From IMG/VR virus record IMGVR_UViG_3300022074_000147, positions 1 to 36,889 of that record: a DNA stretch of 36,889 bases; one strand, given 5' to 3'. This stretch comes from a virus. The translations under genes were made by a program, and so were the position numbers. Each line of letters starts with the position of its first letter. Position 1 is the stretch's first letter. The notes beneath the pieces are model-generated. The model was not told where the DNA came from, ran no database searches, and worked only from the letters and a program-made list of their open reading frames with translations. This document shows, piece by piece, positions 1 to 36,889 of this stretch.

Positions 1-501
1 GAAGGAAGAGTATTCCTTTACAAGTATGGGAAGAAGATTCATGATAAGATTGCTGAGTCAATGAAACCTCAGTTTGAAGATGAGGACCCAATCAATCCTT
101 TCTGTTTCTGGAAAGGTGCTGACTTCAAATTAAAGATAGTCAAGCAAGATGGGTACTGGAACTATGATCGTTCTGAGTTTGCTTCCAAAGGAACACTCGG
201 TAACTTTGAAGACAGTAAGTTAGAGGAGATCTACAATCAGGAGTTTAGTTTAAACTCATTCACTGATTCTAAGAACTTCAAGTCATACGAACAACTAGAA
301 ACAAGATTGAATCTAGTGCTTGGTAAGACTAATCGTGCTGCTTCATTAGAGGAAGACGGTTTAGATTATGAAGATAAGATTACAGAACCAGTTGCAGAAG
401 TGTCTACTACTCCAACACCAGGGTTCGGTAATGCAGTATCATCATTGAAAGAAGAGGAAGATCCTGATCTATCCTACTTCGCTAAACTAGCAGAAGAGTA
501 A
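1..501 (+). CDS. gp32: gp32 single-stranded DNA-binding protein, C-terminal part (5' truncated)
   Basis: The reading frame is open from base 1, so the gene begins outside the window; the first ATG (base 61) is internal. The visible start EGRVFLYKYGKKIHDKI and the later segment with FWKGADFKLK and GYWNYDRSEF match the DNA-binding core of T4 gp32 (compare its KVFLYKFGKKIFDKI and NYDESKF). gp32 coats single-stranded DNA during replication, recombination and repair and, through its acidic C-terminus, recruits partner proteins. Here the last ~50 residues are rich in Glu/Asp and end in LSYFAKLAEE, the expected acidic recruiting tail. The stop overlaps the next ATG by one base (TAATG). Identity is well supported; only the N-terminal basic region and zinc-binding part are missing from view. 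Confidence 0.93.
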   Translation, partial: EGRVFLYKYGKKIHDKIAESMKPQFEDEDPINPFCFWKGADFKLKIVKQDGYWNYDRSEFASKGTLGNFEDSKLEEIYNQEFSLNSFTDSKNFKSYEQLETRLNLVLGKTNRAASLEEDGLDYEDKITEPVAEVSTTPTPGFGNAVSSLKEEEDPDLSYFAKLAEE

Positions 502-803
502 TGAAGAGAATCGTGGTTGCACTCGCAGCACTATCGTTTGCAACTCCTACCCAAGCATTAACTTGGAAGGAGTTTTGGGAACCCTTTACAAGTGAACATT
601 ATCGTTCATACGACAGAGGTTACTATTATAATGAACACGATGGTTGCTACCGAGTGGATTACGATTATCATTACGAGATTCCTGGGTACTATGACGGACG
701 TCGTTGGGTTCCTAGGACAAGTAAATGGGAGAGGAGAAGTAAGTGGGTCAACTGTCATCGACAGTACAAACGTTACCACTCTCCTCACCACCATCATCAT
801 TGA
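501..803 (+). CDS. Small secreted Tyr/His-rich protein with signal peptide
   Basis: A 100-residue protein with a clear signal peptide: basic start MKR, hydrophobic core VVALAALSFA and a cleavage-like TQA before Leu20, so the mature form is probably exported to the periplasm. The mature part is very rich in Tyr, Arg, Trp and Asp, contains two cysteines (one central, one near the end) that could form a disulfide, and ends in SPHHHHH, a natural histidine run that could bind metal. It follows gp32 with a TAATG overlap, suggesting translational coupling. Its function is unknown; I recall similar short exported proteins in other cyanomyoviruses but cannot assign a role. Confidence 0.7.
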   Translation: MKRIVVALAALSFATPTQALTWKEFWEPFTSEHYRSYDRGYYYNEHDGCYRVDYDYHYEIPGYYDGRRWVPRTSKWERRSKWVNCHRQYKRYHSPHHHHH

Positions 804-837
804 CCCATATATTATTTCACTTTTGAAATGAAAAAGT

Positions 838-880
838 GGGCGCAAAAAATTCGCGGTAATTTTTCGCCCCTAGGGTTTTT
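838..880 (+). terminator. Probable intrinsic terminator after the gp32 operon
   Basis: The gap after the secreted-protein gene holds an imperfect hairpin: GGGCG(C)AAAAAATT at 838-854 pairs with AATTTTTCGCCC ending about 869, with loop CGCGGT, followed by TAGGGTTTTT (T-run 876-880). It sits about 35 bases past the stop at 803 and before the gene at 894, a sensible place to end the gp32 transcript. The T-run is short and slightly offset from the stem, so termination strength is uncertain. Confidence 0.5.
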
Positions 881-887
881 ATAAATT
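880..887 (+). promoter_or_regulatory. Weak late-promoter-like box TATAAATT
   Basis: TATAAATT differs by one base from the T4 late box TATAAATA. It lies only 14 bases before the ATG at 894, so transcription from it would begin at or just before the start codon and leave almost no leader. No Shine-Dalgarno sequence is visible between them. A similar arrangement (TATAAATT then CATCATG) occurs at 5688. Could be chance in AT-rich DNA. Confidence 0.25.
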
Positions 888-893
888 AACATC

Positions 894-1100
894 ATGTCTT
901 GCGGTAAGAACGAACACTACAAAACTTATAGCATCGAGTGGCACCGATATCGCTATCTTAAAGAAGCGATAGATAAGTACCTAGATGACTATATTGATCC
1001 CGAAGTTATTATGACTGATATTCGACATGTGCTCCATGATAGATCTCATGCTGCACGTCAAGAAGCATCATACATAGAAAAACTAGAATCAGAACTTTAA
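894..1100 (+). CDS. Small conserved-looking phage protein of unknown function
   Basis: A 68-residue, charged, mostly helical protein (IEWHRYRYLKEAIDKYLDDY, then DIRHVLHDRSHAARQEASYI). It has no signal peptide or membrane segment. It is the first gene after the putative terminator and lies directly before the gene at 1101 (TAA then ATG), so the three small genes 894-1671 look like one unit. In T4-like cyanophages the late-transcription coactivator gp33 is a small protein encoded close to gp32, and this or the next gene could be it, but no diagnostic gp33 motif is visible to me, so the symbol is left blank. Confidence 0.6.
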   Translation: MSCGKNEHYKTYSIEWHRYRYLKEAIDKYLDDYIDPEVIMTDIRHVLHDRSHAARQEASYIEKLESEL

Positions 1101-1418
1101 ATGCTATCAACCCAATACCGAAAACGATTAGAAAGAATTTGTGAGTCGATCGTTGCTGGTGATGAAGTTCCCTTGCGGGAAATGATATGGGCGAATAAAC
1201 TCGCAAAGGCAAATACAACTGCTGCGACGTGGATGCGACAAGCACGACAAAGAGCAGCAAACCCAGATATGAAGAAAGGGTCAACTGATGATTTTCTGAA
1301 TAGGATGGGATTAGGTGACCCCGACCCATCCAACCATAAAGAGGGGTTTAACAGTGCAGACGATATTAACGATTGGTTCAACCGAGACAAACCTGATGAT
1401 TGGAGACAACGTGACTAA
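1101..1418 (+). CDS. Small phage protein of unknown function, DDWRQRD C-terminus
   Basis: A 105-residue protein beginning MLSTQYRKRLERICESIVAG, with a helical, basic N-terminal half (AKLAKAN... WMRQARQRA) and an acidic C-terminal half containing DDFLNRMGLGDPDPSNHKEG and ending DKPDDWRQRD. The split into basic helices followed by acidic linear motifs suggests a nucleic-acid or polymerase-binding adaptor, but this is inference. It starts right after the stop of the 68-residue gene and overlaps the next gene by 8 bases. Position near gp32 makes it another possible gp33-type late-transcription factor; not confirmed. Confidence 0.65.
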   Translation: MLSTQYRKRLERICESIVAGDEVPLREMIWANKLAKANTTAATWMRQARQRAANPDMKKGSTDDFLNRMGLGDPDPSNHKEGFNSADDINDWFNRDKPDDWRQRD

Positions 1419-1671
1419 ACCTACTGAAAACTACGAACAACTAATTCAACGCTTCACTAAGCGTACAATGCAACTCAATGCCAGACAAGATGAAATAAAA
1501 GGTTGGTATGAAGAGTATGTCAAGAACGAGAACGATCTGAAAAGATTGGAAGGTTCTCTACAAGCAATACAATACGTTGCATATGGCAAAATGCCTGGGG
1601 ACGGCAATCACGACAAATTCAAGGATCACACCCCAGAAGGATATAGAGCAAATATACCAGATCGTTACTAA
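1411..1671 (+). CDS. Small coiled-coil protein, unknown function (GTG start)
   Basis: An 86-residue protein whose likely start is the GTG at 1411, inside the end of the previous gene (GTGACTAA overlap), because GGAG at 1402-1405 is well spaced before it; an in-frame ATG at 1396 is the alternative, and the frame remains open further upstream without protein-like sequence. The body (QLIQRFTKRTMQLNARQDEI, then YVKNENDLKRLEGSLQAIQY) is a helical, probably coiled-coil segment, followed by a polar tail. No family recognised. It closes a three-gene unit and its stop overlaps the following ATG (TAATG). Confidence 0.55.
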   Translation: MTKPTENYEQLIQRFTKRTMQLNARQDEIKGWYEEYVKNENDLKRLEGSLQAIQYVAYGKMPGDGNHDKFKDHTPEGYRANIPDRY

Positions 1672-2000
1672 TGATATTTTGGATCGGTTTCACCCTCATG
1701 TTCTTTAATGAGGGTTTTGTCATGATGAGACACATATCTCCTTTCTTCGATAATTTGAGAAAGAAGGTAATTAAGAAATTAGGTGAAAACGTGTGGTATC
1801 GTCTCCATGGCACTTTGGACTATACATGGATAGGACTTGTCACACTAGGATTGATAGTCAACTCTAATAGAGTTGCACATTTGGGTATATTGCTTATATT
1901 CTGGTTTTCTGCCTTTTGTATATTTTATCTACCACGTTGGATAATGTTAGAAATCAAAAGTAAGTCTAGTAACCACCGTAAGAACCGCCAGAAGAACTAG
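1671..2000 (+). CDS. Small integral membrane protein, unknown function
   Basis: A 109-residue protein with hydrophobic stretches near residues 1-19, 50-65 and 68-90 separated by basic loops (DNLRKKVIKKLG) and ending in a basic tail (KSKSSNHRKNRQKN), so 2-3 membrane passes with cytoplasmic basic regions are likely. The start at 1671 overlaps the previous stop (TAATG); a second possibility is ATG 1722, which would put a terminator-like hairpin (1692-1718) before the gene. Its 3' end overlaps the convergent gp53 gene by 35 bases (1966-2000). No lysis or holin motif is recognisable, though small membrane proteins in phages are sometimes holins. Confidence 0.55.
   Translation: MIFWIGFTLMFFNEGFVMMRHISPFFDNLRKKVIKKLGENVWYRLHGTLDYTWIGLVTLGLIVNSNRVAHLGILLIFWFSAFCIFYLPRWIMLEIKSKSSNHRKNRQKN
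1692..1718 (+). terminator. Terminator-like hairpin 21 bases after a stop codon
   Basis: Perfect 8-bp stem ACCCTCAT (1692-1699) / ATGAGGGT (1708-1715) with loop GTTCTTTA, followed by TTTG. It lies just after the stop at 1671 and ahead of the convergent minus-strand baseplate genes, where a plus-strand operon would be expected to end. It also lies within the first codons of the membrane protein at 1671. The T-run (4 including the last stem base) is short. Confidence 0.4.
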
Positions 2001-2916
2001 ATCCAGAGGAACTAGAACTTGAACTACTAGAACTAGAATCAGTAGAAGATGAAGTATCAGTCGTTCCTGTTGATGCAGTAGAAGACGAATCTGTGGTTCC
2101 TGCAACTACACCTGATGAGTTGACATCAGTTGATGTAATAGTTGTAGTTGTAGTAGCACCACTTTCGGTCGTAGTAGTCGTAACTGTCTTATTGACCAAT
2201 TCAACAGAAGATGCAAAACTGAGCGAAGGTGTAAGACCATATTCTGTTGAATATTGGTCTTTTTGTGTTATAAAGACCTCTTTGATGATATTAGGTGTTA
2301 TCTTAACTCCACTTGCTTCGTCAATTTCTTCATTTGGAGCATATTTCATCAATTCTTCAAATTCCTCTACAAAGTCTTCTACGAATTGTGGTTTCAATAA
2401 CCAAATACTCGCTTTTGAGTCATTTACGCTCTTTTCGTACTCATAATTGGAAACTGGGAAATTTGAGTTTGCTACAACAGTGCCATCTGATCTAGTATAA
2501 GTCCAATTCTCATTTACTTGAATTCCTGACTTCATGAGTATAGTATCGCTATCTAACTCTGTAATTTCATTAGTTTCATAGTGGTGAACACCAGTGGCAA
2601 ACCTATATTTGGTTTTTACATAAGTTTGGAGTTCCTCCTCTGACATTGGCCAATCGTCGTATATATTGACTATATTATTACACAACAATATAACCCAATC
2701 ATATAAAGGGTCACCATATAACTCATTTGCTATAAGGTCGGGTCTTTCGTTGTTTGCTATATTATATTGTTGAAATCCAAGAACACTTTCTTGTATATCT
2801 TCAATAAGACTGCATTTTCTGAATATGTTGCGTGCAACTATAAAAGGTTCAACGTTATTCTGTCTAAACGTTGATGTTCTAACTTGAACTTTTGGTAAAT
2901 ATGAAAAATAAGACAT
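1966..2916 (-). CDS. gp53: gp53 baseplate wedge subunit with long Ser/Thr-rich tail
   Basis: The first ~220 residues resemble T4 gp53, the wedge protein that joins neighbouring wedges around the hub: MSYFSYLPKVQVRT start, then RPDLIANELYGDPLYDWVIL, the typical gp53 segment that also occurs as a LysM-like fold in some relatives. At 316 residues it is much longer than T4 gp53 (~196). The extra C-terminus is low-complexity Thr/Ser with almost unbroken Ser near the end, closing GGSYGGY. The ATG overlaps the stop of gp48 upstream on the same strand (TAATG), so the two are one minus-strand operon. The 3' end overlaps the convergent membrane protein by 35 bases. Confidence 0.85.
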   Translation of the reverse strand: MSYFSYLPKVQVRTSTFRQNNVEPFIVARNIFRKCSLIEDIQESVLGFQQYNIANNERPDLIANELYGDPLYDWVILLCNNIVNIYDDWPMSEEELQTYVKTKYRFATGVHHYETNEITELDSDTILMKSGIQVNENWTYTRSDGTVVANSNFPVSNYEYEKSVNDSKASIWLLKPQFVEDFVEEFEELMKYAPNEEIDEASGVKITPNIIKEVFITQKDQYSTEYGLTPSLSFASSVELVNKTVTTTTTESGATTTTTITSTDVNSSGVVAGTTDSSSTASTGTTDTSSSTDSSSSSSSSSSSGSSSSGGSYGGY

Positions 2917-4055
2917 TAGATTTCCCTCCCACGACGATTGACTCTTCTACCTAGACCAGAGTTGGTTGATCTATCTATTTTAAGTTGACCCTTAGGATTA
3001 GATGATCTAAGTTTACCAGATGTACCTAGATTAGCAGCACCTTTCTTTGTACCTAGATTAGCAGCGGGATCTCTATTAACACCTGTAACCATGTTACGAG
3101 TAACAAATGCAGTCTCGTCAAATGTTAGACTCATACGATATGATGCTGGACCATAATCATCATCATCGAAACCACTACGTAAGGATGTATTTTGACCTGA
3201 TGGGGCAAGATCGACGTTCATATTGGTTAACACTAAATTTGTTGGGAATATTAGTAGACTACTGAGTGCTGCTGGTTTATTAAGACCTTCTCCTACAATA
3301 TCATTACCAAAACCCCTAGGTGTATAACGTACTATCTCTGTACGGAAGAATCTAGGAATAGATAACCAACGAGCGTTTGCTCCATTAGTATCTGGAAGCA
3401 TACTTTCACGAAAACAACTGATTATACCTTGGATTTCTTCTGCTTCTGCGGGATTACGAGGTGACATATCAAAATCAAAAGAATGAGAGCGATAGTTGAC
3501 CCCCTTAAACACAGTCTCTTCATATGGGTTGAATACTCTTCCCTTTGAGAGAGCAGATATGCCATTTTTTGAAACATTACCTTCTAATCCTAATGTACCT
3601 GTTGTACCGTTAAAGATACCAGCGATAGCACTAAATGCTATCTCACTTTTACCACTATCTGCTGCTTGACTTAACTTCTCTGCTATTTTATCTGTATCTG
3701 TTGCACCACTCTGTATCGCTTCTATTCCTGCACTACCAAAGGCACCGATTGATGCTTTCTCATAGTTTACACCATATGCTTCTTTTAATTGGTGTGGTAG
3801 ATAGAGATATATTGTCTTAAATATGCTGTTCTTATTGAAAGTTTGACCACCATCTTGCTTGGCACCCTTACCTCCACCAAGAGGTCCTGCTACATAGTTA
3901 TATGGATTAGCACCTTTTTCTGGATCATACACCGTGAATTTTAAGTAATCTACTTGTGCAGTAGAATACTGTGCTTCTGCTTTTATTCCTTCATCTCCCA
4001 CACCAGGTCCTCTGGGACTGGCATTTGGGTACATTAATCGTTGTTTTGATGACAT
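2916..4055 (-). CDS. gp48: gp48 baseplate tail-tube cap/initiator protein
   Basis: A 379-residue protein matching the gp48 family, which with gp54 caps the hub and starts tail-tube polymerisation. Visible family features are the start RLMYPNASPRGPGVGDEG, the central GVNYRSHSFDFDMSPRNPAE, the IPRFFRTEIVRYTPRGFG segment and MSLTFDETAFVTR near the end, followed by a basic Gly/Ser/Asn-rich tail (GLGRRVNRRGREI). Length is near that of T4 gp48 (364). Its start codon shares CATG with gp4 on the other strand, so its promoter must lie inside gp4; a TATAAATA box on the minus strand at 4126-4119 fits. gp53 follows with TAATG. Confidence 0.85.
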   Translation of the reverse strand: MSSKQRLMYPNASPRGPGVGDEGIKAEAQYSTAQVDYLKFTVYDPEKGANPYNYVAGPLGGGKGAKQDGGQTFNKNSIFKTIYLYLPHQLKEAYGVNYEKASIGAFGSAGIEAIQSGATDTDKIAEKLSQAADSGKSEIAFSAIAGIFNGTTGTLGLEGNVSKNGISALSKGRVFNPYEETVFKGVNYRSHSFDFDMSPRNPAEAEEIQGIISCFRESMLPDTNGANARWLSIPRFFRTEIVRYTPRGFGNDIVGEGLNKPAALSSLLIFPTNLVLTNMNVDLAPSGQNTSLRSGFDDDDYGPASYRMSLTFDETAFVTRNMVTGVNRDPAANLGTKKGAANLGTSGKLRSSNPKGQLKIDRSTNSGLGRRVNRRGREI

Positions 4056-4488
4056 GGCGTATTCTGGACGTTATAGACCTACTAATAAAAATAAATACAA
4101 GGGAGACCCTACTACCATTATTTATAGAAGTTTATGGGAAAGAAAGTTCATGGTATGGTGCGACAAGAATGAAAATGTCGTGGAATGGGGCAGTGAGGAG
4201 ATCATTATACCTTACGTCAGTCCTCTTGATGGGAGGGTGCATCGCTATTTCCCAGACTTTTACGTCCGAGCGAGGACTAAAACTGGGGGGTCGCAGAAGT
4301 TTATTATTGAGGTCAAACCTAATAAGCAGACGACACCTCCCAATAAACAACGCAAACGTACAAAGAAGTATATAACTGAGATTAAGACGTATGCAGTTAA
4401 TGAAGCAAAGTGGAAAGCAGCAGTAGAATACTGTAAAGACAGACGTATGCAATTTAGGATACTTACAGAACACGAGTTGAAGGTATGA
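4054..4488 (+). CDS. gp4: gp4 head-completion protein, PD-(D/E)xK nuclease-like fold
   Basis: A 144-residue protein close in length and sequence to T4 gp4 (also called gp50/65), needed to complete DNA-filled heads before tails join. It shows GDPTTIIYRSLWERKFMVWC, WGSEEIIIPYVSPLDGRVHRY and FPDFYV then FIIEVKPNKQT. The set Glu29 (WERKF), Asp68 (PDF) and Glu86-Val-Lys88 reproduces the catalytic signature of TnsA-like nucleases, so an end-trimming or nuclease role is plausible by family, though I cannot tell if it is active. The ATG shares the palindrome CATG with the divergent gp48 start. The stop overlaps the next gene (ATGA). No plus-strand late box is evident just upstream. Confidence 0.85.
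   Translation: MAYSGRYRPTNKNKYKGDPTTIIYRSLWERKFMVWCDKNENVVEWGSEEIIIPYVSPLDGRVHRYFPDFYVRARTKTGGSQKFIIEVKPNKQTTPPNKQRKRTKKYITEIKTYAVNEAKWKAAVEYCKDRRMQFRILTEHELKV
4119..4126 (-). promoter_or_regulatory. T4-type late promoter box for gp48-gp53, inside gp4
   Basis: TATTTATA on the plus strand reads TATAAATA on the minus strand, an exact match to the T4 late promoter box recognised by gp55-type sigma. It lies about 64 bases upstream of the gp48 start (4055) and within the gp4 coding sequence on the opposite strand, which is where the promoter must be because the two genes start on the same CATG. Confidence 0.6.
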
Positions 4489-4952
4489 GTGTATTTGAGG
4501 ATATTAAAGATTCCACAGGTGGATCAGCAAAGTCAAAAGAGTGGTATAGATCTAACTTAATCAGTAAGTTAAGTCCACCTCTTGACTTTAAAGTTGGTGA
4601 TGTCATCTATTATGCATATAATGCAGCAACAGATAACTTACCGTTCTATGATCAGTTCCCTATGACACTGGTTATTGACATCGACCCTATAAACAAGCAA
4701 TTCTCTGGTGGTAACTTACATTATCTACGCCCAACCGCACGACTAAGCATAGCGAAAACATGGGGAAGTGGTTCTATATCGTATCCTATGCGTTGCCATC
4801 ATAAATACTTTATGGGAAGAGCAACTAATATGATGTTAGTTCCTCCTTCTGACCTTGTTGACTTCGTACCATTACCAACAGAACAGTTTGTTAGGAGAAT
4901 TGGTGGAGTCTATGTTGAGATACCTAGTAGTTACATATGGAGTAGGTTGTAA
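4485..4952 (+). CDS. Conserved phage protein with FPMTLVIDID / LHYLRP motifs, unknown function
   Basis: A 155-residue soluble protein. It contains PPLDFKVGDVIYYAYNA, then LPFYDQFPMTLVIDIDPINK, FSGGNLHYLRPTARL and YPMRCHHKYFMGRATNMMLV. The combination of Y/W-D-x-F-P followed 15-25 residues later by NLHYL-P is a recurrent small-protein motif in many tailed phages, usually near head/tail genes. Its role has not been assigned to my knowledge. It is sandwiched between gp4 (ATGA overlap) and a tail-tube-type protein (TAATG overlap), which points to a virion assembly role. Confidence 0.7.
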   Translation: MSVFEDIKDSTGGSAKSKEWYRSNLISKLSPPLDFKVGDVIYYAYNAATDNLPFYDQFPMTLVIDIDPINKQFSGGNLHYLRPTARLSIAKTWGSGSISYPMRCHHKYFMGRATNMMLVPPSDLVDFVPLPTEQFVRRIGGVYVEIPSSYIWSRL

Positions 4953-5665
4953 TGCCCACTGTTAACAGTTTTAAAGATTTTAGAGAGACTATCGGTAGGT
5001 CTGCTGGTTCTATGCCAGCGACCAGTAACCTGTTTCAAGTCATCCTGCCAGTTCCTAAACTTATGAATGATTTGTATGACTCTAATAAGACATTAGATGC
5101 AATGAGAACTATTGATTACTACGCAACTAGCGTCACCCTACCTAGTAGAGCAGTAACAACTGGTGAACTCAATAATATAGGTCAGATTAGGAGATATGCG
5201 ACAGGACAGACTAACTCAGAAGTTAATATGCAGTTCTTAGTTAGTAAAGATAATAAACATAGAGCATATTTTGAGCATTGGATGCATCAAACAGCGTCTG
5301 ATTCAGATAATACAGTAGCATTCTACGATGATTATGTCTGTGATATAGAAATTGTCAAGTGGGAGAATATTGGGAACGAAGCAATGCAAGCAACAGGTAT
5401 GTACAAATTGTTTGGTGCTTTCCCATATAACGTTGGTCAGATGTCCCTAGACAACGAACAGGTAAATCTATTAAGCATGGATGTGTCATTCTATTTTGAG
5501 AGATATAGATTTGATCAAATATTTCCAGAGGCAATGAGACCGACATCAGACATATATGTTAAACCTCAGCACTATAAAGATACCAGTATTGCTGACTATC
5601 TAGACAACTATGAACCAGAGAACAAGATAAGTGATTATATGTTAGAGAATAACTTATTCTCGTAA
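4952..5665 (+). CDS. Tail-tube-fold protein, gp54/gp19-like (probable tail tube initiator)
   Basis: A 237-residue protein with the layout of the T4 tail-tube fold: N-terminal SNLFQVILPVPK strand, YYATSVTLPSRAVTTGEL (the typical substitution of 'tail tube' families in which a strand leads to a P-x-R turn), YATGQTNSEVNMQFLVS, WENIGNEAMQATGMYKLFGAFPYNVGQ split around the conserved Y-x-x-F-G-x-F-P turn, and a final LSMDVSFYFERYRF strand. gp19 (tube), gp48 and gp54 share this fold. Because it sits with baseplate genes rather than with sheath gp18, gp54 (initiator) is my preferred reading, although it is shorter than T4 gp54 (320). Confidence 0.65.
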   Translation: MPTVNSFKDFRETIGRSAGSMPATSNLFQVILPVPKLMNDLYDSNKTLDAMRTIDYYATSVTLPSRAVTTGELNNIGQIRRYATGQTNSEVNMQFLVSKDNKHRAYFEHWMHQTASDSDNTVAFYDDYVCDIEIVKWENIGNEAMQATGMYKLFGAFPYNVGQMSLDNEQVNLLSMDVSFYFERYRFDQIFPEAMRPTSDIYVKPQHYKDTSIADYLDNYEPENKISDYMLENNLFS

Positions 5666-5669
5666 CTGG

Positions 5670-5677
5670 TATAAATA
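5670..5677 (+). promoter_or_regulatory. T4-type late promoter box before gp26
   Basis: Exact TATAAATA 30 bases upstream of the gp26 ATG (5700). A second weaker box, TATAAATT, follows at 5688-5695. No strong Shine-Dalgarno sequence is seen between box and ATG. The box would drive gp26, gp51, the tape-measure pair and the hub as one late unit. Confidence 0.65.
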
Positions 5678-5699
5678 AAATTGATATTATAAATTCATC

Positions 5700-6401
5700 A
5701 TGCCATTACCAAAACTTGTAGTGCCTGAGTATGACTGTAAGTTACCAGTCAGCGGAAAGAAGGTTAACTTTCGTCCATTTCTCGTAAAAGAAGAGAAACT
5801 ACTGTATCTCGCAATGGAGACACAGAAGGAGAAAGAAATGATCAAGGCAGTCAAGACTATATTAAAATCTTGTACTGATTTGAAAAGTGTAGATAGTCTA
5901 CCAACATTTGAACTAGAATATTTGTTCTTACAGATCAGATCCAAAGCAGTTGGAGAAGAGAGTGAGTTCAAAGTAGTATGTGAGGATGACGGTAAGACCG
6001 AGGTAGAAGTCAGACTTGACTTAAACGAAGTCAGCATAGACGTACCAAAAGGTCATAAGAGTATCATACCACTAAGTGACGACATCAAGATTCAAATGAA
6101 ATATCCTGCACTGGATGCGTTCGTTGATCGCAATATGATGGATGATCCTGATGTTGATGACGTATTTGCTCTTGCAGCAGACTGTATTGATAAAGTATAT
6201 GATGGAGATGAGATCTATGATTCTTTCACAGTGAAGGAAGCAAAGGACTTTATAGGTGATATGAATAATGCACAGTTCGCCAAGATCCAGAACTTCTTTG
6301 AGACTATGCCTAAGTTAACGCATACCTTACAAGTAGAGAATCCTAAAACCAAAGTTATTAATGAAGTGAAGTTAGAAGGACTTGCTGCTTTTTTCGGGTA
6401 G
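5700..6401 (+). CDS. gp26: gp26 baseplate hub subunit / tail assembly chaperone
   Basis: A 233-residue protein resembling T4 gp26 (208 aa), a hub assembly factor: MPLPKLVVPEYDCKLPVSGK start, RPFLVKEEKLLYLAMET, then FELEYLFLQIRSKAVGE, then KIQMKYPALDAFVD, and a C-terminal helix KIQNFFETMPKL. These 'P-F-x-V-K-E-E-K-x-L-L' and 'L-E-x-L-F-L-x-I-R' motifs are characteristic of the gp26 family. The gene ends GLAAFFG-stop over a six-T run that forms a perfect -1 slippery heptamer (6389-6395), allowing a fusion to gp51. Order gp26-gp51-tape measure parallels lambda G-T-H. A late promoter box lies at 5670. Confidence 0.85.
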   Translation: MPLPKLVVPEYDCKLPVSGKKVNFRPFLVKEEKLLYLAMETQKEKEMIKAVKTILKSCTDLKSVDSLPTFELEYLFLQIRSKAVGEESEFKVVCEDDGKTEVEVRLDLNEVSIDVPKGHKSIIPLSDDIKIQMKYPALDAFVDRNMMDDPDVDDVFALAADCIDKVYDGDEIYDSFTVKEAKDFIGDMNNAQFAKIQNFFETMPKLTHTLQVENPKTKVINEVKLEGLAAFFG

Positions 6402-6455
6402 CATTAATGCATGACAGTCTTATGAATCACTATAAGACAAACTTTGCATTAATGC
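6389..6455 (+). promoter_or_regulatory. Putative programmed -1 ribosomal frameshift site joining gp26 to gp51
   Basis: At the end of gp26 the codons GCT TTT TTC form the canonical slippery heptamer T_TTT_TTC (6389-6395), two codons before the TAG at 6399-6401. A -1 slip continues in the frame of gp51: LAAFF then RVALMHDSLMNHY, with no stop before 6598, giving a 299-residue fusion. Five bases after the heptamer begins a perfect 11-bp stem: GCATTAATGCA (6401-6411) pairs with TGCATTAATGC (6445-6455), loop 6412-6444. The 5' arm contains the gp51 ATG (6407), so the same structure could mask independent initiation. Slippery site, spacer and stem are seen directly; frameshifting itself is inferred. 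Confidence 0.7.
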
Positions 6456-6598
6456 AGCATCACAAGTATAGTCTGACGGAATTGAACGATATGATTCCTT
6501 GGGAACGTGATGTTTATATTAACCTATTGATAGCACACTTAAAGGAAGAAGAAGCACGCATAAAAGCACAACAGAATAAAGGTAAATCCTCTATCTAA
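6407..6598 (+). CDS. gp51: gp51-like baseplate hub assembly catalyst (small; may be made as gp26 fusion)
   Basis: A 63-residue helical protein: NHYKTNFALMQHHKYSLTEL then MIPWERDVYINLLIAHLKEE. The M-I-P-W-E-R-x-x-Y-x-x-x-L motif followed by a charged helix is typical of the C-terminal 'T' portion of tail assembly chaperones and of the small gp51 of cyanomyoviruses (T4 gp51 is longer, 249 aa). Position directly after gp26 and before the tape-measure genes supports this. The ATG at 6407 lies in a stable stem and lacks a Shine-Dalgarno, whereas the frame is open back to the slippery site in gp26, so the main product may be a frameshift fusion. The stop overlaps the next ATG (TAATG). Confidence 0.6.
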   Translation: MHDSLMNHYKTNFALMQHHKYSLTELNDMIPWERDVYINLLIAHLKEEEARIKAQQNKGKSSI

Positions 6599-8757
6599 TG
6601 GCAGCAACACTAAGAGAATATATTAGCATCAAACCGCCTAGTGGTAATTCGACACAGGTCAAAGCGATGCGTCCTCTTATAGTCGGTCAAAACAGACTAG
6701 GTGGAGCAGTTTCATATTTTGGTACAATAGTAGAAGATCTTAGAGAGATTATGATGGTTCATGCAGATGCTACCACAGCATTTGTAGAAGAAGAGAAGAA
6801 GATAAACGATGACGAGCATCTACATCGTTCTGACATAATCAAACCTTTAACATCATATACAGAGATAGGTAAGAAAAAGGATAAAAAGTCTGAGGTTTTA
6901 CAGGAAAAGAATGCCGATGACGACGAAGACAAAGGTAAGAAGTTAGCAAAGGACGAAGAGAAGGAAATGTCATGGTTTGGAAAGTTTATGAAAGGTATAG
7001 CACCTCTCATAAAGTTTCTTAGTACAGCATTTACAACTTTCTTAACTTATGGTGCATTTAAGTGGTTGGCAGATCCTAATAATACTAAGGCAGCATCAAC
7101 AGTACTCAAAGCAGTTAGTGGCATAGTAGGTTTTGCCATGAAGTTAGGTGGTCTTGGTATATCACAGACGATGGATGGTATCACCAGAGTATTTGGTGTT
7201 AACCCAGATAGTAAAGGTATAGGTAAAGTATTTGACAAGATGTTTGGTGTCTTCCAGATAGTAGGTGGACTCTCAACACTATGGGCAGCGTCAAGAGTAT
7301 TGATGCCATGGAAACTTGTAGGTGATGTCAAGATGATGAAGAGACTTGGACAAATATTAAAGCAAATCAAGAACGTTTTCAACGTTAAAGGACCAAAGGT
7401 AACAAAGGGACAAGGTGGAAAGGTAAAGGGTAGACCAAAAGTAAAGATTACTGGTAGTAAAGTTGGTTTGAAGGATCGTGCCAAACAGTTTGCTAAGACT
7501 CAGGTCAAGAAAGTAAAGAATATTCGTGCTGGTCTTAGTAACCTAGGTAGTAACATAGGTTCTAACATAGGCAACTTCATAGAGAAGGCAAAGAATACAA
7601 AGTCATCTATTGTTAGTAATGTAAAGAATATTGCAGGGAAGGCAAATAAGTTTGTAACGAAACACGGAAAAACAGCATACAACTGGGGTAAAAACCAAGC
7701 AAAGAATATAAGCAACCTTGCTGAACTTGTTAAAGATCCTAAGAAATTAGCATCAACGGTACAAACAAGGTTAAAGGATACTCTTAAACCTGTTATTGAG
7801 AAGAACCCTACAATTAAGAAGTTATTAAACTTAAAGAATGTTCAGAAAGCAAAGAATATTGCTAAGACGACTGTAAAAGCAGCGATAACCAGCAAAGAAA
7901 TGAAAGATTTAAGTAAGTTCTTAAAGGGTGCTAAGGATAGATTTAAAATAGGTGGTATTGATAAAGTTATAGCAGCAGTCATGGGACTCATAAACTATGG
8001 TTTGGGTGAGTCTCCTATCAATGCTCTTATAAATGCAACTGCTGGATTACTAGGATACTCTGCTGGTTTTGCACTTGGTGCTCCTTTTGGTGGTGTCACT
8101 GGATTTCTTACAGGTGCAGTTGGTGGTATTGCTGGTGACTATATTGGTAATCTATTATTAAAAGGGATGGCAAAGACCCCTGGGGTCAAGAAGTTAACTG
8201 AGATACAAGATCCACTCGCTCCTGCGATGGGATTATCAGAGAGACCATTACTTAGAGATTTAAATCCAAAGCGTGTAGAAAATATAGTAAAATCAAAGAT
8301 ATCCATAGTAAATGGTGTAATTGTAGAGGATTCACTTAGTGGTTCCTCTACAATCAATGGGAAACCGCAAGAGATGGCACAGGGTGGTATGGTTGAACCA
8401 ACAGAGAATCTAGGACAGAGAGTTAAAGGTAAGAAAAATCCAGGTGTGTACAGCGAACAGTTACATAATTTGTTCAAAGGCGTACAACATAATCAAGCAA
8501 CACCTATGACAAGTCTTGCTTCACCTGTACTGGATCTTAAAGTTAATGAAACCAATACTACAACATTACCTACACCCACGATAAATAACAAGGTAGGTAC
8601 TCTTACATCTTCATCGGAAGCAAGGGTTCAACGTAGTAAAGAAACTACGAGAACTACAAGACTTATGGTAATGAGGCAGCAGATAATACGTTCTGTACAA
8701 ACTCCTCCACCAAGAGTCCTAGATGCATCCAAATCAGTTAGTCCCTTAATCACATAA
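6598..8757 (+). CDS. Tape-measure-like tail protein, paralogue 1
   Basis: A 719-residue protein with a charged N-terminal coiled region (LGGAVSYFGTIVEDLREIMM, later Lys/Asp/Glu-rich to ~120), a hydrophobic block ~130-240 (IKFLSTAFTTFLTYGAFKWL), a long very basic helical middle ~255-460 full of KN/AK repeats, a Gly/Ala-rich hydrophobic block ~465-525 (LLGYSAGFALGAPFGGVTGF) and a Thr-rich tail. Alternating helices and membrane-like segments are typical of tape-measure proteins, which set tail length and can be ejected into the host envelope. It lies right after the gp26/gp51 chaperones, as tape-measure genes do. The first 240 residues align in layout with the next gene. The T4 counterpart would be gp29; sequence identity to gp29 is not obvious. 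Confidence 0.6.
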   Translation: MAATLREYISIKPPSGNSTQVKAMRPLIVGQNRLGGAVSYFGTIVEDLREIMMVHADATTAFVEEEKKINDDEHLHRSDIIKPLTSYTEIGKKKDKKSEVLQEKNADDDEDKGKKLAKDEEKEMSWFGKFMKGIAPLIKFLSTAFTTFLTYGAFKWLADPNNTKAASTVLKAVSGIVGFAMKLGGLGISQTMDGITRVFGVNPDSKGIGKVFDKMFGVFQIVGGLSTLWAASRVLMPWKLVGDVKMMKRLGQILKQIKNVFNVKGPKVTKGQGGKVKGRPKVKITGSKVGLKDRAKQFAKTQVKKVKNIRAGLSNLGSNIGSNIGNFIEKAKNTKSSIVSNVKNIAGKANKFVTKHGKTAYNWGKNQAKNISNLAELVKDPKKLASTVQTRLKDTLKPVIEKNPTIKKLLNLKNVQKAKNIAKTTVKAAITSKEMKDLSKFLKGAKDRFKIGGIDKVIAAVMGLINYGLGESPINALINATAGLLGYSAGFALGAPFGGVTGFLTGAVGGIAGDYIGNLLLKGMAKTPGVKKLTEIQDPLAPAMGLSERPLLRDLNPKRVENIVKSKISIVNGVIVEDSLSGSSTINGKPQEMAQGGMVEPTENLGQRVKGKKNPGVYSEQLHNLFKGVQHNQATPMTSLASPVLDLKVNETNTTTLPTPTINNKVGTLTSSSEARVQRSKETTRTTRLMVMRQQIIRSVQTPPPRVLDASKSVSPLIT

Positions 8758-10910
8758 TGGCAAAAGCAAGACTATACAAAATGGTAAACTCTGGTGTCAT
8801 GAAGAAAAGTGGCATCACAGTTAAGGTTGGAAATAAGGTTGTCACTCAACCTACTATCAATTTCACTAAGAATATTAGTGCGATTAATAGTATGGGTGCT
8901 ACTGTTAATAGTATTGCAGTTCTTACAGAAGAGTTAAAAGAATCATTCCAAACATATTCTTTGAAGAGTATATCCAATATGCAGGGGTTACTTGATCAAA
9001 GAAAAGATCATCTGGATAATGAAAAGAAGTTAAGAAAGAGTGTAGCGAAAGAGGAAAAGGTAAAAAAAGGTAAGCAAGCGGACGAACTTTCAGAGAAGAA
9101 ACAAGAAAAGACCACAGTAAAGAAAAGTGTTCCTGTTATCAAACAGGTTGCTAAGGCAGCGTTTGGTTTCTTAGAAGGTATAGCAAAACTATTTGCTGGT
9201 CTCTTCACTAAGTTTATAGGATATAGCGTATTCAAATGGATGTCGAGTCCTAATTCAGTTAAGAAGTTGTCAAGTCTTATCAAAGGTATAGGACATATGG
9301 TTAAGTTCTTTGCACAGGTTGCTGGTTTTGTATTCAGTTTTGGATTGGATGGGTTGACTGATTTCTTTAATAACCCTAATATATTCAGTAAGATATTTGG
9401 TTTAGGAAAGTTCATGGTGGCACTAGGACTATTCTTTAAACCTGTGATGATGGCAAAGTTAGGTCTTGCTGGTGCCAAGGGTGTACTAACTCTATTCAAA
9501 TCTGGTAAGTTAATTACTGGTCTAAAAGGATTGTTCGTTGGTATTGGTGGTTTAATTAAAGGACTGATGGCATTAGTGTCTGGTATAGGGTTAGGTCCAT
9601 TACTCTTAGGTGGTGCTGCTATCGTAGGTGGTGCAGTGTTGTTAAACCAGATGAAAGATGTCGAGAAAGAAGATCTAACAGAGGTCAAAGAGGATGATAA
9701 TGCTGTCACAGCATTTGGGAAACAGGGTGGTCTTGCTGGTTTCTTGAATCGAAACGTCCTTGGTGGTGGTGAAGAGAAAGAAGAAGAAAAACCAGCATTA
9801 GCAAAGGGTGGTTGGATACAAGGTCCTATGTCGGGATATCCTGTGTCATTAGATGGTGGTAAATCTACCTCATTCATAGGACATGGTACAGAGTATGTTG
9901 CTACACCTGAGATGGCAGTAGGTGGAGGACCACTTGGACAAGCATTTGTTGTACCTTATGACACACCAGCAACAAGAACAAGTCCTGGGTTGACAAACAC
10001 TAGACTACTACAAGCAAAGTCTGCTGGATTTAATGTTGCACCCATGGCAGCGGGTGGACTACTAGAATCTATTGGTAATGTGATAAGTGCACCACAAATT
10101 CCTTATAATGAAATTGAAAGTAAGATAGGTGCAGACAAGAAAACATGGGATATATTTAGAGATACTATCGCTGGTATAGAGTCAAGCGGTAAGTATAAAG
10201 TATATGGTGGTAACAATGACATGTATGATGGTAGATATCAGATGGGTAAACTTGCTAAGATGGATGGTGCTCGCATCATGAACCAGAAGGATCCAGGTCA
10301 TAGTGACGATCCTAATAAATTCATGCGTGTCATGTTCAGAAACAATAAAACTATGCAAGAGAGATTGTTCGCTGGATACACTATCGCTAACCACAACTAT
10401 CTTTCCTCAGTGAAAGAATATGCAGAAGCAGATGCACTTAGAAAATTACAGATACTAGCATACGCACATAACCAAGGATGGCAGGGTGCTAAGACATATG
10501 TAAAGGAAGGAACAGTAGGTTCAGATTCCTTCGGTACAAAAGGAACTGACTATACTAATGCAATCAAAGCAGCATTTGAGTCAAACAATTTAACACCACA
10601 AATAAAAGAGGTATCCTCAGTACAGAACACAGTTAAGAATATAATTAGCAAGACACAACAGATAGCGCAGAATATTATGTCAGGTGATTCTATAAATGAA
10701 TCATCATTGAAAGATGTAGAGTCAAACGAATCATCATTCCAAGTGGTAGCAGGAGATTTAGGTCCTATTGATCTATCAACTGAACCAATAAATCCACCAC
10801 CAATAATCACAGGTGGTGGTTCACCATACGTGATCCCTGCTAATGCATATGTCAAACCAAGGTTCGGTTTACTTGCTGATGTTGCATCTAATCCAGTTGA
10901 GATCTCATGA
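8757..10910 (+). CDS. Tape-measure-like tail protein, paralogue 2, with C-terminal transglycosylase-like domain
   Basis: A 717-residue protein paralogous to the preceding gene: N-terminal MGATVNSIAVLTEELKESFQ, charged region, then hydrophobic block ~140-300 (LFTKFIGYSVFKWMSSPNSV; GIGGLIKGLMALVSGIGLGP). A linker with PMSGYPVSLDGG and IGHGTEYV, motifs frequent in tape-measure C-termini, leads to a soluble domain ~460-615 that looks like a soluble lytic transglycosylase: FRDTIAGIESSGKYKVYGG with candidate catalytic Glu475, then YDGRYQMGK and LAYAHNQGWQGA. It would cut peptidoglycan during DNA entry, replacing the lysozyme that T4 carries in gp5. A TAATG overlap links it to paralogue 1; its 3' end overlaps the hub gene by 4 bases. 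Confidence 0.65.
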   Translation: MAKARLYKMVNSGVMKKSGITVKVGNKVVTQPTINFTKNISAINSMGATVNSIAVLTEELKESFQTYSLKSISNMQGLLDQRKDHLDNEKKLRKSVAKEEKVKKGKQADELSEKKQEKTTVKKSVPVIKQVAKAAFGFLEGIAKLFAGLFTKFIGYSVFKWMSSPNSVKKLSSLIKGIGHMVKFFAQVAGFVFSFGLDGLTDFFNNPNIFSKIFGLGKFMVALGLFFKPVMMAKLGLAGAKGVLTLFKSGKLITGLKGLFVGIGGLIKGLMALVSGIGLGPLLLGGAAIVGGAVLLNQMKDVEKEDLTEVKEDDNAVTAFGKQGGLAGFLNRNVLGGGEEKEEEKPALAKGGWIQGPMSGYPVSLDGGKSTSFIGHGTEYVATPEMAVGGGPLGQAFVVPYDTPATRTSPGLTNTRLLQAKSAGFNVAPMAAGGLLESIGNVISAPQIPYNEIESKIGADKKTWDIFRDTIAGIESSGKYKVYGGNNDMYDGRYQMGKLAKMDGARIMNQKDPGHSDDPNKFMRVMFRNNKTMQERLFAGYTIANHNYLSSVKEYAEADALRKLQILAYAHNQGWQGAKTYVKEGTVGSDSFGTKGTDYTNAIKAAFESNNLTPQIKEVSSVQNTVKNIISKTQQIAQNIMSGDSINESSLKDVESNESSFQVVAGDLGPIDLSTEPINPPPIITGGGSPYVIPANAYVKPRFGLLADVASNPVEIS

Positions 10911-12475
10911 GTACCGCTAAGAGTTATAAACTAACCAAAGTTGATGTCATCCTTTCTAATGGTGAGAATATAGACATCAGGGAAATTATCAGTGAATATA
11001 ACTGGTATGAGTCGATAGATTCTGCATTCATAAGATGTGATTTTACTATCTTAGATACTATCCAGTTTGATGATCAGATACTAGGTAGTGAACAGATTGA
11101 TATAACATTTGAATCTACTATGTACAAAGGTTCTAGAATCAAAAATTCATTACAGATATACAAGATAGGAGCAGTAGTAAAACAAGAGAGATCAAAGTTA
11201 TACATTCTACATTGTGCATCACCTGAGATATATCAGAATGAAGCGAACCGTGCGTTCGGACAGTTTGGACCTGTCTCTGGTAAGGTAGATATCGTTGGGA
11301 TGATGGTCAAAGGAAATTTAAAATCAGATAAGAAGTTGCATGTGGAGGAACATTCTTCTATGAATGTATTGTCACCTAACTGGCGTCCTCTTGATCTTAT
11401 CTCTTACATATCTGATAAGGTTACTAGGAAACAAGGTAAAGGGAAGAAAACCAAAGGTAAAGGTAAAGATCAGAGTGGATTCTTATTCTGGGAGAACAAA
11501 CATGGATGGAACTTTAAGTCCATGGACCTGTTATGTGAACAGGATAGTCGGGCAACGTACACATATGCACAAGCAAACGTTGGTCGCAGTGATCCAGAAA
11601 GAAACTTCTATCAGATAGAGTCGGTCACTTATCCTGAGAGGGCAAACCAATTAGATAAGTTACGTTCTGGTGTGTATAAACAATGCACCTATGGTATTGT
11701 TATGGCACAACTTACTGACAGTTTTATACCCAACCCAGGTGCTACATCATCACAGGCATTTGATGCTTTTGATGCACTAAACCAAGGTTATCAACCAACC
11801 ACAGACAGCACATCAAACAATTCATTAAGCAACGATCAGTTAAAGACTTTATATGATGCAGAGAATAAAACATCAAACAAATTCTTCAATGCTGGCACTG
11901 ATACATCATGGTCATGGAAACCAAAGAATCTAGGTGAAGCAAAAATATTGTCTGATAGACAGTTACAATTAAAAGACAAGGAAGGTAAAGCGTCAGGAAC
12001 AATGAGTGGACCTCTTGTGTCTAACCTGTTATCTGTATTCAATAAAGCATCTAAACTACATGAGGGTTTACCGTACGATGAGGTACATGTAAAGGCATAT
12101 AAAGACTTGTATCCTACAAGAACTAAGTTCAAGATCCTACCTGGATTCAATAATCAATCACCTAATGCACCGAAAGGTGGTGCTGACAATGCAGATATAA
12201 GTGTTTTAACTGCTGCAACATATTCTGCTGCACGTTGGTCACTACTTAATACTCACTCTCTCACTATCAAAGTCCCAGGAAATACAATGTTAGCAGCAGG
12301 GGATGTCATCACTGTTGTTCTACCTTCATCACAGCAGCAAGGTAAGACAAAAGTGATAAGAGATCAGACATTTTCTGGTAAATATCTAATCAAAGGACTG
12401 AAACATACCTATCAAAAACAGGGTATCACAACAGAACTCTATTTGTGTAGGGGTTCCTTGCCACCTACTAAATGA
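10907..12475 (+). CDS. gp27-like baseplate hub protein
   Basis: A 522-residue protein with the build of phage tail hub proteins of the gp27/gpD class: N-terminal KVDVILSNGENIDIREIISE and SAFIRCDFTILDTIQFDDQI (two tube-like strands), IYKIGAVVKQERSKLYILHC, then WRPLDLISYISDKVTRK and SGFLFWENKHGWNFKSMDLL, the 'F-x-x-E-N-x-x-G-x-x-F-x-S-I-D-L-L' motif seen in gp27-type hubs of many myophages. A Lys/Gly-rich insertion (KGKGKKTKGKGKDQ) and a Ser/Thr/Asn-rich linker ~275-310 separate the domains. It ends with a beta segment (LIKGLKHTYQKQGITTELYL). The trimer would bridge the gp5 spike and tail tube. It lies downstream of the tape-measure genes and before the CP12 island and gp5. Confidence 0.7.
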   Translation: MSTAKSYKLTKVDVILSNGENIDIREIISEYNWYESIDSAFIRCDFTILDTIQFDDQILGSEQIDITFESTMYKGSRIKNSLQIYKIGAVVKQERSKLYILHCASPEIYQNEANRAFGQFGPVSGKVDIVGMMVKGNLKSDKKLHVEEHSSMNVLSPNWRPLDLISYISDKVTRKQGKGKKTKGKGKDQSGFLFWENKHGWNFKSMDLLCEQDSRATYTYAQANVGRSDPERNFYQIESVTYPERANQLDKLRSGVYKQCTYGIVMAQLTDSFIPNPGATSSQAFDAFDALNQGYQPTTDSTSNNSLSNDQLKTLYDAENKTSNKFFNAGTDTSWSWKPKNLGEAKILSDRQLQLKDKEGKASGTMSGPLVSNLLSVFNKASKLHEGLPYDEVHVKAYKDLYPTRTKFKILPGFNNQSPNAPKGGADNADISVLTAATYSAARWSLLNTHSLTIKVPGNTMLAAGDVITVVLPSSQQQGKTKVIRDQTFSGKYLIKGLKHTYQKQGITTELYLCRGSLPPTK

Positions 12476-12492
12476 TCGTGCTATAATAAATA
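12458..12492 (+). promoter_or_regulatory. Composite promoter before CP12: sigma70-type plus late-like box
   Basis: TTGCCA (12458-12463), an 18-base spacer and a perfect TATAAT (12482-12487) form a host-type sigma70 promoter whose upstream half lies in the end of the hub gene. Overlapping the -10, ATAAATA (12486-12492) resembles the T4 late box (TATAAATA lacking the first T). Transcription from either would start 10-25 bases before the CP12 ATG at 12516. This would allow early expression of the metabolic genes apart from the surrounding late genes. Confidence 0.5.
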
Positions 12493-12515
12493 GTAGTAAA
12501 TACTGAGTTAATAAA

Positions 12516-12743
12516 ATGAAAAGTATAGAAGACCACATAGAAAAGGATAAGAACATCGTTGATGATCCCCTAGCAAATCCTGCTGCACGTAGGCATGCAA
12601 AAGAAGAACTACATGATCTAGTAGATTACGCAGAGCATCATAAAGATGAGATCAAAGCAGGAGATCATCATGATCCTAATGCACTTGAACTATGGTGTGA
12701 CCAGCATCCAGAAGAACCTGAGTGTCTAGTATACGACGATTAA
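12516..12743 (+). CDS. cp12: CP12-like Calvin-cycle inhibitor (viral CP12)
   Basis: A 75-residue acidic, His-rich protein whose C-terminus, LELWCDQHPEEPECLVYDD, is the hallmark CP12 motif (compare cyanobacterial CDxNPxxxECxVYDD). CP12 is a small disordered redox switch that ties glyceraldehyde-3-phosphate dehydrogenase and phosphoribulokinase into an inactive complex in the dark. Cys61 and Cys70 form the C-terminal disulfide pair that binds GAPDH. The N-terminal cysteine pair of full CP12 is absent, as no other cysteine exists in the protein. CP12 is a known auxiliary metabolic gene of T4-like cyanophages, thought to slow the Calvin cycle and favour the pentose phosphate pathway. It has its own promoter-like region at 12458-12492. 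Confidence 0.9.
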   Translation: MKSIEDHIEKDKNIVDDPLANPAARRHAKEELHDLVDYAEHHKDEIKAGDHHDPNALELWCDQHPEEPECLVYDD

Positions 12744-12746
12744 ATT

Positions 12747-13325
12747 ATGTTTATTGATGTTGACGCACCTTATAGTTTTATAGGTGGGTCAAAGATAGAT
12801 CATGCGGTAGTAGATGGAGTCGTAGACTTCTGGAACACATGTGACTACTTACAAAAAGAAGAAGGTCACACAGGTAAGGGTGTTAACAAGGATCTAAAAG
12901 ACTCCCTTGACTTAACCCTTCCAAGATATATCAAAGACAAAAGAATAACAGATTACATTGACGCTCTTGCAGAGGTCACGAAGGAGTATTGCAACAAATA
13001 TTATACTCTTAAATCTGTTAAGTGGGATTTATTAGAGGATTTTAATATACAGTGGTACCCCAAAGGTGGGGGATTTCATTCGTTACATTGTGAACGAAGT
13101 GATGCACACCCACAGTGTGCAGGCAGAATCTTGGCATGGATGACTTACCTAAATGATATACAAGAGGGTGGTGAAACATTCTTTGAGTATCAGCAATGTA
13201 AAGTGAAACCAGTCAAAGGTCTGACATTGATTTGGCCAGCGGACTGGACGCATTTTCATAAAGGATGCCCAGCACCCAACGAAGAGAAAATGATTACTAC
13301 TGGATGGTATGACCTCACTTTTTGA
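12747..13325 (+). CDS. 2-oxoglutarate/Fe(II) oxygenase, prolyl-4-hydroxylase-like
   Basis: A 192-residue single-domain protein with the double-stranded beta-helix signature of the prolyl-4-hydroxylase superfamily: FNIQWYPKGGGFHSLHCE, RILAWMTYLNDIQEGGETFF and LIWPADWTHFHKGC, then EEKMITTGWY. Metal ligands are probably His114, Glu116 and His171, with Lys181 binding the 2-oxoglutarate carboxylate. The usual H-x-D is H-x-E here. The substrate is unknown; such enzymes are common in cyanophages. It follows CP12 by three bases and overlaps the CpeT gene by 17 bases, so the three form a compact metabolic unit. Confidence 0.85.
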   Translation: MFIDVDAPYSFIGGSKIDHAVVDGVVDFWNTCDYLQKEEGHTGKGVNKDLKDSLDLTLPRYIKDKRITDYIDALAEVTKEYCNKYYTLKSVKWDLLEDFNIQWYPKGGGFHSLHCERSDAHPQCAGRILAWMTYLNDIQEGGETFFEYQQCKVKPVKGLTLIWPADWTHFHKGCPAPNEEKMITTGWYDLTF

Positions 13326-13809
13326 GTCCATGATTCTTGGACAATTCCGTAACAGGAAACAGGCATTTACGAACCCAACTAAATGGCCACAGATCAACGT
13401 TTTGTATCAAAAACTGGCAGACAATATATTAGATTTAAAGCAATGGTATAACTACCAGACAGAGGAAACTGCATACAGGCACTATCATTTAACGTGTGAG
13501 TATATTGATGAACATACTGTCATTACGTCAGCATTCAATATAGATACACAGACAGATGGTTGTCAACTACAATGGGGTTACTATGGTGGTTGGTGGTTTG
13601 GTGAAGTGAGAGGTGATTGTATCCTTAGGAATACAAGAGTTAGTAGTGAGATATCATTTAATGGAACGCTATATCAATCACGCGATACTGGTATAGATAT
13701 AGATACAGGAGAGTTCAGATGGGGTAAAGAGGAGGAAGAAGGACTCTTTCGTTTTGAACGTCTAAATACTGAAAGGGAGTACGATTTAACAAATGTCACT
13801 AGGAACTAA
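13309..13809 (+). CDS. cpeT: CpeT-like phycobiliprotein lyase
   Basis: A 166-residue protein of the CpeT/CpcT family, chaperone-like lyases that attach bilin chromophores to phycobiliprotein beta subunits. Family landmarks: GQFRNRKQAFTNP (the G-x-F-x-N-x-x-Q-A start), a basic ...YRHYHLTCEYID strand region, TDGCQLQWGYYGGWWFGEV, GDCILRNTRV and SRDTGIDIDTGEFRWGKEEE before the terminal LFRFERL strand. The upstream ATG (13309) is preferred over ATG 13330 because residues before GQF align with the family; it overlaps the oxygenase by 17 bases. Cyanophage CpeT is a known auxiliary gene and may serve bilin binding or pigment maintenance during infection. The 3' end overlaps gp5 by 17 bases. Confidence 0.88.
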   Translation: MTSLFESMILGQFRNRKQAFTNPTKWPQINVLYQKLADNILDLKQWYNYQTEETAYRHYHLTCEYIDEHTVITSAFNIDTQTDGCQLQWGYYGGWWFGEVRGDCILRNTRVSSEISFNGTLYQSRDTGIDIDTGEFRWGKEEEEGLFRFERLNTEREYDLTNVTRN

Positions 13810-16381
13810 GACTGACTTCGCTGGCAGAGATGGATTTCACTGGTGGATTGGTGAGGTAGAAGACCACATGGATCCTGCCCATTTGGGTAGAGTTCGTGTT
13901 CGTATTATCGGTTGGTATACTGGTAATAGAACAAGAGACGATGGTTCTGATAGTTACTTGGAAACACTTCCAACAGAAATGCTTCCATGGGCAACTGTCT
14001 TACTACCAACAGACAAACCACAAACCAAAAACGCTGGTACTACAACTGAATTACAACCAGGTGCTGAGGTCTTGGGTTTCTTCCTTGATGGTGAAGAAGC
14101 ACAGTTACCTTGTGTATTGGGATCTTTTCGTACATTTAAACATGCAGAAGGAACTGGTGAAGGTAGAGGTTCTTCTAATGAAATGTCAAGGACTGTTGTT
14201 GCAAGTCCTGATGTTGCCAACCAGAACGCAACAGATACCCCTGCACAGACAGGTCTAAACAATTCGCCTGCACTTGGTGGTGCACCCTTTGTAAAATCAC
14301 AGGGACAAACCCCAGGATCTGCAACAGGTGGAGAAGAGCAATCTCGTGGTGTAGTTAATAGAGCAGAAGTAGAGACACCATTCAACGTATTTACTAACCC
14401 TATTGGTGTACCATCTAACATAGGTGGTATCGCTGATGGTACAACTGGACCAGCAAACGAAGGATTCATGAAGGATCTGAAACGTATGCTTACTGACATG
14501 GGTATGACGTTTGGATCTATCGCTATGAATGAAGATGGCGATATGGTATCTGCTATCACAGGTCACCTTATAGAAGGTAAAGCAGCACTCAATCAGTTAT
14601 CTAACCTTACAAACTATATTGTGAATGGTATCAGTGGTATGCTGGCACCGTTAAAAGAGTTCCTTGCACAGAAGATGCAAATGGCGATCGACCTTATAAT
14701 GAAGGCGGTCAGTAACTTTGTTCCATTGATCGTTGTTAAACAGATCATGAGCATTATACAGTCAATCATTCAAGATATATTTTGTAAACCAGTCCCAGGA
14801 TTTTTAAGTGCTATCGGAAATATTGTAGGAGATCTGGGAGGATTCTTACAAGGGATCATGGATTTCGTCATGAACAAGGTAGACGACATGATATCAGGTG
14901 TTACTGACTTCGTTGAGAGAGCAATGAAGGGTATTCAATCAAAGATCTGTGGAGCACTTGCAGCATTTAATAAGGTAGCAAACACAGTATTATCTGCGGT
15001 TAATACATTTAAGAACTTAAAGAATATTGCTGACGGTATCAGTAGTATATTCTCTGTTGATTTTTCAGCGTTGAATTTTAGTAGCATATTGGATATCATT
15101 GCTGCAATCATAGGATTCATTGCACAGTTCACGTCGTGTGGAAGGAAGAGTCGAAAACCGAAAGCGAAGGGGTGGATGCCACTGTTAGGCACCACCGAAT
15201 GTTCAGACCCAGGAATTGATGGACCAGGGGGAGGAGACTATACCAACTGTTCTGCTGATTCGTTCGGTGGTGGTGGATCACGACATTCTGATGGTGTACA
15301 AGGGTCAACAAGTATCTTTGATGCATACTTCCAAGATATGAATCCATTCTTGATGCAGACACAAACATTCTTGAATGGTTCTCGTGACATAGATGATGCA
15401 ACCCCAGGAAAAGAGAAGAGAGTAAGATCTGGACCAGGTGGTGTTACATCATTTGAAGATAAACGTGGTAACGTACACTATAATATACCTAACAATGATA
15501 CTAAGATCATAGGACGTGACTTAGTACATAATATTAAAGGTAATCATGTTCATACTATTGAGGGTGACTACTACCTTAAAGTGATGGGTGACTTCCACAT
15601 AGAAGTTGCAGGGTCAATGAATGAGCATACATCTAATGGACCTGGGGCAAAAGCAAAAGCAACATCAGGATCAACCTTCTTTAAGAAAGGATCCAAGTGG
15701 TTAGATCAGGGTAATGATGATCCAGATGCAGCGGTGGCACCGAGTGGTGGATCACACTTTGATGTTAAGACAGGACAGAAAGAAGCGAAGTCTGTACAGA
15801 CCAAAGCAGGAGACCATGATATAAGTTATCAAGGTGATATTACAATTCAAGGATCCAGAATTAATCTTAAAGGGATCAACGCTATCAGTCTTGATGCACC
15901 AGAGATAAACAATTCATGTCAAGCATTAACAAACAAAGCAACTGGTGAGATAATCAACGAGACAAACTGGATCACATCTTTCTTAGCATGTGGACGTTTT
16001 GATATTGTTGGCATATTCTCATCTGCCTTGACAAGTGTGGTCACTGGGCAGTATAGTTTAGTCAAAGGTGCTATCGTAGATGTTACGATGGACTTACCTT
16101 TCCCTGGTCCAACACCCCCTGCACAAATTCGTATGAGTGTAGGACAAGCACAACCATCTGCTATGGCAGATATAGTGACAGGTGCATCCCCAGGTGCACA
16201 TATGACAATGGTTGCCACTCCGACAGGTGGCATAGGAGAGATCGTAACTGGTGGATCAGGTGCTATAATAAATCAAGTAACGACAGGACTGGTCTCCTAT
16301 GGGGTTGGAACTGGACTTGCTGCTCTGGGTAGTGCCCTCGGACCTACACAGATTTATGGACTCCCTGTAATGTTAAACTAA
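13793..16381 (+). CDS. gp5: gp5-like baseplate hub/spike protein without lysozyme domain
   Basis: An 862-residue spike protein. Residues ~14-125 form the gp5/VgrG OB-fold: FHWWIGEVEDHMDPAHLGRV, RVRIIGWYTG, MLPWATVLLP, PGAEVLGFFLDGEEAQLPCV. A Gly/Thr/Ser linker follows (~130-220). Residues ~260-460 are hydrophobic and helical (MQMAIDLIMKAVSNFVPLIV), unlike T4. A second Gly/Ser/Asp linker leads to a beta-helix spike ~548-720 with DTKIIGRDLVHNIKGNHVHT and GDYYLKVMGDFHIEVAG repeats, then a Gly/Ala-rich C-terminal domain. T4 gp5 (575 aa) holds a lysozyme between OB-fold and spike; none is visible here. It starts inside the cpeT end. Confidence 0.85.
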   Translation: MSLGTKTDFAGRDGFHWWIGEVEDHMDPAHLGRVRVRIIGWYTGNRTRDDGSDSYLETLPTEMLPWATVLLPTDKPQTKNAGTTTELQPGAEVLGFFLDGEEAQLPCVLGSFRTFKHAEGTGEGRGSSNEMSRTVVASPDVANQNATDTPAQTGLNNSPALGGAPFVKSQGQTPGSATGGEEQSRGVVNRAEVETPFNVFTNPIGVPSNIGGIADGTTGPANEGFMKDLKRMLTDMGMTFGSIAMNEDGDMVSAITGHLIEGKAALNQLSNLTNYIVNGISGMLAPLKEFLAQKMQMAIDLIMKAVSNFVPLIVVKQIMSIIQSIIQDIFCKPVPGFLSAIGNIVGDLGGFLQGIMDFVMNKVDDMISGVTDFVERAMKGIQSKICGALAAFNKVANTVLSAVNTFKNLKNIADGISSIFSVDFSALNFSSILDIIAAIIGFIAQFTSCGRKSRKPKAKGWMPLLGTTECSDPGIDGPGGGDYTNCSADSFGGGGSRHSDGVQGSTSIFDAYFQDMNPFLMQTQTFLNGSRDIDDATPGKEKRVRSGPGGVTSFEDKRGNVHYNIPNNDTKIIGRDLVHNIKGNHVHTIEGDYYLKVMGDFHIEVAGSMNEHTSNGPGAKAKATSGSTFFKKGSKWLDQGNDDPDAAVAPSGGSHFDVKTGQKEAKSVQTKAGDHDISYQGDITIQGSRINLKGINAISLDAPEINNSCQALTNKATGEIINETNWITSFLACGRFDIVGIFSSALTSVVTGQYSLVKGAIVDVTMDLPFPGPTPPAQIRMSVGQAQPSAMADIVTGASPGAHMTMVATPTGGIGEIVTGGSGAIINQVTTGLVSYGVGTGLAALGSALGPTQIYGLPVMLN

Positions 16382-16566
16382 TGAATGATTTAATTGACCA
16401 TGCTTTTATCCACTTCGGAACACGCACTATTGAAGTGTTAGACGAAGAAGGATACTCACAGAAAGTTAAGTTTGAATTCACCTCAGAAGGTGGTATCGGA
16501 TTTGCTACTATGTCTGAGTTCCTACAAGAGAACTTAGAATCTGAAAGACGTACTTATACATTCTAA
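16381..16566 (+). CDS. Small protein of unknown function
   Basis: A 61-residue soluble protein (DHAFIHFGTRTIEVLDEEGY, then VKFEFTSEGGIGF), predicted mostly beta with a C-terminal helix. It overlaps the gp5 stop and the next start by one base each (TAATG), so it is probably translated as part of the gp5 transcript. No family recognised. Confidence 0.6.
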   Translation: MNDLIDHAFIHFGTRTIEVLDEEGYSQKVKFEFTSEGGIGFATMSEFLQENLESERRTYTF

Positions 16567-16808
16567 TGAAACTTACACAAGAAATGATTGACCAGATCCA
16601 AGAGTTGATGACCCATACCAAAAAGGATGGTTCAACAAACTGGTTGGATGGTGATGACATTAAGATTAGTCTAGCAGGAACATTTGCTGCTGATAGATTT
16701 ATTGTTATCGCAAATGAATCTAAGAAACCATGGGTTCCTGCTGAACCACACCCTAGATTTGATTACGAAAAGAAGGAGTTTATCCGAGATGAAAACACAA
16801 CTAATTGA
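16566..16808 (+). CDS. Small conserved-looking cyanophage protein of unknown function
   Basis: An 80-residue protein with an N-terminal helix (MKLTQEMIDQIQELMTHTKK) followed by TNWLDGDDIKISLAGTFAAD and KKPWVPAEPHPRFDYEKKEF. The WLDGDDIKISLAG segment is something I recall from several cyanomyoviruses, always without known function. It is coupled to the previous gene by TAATG and overlaps the antitoxin-like gene by 20 bases. Confidence 0.65.
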   Translation: MKLTQEMIDQIQELMTHTKKDGSTNWLDGDDIKISLAGTFAADRFIVIANESKKPWVPAEPHPRFDYEKKEFIRDENTTN

Positions 16809-17067
16809 ACTCTCGATCGACGAAGTTAAGCAAGGATTTGATCTATGCTTGACAATGTGTGAAAGAGGTCATACAATAAAGATTGTCCAAGAAGGCAAAC
16901 CCTCAGTACTATTAGTTCCAGTTCCAGAGTTTGTCGATAAGTACGAGCATACTAATCCAGATTTACCTGAGATTCCTATGCCCCAGGACTTCAAACCTGA
17001 TCCAGTTGGAGTAAAACAGTATGTCACAGAAGAACTTAACGAAATCAAGAAAGAACTTAACAGTTGA
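16789..17067 (+). CDS. Phd/YefM antitoxin-like protein
   Basis: A 92-residue protein. The start is taken at ATG 16789, inside the end of the previous gene, because the homologous part begins there (MKTQLIELSIDEVKQGFDLC) and the upstream open frame is a shadow. The pattern 'S-x-x-E-V-K ... GHTIKIVQEGKPSVLLVPV' is the N-terminal DNA-binding fold of Phd/YefM-type antitoxins (consensus: v-S-x-x-E-a-k ... G-x-x-v-x-I-x-x-x-G-x-P-x-x-x-L-v-P). The C-terminal ~45 residues are acidic with Pro-rich and helical parts, where an antitoxin would bind its toxin. No RelE/Doc-type toxin is visible beside it. It may neutralise a host toxin or act as a repressor; both are inference. Confidence 0.6.
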   Translation: MKTQLIELSIDEVKQGFDLCLTMCERGHTIKIVQEGKPSVLLVPVPEFVDKYEHTNPDLPEIPMPQDFKPDPVGVKQYVTEELNEIKKELNS

Positions 17068-17074
17068 TATAAAA

Positions 17075-17245
17075 ATGTGGTATAGTGAACACGATCATAC
17101 GTGGCACTGGACCTTGTTCGGTTACGAGGATCACTCGTATATACATAGTTCAAGAGCATTCACTGTTAAAGAAGCGATGGAAATCATTCAGCAACAGATA
17201 GCGTCAATGATGGAGGTAGAAGGACGTGAAATACAGGATTACTAA
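17075..17245 (+). CDS. Small protein of unknown function, Trp/His-rich
   Basis: A 56-residue protein starting at ATG 17075 (MWYSEHDHTWHWTLFGYEDH), followed by a helix (AFTVKEAMEIIQQQIASMME). The frame is open further upstream, but the upstream part overlaps the antitoxin-like gene and does not look like protein. It resembles neither RelE nor Doc toxins, so there is no basis to call it the toxin partner. No family recognised. Confidence 0.5.
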   Translation: MWYSEHDHTWHWTLFGYEDHSYIHSSRAFTVKEAMEIIQQQIASMMEVEGREIQDY

Positions 17246-17282
17246 TGCATACTGTAATCTAGAAAACATAGGAATTGTTAAA

Positions 17283-17495
17283 ATGTTTATGATAGAGGGA
17301 CTACCCTTTACCTTTGAGGAAGAGGGGTTTGATCGTTTAGATCCTTCTATCATTGCAGAAGCAGTTAACAACGAAATGATAACACTTGAACAAATGTACC
17401 AATGGTCATGTTACCTAGTATATGAGGGCATGCACCCCATAGTCTATGATCTCTCCGAGGAGATCGCAAATTATCACGACATCCCCGATTTATGA
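17283..17495 (+). CDS. Small acidic protein of unknown function
   Basis: A 70-residue acidic protein (FMIEGLPFTFEEEGFDRLDP; MITLEQMYQWSCYLVYEG). ATG 17283 is chosen because AGGA lies at 17270-17273 with nine bases between; a GTG at 17226 in frame would add 19 residues and overlap the preceding gene. The stop overlaps the gcvP start (ATGA), so translation of gcvP may depend on this gene. No family recognised. Confidence 0.5.
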   Translation: MFMIEGLPFTFEEEGFDRLDPSIIAEAVNNEMITLEQMYQWSCYLVYEGMHPIVYDLSEEIANYHDIPDL

Positions 17496-20239
17496 CAGAA
17501 TTTATAGGAAGACACATAGGACCTTCCGAAGAAGAGCAGACCCAAATGTTAAATGACTTGGGTCTTTCTAGTATGGATGAATTGATAAGAGACGTTATAC
17601 CTGACTCTATTCTATTAAGAGGAGGAGACGAGCACCTACCAGAACCTTGTAGTGAGCAGCAAGCACTGGATGAACTGAAAGAAATTGCATCATTTAATAG
17701 AGTAAGGAGGTGTCTAATTGGACAAGGATATTATGGAACAATTACACCGTCTGTCATACAGAGAACTGTTTTTGAGAATCCAGCGTGGTACACATCTTAT
17801 ACTCCATATCAGGCAGAGATTTCACAAGGAAGATTAGAAGCACTGTTTAACTTCCAGACATTAATAACAGAACTAACAGGACTACCAATTACAAATGCAT
17901 CTCTCTTAGATGAGGGAACTGCTGCTGCTGAGGCAATGATTATGACACAGCAGAGAGATAAGGATGTATTTCTAGTTGATAGTAAGATATTTCCACAGAC
18001 ATTAAAAGTATTACAGACAAGAGCAAGACCGTTAGGTATAAAGATTCAACCTATTGATTTAGATGTAACTATAAACTTAGAGGACTTTGAGCAAGCATTT
18101 GCTATTATAGTTCAAATGCCTAACAATGAAGGCAGATTAAAACATAATGATGGACTACTGAGGTGTGCAGAGGTATTTAATTGTGCAAAGATCGCTATTG
18201 TGGATCCTCTATGTCAAGTAATAATGAAACCAGTAGGAGAGTGGGGATTTGATGTAGCAGTTGGTAGTATGCAGAGGTTCGGAGTTCCTATGGGTTTTGG
18301 AGGACCACATGCAGCATTTTTTGCAACCACAGAACAATATAAGCGTAAAATTCCTGGACGTATTGTTGGGCAGTCGATAGATAGTCAAGGTAACAAAGCA
18401 CTACGACTAGCACTACAAACAAGGGAGCAGCACATAAGACGAGGAAAAGCAACATCAAATATATGCACTGCCCAAGCACTCCTTGCAAATATGGCAGGGT
18501 TTTACGCTTGTTACCATGGCGCGGAAGGTCTGACAGAAATAGCAGATAGAATACTCCGATATAGGCAAACGTTAATAACAGCATTGAAATGGTGTGGTTA
18601 TGAGACTGACGACAGAGAAGGATTTGATACTGTAAGGTGGAAATCTGATAAACTTGTAGATGATATTAGTATCAGATATGAGGATGGATGGAACATCCTG
18701 TCTATTGATGAGAGATCAACACTACCAGAACTAGCAGCAATAGTCTCTACACAGGTAGACTTTGAAAATAAAGCAGATACAATAGACCATGTACATGATA
18801 TCTATAAGAACTATCATTGGTTGAGTGTACCTCGGAGAACTAAACCATGGTTACAACAACCATGTTTCAATAAGTATCGAAGTGAAACTAACATGATGAG
18901 GTACATACATGAACTAGCATCGAAAGACTTCTCATTAGTAAATGGTATGATGCCACTCGGTAGTTGTACTATGAAATTAAATGCAGCATCAGAGTTGATG
19001 CCTGTATCATGGGAGGAGTTTGGTAGAGTGCATCCATTTGCACCGTTGGCACATATCAGAGGGTATCATAAACTTGTAGCACAGTTAGAGACATGGTTGC
19101 AAGACATCACTGGATTTGATTCAGTTACAGTACAACCAAATGCAGGGTCGCAGGGAGAATATGCAGGACTGTTAGCAATACAAGGTTATCATAGAGATAG
19201 GGGTGATGATAAACGAAACGTTTGTTTAATACCAGAGTCTGCTCATGGGACAAATCCCGCTTCTGCTATCATGGCAGGGTTAAAAATTATCCCTGTGAAA
19301 AATGACTCACAGGGGTCGATAGATATTCATGATCTAAGAATAAAAGCATGCTTACATGCTGATGAGTTATCTTGCTGTATGCTTACATACCCATCAACTC
19401 ATGGTGTGTTTGAAACAGACATCCGAGAGATATGTGGTATTGTGCATGAGTTTGGTGGACAGGTGTATATTGATGGTGCAAACATGAATGCACAGGTTGG
19501 ATTGGCAAAACCAGGGGAATTTGGTGCTGATTGTATGCATTTGAATTTACATAAGACATTCTGTATTCCACATGGAGGTGGAGGACCTGGGGTTGGACCT
19601 ATATGTGTATCAGAACATCTTGCACCTTTTATGCACGAAAGAGTATCAGCAGCAGAATATGGTAGTGCGTCCATATTACCTATCAGTTGGATGTATATTA
19701 GAATGATGGGTTCAGAAGGACTCAGGAAAGCAAGTGAAGTTGCTATATTAAGTGCGAACTGGTTATCTAAGAAGATAGACAACTATTTCAAGGTATTATA
19801 TAAAGGAGAGAATGGTAGAGTGGCACATGAATGTATATTTGATATAAGAGGATATGATGGTATAACAGCAGAAGACGTTGCCAAAAGACTGATGGACTAT
19901 GGATTTCATGCACCAACCCTGTCGTGGCCAGTGTCTGGGACTGTAATGGTAGAACCAACCGAGAGTGAATCACTAGAAGAGTTAGAAAGATTTGGTGAAG
20001 CAATGAATATGATCAGATGTGAGATAGATGAACAACCCGAATTATTGAAGAATGCACCACATACAGCACAGATGATTGCATCCGATGAATGGAACTATCC
20101 ATACTCACGTCAACAAGCAGCATACCCAGTAGAACAGACAAATAAGTTCTGGCCAGCGGTGTCGCGAATAGATAATGTCTATGGTGATCGTAACCTTGTG
20201 TGCTCTTGTTCAGATTACTTTTCCGAATCGTATAAATAA
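17492..20239 (+). CDS. gcvP: Glycine decarboxylase P-protein (glycine cleavage system)
   Basis: A 915-residue, full-length single-chain P-protein (cellular ones are ~950-980). It decarboxylates glycine on pyridoxal phosphate and passes the aminomethyl group to the lipoyl arm of H-protein; T- and L-proteins then give methylene-tetrahydrofolate, ammonia and NADH. The N-terminal half starts FIGRHIGPSEEE and has TNASLLDEGTAAAEAM; the C-terminal half has MMPLGSCTMKLNA, PNAGSQGEYAGLLAIQGYH and PESAHGTNPASA. The PLP lysine is Lys688 in NLHKTFCIPHGGGGPG, with the Gly-rich loop intact. No frameshift or lost key motif is seen. T, H and L genes are absent from the window, so host partners are needed. 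It lies between gp5-linked small genes and the fibre module. Confidence 0.95.
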   Translation: MTEFIGRHIGPSEEEQTQMLNDLGLSSMDELIRDVIPDSILLRGGDEHLPEPCSEQQALDELKEIASFNRVRRCLIGQGYYGTITPSVIQRTVFENPAWYTSYTPYQAEISQGRLEALFNFQTLITELTGLPITNASLLDEGTAAAEAMIMTQQRDKDVFLVDSKIFPQTLKVLQTRARPLGIKIQPIDLDVTINLEDFEQAFAIIVQMPNNEGRLKHNDGLLRCAEVFNCAKIAIVDPLCQVIMKPVGEWGFDVAVGSMQRFGVPMGFGGPHAAFFATTEQYKRKIPGRIVGQSIDSQGNKALRLALQTREQHIRRGKATSNICTAQALLANMAGFYACYHGAEGLTEIADRILRYRQTLITALKWCGYETDDREGFDTVRWKSDKLVDDISIRYEDGWNILSIDERSTLPELAAIVSTQVDFENKADTIDHVHDIYKNYHWLSVPRRTKPWLQQPCFNKYRSETNMMRYIHELASKDFSLVNGMMPLGSCTMKLNAASELMPVSWEEFGRVHPFAPLAHIRGYHKLVAQLETWLQDITGFDSVTVQPNAGSQGEYAGLLAIQGYHRDRGDDKRNVCLIPESAHGTNPASAIMAGLKIIPVKNDSQGSIDIHDLRIKACLHADELSCCMLTYPSTHGVFETDIREICGIVHEFGGQVYIDGANMNAQVGLAKPGEFGADCMHLNLHKTFCIPHGGGGPGVGPICVSEHLAPFMHERVSAAEYGSASILPISWMYIRMMGSEGLRKASEVAILSANWLSKKIDNYFKVLYKGENGRVAHECIFDIRGYDGITAEDVAKRLMDYGFHAPTLSWPVSGTVMVEPTESESLEELERFGEAMNMIRCEIDEQPELLKNAPHTAQMIASDEWNYPYSRQQAAYPVEQTNKFWPAVSRIDNVYGDRNLVCSCSDYFSESYK
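20231..20238 (+). promoter_or_regulatory. T4-type late promoter box at the end of gcvP
   Basis: Exact TATAAATA overlapping the last codons of gcvP (TAT AAA TAA), 28 bases before the GTG start of the fibre gene at 20267. It would open the late transcription unit of the fibre module. Confidence 0.65.
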
Positions 20240-20266
20240 CTTGGAACAACCTAGCGTCTGTTAATA

Positions 20267-21601
20267 GTGGGAACAAAAAGAATATCACAACTTGAAACCG
20301 TCGCTGATGATTTAGTTACTGGCGAAGCGGTACTGCCTATTGTTATTAGTGATCCTCTGATCCCAAATAGAAAGGCAAAAGTTAACCAATTATTCAGATC
20401 AATCAGTGCGGGGTCATCGACCGCCCCAGGATTGGCGTTCAACTTGGACAGGGACACTGGATTCTACCAAAGTACTGTCAACGAAATTGGCATGACGTTT
20501 GGAACAGCGTCACTATATTATACACGTCAAGCGAACCAAGATGGTTCATCTACACTGACGATTGCTGGTAATGATACAGCAAGTGCAAATGCAAACGTAG
20601 AAATAGAACCACAAGGTAGTGGTTTCTTTACTGTTGATGGTCCTGCTGTTTTCAGAGATAATCAACTGTTTTTTGAGGATGATCAATCATCAGGGAAGAG
20701 AGTATTCTTCAACGTTGGTACAGTTTCTACTGCTGGTGGTACAAAGAGATTTGACTTTCCTAACTTAGGAGCAAATACATCTACCACATTCGTTGCTACT
20801 GACACAAACCAAACAATTACTAACAAAGTTGTTATTATTAAAGATAACGACCTTAGTATCACTGGTTCTACTGATACTGCAAAGATAGCAAGATTTGAGT
20901 GTGACTCATGGACTGCACCAGGGGTGAAGTCTTACAAGTTACCTGATTTTGGTGCAGGATCTACACAATCTACATTGATTGATGATATTACTGAGCAGAA
21001 CCTGTTTAACAAGAACATGGTTAACCCCAAGTTCTCTACTACATTATCCACTGATGAGAATAATCCTACTAAGTACATTATATTTGATCAGTCAGGTATA
21101 ACACAGGATAGAACAGTTACGTTCCCTGATTTGAACGTTACTGTGGTTGGTACAGCAGCAACACAGACACTAACAAACAAGGTTTATAAGGGTGCTATTT
21201 TTGAGGATAGTGCGGACTCTTCTAAGAAGATTACCTTCGCATTAACTAATCTAAATAGTAATACTAACTTAAACTTCACTTTCCCAGAAGGTAGTTTATT
21301 ATTCCCTCTAAATAATGGTACCGATGCTAACGTTTTAGTAGCAGAAAGAGCAACACAAACTCTTTATTCAAAGACGTTAGAATTGATGAAAATCAATAAC
21401 GTTGAAGACGTTAACGGAGTCATCACTATTGATGCTTCAAACATCACTGGTGCAAGAACCATTAAGTTCCCCGACGGTGACGCAACGTTACTTTCTACTA
21501 ACAACATTGATGCAGTGGGTGTTAGTTTCGGTGGACCACTATCAGCACCAACATTCGGAGGCAGACTTCGACTCCAAACATTTTTCCAGTCAGGATGGTA
21601 A
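20267..21601 (+). CDS. Virion structural / tail-fibre protein with four TNK-type repeats (GTG start)
   Basis: A 444-residue Asn/Thr/Ser/Asp-rich protein. The GTG at 20267 is the plausible start: it gives GTKRISQLETVADDL, a frequent opening of phage fibre and neck proteins, and an in-frame stop lies at 20252. It has LAFNLDRDTGFYQS, a motif common in cyanophage fibres, and a repeat beginning TQTLTNK or similar at residues ~180, ~242, ~299 and ~363 (NQTITNK, EQNLFNK, TQTLTNK, TQTLYSK), each followed by beta segments like GAIFEDSADSSKKITF. A repeating beta-fibre of about 60 residues per unit is inferred. A late box at 20231 precedes it. Confidence 0.65.
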   Translation: MGTKRISQLETVADDLVTGEAVLPIVISDPLIPNRKAKVNQLFRSISAGSSTAPGLAFNLDRDTGFYQSTVNEIGMTFGTASLYYTRQANQDGSSTLTIAGNDTASANANVEIEPQGSGFFTVDGPAVFRDNQLFFEDDQSSGKRVFFNVGTVSTAGGTKRFDFPNLGANTSTTFVATDTNQTITNKVVIIKDNDLSITGSTDTAKIARFECDSWTAPGVKSYKLPDFGAGSTQSTLIDDITEQNLFNKNMVNPKFSTTLSTDENNPTKYIIFDQSGITQDRTVTFPDLNVTVVGTAATQTLTNKVYKGAIFEDSADSSKKITFALTNLNSNTNLNFTFPEGSLLFPLNNGTDANVLVAERATQTLYSKTLELMKINNVEDVNGVITIDASNITGARTIKFPDGDATLLSTNNIDAVGVSFGGPLSAPTFGGRLRLQTFFQSGW

Positions 21602-21607
21602 ATTAAA

Positions 21608-23815
21608 ATGACAGCAGGCAGACTCGCGGTCTCAAACCCTAGCGGAACAACTAACACTCTGTTATACAGGTGTGAAATTGACAAAACAGCGTCAACGGTA
21701 CTCACAGCAACCAATACAAGTGGTTCTGGTGTAACCTATCGTGCTGCTATCCGTAATTATGACCAAATTCTTAAACTTGATGGTGACGAACCATCCAATC
21801 TAATATTCAATAAAGGAAACCCAGTCTCTAACTACAAGTTAAAGATCTCACCAGGGATTTCTTTTGCAGCAGCGTCACCAAACGCAGAATTAAACTCTAC
21901 AAATGGTGCTCGTGCTAAACTACTTGATGTTTACAAGGATACATCAACAATTAATAGATACGTAAAGGTAGAAAAGATAGCACAAACAGAGGGTGATCAA
22001 TCTACTTTGATTGGTACATTCCAAAATGGTGAGACAATTACTGGGGCAGTCTCAACATTAACAGCGGTATTGAAGCAGTTTGAGTCAACAACTGGACAGA
22101 TTTATGCATACCTAGCAGACGTAGCATCAGGTGCTACATCAGTTAAGATTTCTCGTAACACAGGTTTAGCAGAAGGCACTAAGTTAATGCTTTCAATGGA
22201 CCCAACTGTGACAGGTACAGAAGTTATCACTATTAATGCTGGTGGTATTGACGTAGCGAATAACACCCTGACGGTTACTCGTAGCGTATATGGTACTACT
22301 GCAAGTGCAATCCCTGCTGGACAGTATGCTAAATCATTCATTGACTCAGCAACTACATCAACAATTAACGAAGGTGCAACATTTACTGCTGCTGACGTAA
22401 CACTAACACTAACTGACGCTACTGGATTCTTAGAAGGTAGTTTCATTCGTATTGGTAACGAAATTATGTCAGTAACAACAGTTGCTGGTAACGATTTAAC
22501 TATTGTTCGTGGTCAGTATGGTACATCAGCAGTTGACCATAACGATGGAACAGCAGTCACACAAATGACTGACGCTGGTGACTACTACTTAAACTGGTTC
22601 ACTGAATCAGAAGGAATTGTTGGTGGAACTTCATCTGCTACTATTAGTCTTAACTTCTCACAAGGTTCTAGTTCTATTACTAACGAAGATAAGTTTACGG
22701 TTGCGGAAGGTTCATCTAGTGGACCATATGAGTTTTTGACTCTATCTAATCATGACAATGAGAAGACTTATCGTTATGATCAAGCAGACAGTTCAAACGC
22801 TACACACCCATTTAGATTATCAGAAACACAGGATGGTTCGCAGTCATTGACTGGTTCTGAATATACAACTGGTGTTACCAAAGTTGGTACCCCTGGTAAT
22901 GCGGGTGCGTATACAGAGATCACTATCACATCAGGTACACCATTAGCATTATATTCATTTGCAGAACCATCAGTAGCAAACACTGCTGACGCTAACGCAG
23001 GATTTGGTTATCAAATCAGTACAACACTTACACCAGATTACAACGAAATCTATGTGTATGACGTTGCTGGTGAACCATGGGCAGCAGCAGACGCATTTGA
23101 AATCGGTGGAACCACATATACTATACAGGCATCAGGTGTTACTGTTGGTAAGTATGGGTATGTACATGAATGGGACACAGCACAAAACGAGTTAAAAATC
23201 TCGCTAGGTGTAGGGTCTGCTGCATTTGCAGTTGGAGATTTGTTCTACGATACACCTACACTTGTTAATGCTAACAGAACAATGGCAGAAATTGTATCTG
23301 GTAAGGTATTAGCAATAGACACAGTTAGTGCTGCTGATTCTAGTAGAACTGCTAACACATATTCTGGTTTATCACCCACAGGTGGATCAGGAACAGGACT
23401 AAAAGTGGACGTTGTAGTAGCAGCATCAACAGGTGCAGCAACTGTAACTCTTGTTAATGGTGGTAAAAATTATGCTAATGATGAACAATTAACAGTAACC
23501 GACGCCAATTTAGGTGGTGGTGGTGCAGCAAACCTAACATTCAATACCAATGGAGTTGGTACTGGTGATGGTGCTGGTGCGACCTCTACAACTTATGTCA
23601 AGACTGAGGATTACATAGCATATGGCAAAGCGATTGCAGCAAACGAAGTTGATAGAACAACTGGTGTAGTCGTTGGACCTGGGCAAAACATTATCGTCTA
23701 CGCATCGGATGCAAACATAGCATTCCAACTACAAGGATTTGAATCAGTTTCTGAGGATTACGTTGTATTGGGTAACGCTAAGACCGCATCATCAGGTGGC
23801 GGTGGAACTCCATAA
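21608..23815 (+). CDS. Large virion structural protein, probable tail-fibre/baseplate appendage
   Basis: A 735-residue Thr/Ala/Gly/Val-rich beta protein. N-terminal ~130 residues (GRLAVSNPSGTTNTLLYRCE) look like a virion attachment domain. Two related modules follow: residues ~193-245 (TEVITINAGGIDVANNTLTV then RSVYGTTA) and ~278-320 (GNEIMSVTTVAGNDLTIVRG then QYGTSA), sharing the 'E-x-M/I-x-V ... N-x-L-T-V-x-R-x-x-Y-G-T' pattern found in many phage appendage proteins. A C-terminal Gly-rich part has GGSGTGLKVDVVV and VNGGKNYANDE. Function by context: a structural component next to fibre genes. No enzyme motif seen. Confidence 0.65.
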   Translation: MTAGRLAVSNPSGTTNTLLYRCEIDKTASTVLTATNTSGSGVTYRAAIRNYDQILKLDGDEPSNLIFNKGNPVSNYKLKISPGISFAAASPNAELNSTNGARAKLLDVYKDTSTINRYVKVEKIAQTEGDQSTLIGTFQNGETITGAVSTLTAVLKQFESTTGQIYAYLADVASGATSVKISRNTGLAEGTKLMLSMDPTVTGTEVITINAGGIDVANNTLTVTRSVYGTTASAIPAGQYAKSFIDSATTSTINEGATFTAADVTLTLTDATGFLEGSFIRIGNEIMSVTTVAGNDLTIVRGQYGTSAVDHNDGTAVTQMTDAGDYYLNWFTESEGIVGGTSSATISLNFSQGSSSITNEDKFTVAEGSSSGPYEFLTLSNHDNEKTYRYDQADSSNATHPFRLSETQDGSQSLTGSEYTTGVTKVGTPGNAGAYTEITITSGTPLALYSFAEPSVANTADANAGFGYQISTTLTPDYNEIYVYDVAGEPWAAADAFEIGGTTYTIQASGVTVGKYGYVHEWDTAQNELKISLGVGSAAFAVGDLFYDTPTLVNANRTMAEIVSGKVLAIDTVSAADSSRTANTYSGLSPTGGSGTGLKVDVVVAASTGAATVTLVNGGKNYANDEQLTVTDANLGGGGAANLTFNTNGVGTGDGAGATSTTYVKTEDYIAYGKAIAANEVDRTTGVVVGPGQNIIVYASDANIAFQLQGFESVSEDYVVLGNAKTASSGGGGTP

Positions 23816-23821
23816 TAAATA
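23815..23821 (+). promoter_or_regulatory. Late-promoter-like box ATAAATA
   Basis: ATAAATA preceded by A (AATAAATA, one mismatch to TATAAATA), spanning the stop of the preceding structural gene and 20 bases before the ATG at 23841; AAGGG at 23828-23832 can serve as ribosome binding site. Confidence 0.5.
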
Positions 23822-23840
23822 GAACATAAGGGAAACCTAG

Positions 23841-26800
23841 ATGGCACTAACTCGTCTCAAAAATATCATCACGTCAAGGACTGGTCGTATTATATACGTC
23901 AACCCTGACGACTTTGATGCTTCGGATGCTTACGATAATAGAGGTAACTCAGCGTTACGTCCGTTTAAGACTTTGCAGCGTGCATTTTTAGAAGTAGCAA
24001 GATTTTCATACAGAGTTGGACTTAGTAATGACGAATTTGACGCATTCAGTATCTACCTATATCCGTCAGAGTATGTTTTAGATAACAGACCTGGGGTTAC
24101 AGATTACAATGACGTTCAACCATTCGATGCTAACTCAAACTTTGATCTAACATCTTCAAGTAATGTCCTTTATAAATTCAATTCAACTCGTGGTGGCATT
24201 GTTGTACCCAGAGGTTGTTCAGTCGTGGGATCCGACCTCAGAAGAACTAAGATTGTACCTAAATATGTACCGTATCCAACAGTACAAGGATCCCTTGGTA
24301 TAACTGCGGTTAACGAACCAACACCAAGTGCTATATTCAGACTGACTGGTGGTTGCTATTTCTGGCAGATGTCATTCTTTGATGGAGACAACAACGGTGT
24401 ATATTATCGTGGTGATGATATTTCAACGATTGCACCTAACTTCTCACATCATAAGATCACATGTTTTGAGTATGCAAATATAACAGACCTAGACTTATAC
24501 TATCAAAAGATTTCAAAAGCATACGCTACAATTCCTGACTCATCAGGTGTAGTCGCACAAGACCAGTTACAGGCAAGAGTTGAAGAGAACAGGATCGTTG
24601 GTCCTATTAGTGATGAATTTGCTATATCACAAATTATCAGAAATGGACAAACAGCGACAGCGTTCACAGTTGACGAACTCGGCAACCCGAAGAATCATGG
24701 GTTCTCCGTGGGTGTCGCTGTTAATATTTCTGGGGTTACTGGTCCTACTGAGCAAGATCAACTCCTCTATAATGGTTCATTCTTGGTAACGTCTGCACAG
24801 GGTAACCAGTTTACCTATCAGATGTCATCTGAACCTAGTGGTAACGCTATTGGTTCTAACATACTTGTTAAGGTTGAGATTGATACTGTTGACTCAGCAT
24901 CACCATATGTGTTCAACTGTTCGCTAAGATCTGTTTGGGGCATCAATGGTATGCACGCAGATGGAGCAGAAGCGTCTGGTTTCAAATCCATGGTTGTTGC
25001 CCAGTTCACTGGTATCTCACTACAAAAAGACGACAGAGCATTTGTTGTTTATAACCAATCAACTGGACAGTATGAACCACAGGCAGCGGGTTCTGGTGCA
25101 CACATCAACGGTTTCGCAGAATATAGAAGAGGATGGCGACATGTTCACATCCATGCATCTAATGACGCATTCATACAGGTCGTTTCTGTTTTCGCTGTTG
25201 GATTTGGAGATCACTTCTTCTCAGAGAGTGGTGGTGACCTTTCAATTACTAACTCTAACTCAAACTTTGGTAATACATCATTAAGATCAAAAGGATTCAA
25301 AGCAGCATCATTTACGAAAGATAAAGCAGGACAGATAACACACGTTATACCACCAAAAGGATTGAGTGATGTAACAGAGGTATCAATCAACTGGGTTACT
25401 ATTGATATTACTTCAACAAAAGCAGAAGCAGATGCATCAAGACTATACCTATATGGTTATACATCACTAGCAGGCAAACCACCATCAAAGATACAGGGTT
25501 ATACTATTGGTGCTAGAAGAGATGACGTTAATACACCTGACAAGATATATGTTGCTCTGGTTGCATCAGGTGCATCAGAACCAACTACACACTATGCACA
25601 CATATCACCAGCAGGACCAACAGTTACAGGTACCAAAGCAGGAGATTCAGACAACCCACTAATATTTGATAGTAACAGAAACCAGTGGTACTTACAGGTA
25701 GATAGTGCTAACAACACAATATACACTACATTACAAGCGAACAGCATATATGGTAACTTAGGATTCACACCTACTACATTCATTAGAAGGGTGCCCGATG
25801 CAAGAGACCTTAATGACAGAACATATAGATTTAGATATGTACTAGACAAGGATGCATTCCCTATACCTAGACCACCTATCACTGGTTTCGTTATAGAACC
25901 TAGATCCAGTGAGTCAAACTCACCAGCGTATAGTAAAACTTACTACATCTATGATGTAGAAACATACCAGTTATTTGAACGTGGTGTTACAGATGGTATA
26001 TACTACTTGACATTACTGTCAGCGTCAGTATCCCCAGGTGCTACTAACTTCAATGACTTTGAGTTCTCACAGCAGACAGTTGATATATACCCAGCATTTG
26101 ACAGAGATAATCCAGTTGCAGATCCAGCAGCGTCAGTATCAGTTGCTGACTCTGAGGTCTTAGGATTAGTTACCACAACTGATGGTGCTACACCTACACC
26201 TAATGAGAACACACAGTTGTCTATCACAAAAGAGACAACACAGTTCTTCTTACAGGAGTCAGAAAACAACCTAGGATATACAACTACTGTTAATACATTA
26301 ACAGGTATAGTTGTTACTGCTAGATTGGGTGATGAAGAAGAAAGAAAGATTCCATTACAGTTAAACCCAGATAACTCTGTTGCTGCACTGCAAGTGGAGT
26401 TACGAAGATACTCTATTCTTAGAGCATCAGGTCATACGTTTGAGTACCTAGGTTTCGGACCAGGAAATTACTCAACAGCGTTCCCATCTACACAGGTGGA
26501 AGTTTTATCACCACAACAGGTCAGATTATCACAGTCGCTGAAAGAAGCAGCGGGTGTTGCATACTACTCTGGTGTTAACTCTGACGGTGAACTATTCGTT
26601 GGTAACCAAGTTATTAACCCAGTTACAGGTCAGATCACTAACGAAGATATTGCACAGTTAAACGTGTTAGGTGAAGAAGGAACTACTATTGAAACGTTCT
26701 CTGAATTGGTTCTTACTGATAAACTAACTGTTATTGGTGGAGCATCCAACCAGTTAGAATCTGTATTCTCAGGTCCTGTAACGATGCAGAAGAAACTGAC

Positions 26801-27419
26801 ATCACAGGATGAGATCCAGACTCTTAAATTCACATATAGTAATGACGATGGTACTGTACTGAAACAGACATTCCTAGCAAATGAACTTGCTGGTGTACCC
26901 GATCTTGCTTCTGGTCTTGCATTTAACAATGGAGACATATGCTATAACATAGACTGGACCCCAGGAAATTCACTGGGTTGGGTCTATGATGCAGGAGTAT
27001 GGTACAAGATCGGATTGAGTGATACAGCACCAATCACATCACAAAGATATAGTGGTGTAACTCATTATGGTATCGGTATGGCACCTGACGCTTCAAATAG
27101 ATTGAAGGTCAGTGGTAACTCCTTCTTCTCTGGTAACATAGATGTTACTGGTAGTTATGGTGCTGCTGATAAATATAGATTAGCGACTGGACTAGCAAAT
27201 AGTAATAACGGTGTAACATACTCTGGAAACGGATCCACAGTTACATACGCTATATCTTCTGGTCATACTGCATACTCTGTATTGGTATTCTTAAATGGTG
27301 TTTGCCAAGTCCCAGGTGTTGACTACACCGTGTCTGGTAACGCAGTTGATTTTAGTATTGCTGGGGCAACAATCCCTGCATCAGGTGATGTGATTCAAAT
27401 TCGTGAACTAGTAATCTAA
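23841..27419 (+). CDS. Very large virion structural protein, pectin-lyase-like beta-helix
   Basis: A 1192-residue protein, the longest in the window. The N-terminus (TGRIIYVNPDDFDASDAYDN, then RPFKTLQRAFLEVARFSY) and IYLYPSEYVLDNRPG with GGIVVPRGCSVVGSDLRRTK are the 'S-x-x-x-P-F-x-T-L-Q-x-A ... I-x-L-x-P-G' start of pectin-lyase-like right-handed beta-helices used in phage fibres and spikes. A region ~350-460 continues the helix (GVYYRGDDIS, NAFIQVVSVFAVGFGDHFFS). The last ~45 residues contain VLVFLNGVCQVPGVDYTVSG, a common adhesive or assembly module at fibre ends. It is probably a baseplate-attached long appendage; I recall relatives in cyanomyoviruses as unnamed structural proteins. Confidence 0.7.
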   Translation: MALTRLKNIITSRTGRIIYVNPDDFDASDAYDNRGNSALRPFKTLQRAFLEVARFSYRVGLSNDEFDAFSIYLYPSEYVLDNRPGVTDYNDVQPFDANSNFDLTSSSNVLYKFNSTRGGIVVPRGCSVVGSDLRRTKIVPKYVPYPTVQGSLGITAVNEPTPSAIFRLTGGCYFWQMSFFDGDNNGVYYRGDDISTIAPNFSHHKITCFEYANITDLDLYYQKISKAYATIPDSSGVVAQDQLQARVEENRIVGPISDEFAISQIIRNGQTATAFTVDELGNPKNHGFSVGVAVNISGVTGPTEQDQLLYNGSFLVTSAQGNQFTYQMSSEPSGNAIGSNILVKVEIDTVDSASPYVFNCSLRSVWGINGMHADGAEASGFKSMVVAQFTGISLQKDDRAFVVYNQSTGQYEPQAAGSGAHINGFAEYRRGWRHVHIHASNDAFIQVVSVFAVGFGDHFFSESGGDLSITNSNSNFGNTSLRSKGFKAASFTKDKAGQITHVIPPKGLSDVTEVSINWVTIDITSTKAEADASRLYLYGYTSLAGKPPSKIQGYTIGARRDDVNTPDKIYVALVASGASEPTTHYAHISPAGPTVTGTKAGDSDNPLIFDSNRNQWYLQVDSANNTIYTTLQANSIYGNLGFTPTTFIRRVPDARDLNDRTYRFRYVLDKDAFPIPRPPITGFVIEPRSSESNSPAYSKTYYIYDVETYQLFERGVTDGIYYLTLLSASVSPGATNFNDFEFSQQTVDIYPAFDRDNPVADPAASVSVADSEVLGLVTTTDGATPTPNENTQLSITKETTQFFLQESENNLGYTTTVNTLTGIVVTARLGDEEERKIPLQLNPDNSVAALQVELRRYSILRASGHTFEYLGFGPGNYSTAFPSTQVEVLSPQQVRLSQSLKEAAGVAYYSGVNSDGELFVGNQVINPVTGQITNEDIAQLNVLGEEGTTIETFSELVLTDKLTVIGGASNQLESVFSGPVTMQKKLTSQDEIQTLKFTYSNDDGTVLKQTFLANELAGVPDLASGLAFNNGDICYNIDWTPGNSLGWVYDAGVWYKIGLSDTAPITSQRYSGVTHYGIGMAPDASNRLKVSGNSFFSGNIDVTGSYGAADKYRLATGLANSNNGVTYSGNGSTVTYAISSGHTAYSVLVFLNGVCQVPGVDYTVSGNAVDFSIAGATIPASGDVIQIRELVI

Positions 27420-27431
27420 GGTTAGAATCTA

Positions 27432-28298
27432 ATGTCAACCAAAATAATTGGTAATCAGATTAGCGATGCGACGAGAGCGATCATTACTGCCCTCACTGTC
27501 ACAGAGCAAGTCAACCTACCAAACTTAAATCAATCACAGATAAATGCACTGGGAACTGTTGCGTTAGGTACGATTGTATATAACACAACTGAAAAGATCT
27601 TCCAAGGTTATCTACCAGATGTCAATGGACCAGGGTCACCAGGGTGGGATGACGTTGGTGGTGGTGGACCGAGTATTGGTGAAGACTCAATAATTAGAAC
27701 TAACGGTGATACCATATCCGAGAACCTAACAATAGGACCAAGTGCTAACAATGGTACGGAGTTTACTAACGGTTTTACTGCTGCTCCTATTACAGTTGCA
27801 AATGGTTACACTGTTACTATTGAGACTGGTGCAACATGGACTATCATTGGTCCTGACGAGGATTTAAGTGCGTACAGATATTATAACAACTTAGGTATCA
27901 ATAACCATCTAAGAATGGTCCCTGGATCTACATTTGAGTTTGGGCAGACAAAAGAAAGAATACTATCTTTTGCTAAGTCTGGTACAACAACAGTGGATCA
28001 CAGCAAAGCGAACGTATTTGCTACCACTAACCCAACAGGTTATAACGGTAACATTACTATGAACTTTAATAATGTACCTAATGAATCTGGTATCATGTAC
28101 AACGCATCTGTATTGATATTTCAACAGAATGGTAATGGTTCTATAACAAGTATTCAAGTGAATGGTAGTACAGCAAATACTAAATACAACGTTGATGACC
28201 TAACCCCTGGGGATTATGCTGACTCATATCAGATCATGTTCTTCTTAGAGGGTACACAGTGGCAAGCATTCGCAATGGTAACTAACTTCGCTCAATAA
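27432..28298 (+). CDS. Tail-fibre-like structural protein
   Basis: A 288-residue protein with TEQVNLPNLNQSQINALGTV near the start and LGTIVYNTTEKIFQGYLPD, the 'G-T-I-V-Y-N-T-T-x-x-x-x-Q' signature of phage and marine fibre proteins. The second half (GFTAAPITVANGYTVTIETG; ILSFAKSGTTTVDHSKANVF) is beta-rich and ends YQIMFFLEGTQWQAFAMVTN. The centre is a capsule of Gly/Thr/Asn-rich repeats. It lies between the beta-helix protein and the Cys/Gly-rich adhesin and is likely one of the receptor-binding appendages. Confidence 0.65.
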   Translation: MSTKIIGNQISDATRAIITALTVTEQVNLPNLNQSQINALGTVALGTIVYNTTEKIFQGYLPDVNGPGSPGWDDVGGGGPSIGEDSIIRTNGDTISENLTIGPSANNGTEFTNGFTAAPITVANGYTVTIETGATWTIIGPDEDLSAYRYYNNLGINNHLRMVPGSTFEFGQTKERILSFAKSGTTTVDHSKANVFATTNPTGYNGNITMNFNNVPNESGIMYNASVLIFQQNGNGSITSIQVNGSTANTKYNVDDLTPGDYADSYQIMFFLEGTQWQAFAMVTNFAQ

Positions 28299-28300
28299 TT

Positions 28301-29242
28301 ATGCCGATTGGAACTAACAAAATTATGGTCATGGGTGGTGGAGGAGGATCCAACCTACCCTACATATCAGCGTCGGGTGGATCTCTCTCAACTGGATCAC
28401 ATTCCTCTGCTGGTAATTTACCATTAACACTACACTCATGGCAGTCTAGTGGAGTTAGTACTTTTACGATAAACGATATTACAGGTAGTGGTGAGGGTGT
28501 TATATATGTGTGGGCATGGGGTGCTGCTGGTGGAAACGGTGGTCAAGGTGGAGCAGGAGGAGGTTCTGGTGGATTTGCATTTGGAAGTTTTCAAGTAACA
28601 GCAGGACAAACTTTTAGAGTTGCAGTTGGTGGCGGTGGTGGTAATGGTAGTGGTTGTCATGGTTGTTGGGGAGCAGGAGGAGCAGGCAGTAATGGAAGTT
28701 CATGGTGTAATGGAGGACAAGGAAGATATGCAGGATGTAGAGGTTGCTCTGCTGGTGGCGGAGGTGGCGGTGCTGGAACCGTCTTATATAACGGTAGTGA
28801 GGCGTTCGGAAACATATGGTTAGTCGCTGGTGCAGGAGCTGGCGGTGGCGGTCGAGAGGGATGCGGAGGTGCTGGTCAAGGTGGTGGAGGAAATCAAAAT
28901 GGTCAAGGTGGTTCATGTAGTGCTGGTGGTGGTGCGTGTTGTGCTAATGGTACTGGTGGAGTAGGTTCTAACGGACGCCCAGGTGGAGATCGCTCTGGCG
29001 GTGGCGGTGGTGGAGGAGGTTACGCTGGTGGAAACGTCGGTGGAGACCCAGGATGTGACTGTCATGGTGCTGCTGGTGGTGGCGGTGGTTCTAATTGGGT
29101 CATCGGTTCTGCACTAACAGACGACACCGAAGCAGGAAACTATGGTACCACAGCAGAATCTGGACACTCATTTAGAAATAGTGCAGGAGACAGAAACGGT
29201 GGTACAGGTCGCATGGTTATTGGTTACGAGAGACAAACCTAA
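28301..29242 (+). CDS. Glycine-rich adhesin with eleven cysteines
   Basis: A 313-residue protein dominated by Gly runs (GGNGGQGGAGGGSGG; SGGGGGGGGYAGG). The body begins VIYVWAWGAAGGNGG and ends GGTGRMVIGYERQT, the frame found in glycine-rich phage adhesins (polyglycine-sandwich folds such as phage S16 gp38-type tips), where loops between Gly strands contact the receptor. It carries eleven cysteines in the Gly region, several in CHGC, CRGC, CC and CDCH clusters, which suggests disulfides or bound metal. Likely a receptor-binding tip; context supports this as it follows fibre genes. The stop overlaps the next ATG (TAATG). Confidence 0.7.
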   Translation: MPIGTNKIMVMGGGGGSNLPYISASGGSLSTGSHSSAGNLPLTLHSWQSSGVSTFTINDITGSGEGVIYVWAWGAAGGNGGQGGAGGGSGGFAFGSFQVTAGQTFRVAVGGGGGNGSGCHGCWGAGGAGSNGSSWCNGGQGRYAGCRGCSAGGGGGGAGTVLYNGSEAFGNIWLVAGAGAGGGGREGCGGAGQGGGGNQNGQGGSCSAGGGACCANGTGGVGSNGRPGGDRSGGGGGGGGYAGGNVGGDPGCDCHGAAGGGGGSNWVIGSALTDDTEAGNYGTTAESGHSFRNSAGDRNGGTGRMVIGYERQT

Positions 29243-29808
29243 TGGATTTTATTGATAGAGATACGATTGGGGATACCCAACGTCACACACATTTTAATTT
29301 AATACTCAATATAGACGAGAATACTATATTCATTTCTCGTACTATATTTCATGCCCCACATATTCACTGTCATGTGGGTGTAATTAAGGATGGTTCTAAT
29401 GGATCTATTCCTACTGCATATGATAACCTTAAATATGGTGTAGATATTGTAAGGCAATCAACCAAAGCATCAACATGGTCTACTACACATGATGGACCAA
29501 CGTTCTCTGATCAAGCATGTCTAGAAGAGATGTGGATCGGAGGTTTTGCTGACGGTGACCACATAGAGGAGGGAACAAACCTGTATGATGCAACATTCTG
29601 GTTCGTGCATGGAGATAGTCCAGTAGCAGAAAAGAAAGTTGTAATCAACATACAACCTTGTAACTCCAACACACCAGGGACATTTGAGCGTTCTGCTATA
29701 AATAAAATGATATACAACCCTGGATATTACCCCACTGACGATGAGTGGGCATCACATCAAAAGTATTTGGAAGATGGAACAGAACGTCCCATTGCACCAA
29801 ATGGATAA
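29242..29808 (+). CDS. Protein of unknown function in the fibre module
   Basis: A 188-residue protein: HTHFNLILNIDENTIFISRT, FHAPHIHCHVGVIKDGSNG, then IYNPGYYPTDDEWASHQKYL. It is soluble, with His/Asp-rich strands and no signal peptide. It is translationally coupled to the Cys/Gly adhesin (TAATG), so it may be its chaperone, a trimerisation cap or a structural partner; that is inferred from position only. Its stop overlaps a late-promoter-like box. Confidence 0.55.
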   Translation: MDFIDRDTIGDTQRHTHFNLILNIDENTIFISRTIFHAPHIHCHVGVIKDGSNGSIPTAYDNLKYGVDIVRQSTKASTWSTTHDGPTFSDQACLEEMWIGGFADGDHIEEGTNLYDATFWFVHGDSPVAEKKVVINIQPCNSNTPGTFERSAINKMIYNPGYYPTDDEWASHQKYLEDGTERPIAPNG

Positions 29809-29811
29809 ATA
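29805..29811 (+). promoter_or_regulatory. Late-promoter-like box ATAAATA
   Basis: GATAAATA (one mismatch to TATAAATA) covers the stop codon of the preceding gene, 17 bases before the ATG at 29828, with an AAAAGG ribosome-binding sequence (29816-29821) between. Confidence 0.5.
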
Positions 29812-29827
29812 AAAGAAAAGGTATCAC

Positions 29828-30631
29828 ATGACTCGGTTAACCGTAGCACAAGTTAAAGACCTTAGTAATCAAGGCGGTATGTCGTTCTCAAACGGTTCGA
29901 TAACTGCTAATGGTACCCTTAATGTAACTAATATTGTTATTAACGGAACTGTATCTGGTTCATCAGGTTATATAATTCCCTCACAGTCTGGACAGTCTGG
30001 GGAATACTTGTACACAAATGGATCTACAATAAGTTGGGCACCCGCGAGTACTAACTTAGGTATTCCCAATGGAATTTCAGTATATAATGGTAGTACTACA
30101 TGGAACAAACCCTCTAACGTAAAAAGAATTTGGGTTAAATGCACCGCTGGTGGTGGTGGAGGATCAGGTTATGGTGAATCTGGTGCTGCTGGTGCACATA
30201 CAGAAACATTTGTTGATGTAACAAACATTAATAGTATATCTGTTAACGTTGGTGGACAAGGTAGTGGTACTAACTACTCAGGACGTGCGGGTAATGGTGG
30301 TACATCATCATTCGGTAACTATTGTTCATCAGGTGGTGGACAGGGTGCAAACCGTAGACAACAACATGACGGTGCTACTGGTGGATCACCAAACCAAGGT
30401 TCAGTTAGAATCTATGGTGGTTCTTCACAAGGACACCGAAACCCACCAGGGTTAGGTCATGGTGGACATAGTTTCTGGGGTGGATCTGCACCCACTGCTC
30501 ATAGACAACAACAATGGGCACAGAGACATAGAGAACATGCTGCATATGGGGCAGGCGGTTCATCAGCAAGAAACTCTGAAAGGGGTGGAGACGGACGTCA
30601 AGGAATCATCGTAGTCTACGAATTCATTTGA
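29828..30631 (+). CDS. Glycine-rich adhesin, tandem paralogue A
   Basis: A 267-residue fibre-tip-like protein. N-terminal ~85 residues: VAQVKDLSNQGG and TLNVTNIVINGTVSGSSGYI, a short beta stalk. The middle TTWNKPSNVKRIWVKCTAGG opens a Gly-rich domain (the 'W-x-x-P-x-x-v-x-x-i-x-V-x-x-x-G-G-G-G-G' motif of glycine-rich adhesins) that ends GGDGRQGIIVVYEF. Receptor binding is the likely role. Its C-terminal domain is nearly identical to that of the next gene while the stalks differ. A late-like box (29805) and AAAAGG precede it. Confidence 0.7.
   Translation: MTRLTVAQVKDLSNQGGMSFSNGSITANGTLNVTNIVINGTVSGSSGYIIPSQSGQSGEYLYTNGSTISWAPASTNLGIPNGISVYNGSTTWNKPSNVKRIWVKCTAGGGGGSGYGESGAAGAHTETFVDVTNINSISVNVGGQGSGTNYSGRAGNGGTSSFGNYCSSGGGQGANRRQQHDGATGGSPNQGSVRIYGGSSQGHRNPPGLGHGGHSFWGGSAPTAHRQQQWAQRHREHAAYGAGGSSARNSERGGDGRQGIIVVYEFI
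30371..30420 (+). repeat. 50-bp direct repeat, copy 1 (shared with 31203-31252)
   Basis: A 50-base stretch in adhesin A is identical to 31203-31252 in adhesin B, coding for the same Gly-rich segment (GATGGSPNQGSVRIYGG). Flanking codons differ synonymously, so the block may mark recent gene conversion or recombination between the two tips. Confidence 0.85.
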
Positions 30632-30652
30632 TATAAATAACAACGAAGGAGA
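30632..30652 (+). promoter_or_regulatory. Late promoter box and strong ribosome binding site before adhesin B
   Basis: Exact TATAAATA at 30632-30639, then AAGGAGA at 30646-30652, eleven bases before the ATG at 30663. This is the clearest promoter plus Shine-Dalgarno pair in the window and gives adhesin B its own expression unit. Confidence 0.65.
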
Positions 30653-30662
30653 TTAGTAATCA

Positions 30663-31463
30663 ATGAGTACCCTTAAAGTAACATCAATTAGAGACCTCTC
30701 AGGTTCTGGTGGACTGAACCTTAGTTCTGGTTCTATCACAGTGAACGGTACTCTAACTGTTAGTAACATCAATATTAACGGAACGATCGCTGGATCAAGT
30801 TCACAGGTCATTCCGTCAATATCAGGTCAGTCAGGTAAATTCCTGACTACAAACGGATCCACAATGTCATGGGGAACCATACAGACAGGTGGTGGACCAA
30901 AATCAATTTCCGTGTATAATAGTAGTAGCACATGGAACAAACCATCAGGTATTAAACGTATCTGGGTTATGTGTACTGCTGGTGGTGGCGGTGGATCAGG
31001 TTATGGTGAATCAGCGGGTGCTGGTGCTCATACTGAATCTATTGTCAACGTTGAGAACATCAACTCTATCTCAGTGTCCGTTGGTGGACAAGGTGGTGGT
31101 ACTGGTTATTCTGGACGTGGTGGTAACGGAGGAACTTCATCATTTGGTAACTATTGTTCATCAGGTGGTGGTCAAGGTGCTAACAGACGTCAGCAGCATG
31201 AAGGTGCTACTGGTGGATCACCAAACCAAGGTTCAGTTAGAATCTATGGTGGATCTGGTCAGGGTCATAGAAACCCACCAGGGTTAGGTCATGGAGGTAC
31301 CTCATTCTGGGGTGGTTCTGCTCCTACTGCTCACAGACAGCAGCAATGGGCACAAAGACACAGAGATCACGCTGCATATGGTGCTGGTGGTTCATCAGGA
31401 AGAAACTCCGAAAGGGGTGGTGATGGACGTCAGGGCATTATTGTAGTTTACGAATTCGATTAA
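30663..31463 (+). CDS. Glycine-rich adhesin, tandem paralogue B
   Basis: A 266-residue paralogue of the preceding gene. The N-terminal stalk (IRDLSGSGGLNLSSGSITVN; VSNININGTIAGSSSQVIPS) matches paralogue A only moderately, whereas from STWNKPSGIKRIW onward the Gly-rich tip is almost the same, including GSAPTAHRQQQWAQRH and the end GGDGRQGIIVVYEFD. Differences in the tip are few (for example GTSFWGG for GHSFWGG, HRDHAAY for HREHAAY). A likely receptor-binding tip; two near-copies may broaden or vary host range. It has its own late box and ribosome binding site. Confidence 0.7.
   Translation: MSTLKVTSIRDLSGSGGLNLSSGSITVNGTLTVSNININGTIAGSSSQVIPSISGQSGKFLTTNGSTMSWGTIQTGGGPKSISVYNSSSTWNKPSGIKRIWVMCTAGGGGGSGYGESAGAGAHTESIVNVENINSISVSVGGQGGGTGYSGRGGNGGTSSFGNYCSSGGGQGANRRQQHEGATGGSPNQGSVRIYGGSGQGHRNPPGLGHGGTSFWGGSAPTAHRQQQWAQRHRDHAAYGAGGSSGRNSERGGDGRQGIIVVYEFD
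31203..31252 (+). repeat. 50-bp direct repeat, copy 2 (shared with 30371-30420)
   Basis: Identical to 30371-30420. A second identical tract of about 25 bases, coding for NPPGLGHG, lies downstream in both genes. Confidence 0.85.
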
Positions 31464-31467
31464 AACA

Positions 31468-31998
31468 ATGGGAAAAAGAGCATTAGTCCGTGCAGACGGA
31501 TTTATCACAGACATCGTTGAAGCAGGAAGCGAATTCGATGTTTACACAGGACCTGGGTCTACCTTAAAATGGATGGACATACCAGACGAAGCATCAAACT
31601 TATGGAAAATGGAATTAGGAGAATGGATTCCTGATTTTGAATACCATGACCCAGAATTAATTCGCCAAGTAAGTTATGGCGAACCAGGGTTGCAACTTTC
31701 TATGATCTATAATGATATCAAGAATGGTACATTAGATCAGACAGGAGAGTTCTATAAGCATATCTTAAATGTTAAAGAGACATGCCCTAAGGTACAATAT
31801 CAAGATGTAGAAGTCTTAGATGAGATGAGTGGTGAAACTCATATTGAGTCACAGAAAGTGTTACCAGATGAACCATTCCCTCATGATGAAACCATGCCTT
31901 GTTGGTTATCACCAGAGGAATTAGATGATGACACTCAGAAAGAGTTCAGCATAGGAAAATACGCACCAGAAGCAGCAAACCCAGAACCTGACGTTTAA
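31468..31998 (+). CDS. Fibre-module protein, tail-fibre-assembly/chaperone-like
   Basis: A 176-residue acidic, soluble protein. The middle part, RQVSYGEPGLQLSMIYNDIK followed by GTLDQTGEFYKHILNVKETC, follows the 'Y-P-x-x-x-x-Q-L-x-x-L-x-x-D-I-x-x-G-x-L-d ... f-y-x-x-I-x-x-V-K' pattern seen in small phage proteins next to fibres and in fibre-assembly or tail-chaperone domains. The N-terminus (MGKRALVRADGFITDIVEAG) is beta-rich and the C-terminus is acidic. It comes right after adhesin B with a five-base gap. A role in folding or attaching the adhesins is inferred. Confidence 0.55.
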   Translation: MGKRALVRADGFITDIVEAGSEFDVYTGPGSTLKWMDIPDEASNLWKMELGEWIPDFEYHDPELIRQVSYGEPGLQLSMIYNDIKNGTLDQTGEFYKHILNVKETCPKVQYQDVEVLDEMSGETHIESQKVLPDEPFPHDETMPCWLSPEELDDDTQKEFSIGKYAPEAANPEPDV

Positions 31999-32007
31999 CT
32001 TTATTAA

Positions 32008-33579
32008 ATGATTCGTAATGTACTCATAGTGGGGGGTGGTACCGCTGGTTGGATGACCGCTACCGCCTTATTGAAACTTTGCCCACATATTAAAACCAGT
32101 CTAATAGAGTCGAAAGATCAACCCATCATAGGTGTAGGAGAGTCTACCCTTGGGCAGATCAACGACTTTTTTGCTTTGTTAGATCTTCATGATTCTGACT
32201 GGATGAAGGCGACAGGAAGCACATATAAAACAAACATAAGATTTAATGACTTCTATAAGAAGGGAGAGACATGGGATTATCCTTTCGGTAAGTCAACTAT
32301 CGTACATGATTTACCACATGGGTGGATGTCATGGTTCGCATTAAATATAACCAAACCTGATAAGTGGACAAGAGATACATTCTCTCGTTCTATGAATATC
32401 ATAGGTCATCTAGCACATAACAATAAACTCACAGTAGATAACGATAAGTTTCCATTTGATCATGACACTGCATATCACATGGATGCAGTTAAGTTTAGTC
32501 AATGGTTAAGAGATAATAGATGTCAAGAAGTAAATCATATGTACGGTACTATTACTGGTGCTGTTAAAGATGAGCATGGTAACATTGACATATTATATGC
32601 AGGAAACAGAGAACTAAAATATGACTTGTATATTGACTGCACAGGGTTCAGATCAGTATTGTTAGAAGGTATTATGGATGTGCCATTCAAATCATTCCAT
32701 GTCAATGATGGTGGATGTCTGTTAAATGATACAGCAGTCACATGTCATATGCCACACCAACATCAACAGGTGGAGGTCACTAACACAACTAACTGCACAG
32801 CAGTCACGAATGGATGGGTCTGGGATGTACCACTATGGGAAAGATCAGGGTGTGGTTATGTTCACTCAAAAGATTTCGAGCAAGCACCCGAGTTGGAGTT
32901 ATATAATTATTTGGTAGGTACCAGAGGTAAGAAGAGGGCAGAGGAAGCAACGTTTAGGACAGTACCATTTAAGAATGGTAAGCATGAGAAGGCATGGGAA
33001 AAGAATGTAGTTGCAGTTGGTCTATCTAATTGTTTTGTTGAACCACTAGAAGCAACAGGTCTATTGACAACTCATGAACAAATCATTAGAATATGTAACA
33101 CATTGTCAGGTAGAGACGGTTTTGTTCCCAAAGTTGAGAAAGATATGCTAAACTTAGTGAATGATCTTGAAATAGAGGGATTCAAGAACTTCATTGCTGC
33201 TCATTATGCCTTTTCTGCTCGTGAGTCACCCTATTGGCAAACCGTAGCAAATGATGTAGAATATGATTTTACCACTGCATCATTAGATAATCTATTCGTC
33301 AAATATGCTTCCGAGAAACACGTTGCTTACGAGTGGTCGGGGGATCAAAACTATAATGACGGACTTAGATACATAGGAGCAGGGATGGGTTTTAACCCGC
33401 TAAATAAACATACATTGAAACTAACCCGCTTACAGAATAACATTACACCAGAAGCAGATCTAATTGAACTGAACAAGGCAGAACTGTTATTTGAGGGTTG
33501 GAACAAAGCAATGACCATATGGTGTGATGACCTACCTACATCATACGAATTTCAAAAGCAAACAATTTACAAAGACTGA
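32008..33579 (+). CDS. Flavin-dependent tryptophan halogenase-like protein
   Basis: A 523-residue protein of the flavin-dependent halogenase family (PrnA 538 aa). FAD-binding motif GGGTAG at residues 9-14 (NVLIVGGGTAGWMTA), then GVGESTLGQINDFFALL, the family catalytic lysine Lys74 in STYKTNIRF (PrnA Lys79), the FRSVLLEG segment, and the diagnostic W-x-W-x-I-P motif as W270-V-W-D-V-P275 in WVWDVPLWERSGCGYVHS. FVEPLEATGL marks the substrate side. The family uses FADH2, O2 and chloride or bromide to make HOX that halogenates an indole; the phage substrate is unknown and need not be free tryptophan. Similar genes occur in cyanomyoviruses near fibres. A flavin reductase would come from the host. 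Confidence 0.9.
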   Translation: MIRNVLIVGGGTAGWMTATALLKLCPHIKTSLIESKDQPIIGVGESTLGQINDFFALLDLHDSDWMKATGSTYKTNIRFNDFYKKGETWDYPFGKSTIVHDLPHGWMSWFALNITKPDKWTRDTFSRSMNIIGHLAHNNKLTVDNDKFPFDHDTAYHMDAVKFSQWLRDNRCQEVNHMYGTITGAVKDEHGNIDILYAGNRELKYDLYIDCTGFRSVLLEGIMDVPFKSFHVNDGGCLLNDTAVTCHMPHQHQQVEVTNTTNCTAVTNGWVWDVPLWERSGCGYVHSKDFEQAPELELYNYLVGTRGKKRAEEATFRTVPFKNGKHEKAWEKNVVAVGLSNCFVEPLEATGLLTTHEQIIRICNTLSGRDGFVPKVEKDMLNLVNDLEIEGFKNFIAAHYAFSARESPYWQTVANDVEYDFTTASLDNLFVKYASEKHVAYEWSGDQNYNDGLRYIGAGMGFNPLNKHTLKLTRLQNNITPEADLIELNKAELLFEGWNKAMTIWCDDLPTSYEFQKQTIYKD

Positions 33580-33581
33580 TT

Positions 33582-34088
33582 ATGCCTGACGTAGTATTAT
33601 CTGATGACCTTAAAGGTCCAATTCCTGAGATACCTCAGGAACTAAAAGAAGCAGCAGAAGAACAAGCAGCAGAGGATATCAAAGAGGTTGCTTCTGCAAA
33701 AGAAGCAGTCAAATCATTCCAAGATCTTTGGATGAACCTAAGATACCAGCATAGAGAGAAGTACACTGAATATGCTGAACTTCAAGCGTCTCTATCTGCA
33801 ATGTCATTTGATAAAGCAGAGACAAGAGTTAACTTCACAACTATGAACGCACTAAGAGACGAGATAGTTAAGATAGAAGGTGGACTTGAAACACTTAATT
33901 TATATCGTGTGTTAGTATTAGGTGAAGAAGCAGAACCATGGTTAGAAGTTGAACTTAAAGAGAAACGTAAGAAGATCAAAGTTAGAACTGCATCACCATA
34001 CTCTAAGAAAGGTGGAGACTACTCTAAGTATGCTAACTGGGAAGCAGACGCAACAGATACTGACAGCAAACTTAACAAGACTGTTTAA
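33582..34088 (+). CDS. Coiled-coil protein of unknown function
   Basis: A 168-residue acidic, Ala/Glu/Lys-rich protein: IPQELKEAAEEQAAEDIKEV, then a helical middle (YTEYAELQASLSAMSFDKAE) and a basic patch (KEKRKKIKVRT) followed by a flexible tail. Long helices suggest a coiled-coil. It begins three bases after the halogenase stop and is coupled to the oxygenase by TAATG. No family recognised; possibly an adaptor for the enzymes around it. Confidence 0.55.
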   Translation: MPDVVLSDDLKGPIPEIPQELKEAAEEQAAEDIKEVASAKEAVKSFQDLWMNLRYQHREKYTEYAELQASLSAMSFDKAETRVNFTTMNALRDEIVKIEGGLETLNLYRVLVLGEEAEPWLEVELKEKRKKIKVRTASPYSKKGGDYSKYANWEADATDTDSKLNKTV

Positions 34089-34798
34089 TGAATCTAGACT
34101 ATATCTTTCCCACACCTGTTTGGTGGGTTGATCTTGACATTGATCTCGCAGAGATGGGACGTATCTGTGTGGATACTGCTATGAATATGGAAGGTAAAGA
34201 CCGAAGTAATCGGGGGATGTTGAACTATCAGTCCCCTGATTTTTTGGGTGAAAAGATTATTAATGACCCAGAACTAGAAGGTGATGAATTTAAGAAACTA
34301 CTCATCTTAATCAAAGAGAAAGCATGTGAGGCATTTGATAGTTTTGGTTCTATGACTACTACTATTGAGTATGCAAATGTCTGGATGAATATTAATGGTA
34401 AGGGTGGATATAATGAGGTTCATACACACCCAGGTGCTGTAATGTCTGGTGCCTTTTATGTAACAGTACCCCCAGGTCCAGTGGGTAAACTTACATTTCA
34501 TAGGAATGCTATTGAGGGTTATGTAATACATTCTCTTGGTACATCTGAGGATATGAGTACAGCAGAGGTGCCACATACACATTCTACATGGGCATATCCA
34601 CCTGTAAATGGTAGACTTATGTTATTTCCTGCATGGGTAGGACATGGTGTTCGTGAAAATGAAACTGATGAAGAACGTATCAGTATTTCATTTAACTTTA
34701 TTCCTGTAAGAACAAAGAAAGATATGCAAGACATTATTAAGAATAATGAAATATCTATTGATGTTACACCGTACAATCGTAAAAACAATGCTACTTAA
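34088..34798 (+). CDS. Putative 2OG-Fe(II) oxygenase
   Basis: A 236-residue protein resembling the TIGR02466-type putative oxygenases of cyanobacteria and their phages: start DYIFPTPVWWVDLDID, EYANVWMNINGKGGYNEVHT then HPGAVMSGAFYVTVPPGP, PPVNGRLMLFPAWVGHGVRE and ERISISFNF. Likely Fe ligands are among His112/His114 and His186, with Arg197 for the 2-oxoglutarate. The H-x-D motif of classical enzymes is not clear (it reads V-H-T-H), as is usual in this group. Substrate unknown. The gene contains a terminator-like hairpin (34209-34245). It overlaps the previous stop (TAATG) and the next gene by 11 bases. Confidence 0.75.
   Translation: MNLDYIFPTPVWWVDLDIDLAEMGRICVDTAMNMEGKDRSNRGMLNYQSPDFLGEKIINDPELEGDEFKKLLILIKEKACEAFDSFGSMTTTIEYANVWMNINGKGGYNEVHTHPGAVMSGAFYVTVPPGPVGKLTFHRNAIEGYVIHSLGTSEDMSTAEVPHTHSTWAYPPVNGRLMLFPAWVGHGVRENETDEERISISFNFIPVRTKKDMQDIIKNNEISIDVTPYNRKNNAT
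34209..34245 (+). terminator. Terminator-like hairpin inside the oxygenase gene
   Basis: ATCGGGGGA (34209-34217) pairs with TCCCCTGAT (34232-34240), nine base pairs with one G-T, a 14-base loop (34218-34231), followed by a run of six T (34240-34245). It has the look of a Rho-independent terminator yet sits about 120 bases inside an open reading frame, so it may be an attenuator or partial stop within the operon, or chance. Confidence 0.4.
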
Positions 34799-35453
34799 TG
34801 TATTCCCAACCAAAGTTAAATGTGGGGTGATAGAACCCTCTCAGAGCGACCTAGAAGCGTCTCTGAGAGTCCTAAATGAATACTGGGAGCATTCCAGTAG
34901 AGCAGACTATGGATTGGAGACTGGATGGTCTACTGGTTCACAGAGAGGTGGTAAAGAATTGTTTGACCATACTGAATTAGACTGGTTGACACACCCTATA
35001 ATGGAAGCAGCAGCAGACTATTGGAGATATGATTTAAACTATCGTAGAGACTACCACATATACATGGATAGTATGTGGGCGAACAAGCATTTGGAAGGTG
35101 ACACCACAGGTCCTCACTGTCATATGTCAGGTGGACGTAGCAAATCACATGTATCAATAGTATATTATTTAAAGAAGACAGAACACGCAGGCAATTTAGA
35201 ATTTAAGAATCCATTAGAACAAATAGTAAGAATGTGTCCACTCAATGAGGACTATGATGACTGGGCAAGAGATTCCGCACACCATCAGGGTATATCATAT
35301 GACTGGCAAGAGGTTGATGCTAAATCATATGATTATGTAATATTTCCATCATGGTTAAAACATAGAACACAACCCAGTAAAGGAGATAGGATTGCTATTA
35401 GTATAAACGTAGCAGGATGCACTATTGACCCAGCAGAGGGAGACTTTGATTGA
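34788..35453 (+). CDS. Putative 2OG-Fe(II) oxygenase, second of a pair
   Basis: A 221-residue protein starting at ATG 34788 (MLLNVFPTKVKCGVIEPSQS), inside the end of the previous gene. It contains DTTGPHCHMSGGRSKSHVS then IVYYLKKTEHAGNLEFKNP and DYVIFPSWLKHRTQPSKGDR with AISINVAG, the order expected of a cupin-fold oxygenase: near-iron His110/His112, distal His192 and Arg201. A 2OG oxygenase is inferred from this layout and from its neighbours; again H-x-H replaces H-x-D. Substrate unknown. A strong inverted repeat lies early in the gene (34838-34869). Overlaps the next gene by 8-29 bases depending on the start. Confidence 0.7.
   Translation: MLLNVFPTKVKCGVIEPSQSDLEASLRVLNEYWEHSSRADYGLETGWSTGSQRGGKELFDHTELDWLTHPIMEAAADYWRYDLNYRRDYHIYMDSMWANKHLEGDTTGPHCHMSGGRSKSHVSIVYYLKKTEHAGNLEFKNPLEQIVRMCPLNEDYDDWARDSAHHQGISYDWQEVDAKSYDYVIFPSWLKHRTQPSKGDRIAISINVAGCTIDPAEGDFD
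34838..34869 (+). repeat. Perfect inverted repeat (hairpin) in the early coding region
   Basis: CTCTCAGAG (34838-34846) and CTCTGAGAG (34861-34869) are exact reverse complements; CG (34847-34848) with CG (34858-34859) extends the stem across a one-base bulge. It is about 50 bases after the start codon, has no T-run, and could affect ribosome transit or RNA stability. Confidence 0.6.
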
Positions 35454-36144
35454 TCTACCATTCCTAGACCCTAAACTATTCTATGCGGATGATAGTCCGA
35501 GGGTATGGAGGAAGGCAGTACCTAAATTTGTAACATGGGAAGATGCCGAAAATGCCCTAAATGCTCCTTGGAATCACGTTATCACAGTAATAGATGACGA
35601 CCACAGTCGTATGAGACTAGATGAGGTAGAAGAACCATGGTTTTATAAACAGATACCACGCAAGCAGGAACTATTTGAACTGGCAAACGAAGGATATACT
35701 ATAAACATATGTCAGTATGGTCATGGCAACAGATATATTGAGGAGTTAATGGAGGGTTTGGAGTCTACATTCGATGGATGTGCAGACTGTCATATCTTTA
35801 TCACTACTGGTAATGACAACAGTCATCCATCATTTAAACCACACTTCGACAAACCTTGTAACTTCATAATGCAGATGGAAGGTAAGACACGTTGGCAAGT
35901 ATATAATGAAAGATGTAGTGCATTAGTAGAGGGTAGCGACCCACCATATACACCGAGTGAAGATGAGTTAACAATCGCAATAGATACTGTACTAGAAGAG
36001 GGAGATGTGCTATACTTTGGTAGTAGAGCATACCATAATACTAGACACACAGAGGGTAGTAGACTCTCAATTAGTATTCCTATCTGGTTCCCTAAAAGAT
36101 GCGAATGTTCTGATAGGACACATTATAAATTGATTCATGAATAG
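35425..36144 (+). CDS. RoxA/JmjC-like 2OG-Fe(II) hydroxylase, tandem copy A
   Basis: A 239-residue cupin-like protein: LPFLDPKLFYADDSPRVWRK start, IFITTGNDNSHPSFKPHFDK, CNFIMQMEGKTRWQVYNERC and EEGDVLYFGSRAYHNTRHTE then SRLSISIPI. This matches bacterial ribosomal oxygenases (YcfD/RoxA) and JmjC-fold hydroxylases, in which H-x-D (His140, Asp142 here) and a distal His (His204) bind iron and Arg213 binds the co-substrate; the C-terminal dimerisation helices of YcfD are missing (YcfD ~370 aa). The start at ATG 35425 overlaps the previous gene by 29 bases; TTG 35446, preceded by GAGGGAG, is a good alternative. It is followed at once by a paralogue. Confidence 0.8.
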   Translation: MTQQRETLIDLPFLDPKLFYADDSPRVWRKAVPKFVTWEDAENALNAPWNHVITVIDDDHSRMRLDEVEEPWFYKQIPRKQELFELANEGYTINICQYGHGNRYIEELMEGLESTFDGCADCHIFITTGNDNSHPSFKPHFDKPCNFIMQMEGKTRWQVYNERCSALVEGSDPPYTPSEDELTIAIDTVLEEGDVLYFGSRAYHNTRHTEGSRLSISIPIWFPKRCECSDRTHYKLIHE

Positions 36145-36838
36145 ACTTATTCTACCATTTTTAAATCCTAAACTATTTGTGTGTGGTGATAAACCACAGG
36201 TATGGAGGAAGGCATTACATGACCCTATGCAATATGTTTCATGGGAGACAGTACAACATTGCTTCAACAACCCATGGTATTATAGAACCCAGTTACTTAA
36301 TAGGGAAGGACGTAGATTACATTTACCAGAGAAGTTTGAAGTATGGTATGAGAAAGGAGTACCACATAAAGCAGAAATGTTTGCAGCAATAAATGAAGGA
36401 CACACATTTATTATTGAACAGTATGGACATTACAATGAAGCAGTTGATAATCTATTAGAGAACTTTGAATCAACATTTGACTGTAATTGTGACGCACATA
36501 TATTTGGGGCAGCAAAACCTGATAGCACATCATTTGGTTCACACTGGGATATACCACCGAACTTTATATGTCAGATAGATGGAGAGACACATTGGAATGT
36601 ATTTGAAGAGCGTTGTTCTGGTTTAATAGAAATGACTGATGAACCTTATCTACCAGATAAGAACAACCACGAATTGACTGTCGCATTAGATATAATATTA
36701 AAGGCGGGGGACGTCATGTACATACCCGCTAGAACTTATCACAAACCACTACCAAGTGGAAGGAGATTATCAATGAGCATACCTTGTATGTACCCAGTAG
36801 ATGTAGAGAGCGACAGGAAGCAATATGTTATTCAATAA
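36137..36838 (+). CDS. RoxA/JmjC-like 2OG-Fe(II) hydroxylase, tandem copy B
   Basis: A 233-residue paralogue of copy A: LPFLNPKLFVCGDKPQVWRK, HIFGAAKPDSTSFGSHWDIP, FICQIDGETHWNVFEERCSG and LKAGDVMYIPARTYHKPLPS then RRLSMSIPC. Iron ligands His136, Asp138 and His202 and Arg210 are conserved, so both copies look active. The start overlaps copy A by 8 bases. Substrate unknown; ribosomal or phage proteins are candidates from family knowledge. Confidence 0.8.
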   Translation: MNRLILPFLNPKLFVCGDKPQVWRKALHDPMQYVSWETVQHCFNNPWYYRTQLLNREGRRLHLPEKFEVWYEKGVPHKAEMFAAINEGHTFIIEQYGHYNEAVDNLLENFESTFDCNCDAHIFGAAKPDSTSFGSHWDIPPNFICQIDGETHWNVFEERCSGLIEMTDEPYLPDKNNHELTVALDIILKAGDVMYIPARTYHKPLPSGRRLSMSIPCMYPVDVESDRKQYVIQ

Positions 36839-36889
36839 TTGTTATCCATTGCCTGATCCAATGGTAGATCAGATTGAACAAGTAGTAAC
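36825..36889 (+). CDS. Start of a further gene, truncated by the window edge
   Basis: ATG 36825 overlaps the end of copy B and gives MLFNNCYPLPDPMVDQIEQV, open to the last base. Continued tight packing supports it as the next member of the oxygenase cluster, but only 21 residues are visible and no family can be named. Confidence 0.45.
   Translation, partial: MLFNNCYPLPDPMVDQIEQVV

Follow-up and report, generated by a model that had tools for sequence, protein, structure and literature searches.

The tail-assembly chaperones G and GT of phage lambda are encoded by a gene that follows the tail tube gene and precedes the large tail ORFs, and the long form is the result of a −1 shift at a slip site, the heptamer GGGAAAG, located near the 3′ end of the gene. 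Phage T4 was considered an exception to the conserved G-T frameshift in a 2016 review (PMC5009743). The tail-assembly chaperones of T4-like phages were identified by Vladimirov, Gautam and Davidson in 2022 (Virology 566:9), and this work, as cited in PMC10885494 and PMC12846349, already includes poly-T −1 signals in some of these chaperones as well as the split between lineages that use the frameshift and those that use two genes. The TAC locus of Vandenendeviridae and Andersonviridae, which belong to other phage families, has a different motif, GTTTTT, but resembles the locus described here in that TAC-N ends with a poly-T −1 signal and is followed by an open −1 frame, usually misannotated (PMC12846349). 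In T4, gp51 is needed for assembly and is absent from the final particle (PMC3004832). Sullivan et al. noted in 2010 that ~200 residues are missing from the start of gp51 in cyanophages and marine vibriophages and that no gp51 is present in Aeh1 (PMC3037559).

In the public record of phage Konradin, gp26 and gp51 are already called tape measure assembly chaperones. Together with Vladimirov et al. 2022 as cited, this indicates that the phage-tail frameshift principle, T4-like phages included, is already known; the sequence-only reading of the DNA analysed here, which named no such description for these genes, had overlooked that the T4-like chaperones and their frameshift or two-gene organization are published (PMC10885494, PMC12846349). 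In the literature consulted, in which Vladimirov et al. 2022 is represented by the papers that cite it, we found no statement of a near-invariant heptamer in Kyanoviridae, of missing gp51 starts, or of a downstream structure that is selected but shifting.

The window, i.e. the whole stretch of DNA analysed, corresponds to a 36,889-base viral record in IMG/VR and includes structural genes of a marine T4-like cyanophage (Table 1). We consider it very probable that its gp26/gp51 locus encodes two tail-assembly chaperones, the long form being produced by a −1 ribosomal frameshift that joins gp26 and gp51. The gp26 product matched PF12322 (T4_baseplate) over its full length (E=2.2e-68, 230.7 bits with a cut-off of 24.5) and positions 5-232 of the phrog_150 profile (E=1.5e-74). 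The gene ends with the codons GCT GCT TTT TTC GGG TAG, which place T_TTT_TTC in the 0-frame phase expected for a −1 shift, base for base where the sequence-only reading had located it. The −1 frame from nucleotide 6395 reads RVALMHDSLMNHYKTNF... up to a stop codon at 6596-6598, so that a shift would open 69 codons into gp51; the stop-free path and the 299-amino acid length of the gp26-51 fusion, both proposed earlier, were recovered from the sequence and the ORFs. This −1 region matched phrog_634 (E=2.4e-30) and positions 236-281 of phrog_150. The sequence TTTTTTC occurs once in the window when both strands are considered. The 11,952 codons of the called genes include 47 in-phase X_XXY_YYZ sites, and T_TTT_TTC is the only one of them that lies close to the end of a gene and leads into a long open −1 frame.

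Table 1. Features of the gp26/gp51 locus and its immediate neighbours in the window
Feature	Coordinates	Strand	Remarks
Tail-tube-like gene directly upstream of gp26	4952..5665	+	phrog_45 tail tube, E=2.9e-39
gp26, predicted short (N-only) tail-assembly chaperone	5700..6401	+	233 aa, ends ...LAAFFG*; PF12322, phrog_150
Candidate slippery heptamer T_TTT_TTC, −1 phase	6389..6395	+	T-run in 77/77 representatives <80% identity
−1 frame open region RVALMHDSL..., predicted C-terminal domain of long chaperone	6395..6598	+	phrog_634, phrog_150; conserved in A5
gp26 stop TAG	6399..6401	+	One sense codon past slip site
Basal stem, 5′ arm, containing gp51 ATG	6401..6411	+	11/11 pairs
gp51 ORF	6407..6598	+	Inside −1 open region; ATG at 6407-6409, 5 bases past gp26 stop
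Inner hairpin, 8 bp (6417-6424 with 6431-6438)	6417..6438	+	86.5% paired, 12 close relatives
Basal stem, 3′ arm	6445..6455	+	Pairs with 6401-6411
Two large ORFs directly downstream of gp51, expected tape-measure position	6598..10910	+	Tape-measure identity putative

Relatives of the locus were taken from annotated phage records and viral contigs. The first set consisted of 81 gp26 ends, each of them with the exact T_TTT_TTC; the total of 121 gp26 ends comprises 108 with TTTTTTC, five with TTTTTTT, one with TTTTTTG and seven without a perfect heptamer. In a representative set of 77 relatives (<80% identical), every gp26 ends over T_TTT_TT(C/T/G), with C as the last base in 71, followed by 0-1 sense codons before the stop and by an open −1 ORF of 57-71 amino acids. 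The heptamer and the open −1 junction, whose alignment across relatives had been suggested by the sequence-only reading, are therefore kept in all the representatives. Relatives with the slip site include Kyanoviridae, Straboviridae (Aeh1, phiAS5, VH7D) and Menderavirus; a Rhizobium phage has T_TTT_TTG, and Pelagibacter and Methylophilales phages have T_TTT_TTT. Single-protein scans with the Vibrio, Stenotrophomonas and Serratia gp26 yielded two loci each. The site of distant relatives (Serratia 3M, Vibrio K413, Pseudomonas Cygsa01) is G_GTT_TTC, A_CTT_TTC or C_ATT_TTC, and the −1 frame is open. Such altered sites were located near nucleotide 3250 of L013 (Serratia 3M), 2250 of L116 (a 3M relative), 3085 of L012 and 2800 of L120, and in all of them the −1 frame runs without a stop into a gp51-like domain. 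The G_GTT_TTC of Serratia 3M is identical to the sequence at the annotated frameshift of T7 gene 10 (10A/10B), although the T7 site serves a capsid protein and the window uses T_TTT_TTC. A separate observation concerns record L099, which shares 99% identity with Stenotrophomonas phage Moby: its slip-site run (nucleotides 2225-2290) has five T's instead of six, which would correctly join neither frame and may be a sequencing error.

The T-run could be incidental to a Phe-Phe pair if gp51 were a separate gene, translated from the ATG at 6407 by coupling to the gp26 stop codon. The proximity of this ATG to the stop and the short standalone gene annotated in public records agree with this possibility, but we judge it very improbable for several reasons. 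One is the choice of codons, which is far from that predicted by usage. All 77 representatives have T as the third base of the codon preceding Phe-Phe (log10 P ~−20) and TTT, a codon with a usage of 61%, for the first Phe (log10 P ~−16.5); both probabilities ignore shared descent and therefore overstate the independence of the sequences. The final T of the preceding codon is constant even when the amino acid varies (Ala, Ser, Asp, Asn, Thr), and none of 82 other Phe-Phe pairs in the same genes reads T_TTT_TTC. The T4 gp26 protein retains Phe-Phe, but it is encoded as G_TTC_TTT, without a slip site. Codon choice at this site thus goes well beyond what Phe-Phe requires, and this pattern indicates codon-level selection on the slip site.

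The distribution of start codons is also at odds with a separate gp51 gene. No ATG, GTG or TTG is found in the first 10 gp51 codons past the slip site in 20 of the 77 representatives, and the codon index of the first ATG varies from 1 to 33. Shine-Dalgarno-like sequences precede 4 of 73 early gp51 starts versus 33 of 76 gp26 starts, and the −1 frame is open and conserved (RxAL) upstream of any gp51 start. Since early starts are missing from 20 of 77 representatives, gp51 appears to be mainly the C-terminal portion of a frameshift product; some separate gp51 may be made, as the window and many relatives do have an ATG. Public annotations of S-H38 and ACG-2014g place the gp51 start ~90 bases after the gp26 stop, which cuts off conserved residues. 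In the Aeh1 record gp51 is unannotated and the −1 frame is intact; we located it at nucleotides 3202-3390 of that sequence (L009), directly after T_TTT_TTC. A gp51 that is missing the first ~200 residues (PMC3037559) is the expected product of a frameshift.

The fusion of gp26 and gp51 by a −1 frameshift would be aided by RNA structure, and the sequence-only reading had described a perfect 11-bp stem five bases downstream of the heptamer with its 5′ arm over the gp51 ATG. This stem was confirmed, with all 11 positions paired after a 5-nt spacer (6396-6400), i.e. within the distance of about 5-9 nt at which a downstream structure is looked for. Hiding the gp51 ATG is unlikely to be its main role because relatives are often without a start codon. 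A second helix of 8 bp lies inside the 11-bp stem and is conserved better than the stem itself, with a double compensatory change in L017. Apart from the window, the full 11-bp stem was found in L001 and L015 alone, and L021 has 10 of 11 pairs. The covariation that the sequence-only reading had proposed to look for is seen as this change in the inner helix; the 11-bp stem is confined to the closest relatives. The stem of the window was also considered as a family-wide element and rejected (61% paired over all 84 sequences), RNAalifold gave no family-wide consensus fold on these 84 sequences, and pairing varies among relatives, some of which, e.g. L002, have almost no structure.

Of 3000 synonymous recodings, 3 equalled the stability of the fold downstream of the slip site in the window. 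Fold z-scores were calculated on the 60 nt right after the slip site, using shuffles that preserve the −1 frame protein. The mean was −1.9 (SE 0.2, n=77) just downstream of the slip site, and z ranged from −0.1 to −0.8 in gp26 or from ~24 nt further downstream. For 39 sequences <70% identical the near value was −1.61 versus a far value of −0.31 (Wilcoxon p=5e-5). The RNA downstream of the slip site has more structure than expected from synonymous recoding, which on these comparisons points to selection. Transcriptional slippage at the six-T run instead of ribosomal frameshifting, which could be considered since homopolymer runs can make polymerase slip and L099 has five T's (a sequencing error being as likely), is the least probable origin of the fusion, with hardly any chance of being correct, as a run of six bases is short, the strict X_XXY_YYZ phase, the final C in 71 of 77 and the downstream RNA structure are marks of ribosomal frameshifting, and the G_GTT_TTC of a distant relative, the T7 gene 10 sequence, has no long run.

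The relation to T4 was defined by profile comparison. T4 gp51 consists of a PF12322 domain (residues 1-201) and a C-terminal domain. The gp26 profile aligned with residues 6-187 of T4 gp51 (E=1e-6) and that of the gp51 (−1) domain with residues 210-243 (E=8e-4); likewise, T4 gp51 covers positions 13-280 of phrog_150, and the two frames of the window tile this profile at 5-232 and 236-281. Judged from these alignments, T4 gp51 is the single-gene version of the predicted gp26-51 fusion, with the same architecture end to end. Both systems belong to family PF12322 and have as products, predicted in the case of the window, a short N-only and a long N+C protein, but T4 encodes each of them in full in a gene of its own, the two genes being divergently oriented and devoid of a slip site, in contrast to the one gene plus a proposed −1 frameshift of the window. 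Phages with full-length gp51 (T4, 44RR, Konradin, CfP1) have no slip site at gp26. The programmed −1 frameshift that the sequence-only reading had proposed is supported by this match to T4 gp51 together with the invariant slip site, the open −1 junction, the frequent absence of gp51 starts and the selected downstream RNA.

That reading had also equated the locus with lambda G/GT. The gene position and arrangement are in favor of the equivalence, with the long form predicted in the window, but sequence homology to lambda G (PF06894) and T (PF06223) was not detectable by hhalign (E 0.27 and 0.47). The gp26 gene is found between a tail-tube-like gene and large ORFs whose tape-measure identity is putative. 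These ORFs had been described as tape-measure-like, a view that is weaker than first put, as neither of the two had convincing BLASTP similarity to the T4 tape measure gp29; in HTVC008M the corresponding region has a large ORF annotated as putative tail tape measure. In the window, nucleotides 6598-12475 include three large ORFs after gp51 with PHROGs annotations of 'endolysin', tail or unknown. Further features of the window are a CpeT-like antenna gene (phrog_488; 13309-13809), which points to a cyanobacterial host, and a match at 12747-13325 of the 2OG-Fe(II) oxygenase / DNA endonuclease-like type. A 915-amino acid protein (17492-20239), located in the structural gene cluster, spans all of phrog_22305 (E=0), a function-unknown family.

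The AlphaFold model of gp26 was confident (pLDDT 85) and, compared with a viral structure library, matched the gp26 family and a 'gp51 catalyst' of Acinetobacter phage ZZ1 (E=1.2e-4). Comparison with solved structures gave no significant match, the top one being the HK97 tail assembly chaperone 2OB9 (E=1.1). The −1 domain is predicted to be helical with moderate confidence, and had no significant fold match in the viral structure library.

We infer the slippage itself, its efficiency, the stoichiometry of the products and their chaperone function. Most ribosomes would stop at the gp26 TAG to produce the short chaperone, and a fraction would slip back one base on T_TTT_TTC, with TTT TTC re-paired as TTT TTT, aided by the RNA structure just downstream. 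The slipped ribosomes would produce the 299-amino acid gp26-51 fusion, which ends in a domain predicted to be helical. Judged from lambda G/GT, the tape measure may be coated by the domain shared by both forms, tail-tube subunits may be recruited by the C-terminal domain of the fusion, and neither form would be present in the virion.

With belief and doubt in equal measure, we propose that the −1 frameshift is ancestral and often the sole route to gp51 in T4-like phages, and that T4 and other phages with full-length gp51 replaced recoding with a duplicated, separately encoded long form, the Phe-Phe of T4 gp26 being what is left of a former slip site. Lineages that use the frameshift would have a frozen heptamer and a stimulatory RNA structure that was rebuilt repeatedly, with different pairings.

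The frameshift would explain why, in 2010, the gp51 of cyanophages was noted as 'truncated' and that of Aeh1 as 'missing' (PMC3037559), and it implies that gp51 is misannotated or unannotated in many public cyanophage records. Some T4-like lineages would then obtain the same protein pair by recoding and others from two genes, a natural experiment that could serve to test the benefit of a fixed ratio.

Follow-up and report, generated by a model that had tools for sequence, protein, structure and literature searches.

Halogenase and oxygenase genes exchanged together with Gly-rich tail-tip adhesins in T4-like cyanomyoviruses: a putative tail-tip maturation module

Phage halogenases and the 2OG oxygenases of cyanophages are usually classed as auxiliary metabolic genes, with substrates that are not known. 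What could such enzymes be doing behind a pair of tail-tip adhesins? This question is raised by the window analysed here (all 36,889 nucleotides of IMG/VR virus record IMGVR_UViG_3300022074_000147), a fragment of a T4-like cyanomyovirus in which positions 32008-36838 encode a halogenase, a 168-aa protein, two PF13759 oxygenases and two JmjC_2 hydroxylases, situated behind two Gly-rich adhesins; all features described below lie on the plus strand. A sequence-only reading of the window had noted five oxygen-using enzymes or candidates in one run linked by overlaps and short gaps, with one more gene beginning at the window edge, and our analysis agrees on all three points. All the genes were found and their families assigned by Pfam or phrog matches; the intergenic gaps do not exceed 31 bp from the fibre gene (starting at 23841) to 36838, with overlaps at the final five junctions of the run; and an ATG frame overlapping the preceding stop (36825..36889) runs out of the window. 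That the arrangement is not due to chance is indicated by S-WAM1, S-SZBM1, P-RSM6 and numerous viral contigs, all of which show this gene order too. Searches of the window revealed no Rfam match and no tRNA, fewer promoter-like sites than in shuffled sequences (34 vs 40.6) and 10 terminator-like sites vs 6.6 in shuffled sequences, not a clear excess; these counts neither show nor exclude an internal promoter.

The run opens with a long fibre/structural protein (23841..27419) homologous to S-SZBM1_52, which was detected in virions (PMC9146016 Table 1), and a fibre-associated protein (27432..28298) homologous to S-SZBM1_51, for which one virion peptide was reported (PMC9146016 Table 1). The first candidate substrate, Gly-rich tail-tip adhesin 1 (29828..30631), was identified by its match to Gly_rich_2 (PF21722, E 5.5e-8, 33.5 bits against a cut-off of 24.3), by the tail family phrog_863 and by alignment; the second, adhesin 2 (30663..31463), is assigned by homology only, being 79% identical to adhesin 1, and tblastn revealed its homologues in 19 phage records. 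Residues Y150, H180 and H203 of the tips are kept in 277-279 of 280 sequences. The published virion proteome of S-SZBM1 comprises 30 proteins, including 51-54 but neither adhesins 48-50 nor enzymes 42-46 (PMC9146016), so the Gly-rich tips are at present only putative virion proteins. His-rich tips were considered as a marker of the oxygenase set and rejected, as tips from groups that lack oxygenases are rich in His as well (4.3% vs 5.2%). Between the adhesins and the halogenase lies a phrog_1787 protein (31468..31998, E 5.5e-24), as in most cassettes; among the matches listed, it occurs within 4 kb upstream of the halogenase in 41 of 55 contig groups.

How tightly are the adhesins and enzymes linked? 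In isolates, exactly the same 19 records hold this adhesin and a cassette JmjC_2 gene, and the halogenase is present in every one of them. Among the matches listed for contigs selected by the adhesin, a halogenase follows within 6 kb downstream in 26/27 groups and an oxygenase within 8 kb in 24/26; these groups merge loci with shared DNA and are still related to one another. In the one exception with enough room (L126), the adhesin match is weak (score 33.6). Starting from JmjC_2 instead (best 80 of 128 loci), we found the halogenase upstream in 39/39 groups and the adhesin in 35/35, and in this set the linkage extends to JmjC_2 members of only ~31% identity. A further count, 270 of 271 distinct adhesin ORFs with a downstream halogenase, was set aside as evidence because most of these loci had been picked for the halogenase or JmjC_2. 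The ORF caller overlooks some overlapping genes, e.g. one oxygenase of P-TIM40. The sequence-only reading had proposed that independent occurrence of these genes in related phages would speak against a joint task. Halogenase, JmjC_2 and adhesin are in fact found together and are swapped as one block, but some of the enzymes are also found elsewhere: the halogenase is present in 64 phage records vs 19 for the adhesin, JmjC_2 lies outside the adhesin cassette in 8 of 27 isolate records (inside it in 19/27), and PF13759 genes are scattered over all 15 genomes tested, for which reason this family was rejected as a cassette marker. In S-B64 a weak adhesin match lies far from the halogenase. Cellular relatives sharing the whole cassette were also sought, and this idea was rejected, as the models for JmjC_2, the adhesin, the 168-aa protein (C168) and phrog_1787 gave no hit in the 80 best loci with a bacterial halogenase. 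What 32 of these 80 loci do contain is an ORF cluster with a TonB plug domain in its representative.

A comparison of conspecific S-RIM44 isolates reveals how the genes travel. Between ES_42_0910 and W2_10_0709 the flanks are ~95-98% identical, whereas the whole adhesin-plus-enzyme block is exchanged: three adhesins, two halogenases and six oxygenases in one type correspond to a different tip and a single PF13759 gene in the other. In ten haplotypes of the same slot, the halogenase accompanies Gly_rich_2 or adhesin-kind tips in 4/4 cases and other tips in 0/6 (Fisher p 0.005), counts that, like those for contigs, are partly dependent through swapped blocks and shared ancestry. Its presence does not track the relatedness of the flanking gp13-gp15 DNA. 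In Sf-CH11 a different Gly_rich_2 tip lies on either side of the halogenase and oxygenases, while Sf-CH1b has a tip with 28% Gly and no halogenase. The module has two locations in the genomes, either ahead of helicase-side genes or ahead of gp13, and its gene content and order vary. Thus, the cassette is a conserved module exchanged together with the adhesins. As the linkage is to Gly-rich adhesins, the tail tip is the favoured target, and we consider it slightly more probable than the opposite that Gly-rich tips are halogenated and hydroxylated by these enzymes, i.e. that the latter form a tail-tip maturation module. Co-occurrence and block exchange support the joint task put forward in the sequence-only reading; of the targets that it named, we found nothing pointing to ribosomes or a small molecule.

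Host-recognition regions gather many unrelated genes, hence linkage alone could reflect hitch-hiking. The enzymes might modify another virion or host-surface target, e.g. the long fibre, or host surface polymers so as to block superinfection, and be tied to the tips only through block exchange. The available text of PMC7029224 describes a large hypervariable host-recognition cluster in pelagimyophages and cyanomyophages that collects extra genes between conserved structural genes, and a comparison of the two S-RIM44 types gives no more than ~65-70% identity for the fibre genes as well. This explanation is unlikely, though it is the strongest competitor: it does not sit well with the strict division of halogenase between tip types in one slot, with the different Gly_rich_2 lineage accompanied by the halogenase in Sf-CH11, or with the two genomic places of the module.

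The halogenase (32008..33579) belongs to the Trp_halogenase family (PF04820, E 2.1e-86; phrog_2928, E 4.1e-144), and its closest PDB match, over the full length, is VirX1 (6qgm, E 1e-100). It contains the flavin-dependent halogenase motifs, namely GGGTAGWM as the dinucleotide-binding GxGxxG, WVWDVP, and EPLE with Glu348, together with Lys74, the last two residues being the predicted catalytic pair; the lysine and W-x-W-x-[IV]-P had already been pointed out from the sequence, and K74 (in window-protein numbering, not reconciled with K79 of VirX1) and E348 are invariant in all 10 aligned phage halogenases. The C-terminal residues by which PrnA, RebH and PyrH hold the amino acid moiety of tryptophan were looked for, and the Trp-halogenase alignments stop at query residues 412-463. 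The protein is 39% identical to Syn9 gp42, which is VirX1, the crystallised phage iodinase, and in Syn9 and Syn10 the VirX1/gp42 gene itself lies in such an adhesin cassette. In the tree most adhesin-linked halogenases fall in one phage clade, and this broad clade also contains halogenases not accompanied by the adhesin; a single adhesin-linked clade is unsupported, as the label requires 15 changes (shuffled mean 44.3). Adjacent to the halogenase is C168 (33582..34088), which bears an EGGLETL motif and whose relatives likewise adjoin halogenases; Pfam and phrog searches yielded no family above the cut-off, and its profile is partly driven by the short motif. C168-like proteins of 61-66 aa precede gp13 in 11/11 slot loci, so the association with the halogenase is confined to the larger form.

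A large number of small aromatics serve as substrates of VirX1 in vitro, and no natural substrate is named in the available part of the review that reports this (PMC8407142). Such promiscuity would suit auxiliary metabolism, in which the halogenase yields a halogenated small molecule while the oxygenases convert metabolites or shift 2-oxoglutarate levels in the cell; indeed, as far as the accessible text of PMC2984593, PMC3037559 and PMC9964418 goes, the published reading is that the halogenase gives protection against antibiotics and the 2OG enzymes tune NtcA or repair. We regard this as improbable for the present subgroup, which is linked to tip proteins and not to metabolic genes: our Pfam search recognised no other biosynthesis gene in the run, and the structurally solved relatives of JmjC_2 act on proteins.

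The PF13759 (2OG-FeII_Oxy_5) oxygenases 1 (34088..34798, E 2.1e-24) and 2 (34788..35453, E 2e-11) score 86.3 and 44.6 bits against a cut-off of 27. The ORF of the second opens at 34746, and comparison with homologues suggests that the gene probably starts at 34788. Oxygenase 1 has the pattern H112-x-H114...H186...R197, and its predicted model is closest to 3bvc/2rg4, then to prolyl hydroxylases. The JmjC_2 hydroxylases 1 (35425..36144; PF08007 E 3.3e-16, phrog_8014 E 1.4e-67) and 2 (36137..36838; PF08007 E 2e-15, phrog_8014 E 1.9e-91) keep H136-x-D138 and H202, invariant in 48/48 sequences, and H-x-D is found in 210 of 212 JmjC_2 ORFs of a wider alignment. The earlier statement that the hydroxylases keep their H-x-D...H triads therefore holds for this pair but not for the PF13759 pair, which carries H-x-H in place of the canonical Fe(II)/2OG triad H-x-D/E...H; H-x-H is typical of the family (673/689 aligned ORFs), while the other oxygenase subfamilies examined have H-x-D or H-x-E. 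The model of JmjC_2 hydroxylase 2 (pLDDT 90) has MINA53/NO66 (Z 19.9) and YcfD (Z 18.5) as its best folds, i.e. enzymes acting on His or Arg in proteins. This likeness might suggest a role of the JmjC_2 enzymes in takeover, namely hydroxylation of ribosomal proteins of the host as by NO66, MINA53 and YcfD, which we deem very unlikely: with 233 residues vs about 360-460 the phage protein is probably too short for all domains of the solved ribosomal oxygenases, such as the dimerisation and C-terminal winged-helix domains, and most isolate JmjC_2 genes reside in the adhesin cassette. That one phage lineage has simply kept a frozen gene order, without any functional tie, is hardly credible, even though every carrier that we found is one of a set of related T4-like phages and many of the loci are closely related, given the varying content and order of the module, the presence or absence of the block between conspecific isolates and the persistence of linkage in divergent JmjC_2 members among the best 80 of 128 loci.

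We return to modification of the Gly-rich tips, to which several lines of evidence point: the nearly gapless fibre-to-enzyme run, the adhesin and JmjC_2 linkage, the S-RIM44 swap, the slot haplotypes and Sf-CH11, the location of the VirX1 gene, the conserved Y150, H180 and H203, the action of the nearest JmjC_2 folds on protein His or Arg, and the existence of flavin halogenases that act on peptides or proteins. Halogenases without the adhesin, S-B64, the dispersed PF13759 genes, the halogenase-free tip of Sf-CH1b and the missing adhesins in the S-SZBM1 virion proteome cast doubt on it. We envisage that the late fibre run would produce receptor-binding tips together with their tailoring enzymes. 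The halogenase, with FADH2 probably supplied by a host reductase, could add iodine, bromine or chlorine to aromatic residues exposed on the tip, namely Tyr, Trp or His; before assembly, hydroxylation of His or Arg could fall to the JmjC_2 enzymes and that of further residues to PF13759 and other 2OG-type enzymes, while C168 may help as a chaperone of the tips or by presenting them. The benefit would be altered receptor binding or stability. More tentatively, and at somewhat less than even chances, the cassette could be a swappable RiPP-like toolkit, with a complement of enzymes (one or two halogenases, at most about ten oxygenases) that suits the tip variant and is exchanged with it, and in which the natural substrate of VirX1 is the neighbouring adhesin. 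A literature search of titles and abstracts found no paper joining a halogenase with a phage tail tip. If our prediction is true, VirX1 gains a concrete natural substrate to examine, a group of "metabolic" genes shifts to host recognition, and halogenation and hydroxylation join the known ways in which viruses alter their own adhesins. Existing virion mass spectra, unsearched for halogen or hydroxyl modifications, may already hold the decisive data.

Among known systems, 3BVC and 2RG4 share the PF13759 family and the H-x-H-P motif and lead the structural matches with Z 20.9 and 20.5, but they are uncharacterised bacterial proteins with no function assigned. NO66, MINA53 and YcfD share the JmjC_2 fold and the H-x-D...H motif with the phage proteins, yet are much longer, and the phage enzymes are linked to tail tips. 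The host recognition cluster of PMC7029224 resembles our region in being a hypervariable block of fibres and extra genes, although its available text stresses glycosyltransferases rather than halogenases or oxygenases acting on tips. SrpI and MibH, described in the accessible parts of PMC10858898 and PMC10286304 as flavin-dependent halogenases acting on Trp in peptides or proteins, have the kind of target proposed here; they sit, however, in peptide natural-product clusters, and SrpI uses a leader peptide, whereas the phage tips have no known leader or core. VirX1 (iodinase of cyanophage Syn10, PDB 6QGM), finally, occupies the same cassette position as the halogenase of the window.

The nearest annotated relatives of the 36,889-base window are the cyanomyoviruses S-WAM1, P-RSM6 and S-SZBM1. 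Between 23841 and 36838 all genes lie on one strand, with no gap larger than 31 bp: a long fibre protein is followed by a fibre-associated protein, two genes without assignment, two Gly-rich tail-tip proteins (29828-30631, with a Gly_rich_2 PF21722 match, and 30663-31463, a homologue of the first; here called adhesins), a phrog_1787 protein, a halogenase (32008-33579), a 168-aa protein (C168; 33582-34088), two PF13759 proteins (34088-34798 and 34788-35453) and two JmjC_2 proteins (35425-36144 and 36137-36838); one further gene starts at 36825. We refer to the part from the adhesins onward (29828-36838) as the cassette. Upstream of the fibre genes the window also contains a match to phage glycine dehydrogenase (17492-20239; MED4-213, P-HM1 and P-HM2, 73-77% DNA identity) and, outside the cassette, an additional 2OG-FeII_Oxy_3 oxygenase (12747-13325; PF13640, E 6.4e-10).

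The halogenase, a full-length member of PF04820, retains the motifs GGGTAGWM and WVWDVP as well as Lys74 and Glu348; its best solved relative is the crystallised phage iodinase VirX1. Halogenases of this type use FADH2, O2 and halide. The H-x-D...H triad that the sequence-only reading ascribed to the hydroxylases is present in the JmjC_2 pair, as in 48 of 48 aligned JmjC_2 proteins. In PF13759, 673 of 689 aligned ORFs carry H-x-H as the predicted metal motif, whereas the other subfamilies examined have H-x-D or H-x-E; the triad claim is therefore valid for the JmjC_2 pair alone and fails for the PF13759 pair. The predicted structure of the JmjC_2 protein at 36137-36838 (mean pLDDT 90.2) matches best MINA53 and NO66 (Z 19.9, rmsd 2.9, 218-219 residues), with YcfD at Z 18.5; relatives of JmjC_2 are described as hydroxylating His or Arg in proteins (PMC4295552). 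For the PF13759 protein at 34088-34798 (mean pLDDT 78.0) the top matches are the uncharacterised structures 3BVC (Z 20.9) and 2RG4 (Z 20.5), both of which share the H-x-H...H motif in place of H-x-D/E...H, followed by a bacterial prolyl 4-hydroxylase (Z 16.7) and PHD2 (about 16).

Linkage was analyzed in four viral-contig sets, with loci of common DNA merged into groups and ORFs labelled by profiles built in this analysis. In 26 of 27 adhesin-conditioned groups among the matches listed, a halogenase follows the adhesin at no more than 6 kb, and in 21 of 24 a JmjC_2 gene lies no more than 10 kb away. JmjC_2-conditioned groups (best 80 of 128 loci) had a halogenase upstream in 39/39, an adhesin in 35/35 and C168 in 40/41. 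With the halogenase as the starting point, again among the matches listed, 39 of 51 groups have an adhesin upstream and 38 of 59 an oxygenase no more than 3 kb downstream; since such neighbours occur in only part of these groups, the halogenase has further settings beside the adhesin cassette. In five groups adhesin and halogenase stand without any ORF labelled as an oxygenase, and thus these two form the core pair of the module. Cassettes of the Syn9, P-TIM40, S-RIM44 and Sf-FR1 type encode, between halogenase and C168, a 235-288 aa family with Cys-Pro motifs and without a convincing Pfam match (L006:9571-10359, L005:9547-10413, L271:35849-36556, L363:11767-12579), which is absent from the window-type cassette.

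A tblastn search detected the second adhesin in 19 of 50,697 phage records, all of which are also among the 27 JmjC_2 records and the 64 halogenase records. The eight JmjC_2 records without a tblastn adhesin are Syn30 (2), S-P4 (2), S-E7, Sf-CH1b and S-H38 (2); the JmjC_2 gene lies outside the cassette, after a cobS or porphyrin-biosynthesis annotation, in Syn30 and Sf-CH1b, and among tRNA and photosynthesis genes in S-H38. The adhesins of Sf-FR1 were detected by profile search, though missing from the tblastn list. Among 15 isolates searched over whole records and selected partly for presence or absence of the module, a strong adhesin, an adjacent halogenase and a cassette JmjC_2 occur together in seven and are all absent from eight. 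The weak adhesin match in S-B64 is distant from its halogenase. Cassette enzyme families are also present elsewhere in carrier genomes, which counts against a role in tailoring of the tips.

Two S-RIM44 isolates, ES_42_0910 and W2_10_0709, represent a natural experiment on block exchange at the slot before gp13. Their left flanks, ending before the last fibre genes, are 97.6% identical and their right flanks, from just before gp13, 94.8-97.6%; the fibre genes match only piecewise (about 65-70%), and no DNA match was found between the adhesin-plus-enzyme parts. On the tip side, ES_42_0910 has three adhesins where W2_10_0709 has a different tip protein; on the enzyme side, two halogenases and six oxygenases (JmjC_2 among them) stand against a single PF13759 oxygenase. 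The remaining genes of the block encode phrog_1787, a 235-aa protein and C168 in ES_42_0910 and a 121-aa protein in W2_10_0709. Comparison of the slot in further phages, with Syn1 and W2_10_0709 counted once, yielded ten haplotypes. A halogenase is present in all four with Gly_rich_2 or adhesin-profile tips (ES_42_0910 and Sf-CH11, tips analyzed with Pfam; Sf-FR1 and Sf-CH3, tips assigned by the adhesin profile, E 6e-46 to 5e-60) and in none of the six others (Syn1 type, S-PM2, S-H9-2, S-RIM32, ACG-2014e, Sf-CH1b), with p 0.005 serving as a guide only, as the haplotypes are related. Notably, in Sf-CH11, tips of a different Gly_rich_2 lineage flank the halogenase and four oxygenase-like genes on both sides. 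Sf-CH1b is a partial counter-case: its tip contains 28% Gly and has no Pfam match, and a single PF13759 gene is present without a halogenase. Halogenase presence is not predicted by gp13-gp15 DNA identity to ES_42_0910: it is lacking in the Syn1 type (97.6%) and in S-H9-2 and S-RIM32 (about 84%), and at 73-79% it is found in Sf-FR1, Sf-CH3 and Sf-CH11 and lacking in S-PM2, Sf-CH1b and ACG-2014e. Directly before gp13, all 11 slot loci (L359-L367, L270, L271) encode a 61-66 aa protein with a LEGGLETL-like motif, which resembles part of C168 and is possibly a fibre-assembly helper.

The gene run, families, motifs, folds, linkage and block exchange are established here; we infer that the target of the cassette enzymes would be the tip, which they would halogenate and hydroxylate. 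Across 280 distinct adhesins the retained columns include Y150 (279), H180 (278), H203 (277), H225 (259) and W92 (252); being aromatic or His, these residues could be modified by such enzymes, although structural reasons could also account for their conservation. Published LC-MS of S-SZBM1 virions identified 30 proteins, including numbers 51, 52, 53 and 54 but not adhesins 48-50, the phrog_1787 protein 47 or enzymes 42-46 (PMC9146016). This list is compatible with the enzymes not being virion parts; the tips could have escaped detection through low copy number, poor digestion or unsearched modifications, or be absent. For S-CREM1, 14 virion phage proteins are reported (PMC9964418).

Syn9 gp42 is identical to VirX1 over 530 residues except the first, and in Syn9 and Syn10 VirX1 is located inside the cassette, where gp38-gp40 and a second halogenase precede it and gp43-gp54 follow. 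VirX1 is reviewed as preferring iodide and having a large accessible active site and a wide substrate range (PMC8407142), and the flavin halogenases SrpI and MibH are described as acting on peptides or structured proteins (PMC10858898, PMC10286304). Among the best 80 loci of the bacterial halogenases nearest the phage ones (L279-L358), large ORFs of a TonB-receptor cluster adjoin in 32, an ORF cluster with a Cupin_8 representative occurs in 6 and DUF6445 proteins in 3; gp52 of the Syn9 cassette matches DUF6445 (E 1.9e-13). In parallel to the cassette, these loci bring hydroxylase-like genes and a surface receptor together with a halogenase. One halogenase from a "Deltaproteobacteria" MAG (L279:9977-11578) nests within the phage clade, by transfer, as a prophage or on a misbinned contig.

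The literature consulted assigns cyanophage halogenase and 2OG genes to auxiliary metabolism, repair or antibiotic functions, and a hypervariable host-recognition cluster has been described (PMC7029224). Our search of titles and abstracts found no paper tying halogenase or oxygenase enzymes to tail tips. The enzyme families themselves are known; a tip-tailoring module, if confirmed, would add a new form to the modifications that phages make to virion proteins with their own enzymes, of which glycosylation is a known one.
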